A stretch of 64,000 bases of DNA from Neoalteromonas facilis (GTDB lineage: Bacteria > Pseudomonadota > Gammaproteobacteria > Enterobacterales > Alteromonadaceae). Below are positions 1 through 64,000 of the stretch, in pieces. The DNA lies in NCBI RefSeq assembly GCF_002807665.1, contig NZ_PEAY01000004.1:248001-312000 (forward strand), read 5' to 3'. Every line of letters starts with the position of its first letter. Positions within the stretch are counted from its first letter, which is position 1. The notes beneath the pieces are model-generated. The model was not told the DNA's origin and did no database searches. It worked only from the letters and a program-made list of their open reading frames with translations. The translations under genes and the position numbers were made by a program.

Positions 1-924
1 GCTGAGCGTGGAGTAGTACTGCGATTCGGGGAGTATCACACCCAAGTTGAACCAGGCTTACAATGGAAACCAACTTTTATTGATAGCGTAATCCCAGTAG
101 ACATTCAGTCTATTCGTGACCAATCTTCATCAGGCTCTATGCTGACTGAAGACGAAAACTTGGTCAGCGTGCAAATGGAAATGCAATTCCGCGTTGTTGA
201 TCCTTACCGTTGGACATTCGCGGTTGTTGATCCTGAAGTGAGCCTCAGTCAAGCACTCGACAGTGCCATTCGCTATGTTGTTGGTCATTCAAAAATGGAT
301 GACGTGTTAACCGATGGTCGTGAAGTAACGCGCCAACGTGTATGGGAAGAGCTGCAAGCGATTATTGAACCCTACAATATGGGAGTTCAAATTGTTGATA
401 TGAACTTCCGTGATGCCCGTCCACCAGAAGAAGTGAAAGATGCATTTGACGATGCAATTGCTGCACAGGAAGACGAACAGCGTTTTATTCGCGAAGCCGA
501 AGCCTACGCGCGTGAAATTGAACCGCGTGCACGTGGTCAAGTAAACCGAATGAACGAAGAAGCGCAAGCGTATAAAGAGCGTGTGACTCTGCAAGCGCAG
601 GGTGAAGTTGCACGCTTCGAGGAACTTTTGCCTCAGTATGAAGCCGCGCCAGAAGTTACTCGTCAGCGTATCTACCTTGAAACGATGGAGCAAGTCTTCA
701 GCAGTACGACCAAAATTATGATCGACAGCGAAGGTGGTGGTAACAACATGATGTATTTGCCATTGGATAAGATCATGGAGCGTCAAAATACGACGACTTA
801 TTCAAACGATGTATCGCGCAGTGCGTTAGATTCGCTACGCAATGCGGCAACGCCTGACCAGACGGTCAATACATCACCGCGTCAATCTACGCGCCCTGAT
901 CGTTTTAACAGAGGGAGAGATTAA
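1..924 (+). CDS. hflK: HflK, C-terminal part (5' end outside window)
   Basis: The frame is open from the first base, so the gene starts upstream of the window. The visible 307 residues are a band-7/SPFH domain (ERGVVLRFGEYHTQVEPGLQWK at the left edge) followed by a long charged helical stretch typical of HflK, then a Ser/Thr/Asn/Arg-rich tail. HflK and HflC form a large inner-membrane complex facing the periplasm that encloses and modulates the FtsH protease. The membrane anchor would lie in the missing part. Only two bases separate its stop from hflC, which implies co-translation. Identification is secure from the hflC neighbour and SPFH sequence. Confidence 0.95.
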   Translation, partial: AERGVVLRFGEYHTQVEPGLQWKPTFIDSVIPVDIQSIRDQSSSGSMLTEDENLVSVQMEMQFRVVDPYRWTFAVVDPEVSLSQALDSAIRYVVGHSKMDDVLTDGREVTRQRVWEELQAIIEPYNMGVQIVDMNFRDARPPEEVKDAFDDAIAAQEDEQRFIREAEAYAREIEPRARGQVNRMNEEAQAYKERVTLQAQGEVARFEELLPQYEAAPEVTRQRIYLETMEQVFSSTTKIMIDSEGGGNNMMYLPLDKIMERQNTTTYSNDVSRSALDSLRNAATPDQTVNTSPRQSTRPDRFNRGRD

Positions 925-926
925 TT

Positions 927-1817
927 ATGAAAAATCTTGGCGGTATAATTCTAGCCCTGTTTGTTGTCTTAGGTTTTAGCTCTCTTTTCGTGGTTAAAGA
1001 AGGCAACAAAGCGATTGTTATTCAGTTTGGTAAAGTCCAAAAGGACAGTGAAACAGGACTTGCGAAAGTGTTCGCTCCTGGCCTGCATTTTAAAATCCCA
1101 TTTATTGATACCGTGCGCTCGTTGGACGCGCGTGTACAAACCCTGGATGATGCGCCGGATCGTTTTGTAACCTCAGAAAAGAAAGACTTAATCGTTGATT
1201 CATACGTGAAATGGCGCATTAATGATTTTGAGCGTTATTACTTGTCGACTGGCGGTAATAAGCTTCAAGCCGAAGCGCTATTGAAGCAAAAAGTGAATAA
1301 CGGTTTGCGCTCAGAGTTTGGTGCCCGCACGATTTCTCAGATCGTATCAGGTGAACGTTCAGCGTTGATGGACCAAGCCATGGAGCAAGCATCAAGCAGC
1401 TCTGATGAGCTGGGCATTGCTATTGTTGATGTGCGTGTGAAGCAGATCAACCTACCGACGGAAGTCAGTGCTTCAATCTTCCAACGCATGCGTGCTGAGC
1501 GCGCCGGTGTGGCTCGTGAACACCGTTCGGAAGGTCAAGAGCAGGCTGAGGTGTTGCGCGCCGACATTGATGCAAAAGTGGAAGTTATGTTGGCAGATGC
1601 AGAACGTAATGCGCGTCAATTGCGCGGTGAAGGTGATGCCTTAGCTGCACAAATTTATGCCTCAACATACTCGAAGAACCCTGAGTTTTACAGCTTCTTA
1701 CGCAGTATGGACGCTTATCGTTCGAGCTTTAATAGCAAACAAGACATTTTGGTGGTAGAGCCGAATAACGATTTCTTCCGTTATTTGAATCAACAATCAG
1801 GTCAGAACAAAGACTAA
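927..1817 (+). CDS. hflC: HflC, FtsH protease modulator
   Basis: This 296-residue protein has a single N-terminal membrane segment (about residues 4-22), an SPFH/band-7 domain starting at VVKEGNKAIVIQFGKV, and a helical C-terminal region (MRAERAGVAREHRSEGQEQAE). Length and order match HflC. With HflK it makes the periplasm-exposed SPFH cage around FtsH. The start ATG follows a GAGGGAGA ribosome binding site inside the end of hflK. A strong terminator follows the stop, so hflKC ends its operon here. Confidence 0.96.
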   Translation: MKNLGGIILALFVVLGFSSLFVVKEGNKAIVIQFGKVQKDSETGLAKVFAPGLHFKIPFIDTVRSLDARVQTLDDAPDRFVTSEKKDLIVDSYVKWRINDFERYYLSTGGNKLQAEALLKQKVNNGLRSEFGARTISQIVSGERSALMDQAMEQASSSSDELGIAIVDVRVKQINLPTEVSASIFQRMRAERAGVAREHRSEGQEQAEVLRADIDAKVEVMLADAERNARQLRGEGDALAAQIYASTYSKNPEFYSFLRSMDAYRSSFNSKQDILVVEPNNDFFRYLNQQSGQNKD

Positions 1818-1832
1818 ATATTAGTTAATGTT

Positions 1833-1860
1833 AAAAAAGCGCCTCAGGGCGCTTTTTTTA
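1833..1860 (+). terminator. Rho-independent terminator of hflKC
   Basis: AAAAAAGCGCC, loop TCAG, then GGCGCTTTTTT gives a GC-rich stem with a T tract, 15 bases after the hflC stop. Confidence 0.9.
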
Positions 1861-2095
1861 TATGTTTGTTAGGCAGAACAAAGGTCAAAGTAGGCGACGC
1901 AATATTCGCCAGAGAGCTCTTCACCCTGCTTACATGGGCAGCGATACCATGACTTACCGGTGCAACGCGTTGGAATATGCTTTAACTCTGCACATCTTCG
2001 CGTAAATTAGGTAAACTGTGGCCAAAATCGAATAATTATTATAAATCTGCAACCGACACCTACATCGGTTCAAGTCGACAGATAGAGGATAGCGT

Positions 2096-3688
2096 TTGAC
2101 TTCTCAAGATCTTTCTCAATCAACACCTGCGAAATCGGGTGGTTGGTTTAATCGCTTTTTGGCCACTGTTGAGTGGTTAGGAAACTTACTTCCGCACCCC
2201 ATCACGTTATTTGCAATACTCGCATTTTCGATAGTGTTGTTGAGCGGACTTTTAGGCTTTTTTGATTACGGCGTTGCCGACCCACGTCCCTTGGACGCTG
2301 TGGGACGGGATCCAGATGGCATCATTGAAGTCATCTCACTACTAAACGCTGAAGGTTTACAGCGTATTGTTACTAACTTAGTGACTAATTTTACAGGTTT
2401 TGCGCCTTTAGGCACGGTATTGGTTGCGTTGCTGGGCGTATCGGTAGCTGAGCATTCTGGCTTGCTGTCTACTGCAATGCGTGCATTGGTCATGAATGCC
2501 TCAAAGCGCGCGGTAACGGTCACTGTGGTATTTGCCGGTATTATTTCTAATACTGCATCAGAGTTGGGTTACGTTGTCCTTATCCCTCTGGCGGCGATGA
2601 TATTCCATTCGCTTGGACGACATCCATTAGCTGGGTTGGCAGCTGCATTTGCGGGTGTATCGGGTGGTTATAGTGCCAACTTGCTATTGGGTACAGTTGA
2701 TCCGTTGCTGTCAGGTATTACCGAAGCTGCATCGCACATGCTAGATCCCCAGTACGTCGTTGGTCCTGAAGTGAACTGGTACTTTATGTTTATCAGCACA
2801 TTTGCTGTGGCATTTATGGGCGCGTTTGTTACCGAAAAGATCGTTGAACCAAGGTTGGGCAAGTATGATCCTTCAGAAGCGTCGATTGATCTGGGTGAAC
2901 AGAAAATGGACGCGCCAACCGCGCAGGAACGCAAAGCTCTGCGTTGGGCGGGTGTTTCTTTCGTTGCGCTGTGTGCCCTATTAGCATTTACCATCGTGCC
3001 TGAGAACGGCATTTTGCGTCATCCAGAAACGGGCGCTGTAGCCGGTTCTCCGTTCCTTAAAGGCATAGTGGCATTTATATTCATTACGTTTGCCGTACCG
3101 GGTTTTGTCTATGGTCGCGTGGCGGGCACCATGAAAAATGACCGAGATGTGATCAATGCGATGTCCAAGAGCATGGGTTCAATGGGTTTGTATATCACGC
3201 TAGTCTTTTTTGCCGCGCAATTCGTTGCATTCTTCAAGTGGACTAACTTGGGTACTGTATTGGCGGTTAAGGGCGCAACCTTACTGCAAACGCTAGGTCT
3301 TGATGGGCCTGAAGTATTTATATTGTTCATCATTATGTGTGGCATCGTGAACTTGTCACTTGGCAGTGCGTCGGCGCAATGGGCGGTTACGGCACCAATT
3401 TTCGTACCCATGCTTATGTTGATAGGTTTTGCCCCAGAGGTTATTCAAGCGGCCTACCGTATCGGCGATTCTGTTACTAACGTGATTTCTCCGATGATGA
3501 GTTATTTTGGTCTGATCTTGGCGATAGCTGCGCGTTACAAGAAAGATTTAGGCATGGGGACGCTGATAGCTACGATGCTGCCTTACTCCATGGTATTTAT
3601 CGTGGGTTGGACCTTGTTATTCTATATTTGGGTATTCCTGTTTGGTATGCCTGTAGGGCCGGGAGCGGCTACCTATTACAATCCCTAA
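2096..3688 (+). CDS. AbgT family transporter
   Basis: This is a 530-residue polytopic inner-membrane protein with the AbgT family layout. The N-terminal segment reads WFNRFLATVEWLGNLLPHP, followed by about a dozen hydrophobic segments and conserved stretches such as GYSANLLLGTVDPLLSGI and SPMMSYFGLILAIA. AbgT proteins move p-aminobenzoyl-glutamate inward or act as antimetabolite (sulfonamide) efflux pumps; the substrate here cannot be read from sequence. The start is TTG with GAGGA seven bases upstream; no closer ATG fits. It is a single transcription unit between two terminators, so no partner gene is implied. Confidence 0.9.
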   Translation: MTSQDLSQSTPAKSGGWFNRFLATVEWLGNLLPHPITLFAILAFSIVLLSGLLGFFDYGVADPRPLDAVGRDPDGIIEVISLLNAEGLQRIVTNLVTNFTGFAPLGTVLVALLGVSVAEHSGLLSTAMRALVMNASKRAVTVTVVFAGIISNTASELGYVVLIPLAAMIFHSLGRHPLAGLAAAFAGVSGGYSANLLLGTVDPLLSGITEAASHMLDPQYVVGPEVNWYFMFISTFAVAFMGAFVTEKIVEPRLGKYDPSEASIDLGEQKMDAPTAQERKALRWAGVSFVALCALLAFTIVPENGILRHPETGAVAGSPFLKGIVAFIFITFAVPGFVYGRVAGTMKNDRDVINAMSKSMGSMGLYITLVFFAAQFVAFFKWTNLGTVLAVKGATLLQTLGLDGPEVFILFIIMCGIVNLSLGSASAQWAVTAPIFVPMLMLIGFAPEVIQAAYRIGDSVTNVISPMMSYFGLILAIAARYKKDLGMGTLIATMLPYSMVFIVGWTLLFYIWVFLFGMPVGPGAATYYNP

Positions 3689-3729
3689 CAATTTCACATT
3701 GAGTTGCTAGGCAATTTAGGTCTAAATGA

Positions 3730-3761
3730 GGGTTAGCTGCGTATTGTGGTTAACCCTTTTT
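3730..3761 (+). terminator. Probable terminator after the AbgT transporter
   Basis: GGGTTA and TAACCC form a six-pair stem with a 15-base loop followed directly by TTTTT. The stem is short, but position and T tract fit. It ends 15 bases before the hemH start. Confidence 0.6.
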
Positions 3762-3776
3762 ACTAGATAAGACATT

Positions 3777-4856
3777 ATGAAGTATCAATCAAATACCGGA
3801 TTTACACACCGCCAATCAGATAAAATTGGTGTCTTGCTAACGAATTTAGGTACGCCCGAGGCACCTACTAAGCAAGCACTTAAACCTTACTTAAAGGAAT
3901 TTCTGTCTGATCCCCGCGTCGTAGAAGTGCCACGTTTGATTTGGTGGTTTGTGCTAAACGGTATCATTTTGAATATTCGTCCTAAACGGTCTGCCCATGC
4001 CTACAGTACGGTATGGACCGAACGTGGTTCACCGTTAATGATGCACACTGAAGATCAAGCTCAGGCGCTAAGCGAAAAATGTAAAGCAGCCTTTGGTGAA
4101 GATGTCATTGTTGATTTTGCCATGCGCTATGGACAACCGTCGATTGCTGGCACTATCGAACGCATGCAGCAGCAAGGTGTTCGTAAATTGTTGGTATTGC
4201 CTTTGTATCCACAGTACTGTGCATCCACAACGGGCTCTACGTTTGATGCCATCAGTCAGTATTTCCAGCGTACTCGCTGGATGCCAGATTTCCGCTTTGT
4301 GAGTCATTATCATGATGATGAACGTTACATCGATGCATTGGCTGAAAAAATTAAAACGCATTGGCAAACGCACCCGCGCGCAGACAAGCTTATATTCTCC
4401 TATCACGGCATTCCCAAGCGTTATTTGCTAAACGGCGATCCGTACCATTGTGAGTGTTATAAAACGTCGCGACTGATAGCAGAGAAGTTAGGCCTGAACA
4501 AAGACGACTACATGACAACGTTCCAATCGCGATTTGGTCGAGAAGAGTGGTTAAAACCGTATACCGACCATACTCTTCAAGCACTACCGTCCGAAGGAGT
4601 TAAGTCGGTTCAAGTAGTGTGCCCCGGTTTTTCAGCTGATTGTCTGGAAACAATTGAAGAAATTGGCATCGAGAATAGAGACTATTTCATCGAAGCTGGC
4701 GGGGAGCGTTATGAATATATCGCCGCCCTCAACAGTGATCCTGCACATATCGACGTATTGTTTTCGATTATTCAACGAAATTTAGCCAACTGGTCTGTAG
4801 GTGATGATTATGCGCAGCGCGAAACATTGGCAAAGCAATTAGGAGCAGAGCAATAG
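3777..4856 (+). CDS. hemH: Ferrochelatase
   Basis: This protein (359 residues) inserts Fe2+ into protoporphyrin IX, the last step of protoheme synthesis. Diagnostic parts are KIGVLLTNLGTPEAPT at the N terminus, LFVLPLYPQY-like sequence near 140, the metal-handling histidine in FSYHGIPKRY (His210), and the acidic partner in CPGFSADCLETIEEI. A short N-terminal extension of about 15 residues precedes the conserved region, common in gammaproteobacteria. The gene is separated by only two bases from the following DUF4112 gene, so the two are probably co-transcribed. Confidence 0.97.
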   Translation: MKYQSNTGFTHRQSDKIGVLLTNLGTPEAPTKQALKPYLKEFLSDPRVVEVPRLIWWFVLNGIILNIRPKRSAHAYSTVWTERGSPLMMHTEDQAQALSEKCKAAFGEDVIVDFAMRYGQPSIAGTIERMQQQGVRKLLVLPLYPQYCASTTGSTFDAISQYFQRTRWMPDFRFVSHYHDDERYIDALAEKIKTHWQTHPRADKLIFSYHGIPKRYLLNGDPYHCECYKTSRLIAEKLGLNKDDYMTTFQSRFGREEWLKPYTDHTLQALPSEGVKSVQVVCPGFSADCLETIEEIGIENRDYFIEAGGERYEYIAALNSDPAHIDVLFSIIQRNLANWSVGDDYAQRETLAKQLGAEQ

Positions 4857-4858
4857 TC

Positions 4859-5317
4859 ATGGAGCAAAAAGATATGGTCCAACGCGACGGACAGCCAGAG
4901 GACTTACTCGCACCCAAAGAGCTCAGAAAAGCGCAGGATATTGCTAATCTGCTTGATACGGCGGTTAAAATTCCGGTCATTGGCGTGCCTGTCGGTTTAG
5001 ACTTTTTGATTGGTCTTATTCCCGGTATCGGTGACGCGACTATGGTGTTAGCTGCGTTGCGCATTGTTCATTTAGGCCGAAAGCTTGGCGTACCGGAGCA
5101 TATTCAATCCAAAATGATGCGCAATGTGCTGGTTGATTTTGGCCTAGGCTTCATTCCTATCGTGGGTGACATTGCTGACATTTTCTACAAAGCTAACCGC
5201 AAAAACGTACAGCTATTAGAACGTTGGTGGATAGAGACTCATAAAAAGGATGTAGACAGCCACACTGCTAAGAAGTTAGCTGAGTGGGAAAAGAAAATGG
5301 CAGAGCTTGAGAAGTAA
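4859..5317 (+). CDS. DUF4112 domain protein
   Basis: This 152-residue protein matches the DUF4112 pattern: a core VGLDFLIGLIPGIGDATMVLAA repeated in related form as FGLGFIPIVGDIADIFYKANRKN. The two hydrophobic GIGD/VGD segments are probably membrane inserted; the ends are charged. The function of the family is not known. It starts two bases after hemH and ends 12 bases before the glutaminase gene, so the three genes look like one transcription unit, although no functional link is evident. Confidence 0.85.
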   Translation: MEQKDMVQRDGQPEDLLAPKELRKAQDIANLLDTAVKIPVIGVPVGLDFLIGLIPGIGDATMVLAALRIVHLGRKLGVPEHIQSKMMRNVLVDFGLGFIPIVGDIADIFYKANRKNVQLLERWWIETHKKDVDSHTAKKLAEWEKKMAELEK

Positions 5318-5329
5318 GTACTTACATTC

Positions 5330-6250
5330 ATGTCAATACAAGATGTCTTAATCTCAATACACGACGATATTAAAGCCAACATCGCTGCCTATGAAGGTGC
5401 TGTAGCCAATTACATTCCGGCATTGTCTACGGCGCCAAGTGATGGATTCGCCATGGCCGTATGTGACATGGCCGGCAATCATTATGCCGTGGGTGATATC
5501 GGCCATCGTTTTACCATTCAGTCGATCTCCAAAATCATGACGTTAACACTGGCGCTACAGCGATACGGTGATGATTTGTGGCAGCGAGTCGGCAAAGAGC
5601 CGTCCGGCACTGCGTTTAATTCGCTAACGCAGTTGGAATTTGAGCAAGGTGTGCCGCGCAATCCGTTTATTAATGCGGGCGCAATTGTTACCTGCGATGC
5701 GCTTTACTCACGTTTATCCGCGCCAACGCATCATATGCTTGAGACCCTACGCGAGCTATCGGGCAATCCCCGATTGATTATCAATAACGAAGTGGCTCGC
5801 AGTGAGTATGAGCACCGTTATCGCAATGCAGCAATGGCTTACCTAATGAAGTCATTTGGTAATTTCGAGAACGCTGTGGATGATGTGTTAAAGACGTATT
5901 TTTCCATATGCGCCATCGAAATGAACACACAAGAACTGGCGCAAGCGTTCAGTTTTCTGGCGAATAAAGGGCGTTCAGTCCACGACCAAGGGATCATCAT
6001 TTCGGCCAAGCAAAACTCCCAACTTAACTCGTTGCTATTCACTAGCGGCTTATACGATGCAACAGGCGATTTTGCCTATCGTGTCGGTATGCCGGGTAAG
6101 TCGGGAGTTGGAGGCGCTATTGTTGCGTTTGTGCCTCATCAGTTCAGTATTGCGGTGTGGTCACCGAAACTGAATAAGTATGGTAATTCCTCTGCAGGTT
6201 TGCATGCACTGGAAATGTTTGCAGATCGCATGGCTTTGCAGTTGTTTTAG
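5330..6250 (+). CDS. glsA: Glutaminase (serine-dependent, GlsA/B family)
   Basis: At 306 residues this is the usual size for bacterial glutaminase, which hydrolyses glutamine to glutamate and ammonia with a beta-lactamase-like serine fold. The SxxK motif is in FTIQSISKIM (Ser65, Lys68). Other family blocks are GTAFNSLTQLE, RNPFINAGAIV, YRNAAMAYLMKSFGN and GMPGKSGVGGAIVAF. The protein has no signal peptide, so it is cytoplasmic. It lies 12 bases behind the DUF4112 gene. It may serve nitrogen metabolism or acid tolerance; the sequence does not tell which. Confidence 0.95.
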   Translation: MSIQDVLISIHDDIKANIAAYEGAVANYIPALSTAPSDGFAMAVCDMAGNHYAVGDIGHRFTIQSISKIMTLTLALQRYGDDLWQRVGKEPSGTAFNSLTQLEFEQGVPRNPFINAGAIVTCDALYSRLSAPTHHMLETLRELSGNPRLIINNEVARSEYEHRYRNAAMAYLMKSFGNFENAVDDVLKTYFSICAIEMNTQELAQAFSFLANKGRSVHDQGIIISAKQNSQLNSLLFTSGLYDATGDFAYRVGMPGKSGVGGAIVAFVPHQFSIAVWSPKLNKYGNSSAGLHALEMFADRMALQLF

Positions 6251-6547
6251 TGCTGGAGCGTTGCCCTTAGGGAAGAGTGTCTTGCCGAAATATTCGTATA
6301 CCGAATACCGAGACTAAGAATAAGCACGAAACTTAGAAAGCGGCTAAATAATTATAGCCTTGAGGCACACATCGGAGATTTTGACGCTTAACTCTAAAGA
6401 AGCGGGCCCTTTTCTTAACTGAAAGGAGTTTTCTTGGATTCTCGGCCGATGGGTTGCTGCTCTATGGGTCACAACGCCTTACAATTTTTACATCAGTTTC
6501 TGAATGTTCTAAAGTAACTAGGAAGTCATTTGTTTAAGGGAATACTT
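6251..6547. other. Intergenic stretch before the cysteine-rich block
   Basis: No gene of convincing length or ribosome binding site was seen on either strand. AAGAAGCGGGCCCTTTTCTT at about 6399-6418 is a short inverted sequence with no loop and no clear terminator form. The composition becomes AT-rich towards the next gene, so the stretch probably contains its promoter and the edge of the accessory block. Confidence 0.4.
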
Positions 6548-8470
6548 ATGCTCCATAGCACAGGCAAGTCAGGGTTGGCTTCAACTACTTTATTAGTTTC
6601 TGCATTGTTTCTATTTAACTCGCTCCTTTCTTTTTCCGCTTTTTCTAACGACCTCTCTGAGCGCTATATGCAAGGAGATGTTATTTCAAAGGATAAAGCT
6701 GTAGATCTGATGAGAGATCTCGTTAGTCAATGTTCGGATTCGGTGAATGAAGCGGTTTGTCTTAGAACGTGTAAGCACGCAATTGGGGCATTTTCGAATC
6801 GGTTCGACGAAATGCTAGCTAACCCAAGGCCACTTACTCGAGAGCAGCTTGCAGATGACACTATGTACTGTACTGGTCTCTTTCAAAATGCACAAGTTCA
6901 ACCTGAGTCCTTTCTAGCATTAATTCAACTTCAAGAAGCCATAAAGCAGGGAGAAGCTATTGCGCCAACTCAAGAAAAGGGAAATAAAAAATCGAGCTCA
7001 AGCGGTCTCGCTAAAACAAGTACTGCGTCACTTGCGATAGAAAGCTTCCCAACAGAAGGTCTTTTTCATAAGTCCGAATTTGCAGCTCTATACCTTGGAG
7101 ATGAGGAAAGCGTAGATTTGCGCGGAGAAGCAAGCCCAATTTTAACAAGCATGGTCGAAACTTATATCAAGAAGTACTCAAACACCTGTTACGACCACCT
7201 ACCCGATAACGCTATCCAGATAGAGAGCCAAATGTGCGTTGAAAATCGAGAATATAAAATCAATGGCGTGCAAGTAGGCCCCACATACTGTAATCGCACT
7301 GAATCTGGTGGGACAGGCATTTTTACAACGCCAAGAATGCTAGAGGCATTTAACACCGTTAAAAGAAACTCTGCGATGGCACCTAAATCAAATTCAGTTG
7401 AAGATGTATTTAGAAGTATATCGGGTAGAGCAAAAATTGGTAACACTCCAATGCATGTGGCCTTAACAGAGTCTCTAGTTAGTTTTGCCAATATGGAACA
7501 AGATATGAACGTACTGTTTTCTGGACTGGCCTGCGACGCTCCGAGTTTACAATTGTTTGAAGACAACCTGTACGCATATGTTGTAGGGAATAAACTTAAA
7601 CAACATCACAAACTTAAAACTCTTTCAGAGGCTCGCGCTTTTGAGCAAGTTACTTATAAACCGCATGAATTGGACATAAAGACATTAATGGATGATGTGA
7701 TAAGTGATCATTCAATTGGTTGGCTGTTTAATCGGTATGTCAAAGGCAGTATCAACAACCTTAACGCATCAACAGGAAATGATGGAAACGTATATAGAGT
7801 AACAGCTGACTTCAAAACCAGCAGTTCCTTTAATCAAGTCGGTATCAGCCAAGGGACCGCTGAAAATAGTGCGATGTTGATGCTCAATAGCGAAGGACTG
7901 GGTTGTATACGTTTACAAGACAACTTTGATCGTTGTGGATTAATTAGCAGAAAAGTTATTACTGATTTTGAAGAAGGTCTATATAAGCTTGAGGCAGAGG
8001 ATCCAAACAAGGGGAGTAATTCGATAAATCACGAAATTGGCGCTATAACAGTTTGTAATGAAAGTAACGAGGAAATACGCGTTTCTTTGCTGTCTAACAT
8101 ACCCAATAGATTAAAATACATCAGGAATAAATCTATAAAATCAGGTAATTGTGAAGTTGTAAATAAAACCTCCACGGGCGATTGGGCAATGATGCGTTTG
8201 GAACTGCAAAGAAATGGTCAGTGGAGTACGCCAAATTTCCGGAAACCTGGTCTTAAATGGCCGAATGTTATTGGCCCAATGCTTGAGGAGATGTGCGTGT
8301 CGCAAGATGCTTCTCAGCTTGATCGCTGCAATAATGGAACGATTTCGGAGGGAATATTTAATTTCAGAATTAAATATTCATCGGAAGATTATGTTTCCAT
8401 TCTTATTGATGAAAATGAAATCAGAACGCAATCCGCAAACTTTAGTAGCCAGTCTGCTTTTGAGCTATGA
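6548..8470 (+). CDS. Large secreted cysteine-rich protein, unknown function
   Basis: I do not recognise a described family. The chosen ATG has AAGGGA seven bases upstream and opens directly into a signal peptide (MLHSTGKSGLASTTLLVSAL... ending near SFSAFSN). A TTG at 6530 would add six residues. The mature protein of about 600 residues has an N-terminal four-cysteine segment (C-x8-C-x3-C, then C after about 33 residues), a Ser/Lys-rich linker, and a block with LPDNAIQI and GGTGIF framed by three cysteines. A long C-terminal part has further cysteines. The first two regions recur in the minus-strand protein at 10068-11462. AGA and ATA codons are frequent and the gene is AT-richer by eye than glsA, suggesting acquisition. 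Confidence 0.75.
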   Translation: MLHSTGKSGLASTTLLVSALFLFNSLLSFSAFSNDLSERYMQGDVISKDKAVDLMRDLVSQCSDSVNEAVCLRTCKHAIGAFSNRFDEMLANPRPLTREQLADDTMYCTGLFQNAQVQPESFLALIQLQEAIKQGEAIAPTQEKGNKKSSSSGLAKTSTASLAIESFPTEGLFHKSEFAALYLGDEESVDLRGEASPILTSMVETYIKKYSNTCYDHLPDNAIQIESQMCVENREYKINGVQVGPTYCNRTESGGTGIFTTPRMLEAFNTVKRNSAMAPKSNSVEDVFRSISGRAKIGNTPMHVALTESLVSFANMEQDMNVLFSGLACDAPSLQLFEDNLYAYVVGNKLKQHHKLKTLSEARAFEQVTYKPHELDIKTLMDDVISDHSIGWLFNRYVKGSINNLNASTGNDGNVYRVTADFKTSSSFNQVGISQGTAENSAMLMLNSEGLGCIRLQDNFDRCGLISRKVITDFEEGLYKLEAEDPNKGSNSINHEIGAITVCNESNEEIRVSLLSNIPNRLKYIRNKSIKSGNCEVVNKTSTGDWAMMRLELQRNGQWSTPNFRKPGLKWPNVIGPMLEEMCVSQDASQLDRCNNGTISEGIFNFRIKYSSEDYVSILIDENEIRTQSANFSSQSAFEL

Positions 8471-8588
8471 GTATCTTATAGGCGCATTAGATGCGGTGTA
8501 ATGTTAATAAAGACGAAGCATTTAAGGTATGTATATGTGGATTCAGAAAGTGCGGGAAAAATACACATATAGACTAAGGCGTTAAATA

Positions 8589-9617
8589 TTGCCTGACAAT
8601 GACGTGAACGAAATGCAAACCTACAGAATTATCTTAAGAATAACGTCGACAGTTTCAATTGAGACAGATGAAACAATTGAAACGCTGCCTGGCCGCCAAG
8701 GTGAAGAAATTGGCAAAGGTGAGTTTAGTTATTTCTTGAAGCGTGAAGCGGTTTCAGGGGCAGATGATAAGTTGGCTTCATCGCGTTACTTCAGTGATCA
8801 CCTCTATCTCAGCGATTATAAACGAGTAATGTCTAAGCTTAGGAAGCTTAAAGTGCGGCATAAACGCTGTCCAAGTTGCAATGGCGCGGGCAAAGGTCGA
8901 TGTGATAGTTGTGGTGGTACTGGCAAAAAAGCATGCCCGACCTGCGACGGGACCGCTGAATATAAAGCTTCATATACGGTAGGTGCATCCGAAAACAAGA
9001 AGGTAACATGTAGTGTCTGTAATGGTTCTGGATACGAGTACGTATATGCTGCTGAGGGAAGTGGAACCTATAGAAGTTGCCCAGCATGTTCAGGTGTTGG
9101 TCACAGCATCACATCAGGACATTCAGGAAGGACCACGCATATGAATTCCAGTTGTAGCGAATGCAGAGGCAAGGGGGTCGTTCAATGTAATAAATGCAGG
9201 AATGGTAAAGTCGGTATTTGTGGCGTATGTGAAGGTAAAAAAGACATAACAGAGATATTTAGTCTGGCTCAGCATGTTCGTTCAGTGAAAAAGGCGGACT
9301 TGTCTAAACCGTTTGGCCGTTACACACAATCAGTACTGGAGACTTTATCTAAACGTCCTGATCTTGTGTCTAATAGTGAAGTCATACGCAAAGGCCGTGT
9401 ATTTGTGGTTATTACAGATTTCGAATTAGATGTTCGCCCAGCCTTATCAGAAATAAACAGTAAAGATAGCGGTGAGTTGGATGAATGGTCAATTCAAGAT
9501 ATTAATAGCGGTTTAATATGGAGAAAACCCCCAACTTTTTTAGAGAAGATTGCGGGCTTGTTTGGCTTTTCACCAACGCCACCGTTTGAGAAAGCTAAAA
9601 AAATGGTCAAGCACTAA
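8589..9617 (+). CDS. Protein with duplicated DnaJ-type zinc-finger region, no J domain
   Basis: The protein has 342 residues. Residues 94-214 contain eight CxxC pairs, most in the CxxCxGxG form of the DnaJ cysteine-rich domain (CPSCNGAG, CDSCGGTG, CPTCDGTA, CSVCNGSG, CPACSGVG, CSECRGKG, CNKCRNGK, CGVCEGKK). DnaJ itself has four, binding two zincs, so up to four zincs are expected. No J domain with HPD and no signal peptide is present; the N-terminal 90 residues look beta-rich and the C-terminal part is unassigned. The likely start is TTG with AAGG about nine bases upstream; an ATG at 8613 is an alternative. It follows the secreted protein by 118 bases and overlaps the convergent gene by four bases. 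Confidence 0.8.
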   Translation: MPDNDVNEMQTYRIILRITSTVSIETDETIETLPGRQGEEIGKGEFSYFLKREAVSGADDKLASSRYFSDHLYLSDYKRVMSKLRKLKVRHKRCPSCNGAGKGRCDSCGGTGKKACPTCDGTAEYKASYTVGASENKKVTCSVCNGSGYEYVYAAEGSGTYRSCPACSGVGHSITSGHSGRTTHMNSSCSECRGKGVVQCNKCRNGKVGICGVCEGKKDITEIFSLAQHVRSVKKADLSKPFGRYTQSVLETLSKRPDLVSNSEVIRKGRVFVVITDFELDVRPALSEINSKDSGELDEWSIQDINSGLIWRKPPTFLEKIAGLFGFSPTPPFEKAKKMVKH

Positions 9618-9982
9618 ACCGATTTGAATGGCTCTTCATCGGATTCAGAAAGTATTTTGTATGGATCTTCTTCTAGAGCCTTTGCTGCCGAGCGATAGAC
9701 ATCTGCATTTTCATTTAGGGTAGAGAGTAAGTGCGTTTGTTGCGTTGCAAAATTATCCAAAAAGTCAGCCGCTACGTTTAACAATGAGATTGCAGCGGAA
9801 ATTGCCGGAACGCCTTCAAAATCACTCTCAGGATCCTTACTAAGGGTACGAGCGAGCCTTGCATATATCAACATATTTTCAGCCATCTGTGGCATGATAG
9901 CTTCATTTTGTTCACCAATATCTTTAGTGAGCTTTGCCATTCCGATCAATAGATTAGACGCCACATCAATCACTGTAATCAT
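9614..9982 (-). CDS. Small helical protein, unknown function
   Basis: This 122-residue protein is rich in Ala, Leu, Glu and Asp and is predicted by eye to be nearly all helical, with heptad-like spacing in the middle (MPQMAENMLIYARLARTLS) and an acidic C terminus. It has no signal peptide, cysteine or membrane segment. It ends four bases inside the stop of the convergent zinc-finger gene and lies 85 bases downstream of the secreted paralog on the same strand, so it is probably transcribed with that gene. No family was recognised. Confidence 0.65.
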   Translation of the reverse strand: MITVIDVASNLLIGMAKLTKDIGEQNEAIMPQMAENMLIYARLARTLSKDPESDFEGVPAISAAISLLNVAADFLDNFATQQTHLLSTLNENADVYRSAAKALEEDPYKILSESDEEPFKSV

Positions 9983-10067
9983 GTTATTCCAGAAAGCTTA
10001 CAACGCAATAAGAAAGCTTTTTTCTTCCCGATACATTTATCCACTGATATTGCTCATTTAACCTAAG

Positions 10068-11462
10068 TTAACCTCCGCCACGTAAAATATCTAGCAGAGC
10101 CTGCTGTTTTTGCAGAGGGTCTTTTATCGAATCTAAATAAACAATATTCGCATAGTTTGGCAGCGCTTGTTTCATGTAAGACATTAGCTTTTCTTTGGCA
10201 ATTACCATTGAATCACAGCCGTATGTAGTTATTAGTTTTTTATAGTCGGCCTCATAGGCATCATTGATGTCTGTGCTTTTCAGAGCAAGGTCGACTGTAC
10301 CACTGGCAGCAGATAGCATCATCTGCCGGGCTTTTTGTTCAAGAGCGATGTCATATCCCCAGTAAATCAGGGGATCGGCGTATATACCTGTACCCACATT
10401 GTGATAGCTGGTGCATCGAGTATATGACCCGTACATATTGCTTGTCGTCGTTTCAATTGCACACCCGGCACGGGTATTTATTTCAATTTTGTTTTCAGGC
10501 AAGGATGCTGGACAGTTTCTTGATACGCTTTGAATGTAACCTGCAAGATGTGCATATAGCTCGCCTTTTAGAACCCCTTTTTGTTGTCTGTTACCATTAA
10601 AAAGGGCGTCAAGCTGTCGCCCACGTTTCATTTGTGCGAAATCTATATTGACCTGTCCAGAAAATGGAACTGTCTTAGAGCTTCCGGAAGGTGGGCTGAC
10701 AGGCTCTTTAGCAATGTCGCTTTGTGGTGGTTCGACGACTTCAGAATTAGGCTTTGACGGCCAAGAGCTATCCTTTAAATGGTTCAATGCGGATTTCAAT
10801 GATTCATAGACTTCAAATTCTTGACCCTGCGTCAATCCATCATTTGCGAAATAAGTACTACAGCCGTTGTAGTAATAACCATGTTTTAATTTGCGAACTA
10901 TTCTAGCATCTGAATTTTCATCGCTGAAACTAGCTACATCATCGGAAAATTTTTTCGCCTCCTCAACACAGGTTCTTTGACACAGTTCTCTCGAACTAGC
11001 ATGCAACATGTCGCAATATTCTGGCAGTACAGTGAACAACTCATTTACCTTGCGTATATTTACGCCACCATCTGCGTCTAGAAAATTGAGATCTACCTCG
11101 GTGAATGTCTTATTTTTCTGTTTTGCAGATTGAGATGATGGAGCTGTTGGAGGTCGAAACTGTAGTTCGGTTGATTCTGACATAAGTTTCACGGCTTGAG
11201 GGTTCATCATATCTTTCGGGCTGCTCATCATTGCCAGGTAACAGTTCTTTTGTGCGTCAATGATTTTGTCCACATTCCCAAACACGTCATCAAGATTAGC
11301 AACCCTACTGGCAGCGTTGCTGCATACCGTCTGGCAATTCGAATTGCTGCACTTATCAGCCGTATCATTGAGTAGCGCAGAGTAATATTCAATCGTTTTT
11401 TCTTGAGCAGTAGCGGTGAAGTGAAAAGTAACGAACGAGATTAAAACGATGGCCCTTAACAT
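10068..11462 (-). CDS. Secreted cysteine-rich protein, paralog of the 6548-8470 product
   Basis: The ATG at 11462 is chosen because AAGGGAA lies upstream of it and it opens into a signal peptide (MLRAIVLISFVTFHFTATAQ). An upstream ATG at 11567 would add 35 residues unlike an export signal. The 464-residue product has two four-cysteine segments (Cys 38, 43, 47, 74 and Cys 150, 161, 165, 201), each with a Cx3C core. After a Pro/Ser-rich linker comes a block with LPENKIEI and VGTGIY and three cysteines (about residues 309-361). The block matches the plus-strand paralog, including seven residues from the third Cys to GTG. Both ribosome binding sites share AAGGGAA. Function is unknown; export to the periplasm is inferred. 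Confidence 0.75.
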   Translation of the reverse strand: MLRAIVLISFVTFHFTATAQEKTIEYYSALLNDTADKCSNSNCQTVCSNAASRVANLDDVFGNVDKIIDAQKNCYLAMMSSPKDMMNPQAVKLMSESTELQFRPPTAPSSQSAKQKNKTFTEVDLNFLDADGGVNIRKVNELFTVLPEYCDMLHASSRELCQRTCVEEAKKFSDDVASFSDENSDARIVRKLKHGYYYNGCSTYFANDGLTQGQEFEVYESLKSALNHLKDSSWPSKPNSEVVEPPQSDIAKEPVSPPSGSSKTVPFSGQVNIDFAQMKRGRQLDALFNGNRQQKGVLKGELYAHLAGYIQSVSRNCPASLPENKIEINTRAGCAIETTTSNMYGSYTRCTSYHNVGTGIYADPLIYWGYDIALEQKARQMMLSAASGTVDLALKSTDINDAYEADYKKLITTYGCDSMVIAKEKLMSYMKQALPNYANIVYLDSIKDPLQKQQALLDILRGGG

Positions 11463-11669
11463 TCCGAAATTCCCTTTTGGTTTGCTGAATAGATAAGTAA
11501 TCAGTATAGAAAGAACTATACGTCTATGCCACTTGTCACTTAAAGAACTCTTTAGATGCGCTTTCATCCCACATCATCACGCGGATAAGCGCGATTTATA
11601 TTGCGCAATAGCAATAAAAAACGCTCGTTTTGATCAAATAACTGCTAGTTTTATAGCACTTAGCATATG

Positions 11670-11699
11670 AAGCCTGTCACATGAAATTGGCAGGCTTTT
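11670..11699 (+). promoter_or_regulatory. Terminator-like hairpin in the leader of the acetolactate synthase-like gene
   Basis: AAGCCTGTC and GGCAGGCTT pair over nine positions (one G-T) around a ten-base loop and are followed by TTT, ending 16 bases before the start codon. The divergent gene on the other side cannot use it as a terminator, so it may attenuate the downstream operon. A perfect palindrome TATTGCGCAATA lies at 11599-11610 and could be an operator. Confidence 0.45.
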
Positions 11700-11715
11700 C
11701 AGTCAGGGTAGGCAG

Positions 11716-13356
11716 ATGAAAGCATCCGATTTATTTGTGAAAGCACTTGAAGCCGAAGGCGTAGAGTATGTATTTGGCATACCGGGAGAAGAAAATCTCG
11801 ATTTACTTGAGTCTTTGCGCCACTCATCGATAAAACTGATTTTAACCCGTCATGAACAGGGCGCTGGTTTTATGGCCGCCACATATGGTCGACTTACCGG
11901 CAAAGTAGGAGTGTGTTTATCTACGCTTGGGCCGGGTGCCACCAATTTAGTGACGCCAGCGGCCTATGCTCAACTCGGTGCGATGCCGATGCTGATGATC
12001 ACCGGTCAGAAGCCCATCAAAACCAGTAAGCAGGGGCGATTCCAAGTGATCGATGTGGTCGACATGATGCGCCCAATCACCAAGTACACTACACAAGTTG
12101 TCAGTGGTGACCGCATTCCATCAGTGGTGCGCGAAGCATTCCGTTTGGCGCATGAAGAACGGCCTGGTGCGGTACATATTGAGCTACCAGAAGATATTGC
12201 AGCGGAGCCGACCAAAGCGGCGTTGATTAAGCCCAGCGTTTCCAGACGTCCTATTGCTGAATATAAAGCGATCAATCGAGCGGTAGAAATGATTGAAGCC
12301 GCGACCTCACCAGTATTGATGATTGGCGCTGGCGCAAACCGTAAATTAACCTCAAAAATGTTGCGTGAATTTGTCAGTAAGACCGGTATCCCGTTCATTA
12401 CTACGCAAATGGGTAAAGGGGTTATTGATGAAACCGATCCTCTTTTCATGGGCAATACCGCTTTGTCCGATGGCGACTTTGTGCACCGCGTGATCAACCG
12501 TGCTGATCTCATCATTAACGTAGGCCATGACGTGGTAGAAAAGCCTCCGTTTTTTATGCACGAAGATGGCAAGCAAGTGATCCATATCAACTTCGACTCT
12601 GCCGCCGTCGACCCTGTGTATTTCCCACAGTTAGAGGTGGTGGGTGACATAGCCAACAGCATTTGGCAAATCAACGAGAGAATTGCGCCGCAGAGCAGTT
12701 GGAAGTTGGACTTTTACCGAGATGTTCATGACGCGTATGTGAGCCATCGACAAGACAGTGAAAAAGATGAACGCTTCCCTATTTTACCTGAGCGCTTTGT
12801 CAAAATTGTCCGTGAAGCCATGCCCAAAGATGGCATTGTGACGCTCGACAATGGCGTATACAAAATATGGTTTGCACGTAATTACCCTGCCTATTTCCCG
12901 AATACGCTATTGCTAGATAACGCACTGGCAACGATGGGGGCAGGGCTGCCATCAGCTATGGCCGCTAAAATGGTTCATCCAGACAAACCTGTCATCACCG
13001 TATGTGGCGATGGCGGTTTTATGATGAACAGTCAGGAATTAGAAACGGCTGTGCGCCTGAATTTGCATATTGTGGTGCTGATATTACGCGACGATGCCTA
13101 TGGCATGATCAAGTGGAAACAAGCCCACATGAACTTTGATAATTACGGGTTGGATTATGGCAATCCAGACTTCGTTAAATACGTTGAAGCCTATGGTGGA
13201 AAAGGCTGGCGTATATCTTCTTCTGATGAATTAGGCCCATTACTGACTCGCTGCTTGAGTGAGCCTGCGGTGCATTTAATTGATGTACCTGTCGATTACA
13301 GCCTAAACGATCAAACCTTGAATAAAACAATTAAAGAACTGAGCCGGGAATTATAA
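11716..13356 (+). CDS. Acetolactate synthase large subunit-like thiamine diphosphate enzyme
   Basis: This 546-residue enzyme has the three thiamine diphosphate-enzyme domains in order. The N-terminal pyrimidine-binding domain includes the catalytic Glu in RHEQGAGFMAA. The central domain is about residues 190-330. The C-terminal domain holds the diphosphate/Mg motif GDGGFMMNSQELETAV. It resembles catabolic, small-subunit-independent acetolactate synthases, which join two pyruvates and release CO2; no ilvN-like gene follows. It lies nine bases before an aldehyde dehydrogenase, so an aldehyde-producing carboligase or decarboxylase is also possible. The start ATG is well placed behind AGGGTAGGC. 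Confidence 0.82.
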   Translation: MKASDLFVKALEAEGVEYVFGIPGEENLDLLESLRHSSIKLILTRHEQGAGFMAATYGRLTGKVGVCLSTLGPGATNLVTPAAYAQLGAMPMLMITGQKPIKTSKQGRFQVIDVVDMMRPITKYTTQVVSGDRIPSVVREAFRLAHEERPGAVHIELPEDIAAEPTKAALIKPSVSRRPIAEYKAINRAVEMIEAATSPVLMIGAGANRKLTSKMLREFVSKTGIPFITTQMGKGVIDETDPLFMGNTALSDGDFVHRVINRADLIINVGHDVVEKPPFFMHEDGKQVIHINFDSAAVDPVYFPQLEVVGDIANSIWQINERIAPQSSWKLDFYRDVHDAYVSHRQDSEKDERFPILPERFVKIVREAMPKDGIVTLDNGVYKIWFARNYPAYFPNTLLLDNALATMGAGLPSAMAAKMVHPDKPVITVCGDGGFMMNSQELETAVRLNLHIVVLILRDDAYGMIKWKQAHMNFDNYGLDYGNPDFVKYVEAYGGKGWRISSSDELGPLLTRCLSEPAVHLIDVPVDYSLNDQTLNKTIKELSREL

Positions 13357-13365
13357 GGAGTCATT

Positions 13366-14805
13366 ATGTCCAGTCTACAATCGGCCTATCCCTATTACTT
13401 AGCCAGCAAACCCGTGTTTGCTAATGAAGACTTGAAAGTCACCAATAAATATACCGGAGAGGTCGCCACAACGGTCGCAATGGCTGATGCTTCTGTGATT
13501 GATCAAGCGATAGCGGCAGCTGAGCAAGCCCAGCCCGCCATGACCGCTATGCGTCCGTATGAGCGTCAAAAAGTATTGGAGCATTGCATCAAACGCTTCA
13601 CTGAACGATTTGAAGAGCTTGCCTATGCGCTGTGCATCGAAGCTGGCAAACCGATCAAAGATGCGCGTGGCGAAGTCACGCGCTTAATCGATACGTTTCG
13701 TATTGCCGCGGAAGAATCTGTGCGCATCAATGGGGAGGTTATGAACCTTGAAATTACAGAACGCGCAAAGGGTTACACCGGTATGTATAAACACGTGCCG
13801 ATTGGCCCGTGTTCTTTTATTTCACCGTTTAACTTTCCGCTCAATTTGGCGGCTCACAAAGTCGCTCCGGCGATAGCAGCGGGCTGTACTTTTGTATTAA
13901 AGCCTGCGTCTCGTACGCCACTGGGCGCCATCATAATGGGAGAAGTACTGGCTGAAACCAGCTTGCCTGAAGGCGCATTTTCAATTCTGCCTTGTTCCCG
14001 TGACGGTGCTGATTTATTCACGACGGATGACCGTTTCAAATTACTCAGTTTCACGGGCTCTCCTGATGTGGGTTGGGATCTGAAAGCTAGAGCGGGTAAA
14101 AAGCCGGTTATTTTAGAGTTGGGCGGCAATGCAGCATGTATTGTGGATGAAGATGCAGACCTTACCGATGCCATTGAGCGCATAGTGTTTGGTGCCTATT
14201 ACCAATCAGGGCAAAGCTGTATCAGTGTGCAACGTATATTAGTACATGACAGTATTTACGAGTCGTTTAAACAGCGCTATGTCGAAAAAGTTGCCAACTT
14301 GGTACACGGCGACCCCTTGGATGAAACCACCTTTATCGGCCCCATGATTGCAGAATCTGAAGCCAAGCGTTTGGAAGATTGGATCTCTGAAGCGGTTGAC
14401 GGTGGAGCTACCTTGTTGTGTGGCGGAAAGCGTGAGGGAGCAATGCTGCAAGCCACGGTTTTGGAGAATGCGCCTCATGCGTCTAAGGTCAATGCGGAAG
14501 AAGCCTTTGGCCCAGTGTCTATCATCAGTTCATTCAGTGATTACGATGAAGCGCTTGAGCGCGTAAATGATAGTCAGTTTGGTTTACAAGCCGGTGTATT
14601 CACTCGTGATATTTACAAAGCACAAAAAGCTTGGGATGAATTGCATGTTGGTGGTGTCGTGATTGGCGATGTACCGAGCTGGCGTGTGGATAACATGCCC
14701 TATGGTGGCGTTAAAGAGTCTGGATTGGGTAGGGAAGGGATCCGCTACGCCATTGCTGATATGACTGAAATACGCTTGATGGTGATCAGAAACCCCAATC
14801 CTTGA
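13366..14805 (+). CDS. NAD(P)-dependent aldehyde dehydrogenase
   Basis: The 479-residue length and motifs fit the ALDH superfamily. FISPFNFPLNLAAHKVAPA is the cofactor-binding stretch, ILELGGNAACIVDEDAD carries the general base Glu, and YYQSGQSCISVQRI carries the catalytic Cys. The C-terminal PYGGVKESGLGREG is also typical. It resembles the lactaldehyde or non-phosphorylating glyceraldehyde-3-phosphate dehydrogenase branch, but the substrate cannot be fixed. It follows the thiamine diphosphate enzyme by nine bases with AAGGAG as ribosome binding site, so the two act together, probably oxidising an aldehyde linked to that enzyme. Confidence 0.9.
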   Translation: MSSLQSAYPYYLASKPVFANEDLKVTNKYTGEVATTVAMADASVIDQAIAAAEQAQPAMTAMRPYERQKVLEHCIKRFTERFEELAYALCIEAGKPIKDARGEVTRLIDTFRIAAEESVRINGEVMNLEITERAKGYTGMYKHVPIGPCSFISPFNFPLNLAAHKVAPAIAAGCTFVLKPASRTPLGAIIMGEVLAETSLPEGAFSILPCSRDGADLFTTDDRFKLLSFTGSPDVGWDLKARAGKKPVILELGGNAACIVDEDADLTDAIERIVFGAYYQSGQSCISVQRILVHDSIYESFKQRYVEKVANLVHGDPLDETTFIGPMIAESEAKRLEDWISEAVDGGATLLCGGKREGAMLQATVLENAPHASKVNAEEAFGPVSIISSFSDYDEALERVNDSQFGLQAGVFTRDIYKAQKAWDELHVGGVVIGDVPSWRVDNMPYGGVKESGLGREGIRYAIADMTEIRLMVIRNPNP

Positions 14806-14844
14806 TACGTGTACCTTGCGCGTGGCGAATCAGGCTGCGCGCAG

Positions 14845-15306
14845 TTATGCCGCAACGTAAGTAAGATAAGCCAGAACCGCATAGCGGGTGGTTTTCCCCA
14901 AGGCCACTAACACAACAAACCAGCCAAAGCGTATGCGTAACATGCCCGCTACAACGGTGATGGGGTCGCCGATAATCGGCACCCATGCAAAGCAAAGCGC
15001 CACCAAACCGTATTTATCGAAACGATGGCGCGCCTTTTGAAGGTCGGCATCTGTCATCCGTAACCACTTGTGCGCAACGGCATCACTGGCCCAAAGGCCA
15101 ATACCGTAATTGATCACAGAGCCTAGTACATTGCCAATCGACGCAACAATTATAACGTTGGCATAGCCAAACCCATTGACCAATAAACTCACAAACACAG
15201 CTTCGCTACCAAACGGTAGCAGCGTGGCGGCTAGTAATGCGGTTAAAAATAAGCCGAGCAATCCCATTTGGGAAAGTTGCTCGGCTAATTCAATAAATAC
15301 AGGCAT
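14845..15306 (-). CDS. YqaA family membrane protein (VTT/DedA-like)
   Basis: This 153-residue protein has four or five hydrophobic segments. It carries the VTT-domain features LLPFGSEAVFVSLL, ASIGNVLGSVINYGIG, and FAWVPIIGDPITVVAGMLRI with its conserved Pro and Gly-Asp-Pro. Members of this superfamily sit in the inner membrane and some translocate phospholipids or undecaprenyl phosphate; YqaA itself has no settled role. It is convergent with the aldehyde dehydrogenase and lies 28 bases downstream of the VOC gene on the same strand. Confidence 0.85.
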   Translation of the reverse strand: MPVFIELAEQLSQMGLLGLFLTALLAATLLPFGSEAVFVSLLVNGFGYANVIIVASIGNVLGSVINYGIGLWASDAVAHKWLRMTDADLQKARHRFDKYGLVALCFAWVPIIGDPITVVAGMLRIRFGWFVVLVALGKTTRYAVLAYLTYVAA

Positions 15307-15334
15307 ACTGAGGCAAAGACCTCAAGAGAGCGCG

Positions 15335-15715
15335 TTATTTTGGACGATGCAATGCACAGACCTTATTGCCAGAGGGGTCGCGTAAGTACGCAAGGTATAG
15401 TTTCATCGTCGCTCCTTCACGCATTCCTGGTGGATCTTCACAGTCTGTTCCACCGTTTTTAAGACCGGCTGCATGCCAAGCATCAACCGCTTCTGGAGTG
15501 GTGGCCGCAAACCCGATGGTCATGCCGTTGCCATGACATGCAGGCTCACCGTTAAGTGGTTTGGTAAGCGCTAATACGCCCTTCTCGGTCATGTAAAAAC
15601 AGCGACCTTTTTCATCAATGACGCCAGGTTTAATACCTAGCTCACCCAAAATCGCATCATAAAACGCTTTAGATGCCTCTATATCGTTTGCACCTAACAT
15701 AATATGACTAAACAT
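15335..15715 (-). CDS. VOC family (glyoxalase/bleomycin-resistance fold) protein
   Basis: The protein has 126 residues and the start MFSHIMLGANDIEASKAFYDAILGELG, typical of the vicinal-oxygen-chelate fold with its first metal His at position 4. The later parts GFAATTPEAVDAWHAAGLKNGG and YLAYLRDPSGNKVCALH fit the second beta-alpha-beta-beta-beta module. It is a cytoplasmic single-subunit protein, likely dimeric; the reaction is not deducible. CAGGAGAAACACC before the ATG is a strong ribosome binding site. Related proteins are commonly annotated only as VOC family. Confidence 0.85.
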   Translation of the reverse strand: MFSHIMLGANDIEASKAFYDAILGELGIKPGVIDEKGRCFYMTEKGVLALTKPLNGEPACHGNGMTIGFAATTPEAVDAWHAAGLKNGGTDCEDPPGMREGATMKLYLAYLRDPSGNKVCALHRPK

Positions 15716-15836
15716 GGTGTTTCTCCTGTGTGAATGGAAGCATAACGCTAACGCCGAATATAACGGCAGTGAACTGACATATGCTGATAGTTAACTATTT
15801 TTATTGGCTATAGCGCCTTTATTTTCGCGTATCAAT

Positions 15837-15863
15837 TGTAAGCTGTGTTGCACACAGCTTACA
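15837..15863 (-). terminator. Perfect hairpin after the DUF2237 gene
   Basis: TGTAAGCTGTG and CACAGCTTACA pair perfectly over 11 bases with a five-base loop, six bases past the minus-strand stop. There is no T tract, so it may be a weak terminator or an mRNA-stabilising 3' stem. Confidence 0.5.
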
Positions 15864-15868
15864 TGCGA

Positions 15869-16225
15869 CTATGCAGCGTACTTTTCAAGTAAGGTTAAGG
15901 GAATTACCGTAAGGGCAGCTTCATTAACTGCAGCCAACAGTACTTTGGGTGCGACGCCGGCTTTCTCAGCCTCTAACCAGCGCGCGGCACATAAACACCA
16001 GCGGTCGCCTGCTTTTAGGCCAGGAAAACCATATTGTGGTTGAGGGGTTATCAAATCATTTCCGCGCGCTTTGGAAAACGCGAGAAAATCATCGTTCATG
16101 ATGGCGCATACACTGTGATTGCCAACATCGCTTGCCGGCACATAGCAGAAACCTTCGCGAGTGTAGCCAGTGTTTCCGCAGCATAGATGCAATGGACCAC
16201 CTAAAACATTACGCGCATTTGCCAT
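15869..16225 (-). CDS. DUF2237 family protein
   Basis: This 118-residue protein has the full DUF2237 signature. It begins NVLGGPLHLCCGNTGYTREGFC, continues with DVGNHSVCAIMNDDFLAFSKARGNDL, and has GFPGLKAGDRWCLCAARWLEA near the middle. The conserved cysteines and Gly-Asp-Arg-Trp-Cys suggest a metal or redox site, but no function is established. AAGGAAG precedes the ATG. It is divergent from ubiG with only 34 bases between the starts, so the two promoters overlap. Confidence 0.88.
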   Translation of the reverse strand: MANARNVLGGPLHLCCGNTGYTREGFCYVPASDVGNHSVCAIMNDDFLAFSKARGNDLITPQPQYGFPGLKAGDRWCLCAARWLEAEKAGVAPKVLLAAVNEAALTVIPLTLLEKYAA

Positions 16226-16259
16226 TAAGTAATCTTCCTTTCAATTTGACCGTATAATC

Positions 16260-17060
16260 ATGAAACAAACCGATTTGATTGTTAATAGTTTCATGCTTGA
16301 TAAGAGTCAATTAACTCAACCAGTTGATACCAATACGACATTGTCGCCGCAGGAGATCGCAAAGTTTGATCAAATGGCGCAGGAATGGTGGGATCCGCAA
16401 GGCAAGTTCAAAACTGCATTGGCATTTAACCAAGCTCGTTTAGCGTGGTTTATTCCGCGTATTGCAGAACATTTTGGACGCGATAGTAAAGCAGCAAATT
16501 GCTTAATGGACCTCAGCGTTCTGGATGTTGGCTGTGGCGGCGGATTAGTATCTGAAGGGCTCGCCCGTCTAGGTGCAAACGTGACTGGAATCGATGCCAG
16601 TGCAGTCAGCATTGAAGTTGCGCGCAGGCACGCCAAGCACAGTGGCCTGCCAATTGAGTACTCTCATCAATTGAGTTCATCTTTGGTTGAAGAGGGTCGC
16701 CAGTTTGATGTGGTGGTTAATGCTGAAGTGATTGAACATGTGCCTGATCAGGCGCGTTTAATCCAAGAATGCTGCCAGCTAGTTAAACCTGGTGGCATGC
16801 TTATTTTGGCTACGTTAAACAGAACTTTCAAAAGCTTCATCATTGCGATTGTAGGGGCCGAATATGTCATGCGTTACTTACCTATTGGTACACATGACTG
16901 GCGTTATTTTGTTAAGCCACGTGAATTGGAGGCGATGGTTAATCAACAAGGGTTGGTGCTTGAGTCTGGTACCGGCATGAAGCTGAATATCATCACCAAG
17001 CACTGGGAACTAACGCATAATCAATCGGTTAATTATGCGCAGATTTACAAGAAGCCATAG
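16260..17060 (+). CDS. ubiG: UbiG, ubiquinone biosynthesis O-methyltransferase
   Basis: This SAM-dependent methyltransferase carries out both O-methylations of ubiquinone synthesis. The 266 residues contain the UbiG opening EIAKFDQMAQEWWDPQGKFK, the SAM motif VLDVGCGGGLVSEGLARLG, and the later VVNAEVIEHVPDQ and GTHDWRYFVKPREL. The family's usual length is about 240 residues. An in-frame ATG 33 bases further in (residue 12) may be the true start, since no clear ribosome binding site precedes the first and TATAAT lies immediately before it. The stop codon forms the loop of the terminator. Confidence 0.93.
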   Translation: MKQTDLIVNSFMLDKSQLTQPVDTNTTLSPQEIAKFDQMAQEWWDPQGKFKTALAFNQARLAWFIPRIAEHFGRDSKAANCLMDLSVLDVGCGGGLVSEGLARLGANVTGIDASAVSIEVARRHAKHSGLPIEYSHQLSSSLVEEGRQFDVVVNAEVIEHVPDQARLIQECCQLVKPGGMLILATLNRTFKSFIIAIVGAEYVMRYLPIGTHDWRYFVKPRELEAMVNQQGLVLESGTGMKLNIITKHWELTHNQSVNYAQIYKKP

Positions 17061-17075
17061 TGGCTTCTTGTTTAT
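17049..17075. terminator. Bidirectional terminator shared by ubiG and the acyltransferase gene
   Basis: AAGAAGCCA, loop TAG, TGGCTTCTT is a perfect nine-pair stem followed by GTTTATTT. The three-base loop is the ubiG stop codon itself. The convergent gene's stop begins three bases further on, so the hairpin serves both strands. Confidence 0.8.
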
Positions 17076-18217
17076 TTAAGGCCAAATAAAGTTCGAGTCA
17101 GCGCTGTGCGTTTAGCCAGCTCGTAGCTGATATAGCATCCGCCAATCGTGATACTCAGGATCAAGATGAAATCCAGCATCACAGGTAAGTTAAATGGTTG
17201 TAATAATGCAGCCGCAACAACAATCAGTGTTTGATGCATGATGTACCAAGGTAAAACGGCTTGGCTAGCATAGCGTAGAAATACATTGCTGAACCTTAGG
17301 TAGGCGCCAGCAAGCCCAACCACCGCTAAGATCCAGCACCAATGGTTTAGGGTCACGATAAAGCTGTATATGGACTGTACCCATAAGGAATCTTCAAATT
17401 GTGATGCCAATGTGGGAAATGCGTCATGTCTATCCGCGATTAAAAACGAATAGCCTGCGACAGCAAACGCTAAAAACCACCAACGCTGCTGAATGACTCT
17501 ATCCCACAGCTTAGGCATGTAGGCGAGTAAATAACCGACGACGAAGACCCAAAAATACTTGCCGTGACTGTACCAATCATTCAGGAGATCATGTGTGGTC
17601 GGAAAGTGTCGGCGCATGCTAAGCCAGATGACCGACATGACCAGTACCAGAAGCAACGTAAATGCAAATGCGGGAATGGCTTTGGCATCGAGTTGTGCAC
17701 ACCAACGCAGTCCGCGCCCTATGACTAAAAGGATAAGCGTGTAGCAAAATAGATAGGGGAGAAACCAGAGGTGATTCCAAGTCAGAGAGATGTCCTTAGC
17801 AATATCTGCGGGTATATCAGTACTAAAACCATAGTAGGTAAGCAGATAATCCCAATAGCCCGCCGTAAGGCCGTGCGTGTGCTGAAGCTCAATATATTGC
17901 TGAGGTGGCACAATGATGAGCATGCCGAGGAGTAATGGTGTTAGTAAGCGCTTACTTCTAATTTTCAATATATTTTTATTGCCATAGCGCTGCTCGTACA
18001 ACGCAAAGGCCATCGCCGATATGAAAAACAGTAACGACATACGCCACTGGTTGGTCAATATCATGACATCTTGCAAGCCTTGAAATTGGTGTGGGCTTTT
18101 GATGTGCCAGCCCCAATCCAGTACGTAGTACATGCCAATGTGATAGCCAATCAGTATAAAAAACGCCAAGGTGCGCAGCCAATCAATGTCATTTCGCCGT
18201 TGTGTAGTTGTCTTCAT
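17072..18217 (-). CDS. Acyltransferase family 3 membrane protein
   Basis: About ten hydrophobic segments and the opening RRNDIDWLRTLAFFILIGYHIGMYYV (His in the first membrane segment) place this in the acyltransferase-3 family. Those proteins move acyl groups, often acetyl or succinyl, onto sugars, lipids or other envelope molecules. RMSLLFFISAMAF and LLTPLLLGMLIIVP are typical second and third segments. The ATG at 18217 is preferred; a TTG four codons upstream is the alternative. It is divergent from a LytTR regulator with 51 bases between starts, and control by that regulator is plausible. The acceptor is unknown. Confidence 0.85.
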   Translation of the reverse strand: MKTTTQRRNDIDWLRTLAFFILIGYHIGMYYVLDWGWHIKSPHQFQGLQDVMILTNQWRMSLLFFISAMAFALYEQRYGNKNILKIRSKRLLTPLLLGMLIIVPPQQYIELQHTHGLTAGYWDYLLTYYGFSTDIPADIAKDISLTWNHLWFLPYLFCYTLILLVIGRGLRWCAQLDAKAIPAFAFTLLLVLVMSVIWLSMRRHFPTTHDLLNDWYSHGKYFWVFVVGYLLAYMPKLWDRVIQQRWWFLAFAVAGYSFLIADRHDAFPTLASQFEDSLWVQSIYSFIVTLNHWCWILAVVGLAGAYLRFSNVFLRYASQAVLPWYIMHQTLIVVAAALLQPFNLPVMLDFILILSITIGGCYISYELAKRTALTRTLFGLK

Positions 18218-18268
18218 GCATGATCTCAATTAACGTAATCAGGGAATCAAGATTGCGTATATAACGAC

Positions 18269-19204
18269 ATGGATAAACACGAAAATAGCCAAGAGGTGAG
18301 TGCTGAGGGACAAGCGGTGGCTCAGCGTGATGGCCATTCTGGCTGGACCGGATGGTTGCTACGCGTGTCGAAGCAAAGACCTAAGCGCTTTTTTGTCCTG
18401 CTGTTTTTCATTTACATCTTCATCAACAATTCGATCACTGCCAGCTCGGTGTGGATGGAAGCGACCCGTGATGGCGTCACAAGTCTCTCGCTGTGGGAGC
18501 CCTTTGTGTGGGAATACAGCAGCATGTTGACGAATATAATGCTGATCCCGTTGCTTCTTATTTTATGGGAACGATTCCCGTTGCGTTTTGCAAACCCCGG
18601 TCGACAAGTGGCGATCCACGTGTGCATTAGTTTGTGTTACGCCCTGCTTCATGTGGTTGGTATGGTGTTGATGAGAGAAGGCGCATACTGGTTAGCCGGT
18701 GGGAATTACGATTTTGGTGATTGGGTGCGCGAATTCTTTTATGAGTACCGCAAAGATGTATGGGGCTATTTAGTGCTGATCCTGATGTATCACATGTTTA
18801 TGGCGCTGTATAAACGCATTCAGGGAGAAGCTGATTTTATTGATGAGCCAAATGATGACAGTGGCTCCCGTTTACCCAGCCATTTACTGGTGAGGAAATT
18901 GGACAAAGAATTCTTGGTAAAAGTATCAGATGTTGAATGGTTAGAGTCTTCTGGTAATTACGTTAATTTGCATGTGAAAGGGCGGATCTACCCACTGCGT
19001 ACCACGATGAAAGAAATAGCGTCGCGTTTTGACAGTGAATTCACGCGGGTGCATCGCTCAATTGCGGTTAGCCATAATGCCGTGGCGCATATTAGCTATC
19101 AGTCGAGCGGTGATGGCACTATCACCATGACCAGCGGAGAGCAACTGCCGCTGTCTCGCCGCTATAAAGAACAATTTAAACAGAAATTATCCGTTTCGGT
19201 TTGA
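18269..19204 (+). CDS. Membrane-anchored LytTR family transcriptional regulator
   Basis: The 311-residue protein begins with a soluble stretch, has four membrane segments (about residues 40-60, 90-105, 112-135 and 165-185), and ends in a LytTR DNA-binding domain. The LytTR core is FLVKVSDVEWLESSGNYVNLH, followed by YPLRTTMKEI, FTRVHRSIAVSHNAV and LPLSRRYKEQFKQKL. There is no receiver domain, so the signal probably comes through the membrane part, as in other Alteromonadales proteins of this design. The gene faces away from the acyltransferase gene across 51 bases, so it likely regulates itself and that gene. Confidence 0.88.
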   Translation: MDKHENSQEVSAEGQAVAQRDGHSGWTGWLLRVSKQRPKRFFVLLFFIYIFINNSITASSVWMEATRDGVTSLSLWEPFVWEYSSMLTNIMLIPLLLILWERFPLRFANPGRQVAIHVCISLCYALLHVVGMVLMREGAYWLAGGNYDFGDWVREFFYEYRKDVWGYLVLILMYHMFMALYKRIQGEADFIDEPNDDSGSRLPSHLLVRKLDKEFLVKVSDVEWLESSGNYVNLHVKGRIYPLRTTMKEIASRFDSEFTRVHRSIAVSHNAVAHISYQSSGDGTITMTSGEQLPLSRRYKEQFKQKLSVSV

Positions 19205-19597
19205 TACACGCGAAATTATGTAATCTGAATTATTTCTGCCGTTCATTCGATACGGCTTTTTGTGGCGCTTGCTTTACATATTGTTGAGCGCTGATACAAA
19301 AACTCTTTATTCGTAAAAATGCGATTTATTCGGAATTATATTCGAAAAAATTATCCAATATCGTAAGTGTATGAATAAATGGTTAAAAAAATGAATATGC
19401 CGAGTTTTTATTCAACGATTTATCATGTCGTTCGTCTTTAGATATTGTCATTTCATCGCAGCAGGCGTAGAGTCCAGTGGTCGCTTTATAAACAAAGTGA
19501 ATTAAAAACAATAATAAAAATAGATGTAGGACGGAAGAATAAGGACGATTCTGTAGTCTGTTCGTAAACAACAAGAAGTGAAGTTAGGATCCCCCCT
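19205..19597. other. Long AT-rich upstream region of the subtilase gene
   Basis: No gene is supported in these 393 bases; the one minus-strand open frame here has no ribosome binding site and low-complexity coding. The stretch is AT-rich and probably holds the protease promoter and control sites. TTGAGCGCTGAT near 19287 and repeated ATTCG steps around 19308-19345 (TTTATTCG, TTCGG, ATATTCG) were seen but not assigned. TAGGATCCCCCCT just before 19598 supplies the ribosome binding site. Confidence 0.5.
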
Positions 19598-21430
19598 ATG
19601 AAAAACATGAAGTTAAAGCCACTCGTGTCAGCAACTTTGCTGGCGTTATCGGCAACAGCGGCTCAGGCCAGTGAGCGAGTTGTCATCCAAGTGGATAATC
19701 CAGGAAAAGGCATTGTTAAAAATCTCGCACGTCAGGCTGGCGGTGAGTTGAAAGTCGAAGGTAACGGTTTTATCGCAGTTGAATTCGCCAACAAGTCTTT
19801 AGACGAAATTAAAGGTGTCTTAAACAACCCTCACGTTAAGTTGGTTGAAGTAGACCAAAAACGTAGCCCAATGGCGTTTAGCGATGATTTGGGCGACCCA
19901 ATGGCGCAGCAAATCACGCCTTATGGTTACTATCAAGCCCAAGCGGACCAAGTAAACTTTGATGCAAATGCTGGTATGAAAGTGTGTGTTATCGATTCAG
20001 GTCTTGATTCGTCTAACCCAGATTTCCTTTGGGATCGCGTTACAGGCGATAACGATTCAGGTACAGGTAACTGGTTTGAAGCTGGTGGCGAACATGGTAC
20101 TCACGTAGCGGGTACTATCGGTGCAGCTGACAACACCTACGGTGTAATTGGTATGGCGCCGGGTGTTGATATGCACATCATTAAAGTATTCAACGCTGAA
20201 GGTTGGGGCTATTCATCTGACCTAGCGAAAGCTGCTCAGCTATGTTCTGCAGCTGGCGCGAATATTATCAATATGAGCTTAGGTGGCGGCGGTGCTAACA
20301 GCACTGAAGAGAATGCTTTTGAAGCGTTCCGCGCTGCGGGTGGCTTGGTTGTAGCGGCTGCTGGTAACGATGGTAACTCAGTACGTTCTTACCCAGCGGG
20401 TTACCCAGCGGTCATGATGATTGGTGCAAACGATGCAAACAATGACATCGCAACATTCTCACAATTCCCAAGCTGTACTTCAGGCCGTGGCAAGCGCGCT
20501 TCAACGGATGAAACCATCTGTGTAGAAGTTACGGCGGGTGGTGTCGATACACTATCTACTTTCCCTGCGGGTCTAGCAACGTCTTCAGCATTGACAGCTG
20601 ACGGCGCGGCATATGCTTCTTCGGCAATGGAAAACTCAGGTAATGCTGCAGGTGCGACCTATTTCATGGGAACAGCAGAATCGGTAGACGCAAACGCAAA
20701 CGGCAAAGTGTGCGTAATCGACCGTGGTGTGATTTCTTTCTATGACAAAGTGAACAACTGTGAACAGTCTGGCGGTATCGGTGCGGTAGTCATCAATAAC
20801 GAAGCTGGTATGTTATACGGTACGTTGGGTGACACGAATGATACGTCTATCCCTGCGGTAGGAGCTGCGTTAGAAGATCGTGCTTCATTGCTTGCGGCGT
20901 CAAGCATGGACATTTCTATTAATGCGAGTGACTACGGTTACTTAAGCGGTACATCGATGGCAACACCAACTGTTGCAGGTATTGCAGCATTGGTTTGGTC
21001 TAATCACCCAGATTGTTCTGGCGAAGAGATTCGTGACGTACTTAAGCAGACCGCAATGGACTCTGGTGCAGCGGGTAAAGATGATTACTTCGGTTATGGT
21101 ATCGTCCAAGCGGCTGACGCTGATGCTTACTTAACGGCTAACCCATGTGGCGGCTCAGAGCCACCTCCGCCACCACCACCTCCAGGCGGTGATTTCACTT
21201 TAAGCGCGTCTGGCTACAAAGTGAAAGGTAGTCAAGTAGTTGATCTTTCATGGTCAGGTGCAGCAACAACAAACGTTGATGTATACCGTGACGGTCAGTT
21301 GATTGCGACAACAGCAAACGACGGTGCTTTCACAGACAACTTAAACGTTAAAGGTGGCGGTGTATACAGCTATCAAGTTTGTGAAGAGGCATCAAGCAAC
21401 TGTTCAGCAACAGCGCAGGTTGTTTTCTAA
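19598..21430 (+). CDS. Secreted S8 family serine protease (subtilase) with PA insert
   Basis: The 610-residue preproprotein has a signal peptide (cleaved near AAQA-SERV) and an inhibitor-like propeptide (about 26-95). Its subtilisin domain has Asp133 (VIDSGLD), His166 (GGEHGTHVAG), oxyanion Asn257 (AAGNDGN) and Ser453 (SGTSMATPTVAG). A protease-associated insert (about 340-440, VCVIDRGVISFYDKV) precedes the Ser region. A linker with eight consecutive prolines joins a small beta-sandwich domain (LSASGYKVKGSQVVDLSW), probably for substrate binding. All catalytic residues are present. It is its own transcription unit ending at a strong terminator. The role is probably extracellular protein degradation. 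Confidence 0.95.
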   Translation: MKNMKLKPLVSATLLALSATAAQASERVVIQVDNPGKGIVKNLARQAGGELKVEGNGFIAVEFANKSLDEIKGVLNNPHVKLVEVDQKRSPMAFSDDLGDPMAQQITPYGYYQAQADQVNFDANAGMKVCVIDSGLDSSNPDFLWDRVTGDNDSGTGNWFEAGGEHGTHVAGTIGAADNTYGVIGMAPGVDMHIIKVFNAEGWGYSSDLAKAAQLCSAAGANIINMSLGGGGANSTEENAFEAFRAAGGLVVAAAGNDGNSVRSYPAGYPAVMMIGANDANNDIATFSQFPSCTSGRGKRASTDETICVEVTAGGVDTLSTFPAGLATSSALTADGAAYASSAMENSGNAAGATYFMGTAESVDANANGKVCVIDRGVISFYDKVNNCEQSGGIGAVVINNEAGMLYGTLGDTNDTSIPAVGAALEDRASLLAASSMDISINASDYGYLSGTSMATPTVAGIAALVWSNHPDCSGEEIRDVLKQTAMDSGAAGKDDYFGYGIVQAADADAYLTANPCGGSEPPPPPPPPGGDFTLSASGYKVKGSQVVDLSWSGAATTNVDVYRDGQLIATTANDGAFTDNLNVKGGGVYSYQVCEEASSNCSATAQVVF

Positions 21431-21449
21431 GCTAACGGCTTAAAATGCT

Positions 21450-21486
21450 AAAGCCCGGCATACATGTTTGTATACCGGGCTTTTTT
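21450..21486 (+). terminator. Strong terminator of the subtilase gene
   Basis: AAAGCCCGGCATACA and TGTATACCGGGCTTT pair over 15 positions with one mismatch, followed by TTT. The convergent gene stops two bases beyond, so it likely works for both strands. Confidence 0.9.
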
Positions 21487-21487
21487 A

Positions 21488-22267
21488 TTACTCCCAACTA
21501 AAGGGGCCGTAGCTAGGAAAGATGAGTTCGTCAGCGCTGCTACCGTTTTGAGCACTCAGATAAAGTTGATGGATATCTTGCTGTAGCTGCATACGGAAGT
21601 CATACACTTCAAGTGAAACAGCCTCTAACTCATCAAAATTATCCAACTTATCTTCTTTGGCTAATTTCAATAGAGGACCGACTAACGCAAAGCCTGCAAA
21701 CAGGCGATCTGATTGTGTTTGTGAAAATTCTCTAATGGCATCAAACGCTGGCCCTTGATTAATCGGGCTTGCACTCTCAAAAGCCTCCGGCTGTGAGAAA
21801 TAGTTTAGATAGGTTTCATTGCTGACATCGTGAGCACTGTTCCACATTGCCATACTTTCCATGTTCAACAAGGTATTGGATTCTGGATCTATGATCATGA
21901 CCGATGGTGTAGCGAAATATGACGGGTAATCGTATTGCTTGGTTAACCAGCGCACATCGCGATAATAGCCAACATCTACAAATACCGGCACGTAATGTTG
22001 TTCAACAATAGCGTGTAGCTTTTCCGTGGATAATTGTTGTGAAAAACTTCTGCTGTCATGACACCACTGGGCTCCGAGTACTAAAAGCAACAGCTTATCT
22101 TCTGCTATGGCTTGCGCGGTCGCTGCGGTGACGCGATCGGCTAAGTAATCTGAATATTGGTAACTGTATTGTGGTTTAACCACTACGGTTTGCTCTTCGG
22201 CTTTAGACGTGGTGGTATAAACCAGTGATGTGCTCAGTGCAACGGCAACACATAATGCTCTTATCAT
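21488..22267 (-). CDS. Exported thioredoxin-fold protein with a CxxS motif
   Basis: The ATG at 22267 is chosen because AAGGAT precedes it and it opens into a signal peptide (MIRALCVAVALSTSLVYTTTSKA); an ATG at 22300 would add 11 residues. The mature protein begins with a helical segment, then LLLLVLGAQWCHDSRSFSQQL, the thioredoxin active-site turn. Here the usual CxxC is WCHDS, so only one redox cysteine remains. FVDVGYYRDVRWLTKQYDYPS and ATPSVMIIDPES continue the fold with the cis-Pro position. CxxS proteins often act as isomerases, chaperones or mixed-disulfide traps rather than reductants. The substrate is unknown. Confidence 0.75.
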   Translation of the reverse strand: MIRALCVAVALSTSLVYTTTSKAEEQTVVVKPQYSYQYSDYLADRVTAATAQAIAEDKLLLLVLGAQWCHDSRSFSQQLSTEKLHAIVEQHYVPVFVDVGYYRDVRWLTKQYDYPSYFATPSVMIIDPESNTLLNMESMAMWNSAHDVSNETYLNYFSQPEAFESASPINQGPAFDAIREFSQTQSDRLFAGFALVGPLLKLAKEDKLDNFDELEAVSLEVYDFRMQLQQDIHQLYLSAQNGSSADELIFPSYGPFSWE

Positions 22268-22464
22268 GACGAATATCCTTGTTTTTGAAGCGGTTATCAT
22301 ACGCCCTTGAATGGCTGGGGCAATCGCTTTAGCTAATTTAGCTCGCTCAAGAAATGATAATGCGGAGGTTGGATAATTATTCGCTATAGTTATGCAACGA
22401 TTTGGTCTATTTGCTATTTGTGCTGAGTCAGCGCTAGGCTGTAAGAAAAGAATAAGGACTTGCC

Positions 22465-23073
22465 ATGTTATTGTACGATACTAAAACTGCTCCAACGCCC
22501 AGAAGAGTGCGTATTTTCTTAGCCGAGAAAGGCATTCAAGTGCCAACTAAACAAGTTGATTTGCAAAAAGGCGAAAATTTGTCGCCCGAGATGCGGGCCA
22601 AAAACCCGTTGGGGAAAATCCCTGTTTTGGAACTGGATGATGGCACTTGTATCAGTGAATCAGATGCGATTTGTACGTACTTTGAAACCTTACATCCTGA
22701 GCCATCCTTAATGGGCCGCACAGCACTTGAAAAGGCGACCATTATGCAGTGGCAGCGCCAAGTAGAGTTCGGATTGTTTATGCAAGTTGGGATGTGCTTC
22801 CAACATTCTACCGGCTACTTTAAAGATCGGATGACGCCCGTCCCAGAGTTTGGCAAAGAGGCCGGAATCAATGCCTCCAAGTTTTTGAAATTACTCAACC
22901 GACGTTTGGCTGATTCGCGCTTTATTGCCGGTGAGGAGTTCTCTATCGCCGACATCACGGCGCTGTGTGCGATAGATTTTGCCCGCGTTGTTAATGTGCG
23001 CATTGATCCTGAGTACACCTCTCTGTTGCGTTGGTATGAAGAGGTGAGTACGCGTGAAAGCGCATCCGCTTAA
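22465..23073 (+). CDS. Glutathione S-transferase family protein
   Basis: The 202-residue protein has an N-terminal thioredoxin-like domain (MLLYDTKTAPTPRRVRIFLAEKG, then NPLGKIPVLELDDGTCISESDAICTYF with the glutathione-binding Pro and Glu-Ser) and an all-helical C-terminal domain with FIAGEEFSIADITALCAIDF. This is a canonical cytosolic GST. Substrate and class are uncertain. AAGGACTTGCC before the ATG is a good ribosome binding site. The gene ends seven bases before the end of the convergent ligase gene. Confidence 0.92.
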   Translation: MLLYDTKTAPTPRRVRIFLAEKGIQVPTKQVDLQKGENLSPEMRAKNPLGKIPVLELDDGTCISESDAICTYFETLHPEPSLMGRTALEKATIMQWQRQVEFGLFMQVGMCFQHSTGYFKDRMTPVPEFGKEAGINASKFLKLLNRRLADSRFIAGEEFSIADITALCAIDFARVVNVRIDPEYTSLLRWYEEVSTRESASA

Positions 23074-23080
23074 CATTGCG

Positions 23081-24673
23081 TTATCGTATTAACTGTTTAA
23101 CGCTTTCAACTGAATCAGCCTCGTGCGCCGGCTTATCCCAGCGTATGCGGCTGATCCGGGGAAAGCGCAACGCAACGCCAGATTTATGCCGCTTACTGTC
23201 ATGCGCAGAATCGAAGGCAACTTCCAGTACCAGTGATTTTTCGACTTCCTTTACCGGGCCAAAGCGCCCTACTGTGTGCTGACGCACCCAACGATCGAGT
23301 TGTTTAAGTTCATCGTTGGTAAATCCTGAATAGGCCTTTCCGATAGGGACAATCGTGTCGTCTTGCCACACGCCAAAAGTAAAATCGGAATAATATGAAG
23401 AGCGTTTACCGCTACCGCGTTGGGCGTACATCATTATCGCATCCACAACAAAGGGATCGCGCTTCCATTTTAGCCATTGGTTTGCTGGCCTACCAGAAAT
23501 ATAGGGGCTGTCATGGCGCTTGAGCATGATCCCTTCGATAGCATTGAGGGCATTATCAGTGGCCTGTTTTCGGAGCGCACAAAGCTGCTGAATAGAACTA
23601 GCAGGGAGGGTCTCAGAGAGTAAAAACCGAGGGCTTTGCATTTGTTGATACCAATCTGCCAGTTGTAGACGCCTTTGCTGTAGTGGCAAATCCATCAAAG
23701 ACAAAGATCCTATACTCAGTGCGTCGTATAGCATGATGCCAGCGGGCATCGCACTGCACAGTTTCTTGCTCGGTTTCTTCTTGTTTAAACGTTGTTGCAG
23801 TTGGTTGAAACTCCCTACTTGGCCGTTTTCAACAATCAGCAGCTCACCATCAAAGACGGCGTGAAAATCGACGCTGTCGAGTAGGTCAGGAAAACTATGA
23901 CTGATGTCATCCCCGGTGCGAGAAAACAGTGCCTTTCCGTGTGGGGTGCTGACTAATTGCACACGAATACCGTCATATTTCCATTCGACCTGCCACTCTT
24001 CGGGGTTCAGGTATGCCTTACCGAGTTGTTCAAATTTGGTTTCATCTAACGGATGAGACAACATGACGGGTTGGTAGGTTACTTTATTCGAAATATCCGG
24101 CACATCAGCTTTGCCGTCTAGCCATAACAGAAGATCGGTATAGGGTGGCTCAACGCCATGCCACAGGGCTTCTATATCCGCTAGCGATTTACCACCATAG
24201 TCTGCCAATATGCGTTTGATCGAGCGTGCAGAAACGCCCACTCGCATGCCTCGGGTGCCCAGTTTCAGCAAGGCCCAGCGTTGAGCCGGTGTCATCTGAT
24301 CTAATAACTGAATAAGGTAGCGTTCAACTTCGGCTTTTGTCGCTTGCTTGAAATGACTGACGACCTCATGAAGCGTAGGAAGCTGTGTCACATTTGTTTC
24401 GTTCGATGGCCACAAGTGCGCAACCGTTTCACTCAACTCACCCACATAGTCATAACAGAGTGAAAATAATGTTTCATCGACTCTTTCAAGCATCAAGCGT
24501 TTAGTGAGGGCACGCTTAAATAAGTCAAAGCGCAAGGTTCCAGCTATAGCGGCGATCGCCCAGCCGCGGTCGGGGTCCGGTGTATCTGCAAGGTACTGCT
24601 TGATGAGAGACGCTTTAGTGGTTTGGCTGTTGGTAAAATACAACTTCTCCAACAATTCTGAGAATGCCTTCAT
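23081..24673 (-). CDS. Ligase-associated ATP-dependent DNA ligase (LigB/LigC-type repair ligase)
   Basis: At 530 residues this has an N-terminal helical domain (1-200), an adenylation domain with the nucleotidyl Lys232 in EWKYDGIRVQL, and an OB domain. Motif III is FDGELLIVE, motif IV is EGIMLKR, and motif V is LKWKRD. This is the ATP-dependent ligase of the four-gene DNA repair set (ligase, exonuclease, Lhr-type helicase, PdeM). Its start codon overlaps the exonuclease stop in an ATGA, so the two are translationally coupled. Helicase and PdeM are not adjacent here but 22 kb away. Confidence 0.92.
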   Translation of the reverse strand: MKAFSELLEKLYFTNSQTTKASLIKQYLADTPDPDRGWAIAAIAGTLRFDLFKRALTKRLMLERVDETLFSLCYDYVGELSETVAHLWPSNETNVTQLPTLHEVVSHFKQATKAEVERYLIQLLDQMTPAQRWALLKLGTRGMRVGVSARSIKRILADYGGKSLADIEALWHGVEPPYTDLLLWLDGKADVPDISNKVTYQPVMLSHPLDETKFEQLGKAYLNPEEWQVEWKYDGIRVQLVSTPHGKALFSRTGDDISHSFPDLLDSVDFHAVFDGELLIVENGQVGSFNQLQQRLNKKKPSKKLCSAMPAGIMLYDALSIGSLSLMDLPLQQRRLQLADWYQQMQSPRFLLSETLPASSIQQLCALRKQATDNALNAIEGIMLKRHDSPYISGRPANQWLKWKRDPFVVDAIMMYAQRGSGKRSSYYSDFTFGVWQDDTIVPIGKAYSGFTNDELKQLDRWVRQHTVGRFGPVKEVEKSLVLEVAFDSAHDSKRHKSGVALRFPRISRIRWDKPAHEADSVESVKQLIR

Positions 24674-25707
24674 TCGTCATCATCCTCTTCAAAACCGACT
24701 AATGACAGCGCCTTTGCGGCATAACCCATTTGCTGCGCCTGATAAACCAAAGCTTCCTCACGTCCATGGGTAACCCAAACTTCGGAAGGGGATACTTCCT
24801 GAATGGTTTGCAATAATTCAGGCCAATCGCAGTGATCTGAAATAATCAACGCAAGCTCGGCATTACGTTGTTTACTGCGAGCTCTTATCTGCATCCAGCC
24901 CGATGCCATAGCGGTTAAAACATTGGGCAACTTTCTCGACCAGCGATCATTCAATGCCGATGGCGGTGCTAATACGATTTCGCCTGCGAGCGAGCGAATG
25001 TCTTCTACATCATTTACCGCAACGATGTGCCCCAACTCAATACCATGATTTTGGTAGAGCTCACACATGCGCACCAATGCGCCATGCAAATATATCGACT
25101 TGCTATAACCCAATGAACGCAGTGCCAGAATGACGCGCTGGCATTTGCCCAGCGCGTATGAACCGACAAGATGACAACGTTCTGGAAATTGCGCTAATGA
25201 TGTTAAGAGCTTCTGTATTTCGTGTTCAATGGGTGGATGGGTGAATACGGGCAAGCCAAATGTGGCTTCAGTAATAAATACATCACAGGGCGTGACCGCA
25301 AAGGGGGGGCATGTCGGATCTTCCCTTCGTTTATAATCACCCGAGATCACTAGGCGATAGCCACGGTAGTCGATCACCGCCTGTGCCGAACCTAAAATAT
25401 GCCCTGCCGGTTTGAATGTTAGTGTTACAGGATCATTTGGGTCAGTGCCAATGGAAATGGGGTGTTCGTAGTTTAGGGCTATGGCTTCAGACCATGCATT
25501 GGGCGCATAGCGTAAGTGCATGATATCTAATGTGGCTTGGGTAGCGACCACCCAATGATTGCCAGCCCGAGCGTGGTCTGCATGACCATGAGTAATGATG
25601 GCGCGTTCAACGGGATGATGAGGGTCGATAAAGCAATGCGCGGGTTTACAATATAAACCCTCATCGCGGATCTCAATCCAATGTTTAGGATGTAACCTAT
25701 CTTGCAC
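24670..25707 (-). CDS. Ligase-associated DNA exonuclease (MBL/beta-CASP type)
   Basis: The 345-residue protein has the metallo-beta-lactamase HGHADHARAGN motif (ITHGHADHA), GHILGSAQAVIDYRGYRLVISGDYKRRED, and a beta-CASP-like part HLVGSYALGKCQRVILALRSLGY. This is the exonuclease (SNM1/Artemis-like) of the ligase-associated repair set. The start is GTG; AAAGGG lies about ten bases upstream. It is the first gene of the two-gene minus-strand unit and is transcribed away from the GNAT gene across 112 bases. No LexA box was recognised there. Confidence 0.92.
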   Translation of the reverse strand: MQDRLHPKHWIEIRDEGLYCKPAHCFIDPHHPVERAIITHGHADHARAGNHWVVATQATLDIMHLRYAPNAWSEAIALNYEHPISIGTDPNDPVTLTFKPAGHILGSAQAVIDYRGYRLVISGDYKRREDPTCPPFAVTPCDVFITEATFGLPVFTHPPIEHEIQKLLTSLAQFPERCHLVGSYALGKCQRVILALRSLGYSKSIYLHGALVRMCELYQNHGIELGHIVAVNDVEDIRSLAGEIVLAPPSALNDRWSRKLPNVLTAMASGWMQIRARSKQRNAELALIISDHCDWPELLQTIQEVSPSEVWVTHGREEALVYQAQQMGYAAKALSLVGFEEDDDE

Positions 25708-25819
25708 TCACTAAGCCCTTTAAAACGTTAAGTTGCTGTTTACGAAAGATGAAGCGAAATGGATGTTTAGCCCAATCTAAGATAGTCTTGGCGCACGTTA
25801 ACTTAGGCCTGAATTTTTT

Positions 25820-26308
25820 ATGTCATTTCACTTTAAGCTTGCTGATTACCACAACCCGACTGATGCCAAATATGTAATTGAGTTGCTAAATGCATATGCA
25901 ACCGATCCTATGGGAGGTGGCGAACCTCTGGCAGATGAAGTTAAAAATACATTGATAGAGAAACTTCAGCAGCAGCCTACAGCATTCTCGATATTAGGTT
26001 ACGAAGAAGGCAGCGATGAGCCCATAGCACTAGCGAATTGCTTCACTGGATTTTCGACTTTTAAAGCTAAGCCACTGGTGAACATTCACGACTGCTATGT
26101 CGCGCCGCAGTGCCGTGGACAATATGTCGGACAGCAGTTACTTGACGCTGTGCGCGATGAGGCGATAAAGCGTGGTAGCTGTAAAATTACCCTAGAAGTG
26201 CTAGAAGGAAATGAGCGCGCCAAAGCTGCTTACCAAAAGTACGGCTTCAAAGGTTACGCGCTGGATGAGAAGTCGGGTTCAGCGGTATTTTGGGAATATT
26301 CGTTATAA
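25820..26308 (+). CDS. GNAT family N-acetyltransferase
   Basis: The 162 residues carry the GNAT acetyl-CoA site VAPQCRGQYVGQQLLDAV and the C-terminal NERAKAAYQKYGFKGYAL. ALANCFTGFSTFKAKPLVNIHDCYV forms strands 3 and 4. The acceptor is unknown. No clear ribosome binding site precedes the ATG. A weak terminator follows. Confidence 0.88.
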   Translation: MSFHFKLADYHNPTDAKYVIELLNAYATDPMGGGEPLADEVKNTLIEKLQQQPTAFSILGYEEGSDEPIALANCFTGFSTFKAKPLVNIHDCYVAPQCRGQYVGQQLLDAVRDEAIKRGSCKITLEVLEGNERAKAAYQKYGFKGYALDEKSGSAVFWEYSL

Positions 26309-26341
26309 CGTGTTTTAAGTCCAACCTGACATTAGGTAAAT

Positions 26342-26368
26342 GCCGGTCAGTATCTGTGCCGGCTTTTT
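26342..26368 (+). terminator. Probable terminator after the GNAT gene
   Basis: GCCGG and CCGGC form a five-pair stem with a 12-base loop, followed by TTTTT. Confidence 0.6.
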
Positions 26369-26601
26369 AACGGTTGGCGTTAGATTTTCAGGTAGTTCCC
26401 ATGCTCTTTTGGCTTTTAGTCACCCTAAAATTGAATGGACGAACTAGGTTGGGGTCTCTTTCCTGCAAGTTATTTTTGCTAAGGGCTTGCACTGGTAAAC
26501 ATAAAGCCTGATAGTGTTTGCTAAGCCAGCTCTTTGATAGAGCATGGAATGAATTGTACAGCTACCACATATACGGCGTCATCATCTACGAGGTGCAGGC
26601 A

Positions 26602-26877
26602 ATGTTAGAAATGAATATGTTTTGGTTAGGTATCGGAGGCGCAGTAGGGCACTTTCTGTTAGCACTGTATGCGTGCTTGGTAGTCAAAGATTCATTCAAA
26701 CTGTCTGCCAAACGTAAAACTACCTTGATATATGTCAGTCTATTGCTGCCGCTCATCGGCTTTCTCACTGCCCTTATAATGGCGGGAAACAACAAAAAAT
26801 ATAACGGATTTGCGAATGCAAACAGTACTCAGCGCTATTGTGATGGCGTGGACTACGAGAGCAGCAACGCGGATTGA
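26602..26877 (+). CDS. Small two-helix membrane protein
   Basis: The ATG at 26602 has GAGGTG seven bases upstream, whereas a TTG at 26518 would add 28 residues without membrane character. The 91-residue product has two hydrophobic segments (MFWLGIGGAVGHFLLALYACLVV and TTLIYVSLLLPLIGFLTALIM) joined by a basic loop KLSAKRK, so the loop is probably cytoplasmic. The Asn/Asp-rich tail follows. The second helix resembles PLDc-N type segments (LPLIG), but no family is certain. Confidence 0.65.
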   Translation: MLEMNMFWLGIGGAVGHFLLALYACLVVKDSFKLSAKRKTTLIYVSLLLPLIGFLTALIMAGNNKKYNGFANANSTQRYCDGVDYESSNAD

Positions 26878-27037
26878 GTGCGCTTGCGGCACGGTTTCTT
26901 TTTCCATTGATAACAACACAACAGCAATCAAACGAAAAATCGCAAGTAATTTGTAATGAAAACTCAAAGTTCATGACTATTAGGTATTCGTTCATTTCAG
27001 CGAACACATTATCTTTTAGTACATAAGGAAATACGGA

Positions 27038-27958
27038 ATGCTTGAAGTTCAGGGACTGGCCAAATCCTACGCGGGTTCGCCTGCCTTAATCGATGTCTCT
27101 TTTTCTGTTTCCCGAGGTGAAGTCGTTGCTCTTCTTGGCGCGAATGGTTCTGGGAAAACGACCACGATAAACGCAATTTGCCGCCTGCTAGATTGGGATG
27201 CGGGCGATATTCATTTTGATGGTGAGTCGGTGCGCGGCATGTCTGAATATCTTAGAAGTGTTGGTGCCGTTTTAGGGGGCAGCCGCAATACGAATTATCG
27301 ACTGACTGCGGCACAAAACGCAGAGTATTTTGCCCGTTTGCGAGGTTTCTCAGGTAAAGCTGTCCGGACTAAAATTGACGATCTTGAAAAGCGATTAGGC
27401 TTAGATGTTCATCGCAAGAAAGAGGTGATGAAGCTCTCAACGGGGAATAAGCAAAAGGCGGCTATGCTGAGCGCTCTGTCTTACTCTCCAGACCTTTTGT
27501 TGCTCGATGAACCCACCCTCGGACTTGATTTCACTACTGTAGAAGAACTACGCAACATCATTCGCTATCAAGCGCAGCATGATGAGCAAGGTTTTTTGAT
27601 CACGAGCCATGATATGGGTTTCATTGATGATTTGTGCACACGTGTCGTGGTATTGGAACAGGGCCGTTGCTTGTTTGATGGCAACATCGAAGCGTTAAAG
27701 TCTCGTTTGTTTCGCTATAGGCTGGCCGTCAGCTTACCGCCGTCTGTTGATGTAAACGACTTGATCCCATTATGGCTAGGACGACACACGTTTGCATTGA
27801 AAGAAGATGTACTCAACGTACAATTCGACGAGCCTCAGCAGTGTTTGGCAACGATGCACTACCTGCATAGCCATCAAGTTAATCCTTCAGAGTTAAGTGT
27901 TCAGCCAATGACAATGGAACAAGCTTATCAGTCACTTGTGGCAGAGGATGCAGTATGA
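27038..27958 (+). CDS. ABC transporter ATP-binding protein
   Basis: This is a 306-residue ATPase subunit with Walker A LLGANGSGKTTTINAI, a signature loop LSTGNKQKA, Walker B LLLLDEPTLGLD and the switch His in ITSHDMGF. An extra C-terminal domain of about 80 residues follows, as in ABC-2 type exporters. It energises the permease whose start overlaps its stop by four bases (ATGA). With the third gene, a secreted serine hydrolase, it forms a three-gene operon. Confidence 0.93.
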   Translation: MLEVQGLAKSYAGSPALIDVSFSVSRGEVVALLGANGSGKTTTINAICRLLDWDAGDIHFDGESVRGMSEYLRSVGAVLGGSRNTNYRLTAAQNAEYFARLRGFSGKAVRTKIDDLEKRLGLDVHRKKEVMKLSTGNKQKAAMLSALSYSPDLLLLDEPTLGLDFTTVEELRNIIRYQAQHDEQGFLITSHDMGFIDDLCTRVVVLEQGRCLFDGNIEALKSRLFRYRLAVSLPPSVDVNDLIPLWLGRHTFALKEDVLNVQFDEPQQCLATMHYLHSHQVNPSELSVQPMTMEQAYQSLVAEDAV

Positions 27959-28716
27959 AATTACATTTAATCGCCAACGAGTTTCGACTTCAGCTAATGG
28001 AAATGCGCCAGTATTGGTTTGAAACAGTGTCAGGTCTTCTCTTTATCACAGCCATGTTCATTGGTGTATTTTATGGTGTAAAAAGTTTCGCTGTTGAATC
28101 ACAGGACGCACAATCGCTGGATGGTTTAGTGTTTGGCTTTTTGTTGTGGATGTTCGCTTCTAATGCGTACGGAGCGATTACCAAAAGCCTGATTGAAGAT
28201 ACCCAGCGGGGTTATATTGAACAATTGTTTTTATGCCCTCAAGGAATTGTTCGCTTGTTGCTGAGTAGAGCTCTTGCCGAGATGGTCAGTGGGTTTGTGG
28301 TATTGATCGTCCTCGCGTATGTGGTGATGTGGTTAACCGGTAACTGGTTAAGTATCAATTTCTTTGCACTCTATGCAATTTTACTAATAGGTGCGCCCGC
28401 GTTGATTGGTTTAGGTCTGTTCATTAGCGCTTTTGCCTTAGTCTTTAAAAAGGTAGAAACGATAGGTGCGTTTTTGGCGTTAGGTTTGATGGGGATCGTC
28501 GCAATGGATGCGTTTCCAGTGAATCCGATGACGTTTTTACCTTTTGTGCCAGGCGCATCACTGGCGCGCGAAGTGATTTTAAACGGCAAGCCGTTGCTGC
28601 TTGAACAACTGGCTATTGTGATCGCGAATTCTGGTATTTATCTCGCTATCGGGTGGTTAACGTTTTCTCGTTTCGAACAATTAGCGCGCAAGCGTAACTT
28701 AATAGGTCAGTATTGA
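27955..28716 (+). CDS. ABC-2 type transporter permease
   Basis: This 253-residue protein has six hydrophobic segments and the ABC-2 permease layout, with an N-terminal cytoplasmic stretch (LIANEFRLQLMEMRQYWFETV) and a C-terminal charged end (FEQLARKRN). It forms the membrane channel for the preceding ATPase. The TGATG at its end overlaps the start of the serine hydrolase gene, so the three products are made together. The transported molecule is unknown; export is the usual direction for this type. Confidence 0.88.
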   Translation: MKLHLIANEFRLQLMEMRQYWFETVSGLLFITAMFIGVFYGVKSFAVESQDAQSLDGLVFGFLLWMFASNAYGAITKSLIEDTQRGYIEQLFLCPQGIVRLLLSRALAEMVSGFVVLIVLAYVVMWLTGNWLSINFFALYAILLIGAPALIGLGLFISAFALVFKKVETIGAFLALGLMGIVAMDAFPVNPMTFLPFVPGASLAREVILNGKPLLLEQLAIVIANSGIYLAIGWLTFSRFEQLARKRNLIGQY

Positions 28717-29846
28717 TGCAAATGCTAAGGTTGATAATAAAACCGATATTCTCATGCTTTTTAATAGTAGGACTGATCCCAGCCGGGTATGCAGAACAGT
28801 CCATAAACCTAACGTGCATTCACAATGAACTTGTTGAGCAAAATTTCTCTGGTAATTTGCTCATTGCTGACGGGGAAACAATATTGCTTCAGCGGCAGTA
28901 TGGAATTGCAAATCGAGAAACGAATGCCGCTTACACAGAGCGCACGGTTTTCGGTATCGGCTCAGTTACCAAGCAGTTTGTGGCCACTGCGATTTTAAAA
29001 CTTGCGGAGCAAGATAAGCTATCCCTATCAGATACTTTACCTGCGTTTTTCGACGATGTACCGGAAGACAAGCGATCGATAACCTTGCATCAACTACTCT
29101 CGCAAAGTTCAGGTTTTCCAACCAATTTCAAAGGTAAACAACTTTATGAAGTCTTGCCCCATGATGTTCTAGCAAGAGAAGCATTCAAGGTGAAACTCTC
29201 GTTTGAGCCAGGAACTCAATATCAGTATTCCAACATTGGTTATAGTTTGTTGGCTAGAGTGATTGAAAAAGTGTCCGGCGAGAATTGGGAGCAATTTATT
29301 CGTGAAGAGATTTTACTCCCGGCAGATTTGAGGCAAACAGGGTATCGGATACCCCAATACGACGAGTCTCATTTGGCCGTTAATTACGGAGCTGATCCCA
29401 ATGCGTTTCAACGCATGTTTGGTATTCAAGCGAAGAGTAAGCCGGTTGGTCACTCCTTAGCCCATCTAAATGAAAATGAGGGTGAGCGATGGTTCGAGGG
29501 GGCAGGTGGCTTTGTATCTACACAAGAAGACATGTTCAAGTGGTATCTAGCTTTACGGCGTAAATCTATTTTGTCTGAAAAGAGCTGGGAGAGCATGTTT
29601 ACGCCGCATGTCGCCGAGAATGACTCTGGTACTTGGCACTATGGGTATGGTTGGGCAATCACGTCTGAAAATGGGCAGAAGCGGATCACACACAACGGCT
29701 CCAACGGCTATTCCTTTGCGGAGTTCAGTTATTACCCTTCACTGGATGTGTTCATATTTGTATCGACTAACGACATCGATAATTACCCTGAAGCGTTGAT
29801 ACAGCGTTTGTATGAATTGGTAGTACAGCATGATCAGAGTCAATGA
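28716..29846 (+). CDS. Exported serine hydrolase (beta-lactamase family, class C-like)
   Basis: The start is the ATG overlapping the permease stop. A signal peptide (about residues 1-26, ending near GYAEQ) precedes a class C-type serine hydrolase domain with SxxK in GSVTKQFVAT, YxN in QYSNIGYSLL, and HxG-like HNGSNGYSF. These proteins include beta-lactamase-like esterases, D-aminopeptidases and peptide hydrolases. Translational coupling to an ABC exporter suggests the enzyme processes what the exporter moves or protects against it. The actual substrate is unknown. Confidence 0.88.
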   Translation: MQMLRLIIKPIFSCFLIVGLIPAGYAEQSINLTCIHNELVEQNFSGNLLIADGETILLQRQYGIANRETNAAYTERTVFGIGSVTKQFVATAILKLAEQDKLSLSDTLPAFFDDVPEDKRSITLHQLLSQSSGFPTNFKGKQLYEVLPHDVLAREAFKVKLSFEPGTQYQYSNIGYSLLARVIEKVSGENWEQFIREEILLPADLRQTGYRIPQYDESHLAVNYGADPNAFQRMFGIQAKSKPVGHSLAHLNENEGERWFEGAGGFVSTQEDMFKWYLALRRKSILSEKSWESMFTPHVAENDSGTWHYGYGWAITSENGQKRITHNGSNGYSFAEFSYYPSLDVFIFVSTNDIDNYPEALIQRLYELVVQHDQSQ

Positions 29847-29855
29847 GCATTTGAA

Positions 29856-29894
29856 TTGCCTGATGCTGTGTATTTAACATCAGGCAAGCTTTTT
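29856..29894. terminator. Terminator after the ABC/serine hydrolase operon
   Basis: TTGCCTGATG and CATCAGGCAA pair perfectly over ten bases with a 12-base loop, followed by GCTTTTT. It lies between convergent stops and may serve both strands. Confidence 0.85.
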
Positions 29895-29896
29895 GG

Positions 29897-30364
29897 TTAT
29901 TCGTGATACTTGCGAATAACCGCTATTTTGCCGTTCTCAACTTCAAGCACATCAAGCAGAGTTCTTGTGTACTCGATTGGTTGTTTGCTTTGCGGGTGTA
30001 TTCCCTTCGCGTGATTCTTGTAACGAATCGCAATTGCAGTTTGATTAAACGTGAAAATGTTCAGTACCTCGGCAGTGTATTCAGTGTGCGCACCCAAGTA
30101 GAACATCATACCTTCACGCATATCATTTTTGCCGCTAGGTAAACGCGCATCATCGGTTACATAAGGTAAGTGGGTTGAGCCAACGTCATCTGTCATGAGT
30201 GACAAAAATTGCTCCAAATCTTCTTTTGAGGCGTTGGGCGCCTGCGTAGCAACCATTTTGTCGAAATAACTTTGTGCAAGCGTGTGTAAGTCAACGACGT
30301 CATCGTTGGCTGACGCTGAAAAAGAGGCAATTAGTAACCAGCTAAGGCTAAATAGTACTTTCAT
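29897..30364 (-). CDS. Exported SnoaL-like (NTF2-fold) protein
   Basis: The ATG at 30364 is preferred, with GGAA six bases upstream and direct entry into a signal peptide (MKVLFSLSWLLIASFSASA). An ATG four codons earlier is the alternative. The mature 135 residues show the cone-fold layout of SnoaL/NTF2-like proteins: a long first helix (LAQSYFDKMV), the LSLMTDDVGSTHLP turn, and beta strands ending VLEVENGKIAVIRKYHE. Catalytic function is not clear and many such proteins only bind ligands. It is convergent with the preceding operon. Confidence 0.75.
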   Translation of the reverse strand: MKVLFSLSWLLIASFSASANDDVVDLHTLAQSYFDKMVATQAPNASKEDLEQFLSLMTDDVGSTHLPYVTDDARLPSGKNDMREGMMFYLGAHTEYTAEVLNIFTFNQTAIAIRYKNHAKGIHPQSKQPIEYTRTLLDVLEVENGKIAVIRKYHE

Positions 30365-30601
30365 TGTAAATTCCATTTTGAATTATTATGAGTTATCAGT
30401 TGGCCATATTAAAACCAATTTGTTGAAGTTTTATGAATTTTTTCATTTATGTAACTTACAGGCATAGCCCTTTTGCGCGATAAGTTTTCGGCCTAATTGT
30501 GCAGCGAAGTCATTCGCGTATCAAAGCACCAATTTACATTCGATTTACCTGTCTTTGCGTAGCCTTGTGTCATTCATTCTTGGCCAACAAGGAAAGCCTA
30601 C

Positions 30602-31831
30602 ATGAACTTATTGAATTGTATACGCCCAATCGCCCTAGCACTGGCATTTGTTTCATCCTCTGCTGCAGCATCTGAGTCGCTACAAACATTCCGCGACAAC
30701 CTATCGCAATTGCTCGCAGAAAACCAATTGCCCGGTGCTGTTGTTCATATTCGCCATAATGACGAACTGCTTATGCACGAGGCCTTTGGCGTAGTGAACT
30801 TAGAGGATCGTCAGCCCGTTAATACCGACAGCATTTTTCGAATTTACTCGATGACGAAACCACTAACTGCAGTTGCGTTACTGCAACTGGTAGATAAAGG
30901 TTTAGTGCAGTTGGATGAAGATATTCGTACCTACTTGCCGGAGTTCGACGTGTTTGAATTTGACGGCGAGCAACAAGTTGTGACGGTTCACCAGCTACTC
31001 ACACATACCGCGGGGTTCGGATATGGTGGCGGCCTAAAGAATTGGGTCGACATTCGCTATCTATTAGCCAATCCGTTATCACGCAGCAATACATTGGAGG
31101 ACATGGTTGATGACCTTTCCGGTATTGATCTTAAATTTGCGCCGGGCGAACGTTTTGAATACAGCATTGCCAGTGATATTCAAGGCGCGATTGTTGAGGC
31201 TGTGAGTCAGCAAAGTCTGGAACAATACTTTCAAGAAAACTTGTTTAAGCCGCTGAACATGCAAGATACGCATTTTGCAGTACCGAGTGACCAAGTGCAG
31301 CGCTTCGTCGATATGTATGAGTATGATGCAGGCACGTTTGAAAAAGCATATGAGTTCGACAAAGAACTGATTTTATTCGTGGAATCAGCGGAAGAATCAG
31401 ACTTCTTGGAACAACCGACATTGTTGTCTGGTGGTGGTGGTTTGGTTTCGACCGCGCAAGATTATGCTAACTTCGTAAGCATGTTGCTCAACAAAGGTGA
31501 GTTTAATGGCAAACGTATATTGTCGAAAACTTTAGTTGAGACAATGATAAGCTCACACACACAAGGGCTTGATACGCACTTCATGCCCCGCGTGTATAAA
31601 GGCGTCGGATTTGGCTATGGTGTGGGTGTTAAAGAAATAGCCGGCGACACGCGTAAGCAAGGTTCTTTCTTTTGGGGAGGTATGGGCGGAACCATTTTTT
31701 GGGCAGACCCTGAATCAAGCTTGCAAGTAGTTGTTATGTTTCAAGTAGAAGATGGTTGGGTTGGTATGGAGAAATGGATGATCCCACACGTCTATAAAAT
31801 GCTCGAAGATCAATCGAAAGAAAGAGGGTAA
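30602..31831 (+). CDS. Exported serine hydrolase (EstB-type)
   Basis: The 409-residue product has a signal peptide (ALALAFVSSSAAAS) and a serine hydrolase domain of the EstB/beta-lactamase type. SxxK is in YSMTKPLTAVAL, the Tyr motif is FEYSIASDIQG, and the third motif is WGGMGGTIFWADP. The C-terminal end VEDGWVGMEKWMIPHVYK fits secreted esterases of this group. AAGGAAAGCCTAC before the ATG is a strong ribosome binding site. It is followed after nine bases by a response regulator, so it is probably in an operon with the two-component system. Confidence 0.9.
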   Translation: MNLLNCIRPIALALAFVSSSAAASESLQTFRDNLSQLLAENQLPGAVVHIRHNDELLMHEAFGVVNLEDRQPVNTDSIFRIYSMTKPLTAVALLQLVDKGLVQLDEDIRTYLPEFDVFEFDGEQQVVTVHQLLTHTAGFGYGGGLKNWVDIRYLLANPLSRSNTLEDMVDDLSGIDLKFAPGERFEYSIASDIQGAIVEAVSQQSLEQYFQENLFKPLNMQDTHFAVPSDQVQRFVDMYEYDAGTFEKAYEFDKELILFVESAEESDFLEQPTLLSGGGGLVSTAQDYANFVSMLLNKGEFNGKRILSKTLVETMISSHTQGLDTHFMPRVYKGVGFGYGVGVKEIAGDTRKQGSFFWGGMGGTIFWADPESSLQVVVMFQVEDGWVGMEKWMIPHVYKMLEDQSKERG

Positions 31832-31840
31832 GCGGCAATT

Positions 31841-32542
31841 ATGGCTACAATCTTAGTCGTCGAAGATGATGTGGATATTGCACAAGGACTTGCTGAATTT
31901 CTGGAAGCGCAGAGTCATGAATTAGACTTTGCGTATAATGGAAAGCAAGCATTAGCGCTGCTGGATTGTAATCAATACGACCTCGTTCTGCTCGATCTCA
32001 ACTTGCCATTTGTTGACGGTTTAGATGTTTGTCGATCTTTACTGACTGAGAATCTGACGCATGTGCCGGTGATCATAATGTCGGCTCGTGCAGAAGAAAA
32101 AGATATTTTGGCGGGCTTTGATTCAGGAGCATGGGATTATTTGGTTAAGCCGTATTCGTTTGCTGAATTGTCTGCACGTGTGAAGACTAATTTAGCCAAA
32201 AGCAAAGGGCAAGGTAGTGCAACCAAACATACTACGGTTAACGGAGTAACGCTGCTACACGACAGCATGACGCTTCAAGCCGGCAGCATTGAACTTCAGC
32301 TACATCAAGTGGGTTTCGATATCCTAAAGCTACTAATGCAACATGCTCCATCAGTGGTAAAAGTTGAGTCTATTCACCGCGCGCTATGGGGGGAAGATAC
32401 ACCGGAAAGCGACCCATTGCGGGCGCACATCTACAAGCTGCGCAAGCAAATGCTAGCAATGTTCAATCAATCGTTTATCCACACAGTCAAAGGCGTTGGG
32501 TACAAGTTTATTGTTGCCGATGAGGTGGAACATGAGAAATAG
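31841..32542 (+). CDS. OmpR-type response regulator
   Basis: The 233-residue protein has a receiver domain (acidic pocket VVEDDVD, phosphoacceptor Asp52 in LLDLNLPFVDG, Ser in IIMSARAEE, Lys in YLVKPYS). A winged-helix DNA-binding domain follows (LHQVGFDILKLLMQHAPSVV, then LRAHIYKLRKQML and HTVKGVGYKF). It overlaps the kinase gene by 11 bases. Its position behind a secreted serine hydrolase suggests that the operon senses envelope or peptide status; target genes are unknown. Confidence 0.93.
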   Translation: MATILVVEDDVDIAQGLAEFLEAQSHELDFAYNGKQALALLDCNQYDLVLLDLNLPFVDGLDVCRSLLTENLTHVPVIIMSARAEEKDILAGFDSGAWDYLVKPYSFAELSARVKTNLAKSKGQGSATKHTTVNGVTLLHDSMTLQAGSIELQLHQVGFDILKLLMQHAPSVVKVESIHRALWGEDTPESDPLRAHIYKLRKQMLAMFNQSFIHTVKGVGYKFIVADEVEHEK

Positions 32543-33761
32543 CTTGTTTTCGCTTAGTGCAGCAACATTATCGGGCCGGCTAAAGAAAAGTATTGCCTTG
32601 TTAACCATAGCACTTTTCTTGCTGTTTTCTGCGACGACGATGTTTGTCGTCTATTCATTTGAAGACGCGGTATATAAGGAGCGGCTAACCGTAGCATTGA
32701 ATGAATATCGGCAAAATAAAAGCTTACCAGAGAATGTCGTGTTTACGCCTGATTTGTCCCAATACAACATGAATAAAAGCATTCCAAACCTCAATTATGA
32801 AGTCAGTGAAAGCGAGACGCATGGCGAGTTCAGTGCTTCTAATCGGCATTATCACTACATGGCAATTGAGAGTGGTTTTCTAGTGCTTGATATAACAGAC
32901 ACACCACGAGTTTCACGCGCGATAGGCGATATCACAAGGCTCTTGTTTCTGGTTTTGATTCCGGCTTTGTTGCTTTCGGTTTGGGTGGCATCCATTACCT
33001 CTAGACATGCTTTAAAACCGTTTCAACAGCTCAGCAAATTATTCACCGATTACCAATCGGGTACGCATAGCAATCAATCGGTTATTTCAGATATTGCGGA
33101 GCGTGACGTGAAACAGATCGCAGAGGAATTGTTGGTTACTTTGGAGCAAAAAGCCTATGTGATGGAGCAACAGGCAGCGTTTAGTCAAAGCATGGCACAC
33201 GAGCTACGCACACCATTGCAGGTAATGACGCACTCGTTAGAGCTACTTGAAGTGTCTAATCCTAAGGTAATAGAAGCACCAGCCTATGCTCGCTTACGAA
33301 ACTCAGTTGCGCGTATGAAGCGTATCAGTAGTGGATTATTATGGATAACTTCAGACCACACCTTTGACGGGCACATTGACGCCCATACTGTTATTGAAAG
33401 CACTCTGCAAAGTCTTGATGAATTGCAGCGTACTCACAAAGTGAATACGACTATCACATCGCATGCTCCTTTGTCATTGCCAATGCCAACAGAAGTACTA
33501 GAACTCATGGTGTTTAATCTATTGCAGAACGTGATCCACCACGGAGCAGCTCATAACGGCAGTCTACAGTGGGCTATCGATATATATGATCAACACCTGA
33601 CGTTTTCGAATGGTGTAGACAGAAGCTCTGCGCCAGATCCTCATCAGCAGGGGTTTGGTATAGGGTTAACTCTGATGGAAAAGCTCGCCAAGCGTTTCGG
33701 TTTAGCGTTTCGAGTGGCTCTTAGCGAAGACACTTTCTCTGTAACGCTGACTATTCATTAG
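32532..33761 (+). CDS. Sensor histidine kinase
   Basis: The ATG at 32532 has GAGGTGG just upstream and is preferred over an earlier in-frame TTG. The 409-residue protein has two membrane segments around a periplasmic sensor loop of about 100 residues, a HAMP-like joint, a HisKA domain (FSQSMAHELRTPLQVMTHSLELLE) and an ATPase domain with N box MVFNLLQNVIHHG and G2 box GFGIGLTLMEKL. The G1 DxGxG motif is degenerate (FSNGVD), as in some kinase subfamilies. It pairs with the response regulator. Confidence 0.9.
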   Translation: MRNSLFSLSAATLSGRLKKSIALLTIALFLLFSATTMFVVYSFEDAVYKERLTVALNEYRQNKSLPENVVFTPDLSQYNMNKSIPNLNYEVSESETHGEFSASNRHYHYMAIESGFLVLDITDTPRVSRAIGDITRLLFLVLIPALLLSVWVASITSRHALKPFQQLSKLFTDYQSGTHSNQSVISDIAERDVKQIAEELLVTLEQKAYVMEQQAAFSQSMAHELRTPLQVMTHSLELLEVSNPKVIEAPAYARLRNSVARMKRISSGLLWITSDHTFDGHIDAHTVIESTLQSLDELQRTHKVNTTITSHAPLSLPMPTEVLELMVFNLLQNVIHHGAAHNGSLQWAIDIYDQHLTFSNGVDRSSAPDPHQQGFGIGLTLMEKLAKRFGLAFRVALSEDTFSVTLTIH

Positions 33762-33821
33762 TGCTATTTCACATTCAATTTACATTGAACTACTTAAGCT
33801 ATCTTACGCAGCTGTCGTGAG

Positions 33822-33925
33822 TTTCGCCCTGCAAGTACTGACCGTTTATAACTTAGTTCAACGAGTGATCTTATGATATCTAAGCGAGCTTACACATATT
33901 TTCGGTCCTCGCTTGCAGGGTGAAA
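33822..33925. repeat. Inverted repeat with alternative pairings
   Basis: TTTCGCCCTGCAAG (33822-33835) and CTTGCAGGGTGAAA (33912-33925) pair over 13 of 14 positions across 76 bases. Within the arm, CTCGCTT (33908-33914) can instead pair with AAGCGAG (33882-33888). It lies between the kinase stop and the next gene. It could be a transcript with two alternative folds, or a small non-autonomous element remnant. Confidence 0.4.
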
Positions 33926-33987
33926 TTAGCGCGCAGTAGGCTCAATCTGTATTGATGTTATTGAATAATTGATTAAACGGAAGACAA

Positions 33988-34437
33988 ATGAATTTAATTA
34001 AAAGCGGTATTGTATTGATTAGTGCATTCTTTCTAGTGTACGGCGCAGTAAGGATAGGTGTAAGTGGTTTGTTATTGATGCAGAGCTTCTCTATTGTCAA
34101 TTTTGCAGATCTGCAAGAAGGGTTAGGTGAAGTCGCCAATTTCATGAGTAAAACAGAAAGTAGGGCTATCTTTGCTTTATCTACTAATATGTATCTGAGC
34201 TATCTTGGGACTATGGGGATCTTGCTGGTCATCGGTGCAATAGGCTGCTTCCGTAGACGTGCATTTGGCCCTAAGGCGTTATATGTTTTTCTTTTCTTGT
34301 ACGCTTTACTGTTTGTTAATTTCCAAACCATAAACCCCAAAGTCGCCTATTTATTGTTATGTGCCATTTTGACGGGACTTTATGTTTGGCTGCAACGGAA
34401 GGAGTCTATAGGTATTTCTTTAGTTCATGAGAGATAA
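33988..34437 (+). CDS. Membrane protein of unknown function
   Basis: This 149-residue protein has four hydrophobic segments (SGIVLISAFFLVYGAVRIGV, NMYLSYLGTMGILLVIGAIGCF, ALYVFLFLYALLFVNF, VAYLLLCAILTGLYVW) and basic loops. No family was recognised. GGAAGACAA before the ATG is a usable ribosome binding site. It is followed after 49 bases by the esterase-fold gene; no shared function is evident. Confidence 0.7.
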   Translation: MNLIKSGIVLISAFFLVYGAVRIGVSGLLLMQSFSIVNFADLQEGLGEVANFMSKTESRAIFALSTNMYLSYLGTMGILLVIGAIGCFRRRAFGPKALYVFLFLYALLFVNFQTINPKVAYLLLCAILTGLYVWLQRKESIGISLVHER

Positions 34438-34486
34438 ATGCAGGCATGGCGGCCGATAGAGAATAAGTGATTACAAGGAACCCATA

Positions 34487-35725
34487 ATGAACTCAAGCAA
34501 ATACTGGCTTTTATCGATATTACTGTTATTCGCCTTTCATCTTCAGGCTGCAGAGAGTACGCGTAAAGAAATTGCAATTCATATTGGTAGTGAGCAAACA
34601 CTTACATCCGATTTGTTGCAACACGATTTAAAACTCAAGGTTTATTTACCGGCTGATTATGCAGAGCAGGAAACTCGCTATCCGGTATTGTATGTATTAG
34701 ATGGTCAATGGCATTTCACTGCTGCAGTCGGTATTCAAAAGTCTCTCAGAGTTCCGGATATACTGCCTGAAATGATTGTCGTGGGTATTGAATCACCAGA
34801 GCCTATCAGGAGAACCTGGTTTGGACCTCAGAGTGAATTACTTCAACAGGCCCTAAAGCAGGAACTGATCCCGTTTATCGAGTCTAGCTACCGGACTAAC
34901 GATGAGCGGGTTCTTTTTGGCTGGGAAACGGGGGCGTTTTTCGCCACATTTTCACTATTCGAGGCTGATACACCTTTTTCTGGTGTTATTGCGTCGAATG
35001 GAGGTGAGCTATACCACGACGCAGTCCCAGAGGCCTTGTCGGCAGCAAAATACCTTTATTTAGTAAATTCAGACCGAGATATTTTTACCGTTAAATACAG
35101 TGATCAATTTGCCCAAGTTTTGACCGCATCAACACCAAAAAATTTAACCTGGCGTTACGAAAAGTTTAATCAGGAAACACATGAATCATTACCTTATTTG
35201 GCGTTATACGAGGGGCTGAAGTTCTACTACCACAACTACAAATATCTTGCTTTCAGAAGTATCGATGAATATGTGTCATTAGGTGGAATGCCCTACCTAC
35301 AACGATACTTTAAAGCGCGAGGTGAGCGATTTGGTATGCCAACAGGGATATCCGACTCCACTAAGAATAACCTCATTTGGCTGGCGTGGAATCGCGATAA
35401 CTTCGAGTACTTTAAACGGTTTATGCATAGCTTCAGCGATGTATTGACCACTGCGCGGTATGATTCTGCGTATTGGCAAAATCGATTTGGACGTTTCTAC
35501 CTCAAGCATGGTGACTTCAACGTCGCTAAAACTTACTTTGAAAAGGCAATCGCCAAGTACCCGCAACAAGTTATTTTACACGAAGGAATGAGTGAAGTGT
35601 TGCTAGCTATGGGGGAATATGAAGAGGCAAAAGAGCAGTTGCTGAAAGCGATAGCGATTGCAAAGGAAAGTTCGGACCCGGGTTTAGCAAGGCTAGAAAA
35701 AGCGATGTCTGAATTTGAAAATTAG
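34487..35725 (+). CDS. Exported esterase-fold (alpha/beta hydrolase) protein without nucleophile, with TPR tail
   Basis: A signal peptide (LLSILLLFAFHLQAAE) leads into an esterase D/Fes-type alpha/beta hydrolase domain (about 25-270): RYPVLYVLDGQWHF, EMIVVGIESPE, ELIPFIESSYRT, and the His region THESLPYLALYEGL. The nucleophile elbow, normally GxSxG, reads FGWETGAFF, so the serine is replaced by Glu. Asp and His positions appear kept. Residues 330-412 form TPR-like helices (KTYFEKAIAKYPQQVILHEG and AKEQLLKAIAIAKES). Probably a binding or structural protein rather than an esterase. Confidence 0.8.
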   Translation: MNSSKYWLLSILLLFAFHLQAAESTRKEIAIHIGSEQTLTSDLLQHDLKLKVYLPADYAEQETRYPVLYVLDGQWHFTAAVGIQKSLRVPDILPEMIVVGIESPEPIRRTWFGPQSELLQQALKQELIPFIESSYRTNDERVLFGWETGAFFATFSLFEADTPFSGVIASNGGELYHDAVPEALSAAKYLYLVNSDRDIFTVKYSDQFAQVLTASTPKNLTWRYEKFNQETHESLPYLALYEGLKFYYHNYKYLAFRSIDEYVSLGGMPYLQRYFKARGERFGMPTGISDSTKNNLIWLAWNRDNFEYFKRFMHSFSDVLTTARYDSAYWQNRFGRFYLKHGDFNVAKTYFEKAIAKYPQQVILHEGMSEVLLAMGEYEEAKEQLLKAIAIAKESSDPGLARLEKAMSEFEN

Positions 35726-35735
35726 CAGAAATCCG

Positions 35736-35760
35736 CTCAAATGGGCCCATTGAGACGACA
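35736..35760. promoter_or_regulatory. Operator-like palindrome, copy 1
   Basis: CTCAAATGGGCCCATTGAG followed by ACGACA, 60 bases before the start of the next gene. It shares the core TCAAATGGGCCCATT and the ACGACA flank with 37744-37768. Confidence 0.55.
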
Positions 35761-35820
35761 ATAAAGTCATATTCGGGCACTTTTCTCTACGTAAGATTAA
35801 GTGACGTAGGAATTGTGAAT

Positions 35821-36420
35821 ATGAATAATTTTGAAGCAAGTCGTTGGGGTTCAAGGCTGTTTATCATTGCTGGTTTTTTTATGCTGTTGAATACGGCGTT
35901 GCTGTGGATACGTTTGTATTCAGAACAGCAAATGTCCATCTTATGGCCAGCGATACCGGCGATAACAGCGTTTACATTCAGTGTATTAGGGTTACTTAAG
36001 CTTTACTCGCGCATATCTTCTCATGTGCCGCTATTCGCAATGGGGGGAGCTGGTTTTGCCTTGCTATCCTGCTTGTCACTGGGGTTAGCCGTAGTATGGA
36101 TACTGTATATGTCTGTTGTTGGTGGAGGCATGCCAGAACAGCAACCGGTTGGCTTCCTACTACTGATAGCAACGTTTATGGTGTCTATGATCTTATCCTT
36201 CTTGAGCAATGCAATTGCTTTTTTAAAGCATCAATCGCAGCGCAAAGTAGGGCTACTATTAACCGTGCCCGTGGCAATGTGGGGGATTATGTTGTTGGTG
36301 GGTATTTTACAAGGTATGGAAATAGGCCTTGGGCTGGACTACTACACCAATGCTGTCATAGCAGCGTCTTTTTTAGCCTTGGGCTTTACCCTTAAAACAA
36401 GCCATATTGAAAGTGCTTAA
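35821..36420 (+). CDS. Six-helix membrane protein, unknown function
   Basis: The ATG at 35821 has TAGGAA eight bases upstream; a GTG two codons earlier is less well placed. The 199-residue product has six hydrophobic segments and few charged residues. No known family was recognised. It carries the first copy of the TCAAATGGGCCCATT palindrome in its upstream region, shared with the gene at 37837, so the two are probably under one regulator. The hairpin at 36448-36478 follows it. Confidence 0.7.
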   Translation: MNNFEASRWGSRLFIIAGFFMLLNTALLWIRLYSEQQMSILWPAIPAITAFTFSVLGLLKLYSRISSHVPLFAMGGAGFALLSCLSLGLAVVWILYMSVVGGGMPEQQPVGFLLLIATFMVSMILSFLSNAIAFLKHQSQRKVGLLLTVPVAMWGIMLLVGILQGMEIGLGLDYYTNAVIAASFLALGFTLKTSHIESA

Positions 36421-36447
36421 TCCAGCATAGTGCGTTCTATGAAGCCG

Positions 36448-36478
36448 CTGGTATTGAAGAGGAGAATCTCGATACCAG
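36448..36478 (+). terminator. Hairpin after the six-helix membrane protein gene
   Basis: CTGGTAT and ATACCAG pair perfectly with a 17-base loop that can pair partly inside. The following TTGCTTGTTCTT is T-rich but not a clean T run. Confidence 0.45.
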
Positions 36479-36528
36479 TTGCTTGTTCTTCACTCTAATA
36501 CGGCCTGCTGGCCGGCGGTTGGACTCCA

Positions 36529-37722
36529 GTGTCATTTAAACCTATGATCGAGGGCTATTACAGAAAACAGGCTTTTGGCGATTCTATGGCTTTTCCTATT
36601 CCCACAATTTTATATTCCTGCATGGTGGGGATGACCATAATTGCCTTGTTGGACGTGAGTAAAAGGCCAAAAGAAAGACCTAACGTGTATCTGCAAGGAC
36701 TCTTGCTGCTGCTACTCGTTCACTTGCTTGGCGAACTCTTTATCTTCTCGGGGGCATATGTTTATGCGCCAGCATTAGCGGGTGCTCAGTTTCCATTCAG
36801 AGTGTTATTGGGGCCAGCGCTCTATTTTTATGCGCATGCAACAATGTCACCTGATAAGGGGATTGATAAACGTTTGTGGATGTTAGCGTTATCCGGTCCT
36901 GTTTTGGTGGTATTGGCAATGATTCCGTTTATGTTCATGGTCAGCCCCGAAGAGAAGCTCGCGCTAGCTGATCCTGCCACCAAAGATCCTGCGTTATGGA
37001 AAATAGCCCTGTTTACGTGTTTCTCTGCCACAACCATTTTTATTGTATTTACTACCGTGTATTTGTTCTTAGCATTCAAGTTACATAGAGCACACGTGGA
37101 ACAGCTCCAGGAACGTTTTTCTGAAATTGAGCAACGTTCGTTCGGCTGGTTCAGAATGATTTTGGTGATCTGGGGTGCTGTATGGTTGATGTATGCCATA
37201 GAATTTTCCCTCAACGCGCTGGGGTTGGTATGGGGCGGATCTGGAAAGTTACTGCCGTTTTTAGAGTCGATTGCGTTGGCAATCTTTATACAGAAAGCAT
37301 TGAGTCAGAAAATACTCAAACCGTCTGAAAAAGGATTGCCGCGTGTCAGTGCGACTAGAACAGTTCTGCTGAGCAAGGAGAGAATGCAACAGATCGCGTC
37401 TAAGTTAGAGCATGCTATGACACATGATCAGTTGTTTTTGAACGACAACTTGTCATTAAATAAGCTTTCAGAATCGATTGCTGAAACAGAAAACCACATT
37501 TCAGAAACGCTGTCCCAGTTTTTAAACACCAACTTTTTTCAATATGTAAATCGCTTTCGCATTGAAGAGGCCAAGAAAGCACTACAGGACAGTGACAAGC
37601 TTGTAGCAACTATTGCTTATGATGTTGGCTTTAATTCAAAATCGACATTCAATACAGCATTCAAAAAACTGGTTGGGCATAGCCCAACGGCCTACCGAAA
37701 CTCGCTGTCTAAAAGTCATTAG
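36529..37722 (+). CDS. AraC family regulator with membrane sensor domain
   Basis: About seven hydrophobic segments fill residues 20-260 and a C-terminal AraC/XylS domain follows (about 295-395). The DNA-binding part has LSLNKLSESIAETENHISETL and the second helix-turn-helix KLVATIAYDVGFNSKSTFNTAFKKLVGHSPTAYR. Such membrane AraC proteins respond to envelope or extracellular signals. The start is uncertain: GTG at 36529 is given, while ATG at 36586 (MAFPIPTILYS) opens directly into the first membrane segment. It lies between the two genes carrying the TCAAATGGGCCCATT operator and is the nearest candidate regulator. Confidence 0.85.
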   Translation: MSFKPMIEGYYRKQAFGDSMAFPIPTILYSCMVGMTIIALLDVSKRPKERPNVYLQGLLLLLLVHLLGELFIFSGAYVYAPALAGAQFPFRVLLGPALYFYAHATMSPDKGIDKRLWMLALSGPVLVVLAMIPFMFMVSPEEKLALADPATKDPALWKIALFTCFSATTIFIVFTTVYLFLAFKLHRAHVEQLQERFSEIEQRSFGWFRMILVIWGAVWLMYAIEFSLNALGLVWGGSGKLLPFLESIALAIFIQKALSQKILKPSEKGLPRVSATRTVLLSKERMQQIASKLEHAMTHDQLFLNDNLSLNKLSESIAETENHISETLSQFLNTNFFQYVNRFRIEEAKKALQDSDKLVATIAYDVGFNSKSTFNTAFKKLVGHSPTAYRNSLSKSH

Positions 37723-37743
37723 GCATTGACCACGAAAAATGGG

Positions 37744-37768
37744 TTCAAATGGGCCCATTTGAACGACA
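37744..37768. promoter_or_regulatory. Operator-like palindrome, copy 2
   Basis: TTCAAATGGGCCCATTTGAA is a perfect 20-base palindrome, followed by CGACA, 68 bases before the start of the glycine-zipper gene. It is the fuller copy of the site at 35736-35760. Confidence 0.6.
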
Positions 37769-37836
37769 CTGCAATTACATCCTGGCATGCTTGAGCGCAA
37801 CTCAATTCTTTTTACACGATCGCTAGGTGGACATAG

Positions 37837-38049
37837 ATGGAAAATAAAAATGAAAGCGCGAAGCGACAAGAGATTGGTATTGGCGTTGGTGCAGTGCTGG
37901 GAGGCGCGATAGGCGCTGGTGTAGGCGTTTCATCCGGTGAAATGGGCACCAGTTTAGGTTTGGGAATCGCAATAGGGCTTGCGCTCGGGGCCGCATTTGA
38001 TCACAGGCAGAAGCTTGTGAAAAAGAGCGAAGCGGTAAAATCTGAATAG
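37837..38049 (+). CDS. Small glycine-zipper protein
   Basis: The 70-residue protein has a polar head (MENKNESAKRQE), one long Gly-rich hydrophobic stretch with GxxxG spacing (GIGVGAVLGGAIGAGVGVSSGE, then LGLGIAIGLALGAAF), and a basic tail. This is the pattern of glycine-zipper membrane proteins. AGGTGG before the ATG is a good ribosome binding site. The upstream palindrome suggests regulated expression. Function is unknown. Confidence 0.75.
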   Translation: MENKNESAKRQEIGIGVGAVLGGAIGAGVGVSSGEMGTSLGLGIAIGLALGAAFDHRQKLVKKSEAVKSE

Positions 38050-38100
38050 TTACGGTCTTTTTATTTACGAGCAAGACAGTAGAGAGACTTGGAGAAAAAG

Positions 38101-38571
38101 ATGAAAAAAGCAGTAAACATAAGAGAAGCAGAAGCACGAGATCATGAATTTATCTTTGCGCTTTCCCCCTATCTTGCTGAAGTCGCAGAACTCAAGTGGC
38201 ACAGCGCAGAGACAGTGCAGCAAATGCAAGATAATTACATACGAGACATGCTCGCTGAAACGTCAACGCCAAACATTACATTGATTGCAGAGGTTGAGCA
38301 GATCCCGTTGGGGTTTGTCCATGCGCGAACACACAAAGATGGCGTGTCAGACGAAGTGTGTATCACGGTACCTTTGTTAGCCATTGCGCCTAAATCACAA
38401 GGCCTAGGATTAGGTAAATTGTTGATGGTAGCGATTGAAGATTGGGCCAAGTCGTTAGATTGTCGTTTGATACATCTGGAGGTTTTTGCCAATAACACCA
38501 ACGCTAGATGCTTCTATGACAATTTAGGTTTTCAGCCTGAGATGCTGAATATGGTCAAAGTTATTGATTGA
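38101..38571 (+). CDS. GNAT family N-acetyltransferase
   Basis: The ATG at 38101 with GGAG seven bases upstream is preferred over a TTG at 38089. The 156 residues include the acetyl-CoA site IAPKSQGLGLGKLLMVAIEDW and the C-terminal NNTNARCFYDNLGFQPE. The acceptor is unknown. Its stop lies one base before the next start, so it is coupled with the serine hydrolase gene. Confidence 0.88.
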   Translation: MKKAVNIREAEARDHEFIFALSPYLAEVAELKWHSAETVQQMQDNYIRDMLAETSTPNITLIAEVEQIPLGFVHARTHKDGVSDEVCITVPLLAIAPKSQGLGLGKLLMVAIEDWAKSLDCRLIHLEVFANNTNARCFYDNLGFQPEMLNMVKVID

Positions 38572-38572
38572 G

Positions 38573-40078
38573 ATGAGTAGAGAACCAAGGCCTAACGGAA
38601 AACTCATGCGGTTTGTTTATATTGGATTTTTATTCTGGCTGTTTTCGCCATTCGCTTTGAGCAAAGGGATATCAAAGCAGACCGAAACTAAGCTAAATGA
38701 GCATATACAGCGAGCTCAAAAGCGGTACGGCATTATTGGACAATCAGTTGCCATTTTAAAGCATGGAGAGCTTGTGTATTTGCATGCCGCTGGCAATGCA
38801 AGCATTGAATTTAATGTGCCTGTTACACCCGACACCATTTTTTCGATTTACTCCGTAACAAAACTGTTTGTGTCGACCCGTCTTTTGCAACTTGCGGAAA
38901 CGGGGGCGCTGGATCTTAGTGATACTCTTGGTAAGCATTTCCCTGATATGCCAAAGCAATGGCGGAGTGTTTCAGTATTGCAGGCACTTTCTCACATGTC
39001 CGGCATTCCCGAGTACTCTCAAGATATGATGACTCACCTTTCAGGTGAAGAAGCAATTGCGCATGTTGCTGATGAGCCCATGGCTTTCATCAGCGGTACT
39101 CAGAGTCGTTACAATCAAACCAATTTCTACTACATACAAAAGTTGGTAGAAAAATTTGACCAAAGGAGCCTTGAAGACTCTATAACTGAAAATGCAATTT
39201 TGCCTTACAAGCTTGTTAGTACTCACTTCGGTGGTGAGTTCGATGTGATAAATGGACGTGCAACGCGATATGAAGGAGCTGCTTCGGGTATTAAGCGTGT
39301 TATGCGGAATGATCCTCCTGCGTATTATTTAGGTGCGAATGGCATGAATAGCAGCGCTAGTGACTTGGCTAGGTGGTTTTCAGCGTTACTGAACGGCGGC
39401 TTTTTACGCCAAGCAACACTCGAGAAAGCCTGGGCTCCTTTAAGCCTTAAAAACGGAAGAAAGGCACGCCACTCACATGGATGGGAGGTAAGTGAGATGA
39501 ATGGCTATTCCGTTGTTGGACATCACGGTGCAAACACTGTAAACGTGAGGCACTTCTTTAAGGACGATATAAAGGAGGGGGCGGTTACTGTGATTCACTT
39601 AACCAATGGAATACTCCGACGTTTTAGCCTTGTGGACTTTTCATATACTTTGGCAAGTGAAATTGTAGAAGAAATGCAAACGCCGCTCAGAGCACTAAAG
39701 GAAAATATGCTAGTGGCGTTGGAATCTGGAGAGTGGGAAACGGCAAAAGCACATTACGCCCACTTCAAAGCGAATTATGCTGAGCAATTAGCCGGCACAG
39801 AATTGATGCTGAATACCTTGGGCTACATGGTCATGGAATATTTAGGGGCAGAACAGGCATTGCCTGTCTTTAGCTTAAATGTGCAAGAGTATCCTGACTC
39901 TTCAAACGCATTGGATAGCTTGGCCGAGGCTTACTTAAACAGCGGGGATAAAAATAAAGCAAAATACTACTATGCAGAGGCGCTTAAAATAGACAAAGAT
40001 AATGAGCGCATAAAGCACACACTGCGCCAGTTGGAAGAAGTAACTAAGCCAACGCACTCGAAAACGCCCGCTAGTTAA
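38573..40078 (+). CDS. Exported serine hydrolase with C-terminal TPR
   Basis: The start is either ATG 38573 or, with CGGAAA upstream, ATG 38606 (MRFVYIGFLFWLFSPFALS); both give a signal peptide. The beta-lactamase-like domain has SxxK in YSVTKLFVSTRL, a Tyr motif in RYNQTNFYYIQ, and HHG in VVGHHGANTVN. The C-terminal 120 residues are TPR helices (EWETAKAHYAHFKANYAEQ and SLAEAYLNSGDKNKAKYYYAEALK). It follows the GNAT gene directly. A short terminator overlaps its stop. It is the third serine hydrolase of this island; substrates are unknown. Confidence 0.85.
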   Translation: MSREPRPNGKLMRFVYIGFLFWLFSPFALSKGISKQTETKLNEHIQRAQKRYGIIGQSVAILKHGELVYLHAAGNASIEFNVPVTPDTIFSIYSVTKLFVSTRLLQLAETGALDLSDTLGKHFPDMPKQWRSVSVLQALSHMSGIPEYSQDMMTHLSGEEAIAHVADEPMAFISGTQSRYNQTNFYYIQKLVEKFDQRSLEDSITENAILPYKLVSTHFGGEFDVINGRATRYEGAASGIKRVMRNDPPAYYLGANGMNSSASDLARWFSALLNGGFLRQATLEKAWAPLSLKNGRKARHSHGWEVSEMNGYSVVGHHGANTVNVRHFFKDDIKEGAVTVIHLTNGILRRFSLVDFSYTLASEIVEEMQTPLRALKENMLVALESGEWETAKAHYAHFKANYAEQLAGTELMLNTLGYMVMEYLGAEQALPVFSLNVQEYPDSSNALDSLAEAYLNSGDKNKAKYYYAEALKIDKDNERIKHTLRQLEEVTKPTHSKTPAS

Positions 40079-40090
40079 GCTGGGCGTTGT
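40063..40090. terminator. Hairpin across the serine hydrolase stop
   Basis: AACGCCC and GGGCGTT pair perfectly over seven bases; the 12-base loop contains the stop codon. Only two T residues close the stem, so it is a weak terminator, possibly for both convergent genes. Confidence 0.45.
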
Positions 40091-40203
40091 TCAGAAAATA
40101 GAATGTTAGATGTAGCAACGTGAAATCCCTGTGAAAGATTACATCTGCTAAATATTTCGTATTGTTGTAAAAGCAGTTCTGTAGGCTCAAATACAGTGCC
40201 TGC

Positions 40204-41430
40204 TCATTTAACGAATTGTTGAATATATACCGCCCCTGACTTTGGACCATTTGAATCGCGATTTGGCGTGGAAATAACCGCAACACCATTTGATAGTGCA
40301 ACACTCCAACCGAATTGATCGCCTGGCGCTCCGTTCTCAGCGACAATTTTGGAAGTGTATTGCCATCCATTAGCACCTTTCTGATATACGTAGACTGCGC
40401 CAGCATCAGTGCCATTTTCATCATGATTCATCGCGCTAATAATTGCCGTGTTGCCACTCAGTGCAACGCTTCGTCCGAACCTGTCGTCTGCTGTCCCGTC
40501 GGGTGATATCAGTTTCATTTTTTGCGTCCAAGTACTGCCAGAACGCTCGAATATATAAGCAGAGCCTGCATCTACGCCTAGCTCATCAATATCATCTCGC
40601 CTTGCAGAAATAAGAGCCGTATCACCTGATATGGCAACCCTGACGCCAAAAATATCAGTTTTGCCAGCATCTGATGCCACAAGCTTGGCTTCTTGCGACC
40701 ATTCGTTGTTATTGTTTTTGTATACATACACGGCGCCGGCGTTTTCTGCTTTCTCATCATGCAGATCAGCCCCAACCACTATAGTATCGCCGTCGATTGC
40801 CACACTGATCCCGAAAAGATCACCCGCCGCACCGTCACTTGCAGTGATTTTGGTTTGAAAGTGCCATTGCCCGCTTTCGCGTTGGTAAATATAGGCCGCG
40901 CCTGAATCATCGCCTAGCGCGTCACTACGTGGGGCGCCGACAACAAGAATGTTTTCTGAGAGTGCGATACTCTGACCATAGGCGTCGCCGGGCATCGCGT
41001 CTGGCGCAGTAAAGATTTTGTGTTGTTTCCAGGAGCCCGATGTACGCTCGAATGAGACGACAGCGCCAGAGTCCTGTCCTTTGTCATCTCGCCTCATCAC
41101 ACCTAACATTGCAACATTGTTTTTTATGACGACTTTGCCGCCCAACGTATCGTCAGCGAAGGATGGATCTGCCACCAGTTTTGCTTGCTGATACCAACCG
41201 TTGTCACCTAGAGCATAAACATAGGCAGCGCCTGCGTCTTTAAGGCCGTTTATATCAGCCTTAAATGCCCCTACTAGCACTGTGGTGCCATCAATATCTA
41301 CGCCGAAGCCAAAGTGATCGTCTGTCTTGCCATCATTCGCAACAATCATGTGTTGGTTAGCCAAGCTATCACTCGCTACTAATGCAAGAAATGCAAAGAT
41401 AGGAAATTTGACTTTATTACTCAGTCTCAT
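40204..41430 (-). CDS. Exported FG-GAP seven-blade beta-propeller protein
   Basis: The signal peptide (FPIFAFLALVASDSLA) is followed by seven repeats of about 54 residues. Each has the form D-x-FG-x-S-VAL-x-G-x-AI-x-SA-x(6-8)-GAVYVY-x(4-6)-W, for example DRFGRSVALSGNTAIISA and GDQFGWSVALSNGVAVIST. These are FG-GAP/integrin-like repeats forming a single seven-bladed propeller. The protein ends right after blade seven, so it has no other domain. It probably binds ligands or calcium at the cell surface. It is followed after 40 bases by a metallo-beta-lactamase-fold gene upstream on the same strand. Confidence 0.88.
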   Translation of the reverse strand: MRLSNKVKFPIFAFLALVASDSLANQHMIVANDGKTDDHFGFGVDIDGTTVLVGAFKADINGLKDAGAAYVYALGDNGWYQQAKLVADPSFADDTLGGKVVIKNNVAMLGVMRRDDKGQDSGAVVSFERTSGSWKQHKIFTAPDAMPGDAYGQSIALSENILVVGAPRSDALGDDSGAAYIYQRESGQWHFQTKITASDGAAGDLFGISVAIDGDTIVVGADLHDEKAENAGAVYVYKNNNNEWSQEAKLVASDAGKTDIFGVRVAISGDTALISARRDDIDELGVDAGSAYIFERSGSTWTQKMKLISPDGTADDRFGRSVALSGNTAIISAMNHDENGTDAGAVYVYQKGANGWQYTSKIVAENGAPGDQFGWSVALSNGVAVISTPNRDSNGPKSGAVYIQQFVK

Positions 41431-41470
41431 CGATTACCGCCTATTCGTTTCAATATGTTTATTTGCGTGG

Positions 41471-42382
41471 CTACTCAAGTGCGCCTGTTATGTCGTAGTA
41501 ATGTGTAGTGACCATTCTTTCAGCTGTTATAAAGGCCCAATTCCATTGCTCGGTGTAATCCTGTAACGGGTTAAGCGCTTGGATATCGCTAAGGGATAAA
41601 CCTTTATCAACGAGACCCTTAACGATGCTATGGGTTTCATTTACCATCGCAATTGTTGCTTCTAGGTCCTCTGTCGTTGCTATGGGGCCATGCCCAGCTA
41701 TGATCCGCGTGTCTTCATTTGCAATATCAATTATTCTGCGCAGTGCTTCAACGAACCCTTTGACTGAACCTCCATTATCAATATCAATGAAAGGGAAGCG
41801 TCGAGTTGATACGAGGTCCCCTCCATGGATTACATTGGCTTCTGTGAATTGAATAAAAAGGTCACTGTTGGTATGAGCATTGGGGATGTGATGCAGCTTG
41901 ATGCTCTGTCCATTCATGGTGATCAACATTCCGCCGGTCACATCCATCGTCGGGAAATATTCAGGCGTGAAGCTTGGTGCTTCGCGGCCTAAGGCTTTCA
42001 GTGCAACCGGATTTTCTAAGTATTGACGAACATTTGGGTGAGCCATAATGATGGCGCCGCGCTGCTTAAAATACGCGTTACCTCTAACATGGTCGCGATG
42101 AAAATGGGTATTCAAGATAAGGTCAACATCGCGGCCATTGGATAGTTTTTTCTGCTCACTATCGATAAGTTCTACTAAATGCTCCATCTGGGTATCGATC
42201 ATCAATACACCGTCTTCACCAATGAGCACCGCAGTATTGCCTGAACGGTCGGTTCGCAGTTCATAAATACCGTGACCTAAATCGGTCACTTTAATATCGA
42301 AGCCTTTGTGTTCATCGTGGTTGTGTGCAACGGCAACGCCACACCAACATAAAGCAGCCAATAGCTGTATAAGCTTTTTCAT
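41471..42382 (-). CDS. Exported metallo-beta-lactamase-fold hydrolase
   Basis: A signal peptide (LIQLLAALCWCGVAVA) precedes a 280-residue MBL domain. Metal ligands are in LNTHFHRDHVRGN (HxHxDH), the third His in HIPNAHTNSDLFI, the Asp in VIHGGDLV, and the last His in IIAGHGPIA. The layout matches quinoprotein-relay or B1-like MBL proteins found widely in Alteromonadales. A role in beta-lactam hydrolysis is possible but unproven. RBS: TGAAAGGTGT before the ATG. It stands 40 bases upstream of the FG-GAP gene in the same direction. Confidence 0.85.
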   Translation of the reverse strand: MKKLIQLLAALCWCGVAVAHNHDEHKGFDIKVTDLGHGIYELRTDRSGNTAVLIGEDGVLMIDTQMEHLVELIDSEQKKLSNGRDVDLILNTHFHRDHVRGNAYFKQRGAIIMAHPNVRQYLENPVALKALGREAPSFTPEYFPTMDVTGGMLITMNGQSIKLHHIPNAHTNSDLFIQFTEANVIHGGDLVSTRRFPFIDIDNGGSVKGFVEALRRIIDIANEDTRIIAGHGPIATTEDLEATIAMVNETHSIVKGLVDKGLSLSDIQALNPLQDYTEQWNWAFITAERMVTTHYYDITGALE

Positions 42383-42592
42383 GGTTTAACACCTTTCATT
42401 CAAATTTTTTAAACGCTTGAGTAACCACTATGAATGGCCATTCTTTGAGGCTGTGAATAAAGTAGTTCAGAGTTAACACCCGCTACTAGCAATTCAACAA
42501 TATGTACCCAGCATAGTAGAGACATAGTACCGATGTTTATTATTTCATGCTTTACCGTTGGTTCAGTTCAAGTCGCAGATGGTACAGATGGC

Positions 42593-42648
42593 CCATCATT
42601 GTCTAATGATGGCAGAGAGGGTTAGCACTCCATAAATGGGAGTGCTAA
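42593..42648. terminator. Two tandem hairpins after the alpha/beta hydrolase gene
   Basis: CCATCATT-GTCT-AATGATGG and TTAGCACTCC-ATAAATG-GGAGTGCTAA are two perfect stems lying just past the minus-strand stop at 42658. Neither has a T run on the minus strand, so they may act as terminators or 3' stabilisers. Confidence 0.45.
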
Positions 42649-42657
42649 AACGATGTA

Positions 42658-43590
42658 TTAATTGAGTGAGTGGATCCAGTCATTAATAGCTGAAAGTGCT
42701 ACGGGAGAAAGCGTTTCTTCTATGTGTTGGTATTCAGTCATGGCGCCTGTCTCAGAGCGCTGAAACAAGTGGTTGTGATCAGTCAACACGTCAACTTTTG
42801 ACGCCTTTTCATGGTTCAATGCGTTGCGCATTACCTCTGCATGATCGTCTGCACTGACTTGTACGTCACGACTACCATACAGTGCGTAAGTCGGTATCGT
42901 AAGTTTAGACAGATATTTCACCGGCTCATGCTGAAGAAAGGCTTGATACCACGGACTACCTAACATTTTAATACGTTGCGCCGGTAACGAACCGCCGCCT
43001 AGTTGCTGCAGTTGTTGTTTAGATGATTGCGGAATTTGTTGCCACTGAGTGGCATACGCTTCTAATAGCTTTTCCGCTAACTGATCTCGCGGAAGAGTTA
43101 CATTATTCAGTACGACATCATTTAAGCTTTTAGTAATGCTACTGCCAGCCTCGGCGGTTTCTGTTGAGACACCGTTAGACAGCAAAATTTTGCGCATTTG
43201 ATTTTCTGATACGAAGCGGCCAGATCGGCTTGGGCCAGCCAGTAATACAATGAAGTCTACGGCTGGATTTATGTTGGCGACGATGGGGGCGATTAAGCCA
43301 CCTTCACTGTGGCCTATGATCCCTATTTTGCTGGCTGATAGTTCACTTTGTTGAGCGAGAAATGATATCGCCGAACTTGCGTCTTCGGCAAAGTCGTAAC
43401 TGGTAGAGCTGTCGAAGAGCCCTTCAGATTTACCTACACCACGGTCATCGTAGCGTAGAACGGCAATTCCATTGCGAGACAAATGATCGGCAAGCACCCA
43501 AAAGGTTCTGTGCCCCATAAATAGCTGATCTCTGTCTTGTGGGCCAGAGCCAGAAATTAAAATGACGCCTGCTATTGGGTTTTCTGGCAA
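42658..43590 (-). CDS. Alpha/beta hydrolase, C-terminal (catalytic) part of a frameshifted gene
   Basis: This part carries the whole catalytic domain: GVILISGSGPQDRDQLF, AVLRYDDRGVGKSEG, the nucleophile elbow IIGHSEGGLIAP (GxSxG), YALYGSRDVQVSADDH with the Asp, and the His in LTDHNHLFQ. Its first Met is a TTG with no ribosome binding site. In the same frame the coding continues upstream to 43692 (LNRPQEPKAPYPYIEKDVSF), where an A9 tract puts it one base out of frame with the N-terminal part. Likely not translated on its own unless slippage occurs at the tract. Confidence 0.75.
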   Translation of the reverse strand: MPENPIAGVILISGSGPQDRDQLFMGHRTFWVLADHLSRNGIAVLRYDDRGVGKSEGLFDSSTSYDFAEDASSAISFLAQQSELSASKIGIIGHSEGGLIAPIVANINPAVDFIVLLAGPSRSGRFVSENQMRKILLSNGVSTETAEAGSSITKSLNDVVLNNVTLPRDQLAEKLLEAYATQWQQIPQSSKQQLQQLGGGSLPAQRIKMLGSPWYQAFLQHEPVKYLSKLTIPTYALYGSRDVQVSADDHAEVMRNALNHEKASKVDVLTDHNHLFQRSETGAMTEYQHIEETLSPVALSAINDWIHSLN

Positions 43591-43688
43591 GGTTAACGTG
43601 CCTGAGAAACGAATGCCTTCCTTGGTATTCGTAAAGGAAACGTCTTTTTCAATATACGGGTAGGGGGCCTTAGGTTCCTGAGGACGGT

Positions 43689-44069
43689 TTAGTTTTTTTT
43701 TACCGTTTCAGTGGTGCCTTTTTGCATATTCAAAGCAAAAGCCTGACCGCTCTGCTTCCATGTGCCAATCATTTTCCCATCTTTGACATTAGCCTCGTAG
43801 CGAGCACCTGCGACTTTGATTGAAAATATGATGCTATCGCCATTGATTTCGACCGACTCAACAGGAATGCCAGTTGCGCCTTGCATTGGACTATCCATCG
43901 TAGCGGTGTAGCTATTGTCGCTGTTGGATACATTAAAAATGATTGGCACTGCTTGCTGACCCACTTCCAGATTGCCGCTCCATTGACCTGCTAAATTCAT
44001 TGCATGCGAAGCCGTTACGAATAATAGGCTGGCTAGCAATGTAATTGTTTTAATTACGCGTGGTTTCAT
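43689..44069 (-). CDS. Alpha/beta hydrolase, N-terminal part of a frameshifted gene
   Basis: This 126-residue piece has a signal peptide (TITLLASLLFVTASHA) and the beta-rich domain that precedes the catalytic domain in the 450-residue exported alpha/beta hydrolases (LAGQWSGNLEVGQQAVPIIFNVS). It ends with GTTETVKKN and a stop inside the A9 tract. If the tract had ten A, the frame would run on into the catalytic part (KKKLNRPQEP). AGGGAGAAGATA precedes the ATG. It lies ten bases after the small membrane protein gene and is co-transcribed with it. Confidence 0.75.
   Translation of the reverse strand: MKPRVIKTITLLASLLFVTASHAMNLAGQWSGNLEVGQQAVPIIFNVSNSDNSYTATMDSPMQGATGIPVESVEINGDSIIFSIKVAGARYEANVKDGKMIGTWKQSGQAFALNMQKGTTETVKKN
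43693..43701 (-). repeat. A9 homopolymer at the frameshift of the alpha/beta hydrolase gene
   Basis: On the coding strand nine A follow GT, giving GTA AAA AAA AAC TAA and a stop. Ten A would restore one continuous gene from 44069 to 42658. Such tracts are prone to slippage, so this may be a real mutation, a phase-variable switch or a sequencing error. Confidence 0.8.
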
Positions 44070-44079
44070 TATCTTCTCC

Positions 44080-44286
44080 CTAGTTCACGTCATTTTTGTT
44101 CTTACACGATGTGCTTGAAAATTTAATGCCACCTACTCGCAATATTACAGCCATCATGACGGTGATCATGCCACTCGTTTTACTCTCTGCATCTGCGTCT
44201 TTAAGTAGGAAGGCCAACACTAAAATCCCCAGACCTATTGCAACATCAGCTGCAATTACTTTTTGTTTCTTAGTTAAATTCACCAT
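44080..44286 (-). CDS. Small membrane protein divergent from the GntR regulator
   Basis: The 68-residue protein has two hydrophobic segments (VIAADVAIGLGILVLAFLL and TSGMITVMMAVILRVGGI) and a polar tail. AGGAG six bases before the ATG is a strong ribosome binding site. It precedes the frameshifted hydrolase by ten bases. Its promoter region is shared with the YtrA-type regulator, so it and the hydrolase are probably controlled by it. No family was recognised. Confidence 0.7.
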   Translation of the reverse strand: MVNLTKKQKVIAADVAIGLGILVLAFLLKDADAESKTSGMITVMMAVILRVGGIKFSSTSCKNKNDVN

Positions 44287-44307
44287 ATCTGTCTCCTGCT
44301 TTTCTCT

Positions 44308-44367
44308 TTGTACTATATGTACTACTAATACAATAGGTTATATGTATTACTAATGCAAGTAGTACAA
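44308..44367. promoter_or_regulatory. Probable GntR/YtrA operator region
   Basis: Two direct repeats TATATGTACTACTAATACAA (44314-44333) and TATATGTATTACTAATGCAA (44339-44358) are spaced 25 bases apart. They are framed by the inverted pair TTGTACTA (44308-44315) and TAGTACAA (44360-44367). It lies between the divergent starts of the small membrane gene and gntR. Confidence 0.6.
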
Positions 44368-44426
44368 TTAAATGAATTGTGCTAATCTGTCTAAATGTGA
44401 GGGTATTCGTGTGTTGCAGAGGAAAA

Positions 44427-44798
44427 ATGAATATTGCGATTGATGAAAATTCTGATGTACCCATCTATCGACAAATAGTCGAACAAGTCAAAGATGGTGT
44501 GGCTTCAGGGGCGCTAACCGGGGGGACTCAATTGCCTTCAATTCGCCAAATTGCGAATGAGGCTGATGTTAATCCAAACACGGTTGCCAAGGCGTTTAAA
44601 ATTTTAGAACGAGATCAGGTGATTATCTCTAAAGGCTTCCGCGGAACATTCATAAAGCCCAGTGCTAGCGAACATTTAGATGAAAACATGCAATCAAAAG
44701 TTGAACAGGAACTTCAATCTGCAATAGACAAGCTGAGAAAGTTTGGTGCTATTGATTCTGAAATCCGCAATAGTTTTAATTCGATTATGAAAGGTTGA
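44427..44798 (+). CDS. GntR family regulator, YtrA subfamily
   Basis: The ATG at 44427 with GAGGAAAA upstream is preferred over an earlier frame start at 44379. The 123-residue protein is the short YtrA type: a winged helix (VPIYRQIVEQVKDGVASGALTGG and LPSIRQIANEADVNPNTVAKAFKILERDQVI) plus a small C-terminal helical part without a ligand domain. YtrA regulators repress adjacent transporter or membrane genes. It is coupled with the following membrane gene and divergent from the small membrane protein and hydrolase. Confidence 0.9.
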   Translation: MNIAIDENSDVPIYRQIVEQVKDGVASGALTGGTQLPSIRQIANEADVNPNTVAKAFKILERDQVIISKGFRGTFIKPSASEHLDENMQSKVEQELQSAIDKLRKFGAIDSEIRNSFNSIMKG

Positions 44799-44809
44799 GG
44801 CACGATTTC

Positions 44810-45625
44810 ATGATGCCTTCTCCAGTTAGCATTGTTTACCTTGCTGTGCTTGCTCAAGCGTGTGTTATATCGTTCATATGTGCATCAAGATGGGTACAAA
44901 CTCAGCTCGACCTATTTAAACAATATCCACCAAGTGCCTACCCTCATTTTTATGTATTCTCGTTACAGACGGAGATAGTACATATCATTGTACGTATCAT
45001 GCTGGACATCATTTCTATTATGCTCATTGGGGTAGGAGTATACCTCGACTATGCGCACCAGATGAGTTTCTACAGCTTCTGGGTAATATGCACCGCTATT
45101 CAGCTTACTCCTTCACTTTATTCACTATTGGTTTTACAGCTGGCGAGTAAGCGTCGGGCGAAAATCATAACAAGACAGAGCAAAAGCGTATCGATAGTAC
45201 ATCGAAGCGTGTTTGACCACTTATCCATTTCGTACTTGTTTTTATTGGTGCTATCAATTTTGTTGACGCTGAATATCATCTTTTCAAACGATCAGTTGGC
45301 ATTGATCAAGAAGCTGGGTTTAGCGGGCCTGTTTGTGGCAACAAATGGACTATTATTTTGGCAAATTTATAAGGCCATTTACGGTAAATCTGCAGACAAG
45401 CTCATCAATCAAGACGATAAAACTGAAAAGCGTAGGCAGGATGTACAACGCAGCTTTATTGGCATAGCAGCCTCAGTTGTTATCTTTTCACTATTGGGTT
45501 TACACACTGCGGATACGGCTGTGCAGGGTGTATGGCTTATATTGCCATTAAGTTTATTTGTGCAAATGGCGGTTTATCATCGCAGTAAGCGTTGGCATGC
45601 CGACGATATGGCAGTTTATCAATAA
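44810..45625 (+). CDS. Membrane protein coupled to the GntR regulator
   Basis: The ATG at 44810 has GAGG upstream; a TTG at 44795 would add five residues and overlap gntR. The 271-residue product has about six hydrophobic segments and basic cytoplasmic loops (SKRRAKIITRQSKS and DDKTEKRRQD). It is not recognisable as an ABC-2 permease, and no ATPase is near, although YtrA partners often are ABC systems. Probably an inner-membrane protein controlled by the regulator upstream. Confidence 0.75.
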   Translation: MMPSPVSIVYLAVLAQACVISFICASRWVQTQLDLFKQYPPSAYPHFYVFSLQTEIVHIIVRIMLDIISIMLIGVGVYLDYAHQMSFYSFWVICTAIQLTPSLYSLLVLQLASKRRAKIITRQSKSVSIVHRSVFDHLSISYLFLLVLSILLTLNIIFSNDQLALIKKLGLAGLFVATNGLLFWQIYKAIYGKSADKLINQDDKTEKRRQDVQRSFIGIAASVVIFSLLGLHTADTAVQGVWLILPLSLFVQMAVYHRSKRWHADDMAVYQ

Positions 45626-45636
45626 CGCTTAAATGG

Positions 45637-45673
45637 AAGTGCATCGATCGAATAAACCATCGATGCACTTTTG
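45637..45673. terminator. Bidirectional terminator
   Basis: AAGTGCATCGAT and ATCGATGCACTT pair perfectly over 12 bases with a ten-base loop, followed by TT. It lies between two convergent stops (45625 and 45680). Confidence 0.75.
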
Positions 45674-45679
45674 CAGCTG

Positions 45680-46630
45680 TTACGAATGAGTTTGCTTTTG
45701 AACCATCATTTCAACGAAGTATTCAATGCTGGAATCAAAGTCCTGATATTGCATTTGATAGAGTGGTGCTAATGTGCCCCGTATCTTCAATTGGATATCA
45801 GTGAGTGACTCTTTGCGTTTTACGGCGCTAACGATGCTATCCCATGCCCTCGTTAGAAATTGAATGTCACGGACAATGGAATCTAGGTTGGTGATATCAC
45901 CGTGGCCGGTCAAAACATATTTAGGTTCAAGGCTAGCGACGTGTTCAAGCGTTTTTATAAGATGAGGCACATCGCCGCGGGGCGTCATTATTGGAAGCCA
46001 CTGTGAATTCATATTGTCACCGCCGATCACAATGGCTTGTTGTGGCAACCAGAGCAATAAATCGCCTGGAGAGTGCCCGTCGCCAGACAATAAGAACTGT
46101 ACTTCTACCTCACCAAACATACGGGATTGGTTCCTTGGAATGAAATGTGTGGGGTATGTAAGCTTGGGTGAGCCTGTTTTCCCATTGGTCATACGAGAAA
46201 ATGCCTTTACATCCATTTCACCGTCAATTTTCATGGTTGCCAGTGACGTTGGTGTGGATATAATTTCGGCGCCGAGCGCTGCAAAGGCTTGGTTACCCAA
46301 CCAGTGATCAGCATGACTGTGTGAATTCACAACCCAGCGAATAGGCTTGTCAGTAACGCTTTTTACCGCCTCGATAATCGCTTTTCCAATGATGGAAGAT
46401 GAGCCTGTATCGACAACTAACACGCCGTCATTTGTAACGACAAAATGACTATTTGAGTTCCAGCCCCAGTTATCTTCGGTTGGCCGTCCGTAATGGGGCG
46501 AAATAATACTGTAAACATTATCTTGAACGGATACGGCAGATAAGGTGAGTTCGTTCTCTGCTGCGCTGGCTGGACAAATACTTACAATAGCCGCAATCAG
46601 TGCGCTGTTAAATACTACATGTAATTTCAA
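45680..46630 (-). CDS. Exported metallo-beta-lactamase-fold hydrolase
   Basis: The TTG at 46630 is preferred because TAGGAG precedes it and it opens into a signal peptide (MKLHVVFNSALIAAIVSICPASAA); an upstream ATG at 46696 would add 22 charged residues. The 316-residue product has metal ligands in WVVNSHSHADHWLGN, the Asp in IVIGGDNMNS, and the His in LTGHGDI. It resembles the MBL gene at 41471 in layout but not closely in sequence. Probably a secreted esterase, lactonase or quinoprotein-type hydrolase; substrate unknown. Confidence 0.85.
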   Translation of the reverse strand: MKLHVVFNSALIAAIVSICPASAAENELTLSAVSVQDNVYSIISPHYGRPTEDNWGWNSNSHFVVTNDGVLVVDTGSSSIIGKAIIEAVKSVTDKPIRWVVNSHSHADHWLGNQAFAALGAEIISTPTSLATMKIDGEMDVKAFSRMTNGKTGSPKLTYPTHFIPRNQSRMFGEVEVQFLLSGDGHSPGDLLLWLPQQAIVIGGDNMNSQWLPIMTPRGDVPHLIKTLEHVASLEPKYVLTGHGDITNLDSIVRDIQFLTRAWDSIVSAVKRKESLTDIQLKIRGTLAPLYQMQYQDFDSSIEYFVEMMVQKQTHS

Positions 46631-46908
46631 AATGACTCCTAGTCGTGTAACGCCAACTAACCGTATTGGGTCCTTAGCGTGTTTGAAAGACCGCAAAACT
46701 TATATCAACAAATCTCATGTTTGCGTTTATTTTGAGCTCGGAAGCGGGGTTTTTGAGTTCAATTGACAGTGCTGATTTGCAGCGAAATGCTAGTCTGACA
46801 TTGGGTAAAACCATGCTCTATTCGCGGAAAATAAGGGCGATATAAATTGATTCTCGAATAACGACCTCCCGATATGATCGACATCAAGGTTAATTTCGTT
46901 TTAGTAGC

Positions 46909-49389
46909 ATGACTGCTGAGAGTAAATGCCTGCCGAAACAATTTGAGCGTTGGTTTAGTGCCAAGGGTTGGTCTTTGCGCGACTATCAACAGAAAATGTT
47001 GTCCGCTTATCAAAAGGGTCAATCAACCTTACTTATTGCACCGACAGGTGCGGGCAAAACTTTGAGCGGTTTGCTAGCGTCGCTAGTTGAGTTATCTCAA
47101 CATCCACAGCGTGGGCTTCATACGCTTTACATCTCTCCTCTGAAGGCGTTAACGCACGATATTGAACGTAATATTTTGCAGCCAATTGCAGATATGCAAT
47201 TAGATATTTCGGTTGAAACACGTACCGGTGACACGTCGAGCCATAAGCGCGCCCGGCAACGGAAGAATCCGCCAAATATGCTGTTGATAACGCCTGAATC
47301 GCTTATGTTAATGTTGTCCTATGCTGATGCGCCAAGCCTATTCGCAAAACTAAAATGCATAGTTGTGGATGAAGTGCATGCATTTGCGAATGGTAAGCGG
47401 GGCGACTTCACCAATTTAGCTTTGGCACAATTACGCCAACACGCCCCCAAATGCATAACCTTTGGGTTATCAGCTACTGTAGCGAAACCGGCTGAGTTAG
47501 CGGCTTGGTTAGGAAAAGTGGATCAACCCGCCAGCATATTGCAAGTCGACAATACTGTGCTCCCCAAAGTGTCAATCCTTGAATGTAAGGGGCGCATTCC
47601 GTTTGGTGGTTTTATGGCGAAATATGCGGTTGATGAAATCTACGCCGCTATTAAAGCCGTTGGTACAACCTTGGTATTTGTTAACACACGTGCGCAATGC
47701 GAGTTATTGTTTCAACTGTTATGGGAAGTGAACTCAGAAGCCCTGCCTATCGCGATTTACCACGGCTCCCTCAGCAAAGAGCAGCGCCGCAAAACCGAAG
47801 CTTTGGTGTCTCAAGGCAAGATCAGGGCTGTAGTCACTACGTCTGCATTGGAGCTGGGTATAGATTGGGGGGATGTTCAGCGCGTGATCCAAGTCGGAGC
47901 CCCAAAAGGTGTCAGTCGATTGCTCCAGCGCATTGGCCGAAGTAATCATCGCATGGATGAGCCTTCTGAAGCCTTCTTGGTACCCGCCAACCGATTTGAA
48001 GTATTAGAAAGTGAAGCCGCCATTAGGGCTATAACTCATCACCAGCTTGATGGAGAGCCTTTTATTCGTGGCGCATTGGACATTATTCCTCAATTCATTA
48101 TGAATGCAGTGTGCAGTGCACCTGCCACACCAGATAAAATATATAGGCTGGTGGTTCAATCCCCTGCATATGCAGCTTTGGAAAGGTCGGTTTTTGATGC
48201 GTTGTGGCAATTTACTGTAGATGGAGGGTATGCGCTAAGTGGCTATGAGCGTTACAGACGCCTCGATCCTCTAGGCGATGGACGCTACACGCCAGCCTCA
48301 AAACGCGTGATCCAACGCCATCGTCAGAATATAGGCACTATTGTTGAAGCCGGAAGGCTTAAAGTGAAGCGCCTACGTCGAGCCCATCAAGGGTCGGTTA
48401 TTGGTGAAGTGGAAGAATATTTCGCACAGCAATTGGTCAAGGGGGATACTTTTTACTTTGCCGGTGAAGTACTTCAATTTGAGGGCATTCGGGATATGTT
48501 TCTTGAAGCCAGGCCCAGTAAAGCGAAAGACCCCAAAATTCCGAGTTATGTAGGTGGGCAAATGCCAATGTCGACCTTCTTAGCAGAAGGTGTTCGAGCG
48601 TTGTTGGCAGACCCAAAACAATGGCCGCGCTTACCTGCCGATGTAAAAGAATGGCTTAATTTACAGGCTGAGTATTCACGCGTACCAGACACCAATACTA
48701 TCTTGATTGAACAGTTTCCCTATCGTAAAGCGCAATATACGTTGTTTTATACATTCGACGGACGTAAAGCCCACCAAACTCTCGGGATGTTGATCACGCG
48801 ACGAATGGAGAAAATGAGCCTGAAGCCATTGAGTTTTAGCATCACAGACTATGGTCTATCCGTATGTTCACTCAAGCCTGTACTTGCTGAACACATTCCG
48901 CAACTGTTTAACCCTGATATTCTGGGCGATGAATTAGAGGACTGGATGCTGGAATCCCCCATGTTAAAACGTTCTTTCAGGCATGTGGCCATGGTCAGTG
49001 GATTGATTGAACAGCAATATCATAGTCAGCGAAAATCGATGCGTCAGGTGACATTTTCCACCGACCTTATTTATGACACATTGCGCGCATACGATCCTGA
49101 CCACATTCTGCTACAAGTGACGCGAGAAGATGCCGAGCGGGAACTATTGGACCTCAGCCGTTTAGGCGACTTGTTGATCCGGTATGTAGGCAAAACGCAA
49201 TACATTGCGTTAGATAAAGTGTCGCCATTGGCAATTCCTATTGTACTGGATGTGCGCAGTGAACAAGTCAAAGGGGCGGGGCGAGAAGCATTATTGGAGC
49301 AAGCCAATTTGTATTTAGAGGCCGAGCAAATGATGGAAGAGGTGCGCGTATTGTTGTCTGAAGGTGATAGGAAAGCGACCCATGCATGA
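46909..49389 (+). CDS. Ligase-associated DEXH-box DNA helicase (Lhr-Core type)
   Basis: The 826-residue superfamily 2 helicase has Walker A LIAPTGAGKTLSGLLAS, motif II VVDEVHAFANGKRGDF, TFGLSATVA, and motif VI LLQRIGRSNHR. A long C-terminal domain includes KRLRRAHQGSVIGEVEEYFAQQL and FVFAGEVLQFEGIR-like parts, the Lhr-C region. This is the helicase of the ligase-associated DNA repair set. It overlaps pdeM by eight bases. Its ligase and exonuclease partners lie 21 kb upstream in opposite orientation. Confidence 0.92.
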   Translation: MTAESKCLPKQFERWFSAKGWSLRDYQQKMLSAYQKGQSTLLIAPTGAGKTLSGLLASLVELSQHPQRGLHTLYISPLKALTHDIERNILQPIADMQLDISVETRTGDTSSHKRARQRKNPPNMLLITPESLMLMLSYADAPSLFAKLKCIVVDEVHAFANGKRGDFTNLALAQLRQHAPKCITFGLSATVAKPAELAAWLGKVDQPASILQVDNTVLPKVSILECKGRIPFGGFMAKYAVDEIYAAIKAVGTTLVFVNTRAQCELLFQLLWEVNSEALPIAIYHGSLSKEQRRKTEALVSQGKIRAVVTTSALELGIDWGDVQRVIQVGAPKGVSRLLQRIGRSNHRMDEPSEAFLVPANRFEVLESEAAIRAITHHQLDGEPFIRGALDIIPQFIMNAVCSAPATPDKIYRLVVQSPAYAALERSVFDALWQFTVDGGYALSGYERYRRLDPLGDGRYTPASKRVIQRHRQNIGTIVEAGRLKVKRLRRAHQGSVIGEVEEYFAQQLVKGDTFYFAGEVLQFEGIRDMFLEARPSKAKDPKIPSYVGGQMPMSTFLAEGVRALLADPKQWPRLPADVKEWLNLQAEYSRVPDTNTILIEQFPYRKAQYTLFYTFDGRKAHQTLGMLITRRMEKMSLKPLSFSITDYGLSVCSLKPVLAEHIPQLFNPDILGDELEDWMLESPMLKRSFRHVAMVSGLIEQQYHSQRKSMRQVTFSTDLIYDTLRAYDPDHILLQVTREDAERELLDLSRLGDLLIRYVGKTQYIALDKVSPLAIPIVLDVRSEQVKGAGREALLEQANLYLEAEQMMEEVRVLLSEGDRKATHA

Positions 49390-50083
49390 GGCTACTCTTG
49401 AGCGACAAGTTGCACTTCGTTACTCACTGCCTGCTCGCTTGAAAGAACATTTATTCTTATTAAATGCCAGTGGCAGCCTGCTATGGCCGGCTCAGAAAAC
49501 GTTATTAGTGTCAGATCTTCATTTTGAAAAAGGCAGTTATTTGGCTCAGCAAGGAAACCCGATCCCTGGCTATGACAGCATTGCCACGCTAGATCGTTTG
49601 GCTGAGGATATCGCGATGTTTCAACCCGAAACGGTTATCTGTTTAGGGGATTCATTTCACGATATGAATGCTTGGACACGTATGGATAAACGTGATCGCA
49701 CAAGACTGGCTACCGTCGTCAAACAAGTCGAGCGATGGATATGGATAACCGGGAATCATGATCCTGATGTGCCAAATGCGTTGCCTGGTGATGTGAGTTC
49801 TGAATTGTTATTAGACAATATTGTATTCGCGCATGAACCATTGCAATCGTATGACGCTGATGCACAAATATTTGGTCATTTTCACCCCAAAGCAAACATT
49901 CGTGTCGCGCGTCATTCTGTGTCGGGGCGCTGCTTTATCGTCACTGATGACTTGTTGGTCATGCCGGCGTTTGGCGCATTTACTGGTGGTTTAGATGTAA
50001 ACGATTCGGCATTATGTCAGTGGGTATCACCTCAACAAAGACGACTGTTTATCATCAATCAAAATAAAATTTATGCAATGTAA
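49382..50083 (+). CDS. pdeM: Ligase-associated DNA endonuclease PdeM
   Basis: The ATG at 49382 with AGGAAAG upstream is preferred to a GTG at 49364. The 233-residue calcineurin-like phosphoesterase has metal sites SDLHFEKGSYLAQ, CLGDSFHD, ITGNHDPDVP, and FGHFHPKA. It is PdeM, the metallo-phosphoesterase of the ligase-associated repair set. It overlaps the helicase stop, so the two form one unit. The heptamer array follows 40 bases after its stop. Confidence 0.9.
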   Translation: MHEATLERQVALRYSLPARLKEHLFLLNASGSLLWPAQKTLLVSDLHFEKGSYLAQQGNPIPGYDSIATLDRLAEDIAMFQPETVICLGDSFHDMNAWTRMDKRDRTRLATVVKQVERWIWITGNHDPDVPNALPGDVSSELLLDNIVFAHEPLQSYDADAQIFGHFHPKANIRVARHSVSGRCFIVTDDLLVMPAFGAFTGGLDVNDSALCQWVSPQQRRLFIINQNKIYAM

Positions 50084-50121
50084 ATCAAATGTTTGAATTA
50101 TAAGAATATATGTTCTTTATT

Positions 50122-50433
50122 CTAAAAACTAAAAACTAAAAACTAAAAACTAAAAACTAAAAACTAAAAACTAAAAACTAAAAACTAAAAACTAAAAACT
50201 AAAAACTAAAAACTAAAAACTAAAAACTAAAAACTAAAAACTAAAAATCAAAAACTAAAAATCAAAAATCAAAAACTAAAAATCAAAAATCAAAAATCAA
50301 AAATCAAAAATCAAAAATCAAAAATCAAAAATCAAAAATCAAAAATCAAAAATCAAAAATCAAAAATCAAAAATCAAAAATCAAAAACCAAAAATCAGGA
50401 ATCAGGAATCAGGAATCAGGAATCAGGAATCAG
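50122..50433. repeat. Tandem heptamer array that changes unit sequence
   Basis: 44 uninterrupted seven-base units fill 50124-50431. In order they are 17 AAAAACT, a mixed stretch (AAAAATC, AAAAACT, AAAAATC, AAAAATC, AAAAACT), 15 AAAAATC, one AAAAACC, one AAAAATC and five AGGAATC. The strand has no G until the AGGAATC block. It lies after the pdeM stop and before the convergent aguB gene, outside any gene. Confidence 0.95.
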
Positions 50434-50656
50434 TACTCTGGACTCAAGCTCCAACATCTGCATAGCGGCATGACGTTTTTCGTCCGGCCATGATAAGACA
50501 ACGAGGGTAAAGCATAGTTAAGTGTGTTACCCATACGTATCGCAAGGGACATTAATAGAAGGATGTTTGGGGGGTAACTTTACCGGCAAGTGAGGGTATT
50601 AGTTGTCTCAGATTGGTTACAACCAATACCCGTATCTTTATTCATTCGAAAGTAAT
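50434..50656. other. Intergenic stretch after the heptamer array
   Basis: No gene is supported. GGGTATTAGTTGT (50594-50606) and ACAACCAATACCC (50619-50631) form a 13-position stem with one mismatch and a 12-base loop, just past the aguB stop. It has no T run on either side, so its terminator role is uncertain. Confidence 0.5.
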
Positions 50657-51568
50657 TTACGAGCGCCAACGCTTGGTTAGGTCTTCGTAAGCGTCTATAC
50701 GACGGTCTCTAAAGTACGGCCAAATACGTTTCACTGACTCGGTGCGTGTCATGTCGATTTCCACCATTAAAGTTTCTTCCTTATCCGCACTGGCATGAGC
50801 GAGGATTTCACCTTGTGGCCCGGCGATAAAGCTTTGCCCCCAAAATTCAATGCCATCTGTGTTATCGCCTGGGACTGCATCTGGTGAGGGCTCAAACCCT
50901 GTTCTGTTGGCAACAACAACGGGGACAGAGTTCGCTACAGCATGCGCGCGTTGTATAGTGTGCCACGCATCGTGTTGACGTAATTGCTCGGCTTTGTCGT
51001 CGTTTAAATCCCAGCCGATCGCGGTGGGGTAAAACAATATGTCGGCCCCAGCCATGCTCATCAAACGGGCTGCTTCTGGATACCACTGATCCCAGCAGAC
51101 AAGCACCCCAAGTTTACCAACCGATGTTTCAATCGGGTTGAAGCCTAAATCACCGGGCGTAAAGTAGAATTTCTCGTAGAAGCCTGGGTCGTCAGGGATA
51201 TGCATTTTTCGATACGTACCGGCAATGTCGGCGCTACGGTCAAATACAACCGCTGTGTTGTGATACAAGCCTGAGGCACGCTTTTCAAACAACGACGTAA
51301 CCAGAACGATATTGAGTTCATCTGCAAGCGCACCAAAAAACGCTGTTGCATCACCAGGGATAGGCTCTGCTAAATCAAAGGCATTTACGTCTTCGTTTTG
51401 GCAGAAATACAGCGTGCTGTGTAATTCCTGAAGCAATACGAGCTCACAACCCTTTGTTGCTAATTCGCGTACCCTGTCAGCACTTTTGTTCCAGTTAACG
51501 CTTTTATCATTACTTTCTACGGCTTGCTGCACAAGCCCAACGGTTAAACGTGCTGGTTTAGCTGACAT
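50657..51568 (-). CDS. aguB: N-carbamoylputrescine amidase
   Basis: The 303-residue nitrilase-family enzyme has the Glu-Lys-Cys triad: Glu48 in VLLQELHSTLYFCQ, Lys in YRKMHIPDDPGFYEKFYF, and Cys in LGVLVCWDQWYPEAARLM. FYEKFYFTPGD is characteristic of AguB, which hydrolyses N-carbamoylputrescine to putrescine, CO2 and ammonia. AAGGAG lies inside the end of aguA before its ATG; the genes overlap by 11 bases. Together they convert agmatine to putrescine. Confidence 0.95.
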   Translation of the reverse strand: MSAKPARLTVGLVQQAVESNDKSVNWNKSADRVRELATKGCELVLLQELHSTLYFCQNEDVNAFDLAEPIPGDATAFFGALADELNIVLVTSLFEKRASGLYHNTAVVFDRSADIAGTYRKMHIPDDPGFYEKFYFTPGDLGFNPIETSVGKLGVLVCWDQWYPEAARLMSMAGADILFYPTAIGWDLNDDKAEQLRQHDAWHTIQRAHAVANSVPVVVANRTGFEPSPDAVPGDNTDGIEFWGQSFIAGPQGEILAHASADKEETLMVEIDMTRTESVKRIWPYFRDRRIDAYEDLTKRWRS

Positions 51569-52622
51569 ATTCAGTGACTCCTTGAGTAAGCTGGTGTTGG
51601 ATTTCAGGCTTCAGTGTATCAACAGGCACTTGCATCGTAATACAATGTAAACTTCCATACTGTTGAACTAACGGGTAGCAATTCACGGGCACTACGGTAA
51701 AGGCTGGATAGGCTTGTTGAATGGCCGAGATTGCTTGCTCATCTTCCGCTTGGCCATATACAGGGCATAACACTGAATCATTGCAAATGAGATAGTTCGC
51801 ATATGAGGCGGGTAGTCTGTCGTTGTCTTCATTGAAGATCGCGGGTAACGGCAACTCAAACACATCGTGAGACGGAAAAGCTTGTTTGCATTCATCGACC
51901 AAATTAGACAAACCTTCATAATGACCATCGTCTGGACGATTGTGGCAACTTTGGATAACCAGTCCGCTATCTGGGGTATAACGCACTAATGTATCAATAT
52001 GTCCGTCTGTATCGTCGCCTTCCAAGTGTCCGTGCCTAAGAATAGTGGTTTGTGAACTTCCCAATATACGTGCAAATTCTGTACTGTATTGTGACGATGT
52101 CATCGCACCGTTTCGCTCCGGATTTGACAAGCACAATAATGTTGAAAGTAGATGGCCGTTTTGGTCAATTTCTAATGCACCGCCTTCACACACGACTGAA
52201 CTTGTTTTGATTTGGTGTTTACACAGTGCACTCAAATAGCGTTGATTAACCTCATTGTCACGTTGTGCATTAAACTTGTTACCCCAACCGTTGAATTGAA
52301 ATTCAACCGGCACACGTTTATTACCTTCGGCGACGGTTAAGAATGCATAGTCTCTTACCCATGTATCATTGTAGCGCGCGTCTAATAGTAATACATGCGC
52401 ACCGGCCAACGTCTCGCGAATGGCCGGTTTATCTTGCTCACGACATAGTAAAATAACACCTGCGCCAGCAGCATTAATCGCTTTGACTAGATCAGTATAG
52501 GTATTCACTACATCAGATAACCACGGTGCCCAATCTGTATTTTCATTGGGCCACGCGAGTATCACAGCTTCACATGGGGTCCATTCAGGAAGTAATGTTG
52601 CAGTCACGAACTTTGTATTCAC
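51558..52622 (-). CDS. aguA: Agmatine deiminase
   Basis: The 354-residue protein belongs to the peptidyl-arginine deiminase-like family. It has WTPCEAVILAWPNENTDWA near the N terminus, VCEGGALEIDQNGHLLST, the His in HLEGDDTDGHIDT and the catalytic Cys in YGSLHCITMQVP. It converts agmatine to N-carbamoylputrescine. The start is GTG with a poor ribosome binding site. It is the first gene of the aguA-aguB unit, 31 bases downstream of folM on the same strand. Confidence 0.94.
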   Translation of the reverse strand: MNTKFVTATLLPEWTPCEAVILAWPNENTDWAPWLSDVVNTYTDLVKAINAAGAGVILLCREQDKPAIRETLAGAHVLLLDARYNDTWVRDYAFLTVAEGNKRVPVEFQFNGWGNKFNAQRDNEVNQRYLSALCKHQIKTSSVVCEGGALEIDQNGHLLSTLLCLSNPERNGAMTSSQYSTEFARILGSSQTTILRHGHLEGDDTDGHIDTLVRYTPDSGLVIQSCHNRPDDGHYEGLSNLVDECKQAFPSHDVFELPLPAIFNEDNDRLPASYANYLICNDSVLCPVYGQAEDEQAISAIQQAYPAFTVVPVNCYPLVQQYGSLHCITMQVPVDTLKPEIQHQLTQGVTEYVS

Positions 52623-52653
52623 TTATCAATCGAAAACGCAATTATAACGCACT

Positions 52654-53361
52654 TTATTTTAAATGCCGCCCACCATCGAGATGCAAAGTTTGTCCGGTAA
52701 CAAAATCACTTTCCAGTAGATAAGCTACAGCCTTTACAACCTCTTGCGGGCCCGGGCAGATTTCTAAAATGGACTTTTTAATTGCCGATTGGCGATACTC
52801 CGCTGAGTCATGTTCATTAAACATCACCAAGGCAGGCGCGATGCTGTTGACTTTGACTTTTGGTGCTAACTTACTGGCAAATGAAAGTGTTAAGTTGTGC
52901 AGTGCGGCTTTACTCGCCGCATAAGCAATGTGTTTTTGACTACCCTTTTGTTGGACATAGTCCGTCATATGAATGATGTCTGTTACGGTATCCGTGGCGG
53001 TTAACAGGGATTCAAACGCTAGATTCATTTGGTAGGGAGCAGACGCGTGCACTTGCATCATCTTGTTAAACAATGCGGCATAGTCGCTTTCAGGTGTTTC
53101 CTTGTCCCAGTCAGAGGCATTGTGAATAACAGCGCGTAACGACGTCGTGTAAGCTTTGACCTGATCAATAGCGGCTTCAATACCGGATTGGGTCGAAAAA
53201 TCCGCCTCGATCATGTGTGCACCACGCGCAGATAATGCATCAACTGATGGTTTTCTGCGCCGGTATGTTATAATCACAGGGAAATCTTGTGCGATTAAGT
53301 GATCTGCAACAGCCAATCCGAGTCGCTGTGTGCCACCGGTAATCAAAACAGGTGATTTCAA
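52654..53361 (-). CDS. folM: Dihydromonapterin reductase
   Basis: The 235-residue short-chain dehydrogenase has a nucleotide-binding start VLITGGTQRLGLAVADHL, an Arg-rich NADPH-selecting stretch ITYRRRKPS, the Asn-Ala-Ser VIHNASDW, and a YAASKAALHNL active site (YxxxK). SIAPALVMFNEHD and FVTGQTLHLDGGRHLK match FolM, which makes tetrahydromonapterin. It is divergent from folE across 158 bases, as expected for pterin genes. Confidence 0.9.
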   Translation of the reverse strand: MKSPVLITGGTQRLGLAVADHLIAQDFPVIITYRRRKPSVDALSARGAHMIEADFSTQSGIEAAIDQVKAYTTSLRAVIHNASDWDKETPESDYAALFNKMMQVHASAPYQMNLAFESLLTATDTVTDIIHMTDYVQQKGSQKHIAYAASKAALHNLTLSFASKLAPKVKVNSIAPALVMFNEHDSAEYRQSAIKKSILEICPGPQEVVKAVAYLLESDFVTGQTLHLDGGRHLK

Positions 53362-53519
53362 TCAACGTATCCTTTTAGTGCGAATGCCGAAGGGGCATGT
53401 TGTGAAAGATGTAACGGTCAGTACGTGGATTATGGTGACATTGGTTTTTTTTGTGGTCAACTAATCCCAATTGCCAAGTTATTACGTATAACTGACTCAA
53501 GAGGAAACTGGGAAACGCT

Positions 53520-54203
53520 ATGATATCAAACGAAGCTGTGGTCGTGCGTGATGCATTGGAGCCGAGAATATCACCAGAAGCAAAAGTTGTTAGAGATGCT
53601 CTGGTTGCACAAGGATTGGAAACGCCGATGGTGGCAAACCGTTTGTCGGATGAGCAAAAGCGCGAGAAGATCCAACACGCCATGCAAACAGTCATGGAAA
53701 CCTTAGGCTTGGACCTTCGCGATGATAGTTTGGCAGACACGCCAGCGCGTATCGCTAAAATGTACGTGGACGAAATTTTTGCTGGTCTCGATTACACCAA
53801 GTTCCCGAAAATTACCCAAATCGAAAATAAGATGCGCATCGACCAGCCTGTACAGGTGACAGATGTCAGCGTGACGAGCACTTGTGAGCATCACTTTGTC
53901 ACTATCGATGGGACGGCAAGCGTTGCTTATATCCCTAAAGACACAGTAATTGGTCTATCCAAGATTAACCGATTGGTGGGCTTTTTCGCACAGCGCCCTC
54001 AAGTTCAGGAACGTCTTACGCAGCAAGTTATGGTAGCGCTACAAGCATTAACCGGCACAGAAGATGTTGCTGTGAGTATCAATGCTACTCATTACTGCGT
54101 TAAAGCGCGTGGTATCCGCGACAACAATTCGTACACCAAAACCTCAGCACTTGGCGGAAAGTTTTTAACAGACAAAGAGTTACGTCGAGAGTTTTTCGGG
54201 TAG
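53520..54203 (+). CDS. folE: GTP cyclohydrolase I
   Basis: The enzyme makes 7,8-dihydroneopterin triphosphate from GTP, the first step of folate and other pterins. The 227 residues carry the zinc site [21 protein letters not shown] (Cys and two His), [23 protein letters not shown], and the second Cys in [16 protein letters not shown]. An N-terminal extension of about 45 residues, partly repeated ([16 protein letters not shown]), precedes the conserved region. It is divergent from folM. Confidence 0.96.
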
Positions 54204-54281
54204 AGATAGTTTCAGTGGCTTGTTAAGAGACCCGTAAATCGTTACGCTAGCGAGAACCGCACGCAAGGAAGTTGTCATTAC

Positions 54282-55478
54282 ATGGTTCGACGTATAGCGC
54301 TGGTATGGCTGTGTTGGAGTCTTTGGGGTTGTACTTCTACGCCCACTCCAATACAGACAGATAATGTCTTTGAACTGGGAATACCAGATGAGCTACGCAC
54401 ATTACTCAGCGTGCCATCTCAACCCAATACCTTGCCGCCCCCCGACATTCAATCCATTTTTGCCCTGTCTCCAGAACAAATAGCTCACTTTTGGGACTAC
54501 TATAATGATCCTATACGGGCCGGTGTTGCTGAACACCGTCGACTCTATAACTACATTGATAATCTTTACGTCGGTTTTTCCTACTTAGGTAAAACCTTTG
54601 ATGCTCAAACGGCACTGTCAACACATAGTGGGAACTGTCTCTCTTTGGCCATCGTCACCACTGCTTTGGCTAATCTGGCAGGGCTGGATGTTGCCTACCA
54701 GGAAGTGAATACAGCTCCTGTGTACCGCCGCTTTGACAACGTCATGACGTTGTCTACACATGTGCGAACGCACTTATTTGAAGCGATATCTGAGGAAGAG
54801 GAAAGCGGTAAGTTTATTCGCGGGAAAATTATCATTGATTACTTCCCCGATCGCTCGAATATACGTGGCAATATGATCGATGAAAAGGCATTCCTTGCAA
54901 TGTATTTTCGTAATCTAGCCAGCGATGAAATTATATATGGGCGATATCCACAAGCCTATCAGTTATTAACTCAAGCATTGCGAGTGGCACCTTCAGATCT
55001 TGAAACACTAAATGCAATGGCGGTGGTGTTAAACAAATTGGGAGAGCCGGAAAAAGCATTAGCCCTGTATCGATATGGGTATTCTCAATCTCACTCTTCC
55101 TTGAATTTGTTATCTAATTATGCCGAATTACTGCGTCAGCAAGGCAATACCGAACAGGCCGAACGTATTTCAAAAAATTTACTCGAGGCAGATGACAGTA
55201 ATCCCTATCGTTGGTTAGACCTCGCTAACGAACGGATCCAGCAGGGTAAACATTTCATTGCGCGCTCTTTATTGGCGAAAACCTTGGAAAAAGCGCCTTA
55301 TTTACATGAAGCATACTTTGCGTTGGCGAAAAGCTACTATCAAACGCAAGAACTAGTCAAAGCTGATGAAGCGCTCAAACAAGCCGCTACGTTGGCATAC
55401 CGGCCTGAAACGGAGCGACTTTACTTACAAAAAAGGGCGGTGCTAGAAGCTGTTGAGGAGGATACACCGATTATGTAG
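54282..55478 (+). CDS. Lipoprotein with transglutaminase-like and TPR regions
   Basis: The N terminus WSLWGCTSTPTPIQ is a lipobox with Cys17. A central domain of about 60-200 has STHSGNCLSLAIVTTALANLAG, resembling a transglutaminase-like Cys, then TLSTHVRTHLFE and IIIDYFPDR with candidate His and Asp. The C-terminal 190 residues are TPR repeats (YPQAYQLLTQALRVAPSDLETLNAMAVVLNKLGEPEKAL). It is probably anchored to a membrane. Substrate unknown. Its stop overlaps the convergent zinc-ribbon gene by eight bases. Confidence 0.8.
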   Translation: MVRRIALVWLCWSLWGCTSTPTPIQTDNVFELGIPDELRTLLSVPSQPNTLPPPDIQSIFALSPEQIAHFWDYYNDPIRAGVAEHRRLYNYIDNLYVGFSYLGKTFDAQTALSTHSGNCLSLAIVTTALANLAGLDVAYQEVNTAPVYRRFDNVMTLSTHVRTHLFEAISEEEESGKFIRGKIIIDYFPDRSNIRGNMIDEKAFLAMYFRNLASDEIIYGRYPQAYQLLTQALRVAPSDLETLNAMAVVLNKLGEPEKALALYRYGYSQSHSSLNLLSNYAELLRQQGNTEQAERISKNLLEADDSNPYRWLDLANERIQQGKHFIARSLLAKTLEKAPYLHEAYFALAKSYYQTQELVKADEALKQAATLAYRPETERLYLQKRAVLEAVEEDTPIM

Positions 55479-55689
55479 TGGGGTTATCAGTATCCAAACT
55501 GCTGGCGATGACGTTGAGGCGGTTGCCAATTCCATCCGCTACAACTACTTCTAACATGTGTTTGCAACGCGAACAGCGTAGTTGATGTTCACGATACTTT
55601 TCCGCGCACAATGATGGCGTTAAATGATTAGTACTGCCGCAATCTGGACAGATAAACTCAGCGGCAAGCTTTTGATGCTCGTTTCCCAT
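55471..55689 (-). CDS. Small zinc-ribbon protein
   Basis: The 72-residue protein has two CxxC pairs (FICPDCGSTNHLT and LRCSRCKHML), a typical zinc ribbon, and an acidic tail. AAGGAGAACACC before the ATG is a strong ribosome binding site. It overlaps the convergent lipoprotein gene by eight bases. No function is known. Confidence 0.75.
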   Translation of the reverse strand: MGNEHQKLAAEFICPDCGSTNHLTPSLCAEKYREHQLRCSRCKHMLEVVVADGIGNRLNVIASSLDTDNPTT

Positions 55690-55774
55690 GGTGTTCTCCT
55701 TGAACGTTGGATGATGCCATTTCCTTTGGTTCTTTAAGTATAGTCAAAATCAAACGAGACCAACATTTTTATTC

Positions 55775-56179
55775 TCAGATTGAGCTGTCTATTTCATAGA
55801 GTTCAAGGGGTAATTCATCGGGATCGCAGAAGAAGGTAAAGCGTTTTTGCGTATAGGGGTCAACTCGAACGGGCTCTGTTGTAACACCGTGCTGACCTAG
55901 CCATGCGATGGATTGGTCTAGATCGTGTGTTGCGAAAGATAAATGGCGAAGCCCCAGTGCTTCTGGTTTGCTCGGTCTTTTGGGCGGTGATGGAAACGAA
56001 AACAGTTCGATTTGTCCGCCGCCCGGGATCGCTAAATCGAGTTTGAATGATTGACGTTCACTGCGATAGTGTTCGGCGATGACAGCACAACCTAACACAT
56101 CACAGTAAAATGCTTTTGAGCGCTCATAGTCACTGCAAATGATCGCAATGTGGTGGACGCCAAACACGCAACCGCTCAT
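55775..56179 (-). CDS. VOC family protein (YaeR-like)
   Basis: The 134-residue protein opens with VHHIAIICSDYERSKAFYCDVLG and continues LRHLSFATHDLDQSIAWL, ending FFCDPDELPLELYEID with the metal Glu. The metal ligands His and Glu of the VOC fold are kept. It resembles YaeR/SMU1112c-type proteins, whose substrate is not known. It follows the GH13 gene after one base on the same strand. Confidence 0.85.
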   Translation of the reverse strand: MSGCVFGVHHIAIICSDYERSKAFYCDVLGCAVIAEHYRSERQSFKLDLAIPGGGQIELFSFPSPPKRPSKPEALGLRHLSFATHDLDQSIAWLGQHGVTTEPVRVDPYTQKRFTFFCDPDELPLELYEIDSSI

Positions 56180-56180
56180 A

Positions 56181-58298
56181 TTATTCTACCGGCGTTTTAA
56201 TGATCGACAGGTCAATCGGAAACCGTTTAGATAATTGCACGCCTTGCAGGTTATCAACGACCACTTCTATCTCTACATTGCCTAGCAGCCTGCGCGGCGG
56301 CACCACAGCAGCGTAATCTTGAGTGTAATCGGTTGAGAGTAGGGTGCGCTGCCCTTGCTTATCTAAAGCGTATGTCGAAACACTCACCAGTGGCATATCG
56401 TTCGGCTGTTGGTACGTAATCTTATAGTCAAATCTGATCCGTTGATTTTCAGCATATTGCTCAAGCTCAACATTGACTGGCGTGGATGGCACTACGGCAG
56501 ACTGGCTGCGATACAAAGCAAACGAAAAAGGTGCGATTGAAAGTGATAGTGAATCATCTTGTTGAGTCGCATTTATTGCAGCAACAATAGGCTCATAGAC
56601 TGCTCTTGCAGGGATGGTTGCTGTTACGGATGAAGCATTTGGATTAAAGACCGCCAAATATTCAACGTTTTTGTCAGGTTCAACACGAGAAAACGCTAAG
56701 ACACGTGAGCTGTCCACGTCAGTATTGCTAAGCGATACGCTGCGCAGGTGTTGATAGCCATAACGCAAAGTATCGTGTTGTAAGCGTAAGCCAGCCAGTG
56801 CGCGTAGCCCTTGATAGAGCGGGTGATCAGGATCGAAATTGTTGTCAGCGGTTGTTGCATCGGTCCCAATTAAATCATTGTCATTGTAACTGGCTACTTG
56901 GGAGGCAAACATATTCTCGCGTGAATCAACATCCCCACCATCGCCAGTAAACCCCTGTTCATCGCCGTAATAGATAACCGGTACACCGCGCGATACATAC
57001 ATAAAAGCATGAGCCAGTAGGTTGCGTCTAAGTTGTTCAGCTTCGCTGGCATCGGGTTGAGCTTGCTGGATAAACATGCCTACACGGCCCATATCATGAT
57101 TGCCGAGGAAATTCATTAAACGCGTGGGATCACTATCTGCATCATTGTAGTAATCATCGTTTTGGATAAGCCTTGCTAGACTATCGACCGGATCATCTTT
57201 GAAGAAAAAGTCATTGGTTGCGAACTGAATACCAAAGTCCAATACAGACGGCATATTGCCTAATGTGGTGTATCGGCTCAATACCGCTGGATTACCATCA
57301 TAGACTTCACCAAAAATATGGAAGTGTTCTATACCTTCGGCGAGTGCATGCTCCATGATGGCAGGAGAAAAGGCTTCCCAGAAAGATAAGTCGACGTGCT
57401 TGACCGTGTCGATACGGAATCCGTCTGGCTTAAATTCGGAAATAATGTTTTTGTAGATATCAATCATGCCTTGCACAACAAATGGATCTGATGTGCGTAA
57501 ATCATCGAGCCCAACAAAATCACCATTGAGCGCACTTTCGCCTTGCCAGAAACTGTCACCTTGGTTGTGGTAATACTTGGGATCATTGAGCCACGCCGGC
57601 GTTTTAACGCTTTCTAAACCTTCAGGAATATAGGGCGTGTAGCTATCTCCCTCTGCCAATTGTTGAGTGCTTTTGTAAGCACATTCCGACTCACCCTCAA
57701 TAAAACTACCATCGGGTTTATGGCATTCTTTGTAGCGAATAACATCGGCGGTATGGTTGGTAATGATATCAAAGAATATTTTCATGCCTTTGGCATGCGC
57801 CGCGTCGATTAGGCTGCGTAAATCGTCATTGCCACCAAAATGCGGATCGATTTGGGTAAAGTCTAAGATCCAATAACCGTGATGGGCAAAACCGGTACTT
57901 TGAATCGCCTGATTACGTAAGATAGGTGTCATCCAGATAGCAGTAACGCCCAATCCTTGCAGGTAATCGAGTTTTTCCTCTATACCTTTCATATCGCCAC
58001 CATGAAAGGCCCACTTTGATGTAACGTCTAATCCACCAGCTGAAATTGGCTGAGTAGAGAAGCCATTATCGTTGGACGGGTCAGCGTTATTAAAACGATC
58101 GGGAAGGACAAAATAGAACACATCATCTCGTACGTCTCGTATATGTGAAGCGTACTCGGGAGGGGGCGCAGTATCGAGAGGGATAACGGGGGCTTGCTGT
58201 TCTGCTATTGCAGCTGAACCCTCATCTGGAGCTGGCTTGCAGCCCGCTAGGCCTGCGGATATCGCTAATAGAAGAATGGATAGTCTTATTCTATTCAT
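56181..58298 (-). CDS. GH13 alpha-amylase family lipoprotein
   Basis: The ATG at 58298 with AAGGAAAACATC upstream opens into a lipoprotein signal (SILLLAISAGLAGCKPAP, Cys20); an ATG eight codons earlier lacks a ribosome binding site. The 705-residue enzyme has the GH13 motifs FFDIITNHT, GFRIDTVKHVD (nucleophile Asp), HIFGEVYD (acid Glu) and FLGNHDMGR. The N-terminal 80 residues precede the barrel, and a beta domain follows. It is probably a cell-envelope maltodextrin or starch hydrolase acting outside the inner membrane. Confidence 0.92.
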   Translation of the reverse strand: MNRIRLSILLLAISAGLAGCKPAPDEGSAAIAEQQAPVIPLDTAPPPEYASHIRDVRDDVFYFVLPDRFNNADPSNDNGFSTQPISAGGLDVTSKWAFHGGDMKGIEEKLDYLQGLGVTAIWMTPILRNQAIQSTGFAHHGYWILDFTQIDPHFGGNDDLRSLIDAAHAKGMKIFFDIITNHTADVIRYKECHKPDGSFIEGESECAYKSTQQLAEGDSYTPYIPEGLESVKTPAWLNDPKYYHNQGDSFWQGESALNGDFVGLDDLRTSDPFVVQGMIDIYKNIISEFKPDGFRIDTVKHVDLSFWEAFSPAIMEHALAEGIEHFHIFGEVYDGNPAVLSRYTTLGNMPSVLDFGIQFATNDFFFKDDPVDSLARLIQNDDYYNDADSDPTRLMNFLGNHDMGRVGMFIQQAQPDASEAEQLRRNLLAHAFMYVSRGVPVIYYGDEQGFTGDGGDVDSRENMFASQVASYNDNDLIGTDATTADNNFDPDHPLYQGLRALAGLRLQHDTLRYGYQHLRSVSLSNTDVDSSRVLAFSRVEPDKNVEYLAVFNPNASSVTATIPARAVYEPIVAAINATQQDDSLSLSIAPFSFALYRSQSAVVPSTPVNVELEQYAENQRIRFDYKITYQQPNDMPLVSVSTYALDKQGQRTLLSTDYTQDYAAVVPPRRLLGNVEIEVVVDNLQGVQLSKRFPIDLSIIKTPVE

Positions 58299-58321
58299 GA
58301 TGTTTTCCTTGTTATGAGCCA

Positions 58322-59299
58322 CTATGGCACTTCGTGTCCACGCGCGGCCTCATACAGTGCATACCAATGTTCGCGACTAAGCGAAATAGACATTGCTTGC
58401 GCACAAGCGGCGATGCGGTCAGTGTTGGTTGTTCCAATGATCGGTTGAATGTGTTGGGGAAGACGCATTAGCCACGCCAACACAATGGCCTCTGCGGAGC
58501 ATTGATAAATGTCACTCAGATCTTGGACTAAGCTAACCACATGTTGGTGCTCAGCCGTTTGCGCACGCTTTATGTCGGTAATTTTGCCTTGTGCCAAACT
58601 ACCCCAGGCTTGCAGCTGTACTTTGTGTTCCTGACAATACGTTAACAAATGACTATCAAAACTATTATCGCGCGCCTGTGCGCTGCCCGTTGTAAGCGAT
58701 TCATCCAGCCAATCAAATTGAACCAGGCTCATTTCTATCTGATTCGCTACTATGGGCGCATCTAGCGCTTGCTGAAGCCAGCGCAATTGGCCGGAATGCA
58801 TATTGGATACACCGATATGGCGTATTTTGCCTTGCGCCAACAGTTGATTCAGAGCCCCCGCGGTCTCTTCTATCTCCATCAAAGGATCGGGACGATGCAG
58901 TAGCAATACATCTAAGTATTCAGTAGACAAGCGCTTAAGAATGTTCTCTACAGATTGCGTGATCCATTGGGCTGAAAAGTCATACCGCTTAGGGCCTTTT
59001 TCATCGGCAAAACGAATGCCACACTTGCTTTGTACTAGCATGCTTTCACGTAGCTGCGGTGACCGCTCTAAGCACTTTCCAAATGCTTCTTCAGCTTTAC
59101 CAAAGGTGTAAATATCAGCATGGTCGAACAGCGTTATGCCGTTCGCTAGTGCTGTTTCGATGACCTTTTGTGTTTGCGCAATGTCACTTTGGCTAACCGG
59201 TGCGTTGGACCAGCCACCGCCGAGCCCCATGCAGCCATAAACAACCTGACTGGCATCAGGCAAATACTGGTGTATTGGCAAGGTTTGTTTGTTTTTCAT
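58322..59299 (-). CDS. Aldo/keto reductase, YdhF-like
   Basis: The 325-residue NADPH-dependent oxidoreductase has catalytic Asp and Tyr in LFDHADIYTFGKAEEAFG, Lys in VQSKCGIRF, and His in LLLHRPDPL. The C-terminal NTDRIAACAQAM segment is the NADPH site. It resembles E. coli YdhF. The cytoplasmic enzyme reduces carbonyl compounds; substrate unknown. It lies 23 bases upstream of the GH13 gene on the same strand. Confidence 0.9.
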   Translation of the reverse strand: MKNKQTLPIHQYLPDASQVVYGCMGLGGGWSNAPVSQSDIAQTQKVIETALANGITLFDHADIYTFGKAEEAFGKCLERSPQLRESMLVQSKCGIRFADEKGPKRYDFSAQWITQSVENILKRLSTEYLDVLLLHRPDPLMEIEETAGALNQLLAQGKIRHIGVSNMHSGQLRWLQQALDAPIVANQIEMSLVQFDWLDESLTTGSAQARDNSFDSHLLTYCQEHKVQLQAWGSLAQGKITDIKRAQTAEHQHVVSLVQDLSDIYQCSAEAIVLAWLMRLPQHIQPIIGTTNTDRIAACAQAMSISLSREHWYALYEAARGHEVP

Positions 59300-59391
59300 A
59301 AAACTAGCTTAATCAAATTTTGTCAGTGATGCGTATGAATACGTTTGTAGACTATTGTGGCAGAGATTCGCTGTAAAACGGGGATAAATTG

Positions 59392-59937
59392 ATGAAAATC
59401 GCGAAAAATTCGAGCGTTCTAAAAGGCCTATGCTGCGCTATTTTGTTGTTTGCGGTAGTGGGATGCACTGGCGTACCGGAAGGTGTAAAACCTGTAACCG
59501 ACTTTGAACTGAACCGTTATCTGGGCCAGTGGTACGAGATAGCACGCTTTGATCACCCGTTTGAAGAAGGGTTGGAACAGGTCACGGCAACATACTCACT
59601 GCGTGAGGATGGTGGCGTGAATGTATTGAACAAAGGGTTTGATACTGAGCAGCAAAATTGGCGTGAAGCGACGGGGAAAGCGTACTTTGTTGGAGAACCT
59701 AGCGAAGGACATTTAAAAGTTTCTTTCTTTGGTCCATTTTATGCCAGCTATGTGATATTGGCGCTGGATAAACAAGATTATCGATATTCGTTGGTGACCG
59801 GACCTGACAGAGAATACCTGTGGATTTTGTCTCGTACGCCAGTAATGCCACAAGAAGATATCAACACGTTGTTGGGCATTGCACAGCAACACGGCTATGA
59901 CACTGAGCAGTTTATATGGGTTGAGCAGAAAGAATAA
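59392..59937 (+). CDS. blc: Outer membrane lipocalin
   Basis: The ATG at 59392 has GGGGAT upstream. The 181-residue lipoprotein has lipobox LLFAVVGCTGVP, the lipocalin motif LGQWYEIARFDHPFEEGLEQ, and SYVILALDKQDYRYSLVTGPDREYLWILSRTP. It matches Blc, an outer-membrane lipocalin that binds fatty acids or lysophospholipids. It is divergent from the aldo/keto reductase and possibly a stress gene. Confidence 0.93.
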   Translation: MKIAKNSSVLKGLCCAILLFAVVGCTGVPEGVKPVTDFELNRYLGQWYEIARFDHPFEEGLEQVTATYSLREDGGVNVLNKGFDTEQQNWREATGKAYFVGEPSEGHLKVSFFGPFYASYVILALDKQDYRYSLVTGPDREYLWILSRTPVMPQEDINTLLGIAQQHGYDTEQFIWVEQKE

Positions 59938-59952
59938 TGAAACGCGTCTGAA

Positions 59953-59980
59953 AGACCTTTAGCACTTGGCAGGTCTGTTT
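59953..59980 (+). terminator. Weak hairpin after the lipocalin gene
   Basis: AGACCT and AGGTCT form six pairs with a 12-base loop, followed by GTTTATT. A weak terminator candidate. Confidence 0.35.
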
Positions 59981-60044
59981 ATTCTGTTACTCTAAATCAA
60001 CGGTTGAAAATCAACCAGTTCCAACGAATGGACGCTAAATCTTT

Positions 60045-60551
60045 ATGTTGCAAAGCCAAGTAGAAGTCGTCTCGCAGGCGCTCGAAGTACTGAATGAATT
60101 GTCATCTGAAGAATATCAGCAGGTGCTCACACCGCACTTTAGTGGCTCCATAGGTCAGCACATACGCCATATTATCGACCATTATCTGGCTCTACAAACA
60201 GGCTCTTTATCAGGCGTCGTGGACTATAACCAACGTAATCGCGACTCAAATATTGAGTTGTCTGTGGCTGTGGCAATTGAAGCGTTGCAGGCCATTCAAC
60301 GCTGGTTACAAACGCTCAGCGCAGATGTATTGGCTCAGTCGGTTACCGTCTCAAGTGAGATATCGGTTACACAGCAAGTGAATCAGCGATGTGTGTCAAC
60401 ATTGGCGCGAGAAGTAATGTTCGTGTCCAGTCACGCCATTCACCATTACTCACTTATTGCTATCATCCGTTCGCTACAAGGTAAATCTGTGCCGGATTTG
60501 TTTGGTTATGCACCCGCTACGGTGAGTTACATGTCTGCCAATGGTGAGTAG
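60045..60551 (+). CDS. DinB family protein
   Basis: The 168-residue four-helix protein has the DinB layout with three metal histidines: SIGQHIRHIIDHYLAL and MFVSSHAIHHYSLIAII. DinB-fold proteins include bacillithiol and mycothiol transferases and metal-dependent hydrolases. The substrate here is unknown. Its 3' end overlaps the convergent ornithine lipid gene by 25 bases. Confidence 0.85.
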   Translation: MLQSQVEVVSQALEVLNELSSEEYQQVLTPHFSGSIGQHIRHIIDHYLALQTGSLSGVVDYNQRNRDSNIELSVAVAIEALQAIQRWLQTLSADVLAQSVTVSSEISVTQQVNQRCVSTLAREVMFVSSHAIHHYSLIAIIRSLQGKSVPDLFGYAPATVSYMSANGE

Positions 60552-62263
60552 TCACGATACGCCTGCCACTCATCACCTATATACAGTTGTAATTGTTTTT
60601 CAGGCGCTCTGGGTAAATCTACACTCAATAAAAAGCCTGGCGTATCATTGAAGTTGGCATCAATACCTAAACAATGAAATGTGGCTCCCAGTCGCAAATA
60701 GTGTTTCATTAATATGGGAATACTTTTCCCGTCGGGTTCAATGCTTTGTAGTAAGGCTGGTAGATAATCAATCAAGGATTGTTGTGTTGTGCTGTCGACA
60801 ATTTCAGCATTGTCAGCCATCAAGAAAGCTGTTTTGGGCTTAACTGCTTGAGTGGGGGTCACATAGGCTTGTTCAATCAGTTTTACACTGCGCGTATCAT
60901 ACATCTTGCTAATAGAGACGGTACCGTACAAGGTTCGGTATTGTGGAAATTGACTCACAAAAGCGCCAATCCCTCTCCACAATAAATACAACCCTACGTG
61001 AGAGCGTTGCATTCGCGGGATCAGAAATGAACGGCCCATCTCGAGGCAAGGGGTCTGCTGATTGACAAAGTCAGGTGTAAAATCAAACATGCGACTCAAA
61101 TACAGTTGCGATAAATCGCCGTTTGCCAGCAATCGATCAGTTTGACCCATCCGGTAAGCACCTACGATAGCTTTTTCTTCCCGGTCAAATACGAATAGGT
61201 GAGTATAGGTGCTATCAAAGTAATCGGTGTCAATCGGTTCGCCACTGCCCTCGTTAAGTTCGCGAAAAACACTTTCTCTAAGGCGTGCGATTTCCGTTAC
61301 CACATTGGGCATTTGAGACTGATAACCATAGTAAATGTCATATTGTTTGTATTCGACTAAATGCTGTTTATCAGGTAGAGAAGCGAGCTCCATAACCATC
61401 GCGTTAGGATCGGTAGGCGCCGCTAACGGTTGCAGTTCGGTATATCGGTTCGGTGGCCATTGCATACGCCAATCAGGCTGCTGGGCGTAACTCAGTAAAC
61501 GACATTGTTCAGCTGATGAAATATGCTTTGCGCCCACCGGAAAGCCAGCAGCGATAGATACTTCAGCGCCATGTTTATTGAGTAATTCGTGGCCCAATAG
61601 AAACATGCGTAACTTGTGATAAATACGTTCGACCGAATAAAACAAAGCACTGTTTTCACCACTGACAAACAGTGGAACATATTGGCATTGGTCTGATTTA
61701 CCAAGGTTGGCCACTATACGATTCCAAGTATGCTCTCTCAACCGTTGAGATTTGCGATCTCGGTAACTGACTTTTCCTGCGGGGAAAATTAGTAGTGCGC
61801 CCCCCTCCTGTACATGCCGCTTACACTGCCTAATTGATGGTGCATTGCGTGGATCTTTAGCTGACAAAGGATTGGTAAAAATAAAATAGTCTTGCAGCTC
61901 TGGAAAGAGTTTGAGGCCTTGATTGGCTAATACCTTTAGGTCAGGACGCACAGTTGATAGCGCGCGCGCGAGGATCACGCCTTCAATTCCGCCAAACGGA
62001 TGATTGCTGGCAATAACAACCGGTCCCGTCTTAGGAATGCGATTGATAAGCTCATCCAGTCCCTCTACTTTGATATCGAGGATCTTGATCAGGGTGTCCG
62101 CGAAGCGCTCTTTAGACATGCCTTGCATAGCGTGCTGTTGATAAAGCGCGTTCATTTTGTTGATGCCGAGCGCCCAGTCGGTCATGGCAATCAGCAAGCG
62201 CCTTGCCATGCTGGGACGCTGCTCGTCGATTAATCGTAACAGTGAAAGTTTGCTGTAAGTCAT
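60527..62263 (-). CDS. olsF: Bifunctional acyltransferase, OlsF-like ornithine lipid synthase
   Basis: The 578-residue protein fuses two acyltransferases. Residues 1-270 are PlsC-like, with NHPFGGIEGVILA (HPxxGxE) and LLIFPAGKVSYRD. Residues 300-578 are OlsB/GNAT-like, with LYLSRMFDFTPDF and CLEMGRSFLIPRMQRSHVGLYLLWRGIGAFV. Fused proteins of this order are OlsF, which makes the lyso-ornithine lipid with the C-terminal part and acylates it with the N-terminal part. It is a likely membrane-lipid enzyme, probably used when phosphate is limiting. Confidence 0.85.
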   Translation of the reverse strand: MTYSKLSLLRLIDEQRPSMARRLLIAMTDWALGINKMNALYQQHAMQGMSKERFADTLIKILDIKVEGLDELINRIPKTGPVVIASNHPFGGIEGVILARALSTVRPDLKVLANQGLKLFPELQDYFIFTNPLSAKDPRNAPSIRQCKRHVQEGGALLIFPAGKVSYRDRKSQRLREHTWNRIVANLGKSDQCQYVPLFVSGENSALFYSVERIYHKLRMFLLGHELLNKHGAEVSIAAGFPVGAKHISSAEQCRLLSYAQQPDWRMQWPPNRYTELQPLAAPTDPNAMVMELASLPDKQHLVEYKQYDIYYGYQSQMPNVVTEIARLRESVFRELNEGSGEPIDTDYFDSTYTHLFVFDREEKAIVGAYRMGQTDRLLANGDLSQLYLSRMFDFTPDFVNQQTPCLEMGRSFLIPRMQRSHVGLYLLWRGIGAFVSQFPQYRTLYGTVSISKMYDTRSVKLIEQAYVTPTQAVKPKTAFLMADNAEIVDSTTQQSLIDYLPALLQSIEPDGKSIPILMKHYLRLGATFHCLGIDANFNDTPGFLLSVDLPRAPEKQLQLYIGDEWQAYRDYSPLADM

Positions 62264-62422
62264 AGTGAGAGTCTTATACTTCGATTCATTATGTGACCCG
62301 AAAGTGGATAAATTGCTTTCTTCATTTGTGGTGACTCATCATGCCAGTGACATTTTGCTGCTTACGACTTCGCTTTAAGGCATAATATCATTACGTGTTC
62401 TACAGAGATTCGCAATCCACTT

Positions 62423-63460
62423 ATGACTGATTCACTTACCATTACGGCTCCCGACGATTGGCATCTTCATTTTCGCGACGGCGACATGTTGGCTGAAACC
62501 GTTCCTGCAACCACGCGTTGCTTCAAGCGAGCGATTGCCATGCCTAATCTTGTACCGCCTGTGACCACGACCCAAATGGCACTGGCGTACAAAGACCGAA
62601 TTTTAGCCGCAGCTGGCAGTGATAACGATTTTATGCCTTTGGTGACCTTGTATCTTACGAACGACACAACACCTGAAGAGATCCGTAATGCAAAGAAAGC
62701 GGGCATTGTGGCCAGTAAACTATACCCTGCTGGCGCAACAACAAATTCAGATGCAGCGGTAAAAGGGATCGCTTCACTTTACCCTGTGTTTGAAGAAATG
62801 CAGAAACAGGGCATGCTACTGCTCATTCACGGTGAAGTGACAGACAATCATATCGATATCTTTGATCGTGAAAAAGCCTTTATTGACCAGCATATGGTGG
62901 CGATTACACGAGATTTTCCTGAGCTTAAAGTCGTGTTTGAACACATCACAACAAAAGACGCAGCGGAATTTGTCGCGGCTGGCTCTGACTACCTAGGGGC
63001 GACGATCACACCGCAGCATCTACTCCTGAATCGCAATGATTTATTGGTAGGGGGTATTCGTCCTCATAATTACTGCTTGCCCGTATTAAAACGTAACATT
63101 CATCAGCAAGCTTTGCGTGAGACAGTAAAAAGTGGTCACAACCGGTTCTTCTTAGGTACGGATTCTGCACCACATGAAAAGCACAAGAAAGAGTCAGCTT
63201 GTGGGTGTGCAGGCTGCTACAGTGCTTGGAGTGCAATAGAGTTATATGCACAAGTATTTGAAGAGCTGGGCGCACTGCAAAAGTTAGAAGGTTTTGCGAG
63301 TCACTATGGTGCTGATTTTTATGGTTTGCCCAGAAATACTGATACGATTACGTTAAGGCGCGAACCTTGGACTATCCCTGAGTCAATAGCGTTAAAAACG
63401 GGCGATGACATCGTGCCTTTTATGGCGGGCACTACGATAAACTGGCGTTTGGCCAAATAA
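62423..63460 (+). CDS. pyrC: Dihydroorotase, type II
   Basis: This enzyme closes carbamoyl-aspartate to dihydroorotate in pyrimidine synthesis. The 345-residue protein has metal His in [12 protein letters not shown], the carboxylated Lys in [20 protein letters not shown], His in LLIHGEVTD and FEHITTKDA, and the Asp in [16 protein letters not shown]. It matches the E. coli-type PyrC length. It is divergent from the olsF-like gene across 159 bases and is followed after 12 bases by a solute-binding protein gene. Confidence 0.96.
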
Positions 63461-63472
63461 GAGGTTGCAGCA

Positions 63473-64000
63473 TTGCGGCAGTTGAGTTTTATCCAATTTT
63501 TCGTGGGAGTCGGGGTTGCCCTGTTTTCCGCGAACCTGCTGGCCGCAGACATATCAAAAATCACCGTACTCACGAGTCCGTTGCCGGTATTTAGCGAGCA
63601 ACAAGATAATGGCCGAATGACAGGGTATTCAGTTGAGTTTGCTCGTGCCGTATTGCAGCAAGCGGAATTAGACGCTGAGTTTATACCATTGCCCTTTGCT
63701 CGATTGATCAACCAAGTCGGCACACAACCCAATACTATTGCGACCGGAATAGGCCGCACAGCTGAACGAGAAGATGGTTTTTATTGGGTTACGCCAATGA
63801 CCGCCAATGCGATTGGTTTGTTCTCTACCAAGGCGTTACCATTTGAGTCTATTGCGGGTATCAATGAGCCGATTTCAGTGTCCGTGTTACGCGGTGATTA
63901 TCGAGAAGAATTGTTAAGACAAAACCCACTTATTACGATTGTTGAACTCGACTCATGGGCGCAGGCCGTTGGTTCGGTGTTGCTTGAAAGAGTTGATGCC
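63473..64000 (+). CDS. Periplasmic solute-binding protein (SBP_bac_3-like), 3' end outside window
   Basis: The TTG at 63473 has GAGG eight bases upstream, and no ATG precedes the conserved region. The frame stays open to the window edge (176 codons). A signal peptide (FIQFFVGVGVALFSANLLAA) leads into ISKITVLTSPLPVF, GRMTGYSVEFARAVLQQAELDAEFIPLPFARLI and IGRTAEREDGFYWVTPM, the family 3 solute-binding pattern of amino-acid transporters and related sensors. The C-terminal part and any partner genes lie outside the window. Confidence 0.75.
   Translation, partial: MRQLSFIQFFVGVGVALFSANLLAADISKITVLTSPLPVFSEQQDNGRMTGYSVEFARAVLQQAELDAEFIPLPFARLINQVGTQPNTIATGIGRTAEREDGFYWVTPMTANAIGLFSTKALPFESIAGINEPISVSVLRGDYREELLRQNPLITIVELDSWAQAVGSVLLERVDA

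Follow-up and report, generated by a model that had tools for sequence, protein, structure and literature searches.

A variable chromosomal site of Neoalteromonas facilis with four orphan genes, two of them for putatively exported cysteine-rich proteins and one for a DnaJ-type zinc-finger protein

Introduction

The described proteins closest to the zinc-finger protein reported here (gB) are the BSD2/ZnJ2 proteins and DnaJ. ZnJ2 is reported (PMC5818400) to be a DnaJ-like zinc protein that lacks a J-domain, binds free thiols, and acts as a holder of unfolded chains; it carries four CXXCXGXG motifs. Like BSD2/ZnJ2, gB has a CXXCXGXG cysteine-rich region and no J-domain match; it is set apart by eight CxxC motifs with palindromic spacing, and by N- and C-terminal parts that matched nothing. 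With DnaJ, gB shares a zinc region of the PF00684 type (residues 134-232 of gB against DnaJ homolog subfamily A member 2, PDB 7zhs, E 5.3e-5). The DnaJ of the same genome (L036) differs from gB in having four CxxC motifs with spacings of 17, 22, and 14 and a J-domain (by eye).

For the two cysteine-rich proteins (gA and gD), the nearest described structures are NTF2/cystatin-like domains (PDB 3ub1, 3qk9), which agree in general arrangement with the second part of a module found in gA (Z up to 6.3, 74 residues, rmsd 2.8, for the model of the relative L024). However, the Z scores are low, 3ub1 shows 8% identity, the fold is common, and the similarity may be one of fold only.

Gene content and composition of the block

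The window was a 64,000-bp stretch of the N. facilis genome (contig NZ_PEAY01000004.1, positions 248,001 to 312,000). The ORF listing agreed with the preliminary description in the positions and orientations of four genes. These orphan genes occupied about 5 kb and formed two pairs, gA with gB and gD with gC, each convergent on the other:

6548..8470, + strand: gA, 640 aa, 14 Cys; ORF with a hydrophobic N-terminus, preceded by AAGGGAA
8589..9617, + strand: gB, 342 aa; ORF with a PF00684 match (E 4.2e-8)
9614..9982, - strand: gC, 122 aa orphan without Cys; ORF
10068..11462, - strand: gD, 464 aa, 12 Cys; ORF with a hydrophobic N-terminus, preceded by AAGGGAA

In the ORF listing, gD began at an upstream ATG at 11567. 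The start codon of gB was TTG, with an ATG at 8616 as a possible start, and gC overlapped the gB stop by 4 bases. The same AAGGGAA, as had been claimed, was located 5 nt ahead of the gA ATG and 7 nt ahead of the gD ATG; this purine-rich sequence in front of both genes is weak evidence.

Compared with the 41 other long ORFs of the window, the block was AT-rich as described, with a GC content of 0.405-0.431 (others 0.461 ± 0.019) and a GC3 of 0.349-0.391 (others 0.452 ± 0.032). Two of the 41 ORFs fell within its GC range and one within its GC3 range. The suggested comparison thus bore out low GC and GC3, but the codon choice was not foreign: it was ordinary, with 12 to 24 of the 41 ORFs scoring below. 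The promoter and terminator scan was uninformative (promoters: 8, expected 12.3; terminators: 5, expected 4.4), and the Rfam scan returned nothing informative.

Cysteine-rich proteins gA and gD

At their N-termini, both gA and gD had a hydrophobic segment resembling a signal peptide, in line with the earlier claim of export, which is putative and drawn from this segment. All cysteines of both proteins were located downstream of it, their numbers were even (14 and 12), and CxxC was absent from their cysteine positions. The four-cysteine segment with CxxxC was found once in gA and twice in gD, as had been described:

6731..6871, + strand: gA four-cysteine segment, C62-C108 (C62, C71, C75, C108), with CxxxC; modelled as helical at low confidence
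11241..11351, - strand: gD first four-cysteine segment, C38-C74 (C38, C43, C47, C74), from Cys positions
10860..11015, - strand: gD second four-cysteine segment, C150-C201 (C150, C161, C165, C201), from Cys positions

With gap ranges chosen after the sequences had been inspected, this pattern arose in 71 of 5,000 shuffles of gA and 78 of 5,000 of gD, and a single occurrence is therefore not strong.

Searches of Pfam, NCBIfam, PADLOC, PHROGs, and PDB sequences assigned neither protein to a family. In PHROGs the best gA match had an E of 0.12, and gD had none. No thioredoxin-type match was obtained for either in Pfam, NCBIfam, and further scans. The phage and plasmid collections contained no relatives of gA or gD, and the viral_contigs scans gave nothing useful. 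A gA match in genome G073 was attributed to chance (E 0.006, two stops within 58 residues).

The identity between gA and gD was 21%, and that between gA and three lone relatives was 25-27%. In the tree, the placement of gA and gD had support of 41/18 and long branches met. The two had been called paralogous; they are homologous, but by identity they are not mutual nearest kin, and the tree leaves their kinship undecided. A recent duplication was dropped as an explanation (BLASTP E 1e-4, 23% identity, tree without resolution).

Shared module and its relatives

A profile built on five outside relatives (L022-L026) scored 8.5e-42 for gA and 3.1e-19 for gD; out of 1,000 shuffled sequences, the best reached 0.1. 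The module was positioned as follows:

7025..7987, + strand: gA shared module; first part C214, C230, C248, and C329, second part weakly NTF2/cystatin-like with the Cys pair 453/463
10161..10622, - strand: gD copy of the shared module, limited to the first part (C317, C334, C350, C416); profile match 3.1e-19

Profile and alignment showed that the block of three cysteines noted earlier, which includes LP-x-N and GTGI[FY], is a true homologous module. It is extended by a fourth invariant cysteine, and the spacing from the third cysteine to GTG, given before as seven residues, was six in both proteins. The four cysteines were invariant in all seven aligned sequences. The second part, with its Cys pair, was present in gA (C453, C463), while gD ended short of it.

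The relatives came from Neptunicella, Gayadomonas, Marisediminitalea, Marinomonas, and Ningiella. In each of the five, exactly six cysteines (the four and one pair) followed the signal or lipobox region. They share the module with its four invariant cysteines and second part with gA, and the four-cysteine module with gD; the CxxxC segments of gA and gD were found in none of them. L022 and L024 were compact. L023, L025, and L026 carried about 425 aa ahead of the module, with a lipobox-like start (by eye), and these regions were alike (E 1e-15 to 3e-34).

A relative of gA was found in 3 of 294 other genomes of the family, and the module profile matched none of 283 other genomes of the class. Against PDB, the profile gave one match (E 0.16). 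The A2 match in G468 was regarded as chance (E 5.4e-4, three stops over 61 positions).

Structure models

The model of L024 was good (pLDDT 79.8, pTM 0.69) and consisted of a helix/cysteine-hairpin/helix part and a sheet part; the two strands of the modelled hairpin bore two of the invariant cysteines. Its second part aligned to NTF2, Tim44, and monellin-like chains (Z up to 6.3). The gA model was poor (mean pLDDT 50.0); its second-part region gave the same type of fold alignment (Z up to 5.4), and the best E of its fold search was 0.066. For L024, unrelated proteins (Der p 7, colicin M immunity protein, DCAF15, PBP2a) scored only about 1-2 Z below the best, and for that reason the models argue only weakly for an NTF2/cystatin-like sheet. 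UFC1, a protein of another fold in the top Foldseek rows for L024 (E 0.16 and weaker), was not accepted as kin. No match below E 0.001 was obtained in the fold searches, and the viral fold library yielded nothing useful.

Zinc-finger protein gB and orphan gC

The zinc region of gB matched PF00684 (DnaJ_CXXCXGXG zinc region) at 33.8 bits (cutoff 32.7, E 4.2e-8). Pfam gave no J-domain match even at E values as high as 1, no signal segment was detected, and the score against NCBIfam DnaJ_bact was below the cutoff (18 vs 377.2 bits). The eight CxxC motifs claimed for gB were all present:

8868..9230, + strand: eight CxxC motifs of gB, spacings 11, 11, 25, 23, 25, 11, 11

This spacing is a palindrome. 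The zinc finger had been called duplicated, which is doubtful: the palindromic spacing is accounted for no less well by a single elongated hairpin than by a tandem duplication.

gB may resemble SSUH2-type proteins; no literature was found linking the DnaJ cysteine-rich domain with SSUH2. The score against BSD2_CRD was below the cutoff (14.1 vs 27 bits, E 0.055), as were those against Anti-TRAP (RtpA; 19.9 vs 32 bits in Pfam, 16.3 vs 65 bits in NCBIfam). Against the DnaJ of its own genome gB reached an E of only 0.18, and against PADLOC 0.25. Matches to the zinc region came from PHROGs (2.5e-4 and 0.016) and from three records of uncultured phages (E 2e-6 to 1e-2). Relatives of gB were found in none of 245 family genomes, 368 class genomes, and the five genomes carrying the outside module loci. 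A match in G092 was considered chance (E 0.059, four internal stops).

For gC, PADLOC gave no match and the best PHROGs match was 0.025. Its match in G141 was also judged chance (E 7.8e-4, 54 residues, in an ORF after an oxidoreductase-like gene, by eye).

Genomic site

Comparison with congeners placed the block within the following interval:

6250..11715, no strand: interval in place of a 208-bp spacer of G002, from congener comparison; exact insertion edges approximate

The window thus has 5,466 bp where G002 has a 208-bp spacer (L015 4983-5190). Congeners G003 and G001 carried other genes at the site, upstream of an acetolactate-synthase-like gene, and occupancy differed among the four species. 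A RelE/ParE-like ORF was seen by eye at the same site in G003. These comparisons support the view that the AT-rich block is insertion-like and its site variable, although it may instead have been lost from three congeners.

Mobility, as proposed before, is favored only indirectly, by the variable site and by the location of L023 on a record with the title plasmid pG7. There was no tRNA within the window and there were no flanking repeats of note, those within 6240-11760 being short and chance-like. Among the 15 proteins of the window scanned in all, the four genes gave no recombinase match in Pfam, but three of them matched nothing at all. A literature search on Marisediminitalea and islands found nothing relevant.

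Discussion

The block had been taken for a functional unit. Its homologs, however, stand alone: in all five outside loci (one of which, L025, spans only 8,963 bases) the module had no gB or gC neighbor, and since these loci and their genomes lack gB, the module does not need it. A conserved four-gene system was therefore rejected, and as the data stand the block is mostly an instance of orphan genes at a variable site.

We favor, with a probability of roughly 0.4, a species-restricted orphan set at this site in which gA and gD are disulfide-held envelope proteins and gB is perhaps a thiol-holding chaperone. Both gA and gD would be exported to the envelope, where the four module cysteines would pair into disulfides and lock a helix/beta-hairpin/helix unit; gA would additionally bear the NTF2/cystatin-like sheet. 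The disulfide reading is based on the invariant module cysteines, the even cysteine numbers, and the six-cysteine relatives. Such proteins would serve as binding or structural components and not as thiol enzymes. By analogy with ZnJ2, gB would be a cytoplasmic, zinc-held holding protein without a J-domain match that keeps cysteine-rich precursors unfolded and reduced until export, which is the most economical role here.

That the four orphans are functionally unrelated is an equally strong contender, likewise short of an even chance. The lineage would have acquired or kept two divergent module proteins at a hypervariable site, with gB unconnected, as the absence of gB and gC beside the module in 5/5 loci, the absence of gB from those genomes, the different genes at the site in other congeners, and a tree that does not resolve gA and gD as sisters would lead one to expect. 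Two members of so rare a family (3/294 family genomes for gA relatives, 0/283 class genomes for the module) within 5 kb would, however, be hard to get by chance. A bolder version of the chaperone idea is a self-contained export cassette moving as a unit, in which the orphan cytoplasmic zinc protein, with an elongated four-site DnaJ-type hairpin, would be a dedicated thiol-holding chaperone, preventing oxidation and folding of the two exported proteins until secretion; we consider it unlikely.

The periplasmic thiol or disulfide chemistry proposed in the preliminary description, with gA and gD as oxidoreductases or metal carriers, would account for the many cysteines and the CxxxC segments. It is nevertheless improbable, as neither protein has CxxC or a thioredoxin-type match, and the wide spacing and invariance of the four module cysteines resemble those of structural disulfides. 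Equally hard to credit is a competition or defence cassette of exported cysteine-rich effectors or receptors with intracellular partners. The variable site, the orphan genes in convergent pairs, and the RelE/ParE-like ORF of G003 would suit it, whereas PADLOC gave nothing for gA, gC, or gD and nothing better than E 0.25 for gB, gA and gD had no phage or plasmid-collection relatives, and no fold match fell below E 0.001.

In the favored reading of disulfide-held envelope proteins, the module would represent a rare, unnamed cysteine-rich envelope type, thinly scattered over Alteromonadaceae and Marinomonas. The mirror-image eight-CxxC layout of gB could be an enlargement of the DnaJ hairpin from two sites to four. 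Should gB act on gA and gD, it would be an example of a holder in the cytoplasm dedicated to secretory proteins rich in disulfides.

Organization of the block

Four genes in two convergent pairs, gA to gD, filled the interval between a glutaminase gene and an acetolactate-synthase-like gene.

Genes of the block and its flanks (window coordinates)
end at 6250: glutaminase gene (PF04960), left flank
6548–8470, +: gA, exported-looking protein, 14 cysteines
8589–9617, +: gB, DnaJ-type zinc-finger protein, 16 cysteines in eight CxxC
9614–9982, −: gC, small orphan, no cysteine
10068–11462, −: gD, exported-looking protein, 12 cysteines
start at 11716: acetolactate-synthase-like gene, right flank, named by reading of the sequence

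The stops of gB and gC overlapped by four bases. N-terminal hydrophobic segments of the signal-peptide kind were present in gA and gD, with all cysteines of both located downstream; no segment above the threshold used for these two was found in gB or gC. A peptidyl-arginine deiminase family protein (PF04371, E 2.3e-91) was encoded elsewhere in the window (51558–52622, −).

The shared module of gA and gD

Three relatives of gA were found among 294 other genomes of the family; a fourth match (E 0.006) contained internal stops and was taken as chance. Scanning of the genome_contigs collection for two short motifs, with a single query as confirmation, kept five loci from 137 pattern matches, and five is thus a lower bound. 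Three of these loci (L022 in genome G092, L023 in G076, and L026 in G218) were the same relatives as the three first found with gA, and tblastn agreed.

Outside loci carrying the module
L022: Neptunicella marina
L023: Gayadomonas joobiniege
L024: Marisediminitalea aggregata
L025: Marinomonas aquiplantarum
L026: Ningiella ruwaisensis

Compared directly by BLASTP, gA and gD matched at E 1e-4 only; the module profile from the five loci scored gA at 8.5e-42 and gD at 3.1e-19, with 0.1 as the best of 1,000 shuffles (500 each of gA and gD). The homology claimed in the preliminary description is real, and the common module is genuine, rare, unnamed, and cysteine-rich, with two copies in the block.

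Four cysteines (gA C214, C230, C248, and C329) were invariant in all seven sequences. gD had the first part of the module only; the second part, which adds a cysteine pair, was present in gA and all five outside relatives, each of which had exactly six cysteines past the signal or lipobox region (the invariant four and the pair). In L023, L025, and L026, about 425 aa of unassigned sequence separated a lipobox-like start, recognized by eye, from the module; these stretches resembled one another (22–25% identity), and of the three only L026 had Pfam matches, all below the cutoff.

The gA model, built from seven sequences, was poor (mean pLDDT 50.0), and that of the compact relative L024 reached pLDDT 79.8 and pTM 0.69; in its alignment, four of the six other rows were trimmed to the module and one (L022) was itself compact. 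The L024 model ran as a helix, a long beta hairpin, helices, and then a helix with five strands; the predicted long hairpin bore two of the four invariant cysteines. For its strand part, the best structural alignments (Z 5 to 6.3) were to NTF2, Tim44, and monellin-like chains, and unrelated rows scored little lower; the corresponding gA region reached Z 5.4 at most, against cystatin-like and other chains. Values of this size fall in the range of common arrangements. The best Foldseek match of the L024 model had E 0.16. No new fold is claimed, because the fold-search rows barely covered the first part of the module.

Distribution and co-occurrence

gA and gD were each missing from all 58 other genomes of the relatives draw, three congeners among them. 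Another profile, A2, matched in two of 393 other genomes of the order (G076 and G092), one further match, with internal stops, being taken as chance; the module profile A6 matched in none of 283 other genomes of the class, a draw that overlaps with that of the order. Relatives of gA and gD were absent from the plasmids collection, the phages collection, and the viral contigs. The record with the L023 relative (10001–10897) was 769,523 bases long and bore the title plasmid pG7, the sole hint of a mobile replicon for the module family. At E up to 1, none of gA, gC, and gD had a match in Pfam, NCBIfam, or PADLOC; in PHROGs, gD again had none and the best values were E 0.12 (gA) and 0.025 (gC). 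Among PDB sequences, gA and gD had no match at E up to 1, and the module profile had a single one (E 0.16).

gB matched the DnaJ zinc region in Pfam at 33.8 bits, barely over the cutoff of 32.7, with no J-domain match; among PDB sequences it came closest to 7zhs, a DnaJ homolog, over the zinc region (E 5.3e-5). The spacings of its eight CxxC (window 8868–9230) were 11, 11, 25, 23, 25, 11, and 11, an exact palindrome, unlike those of the DnaJ of the same genome (L036; 17, 22, and 14). DnaJ binds one zinc between motifs 1 and 4 and another between motifs 2 and 3. If the gB motifs were nested in this way, a single hairpin would carry four zinc sites, and the palindrome suggests such a long hairpin over a tandem duplication. 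ZnJ2, an algal DnaJ-like zinc protein without a J-domain, is described as holding unfolded chains and binding free thiols, and as forming no disulfides (PMC5818400).

The preliminary description had also regarded the four genes as a functional unit. With tblastn of all four against the five outside loci, three of them present in duplicate (about 10 kb on each side in four loci; the L025 contig has 8,963 bases in all), the module was present in 5/5, gB, searched at E up to 1, was absent, and gC appeared only at E 0.95. The lone gB match in the five module-carrying genomes (G076, G092, G218, and those behind L024 and L025) had E 0.059 and internal stops, and was taken as chance. Searches for gB relatives in 245 other genomes of the family (E 1e-10) and in 368 others of the class (1e-5) found none; a single gC match among 245 other genomes was read as chance. 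The module thus occurred without gB at every outside locus and in the genomes behind them, the outcome that the description itself had set against a unit. The four genes may form a unit and gB may serve gA and gD, but co-occurrence supports neither.

Comparison of the site among species

In the congener G002 (locus L015), both flanks aligned, window 3001–6249 with L015 1738–4982 and window 11716–15715 with L015 5191–9193. The interval between them was 208 bp in G002 versus 5,466 bp in the window, and the G002 spacer showed only weak similarity to the right end of the longer interval. In G003, a DUF4112-like gene and the synthase-like gene lay about 2.4 kb apart, with other short ORFs between them and the glutaminase gene downstream. 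In G001, other ORFs lay upstream of the synthase-like gene, and a search for the glutaminase gene found none. Inspection by eye recognized a RelE/ParE-like ORF (L034 9203–9466) at the G003 site (L034 7340–9760), and substrate-binding-like and histidine-kinase-like proteins at the G001 site (L033 5910–9000). All four species compared thus had different content at the site.

The low GC of the block was borne out, and its GC3 was low too, against the 41 long ORFs of the window, of which two reached its GC range and one its GC3 range; its codon choice was ordinary. The window contained no tRNA, the repeats within 6240–11760 were unremarkable, and Pfam gave no recombinase match for the four genes. 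Gain of the block is more likely than three losses. The block is small and species-restricted, and its orphan genes occupy a variable site.
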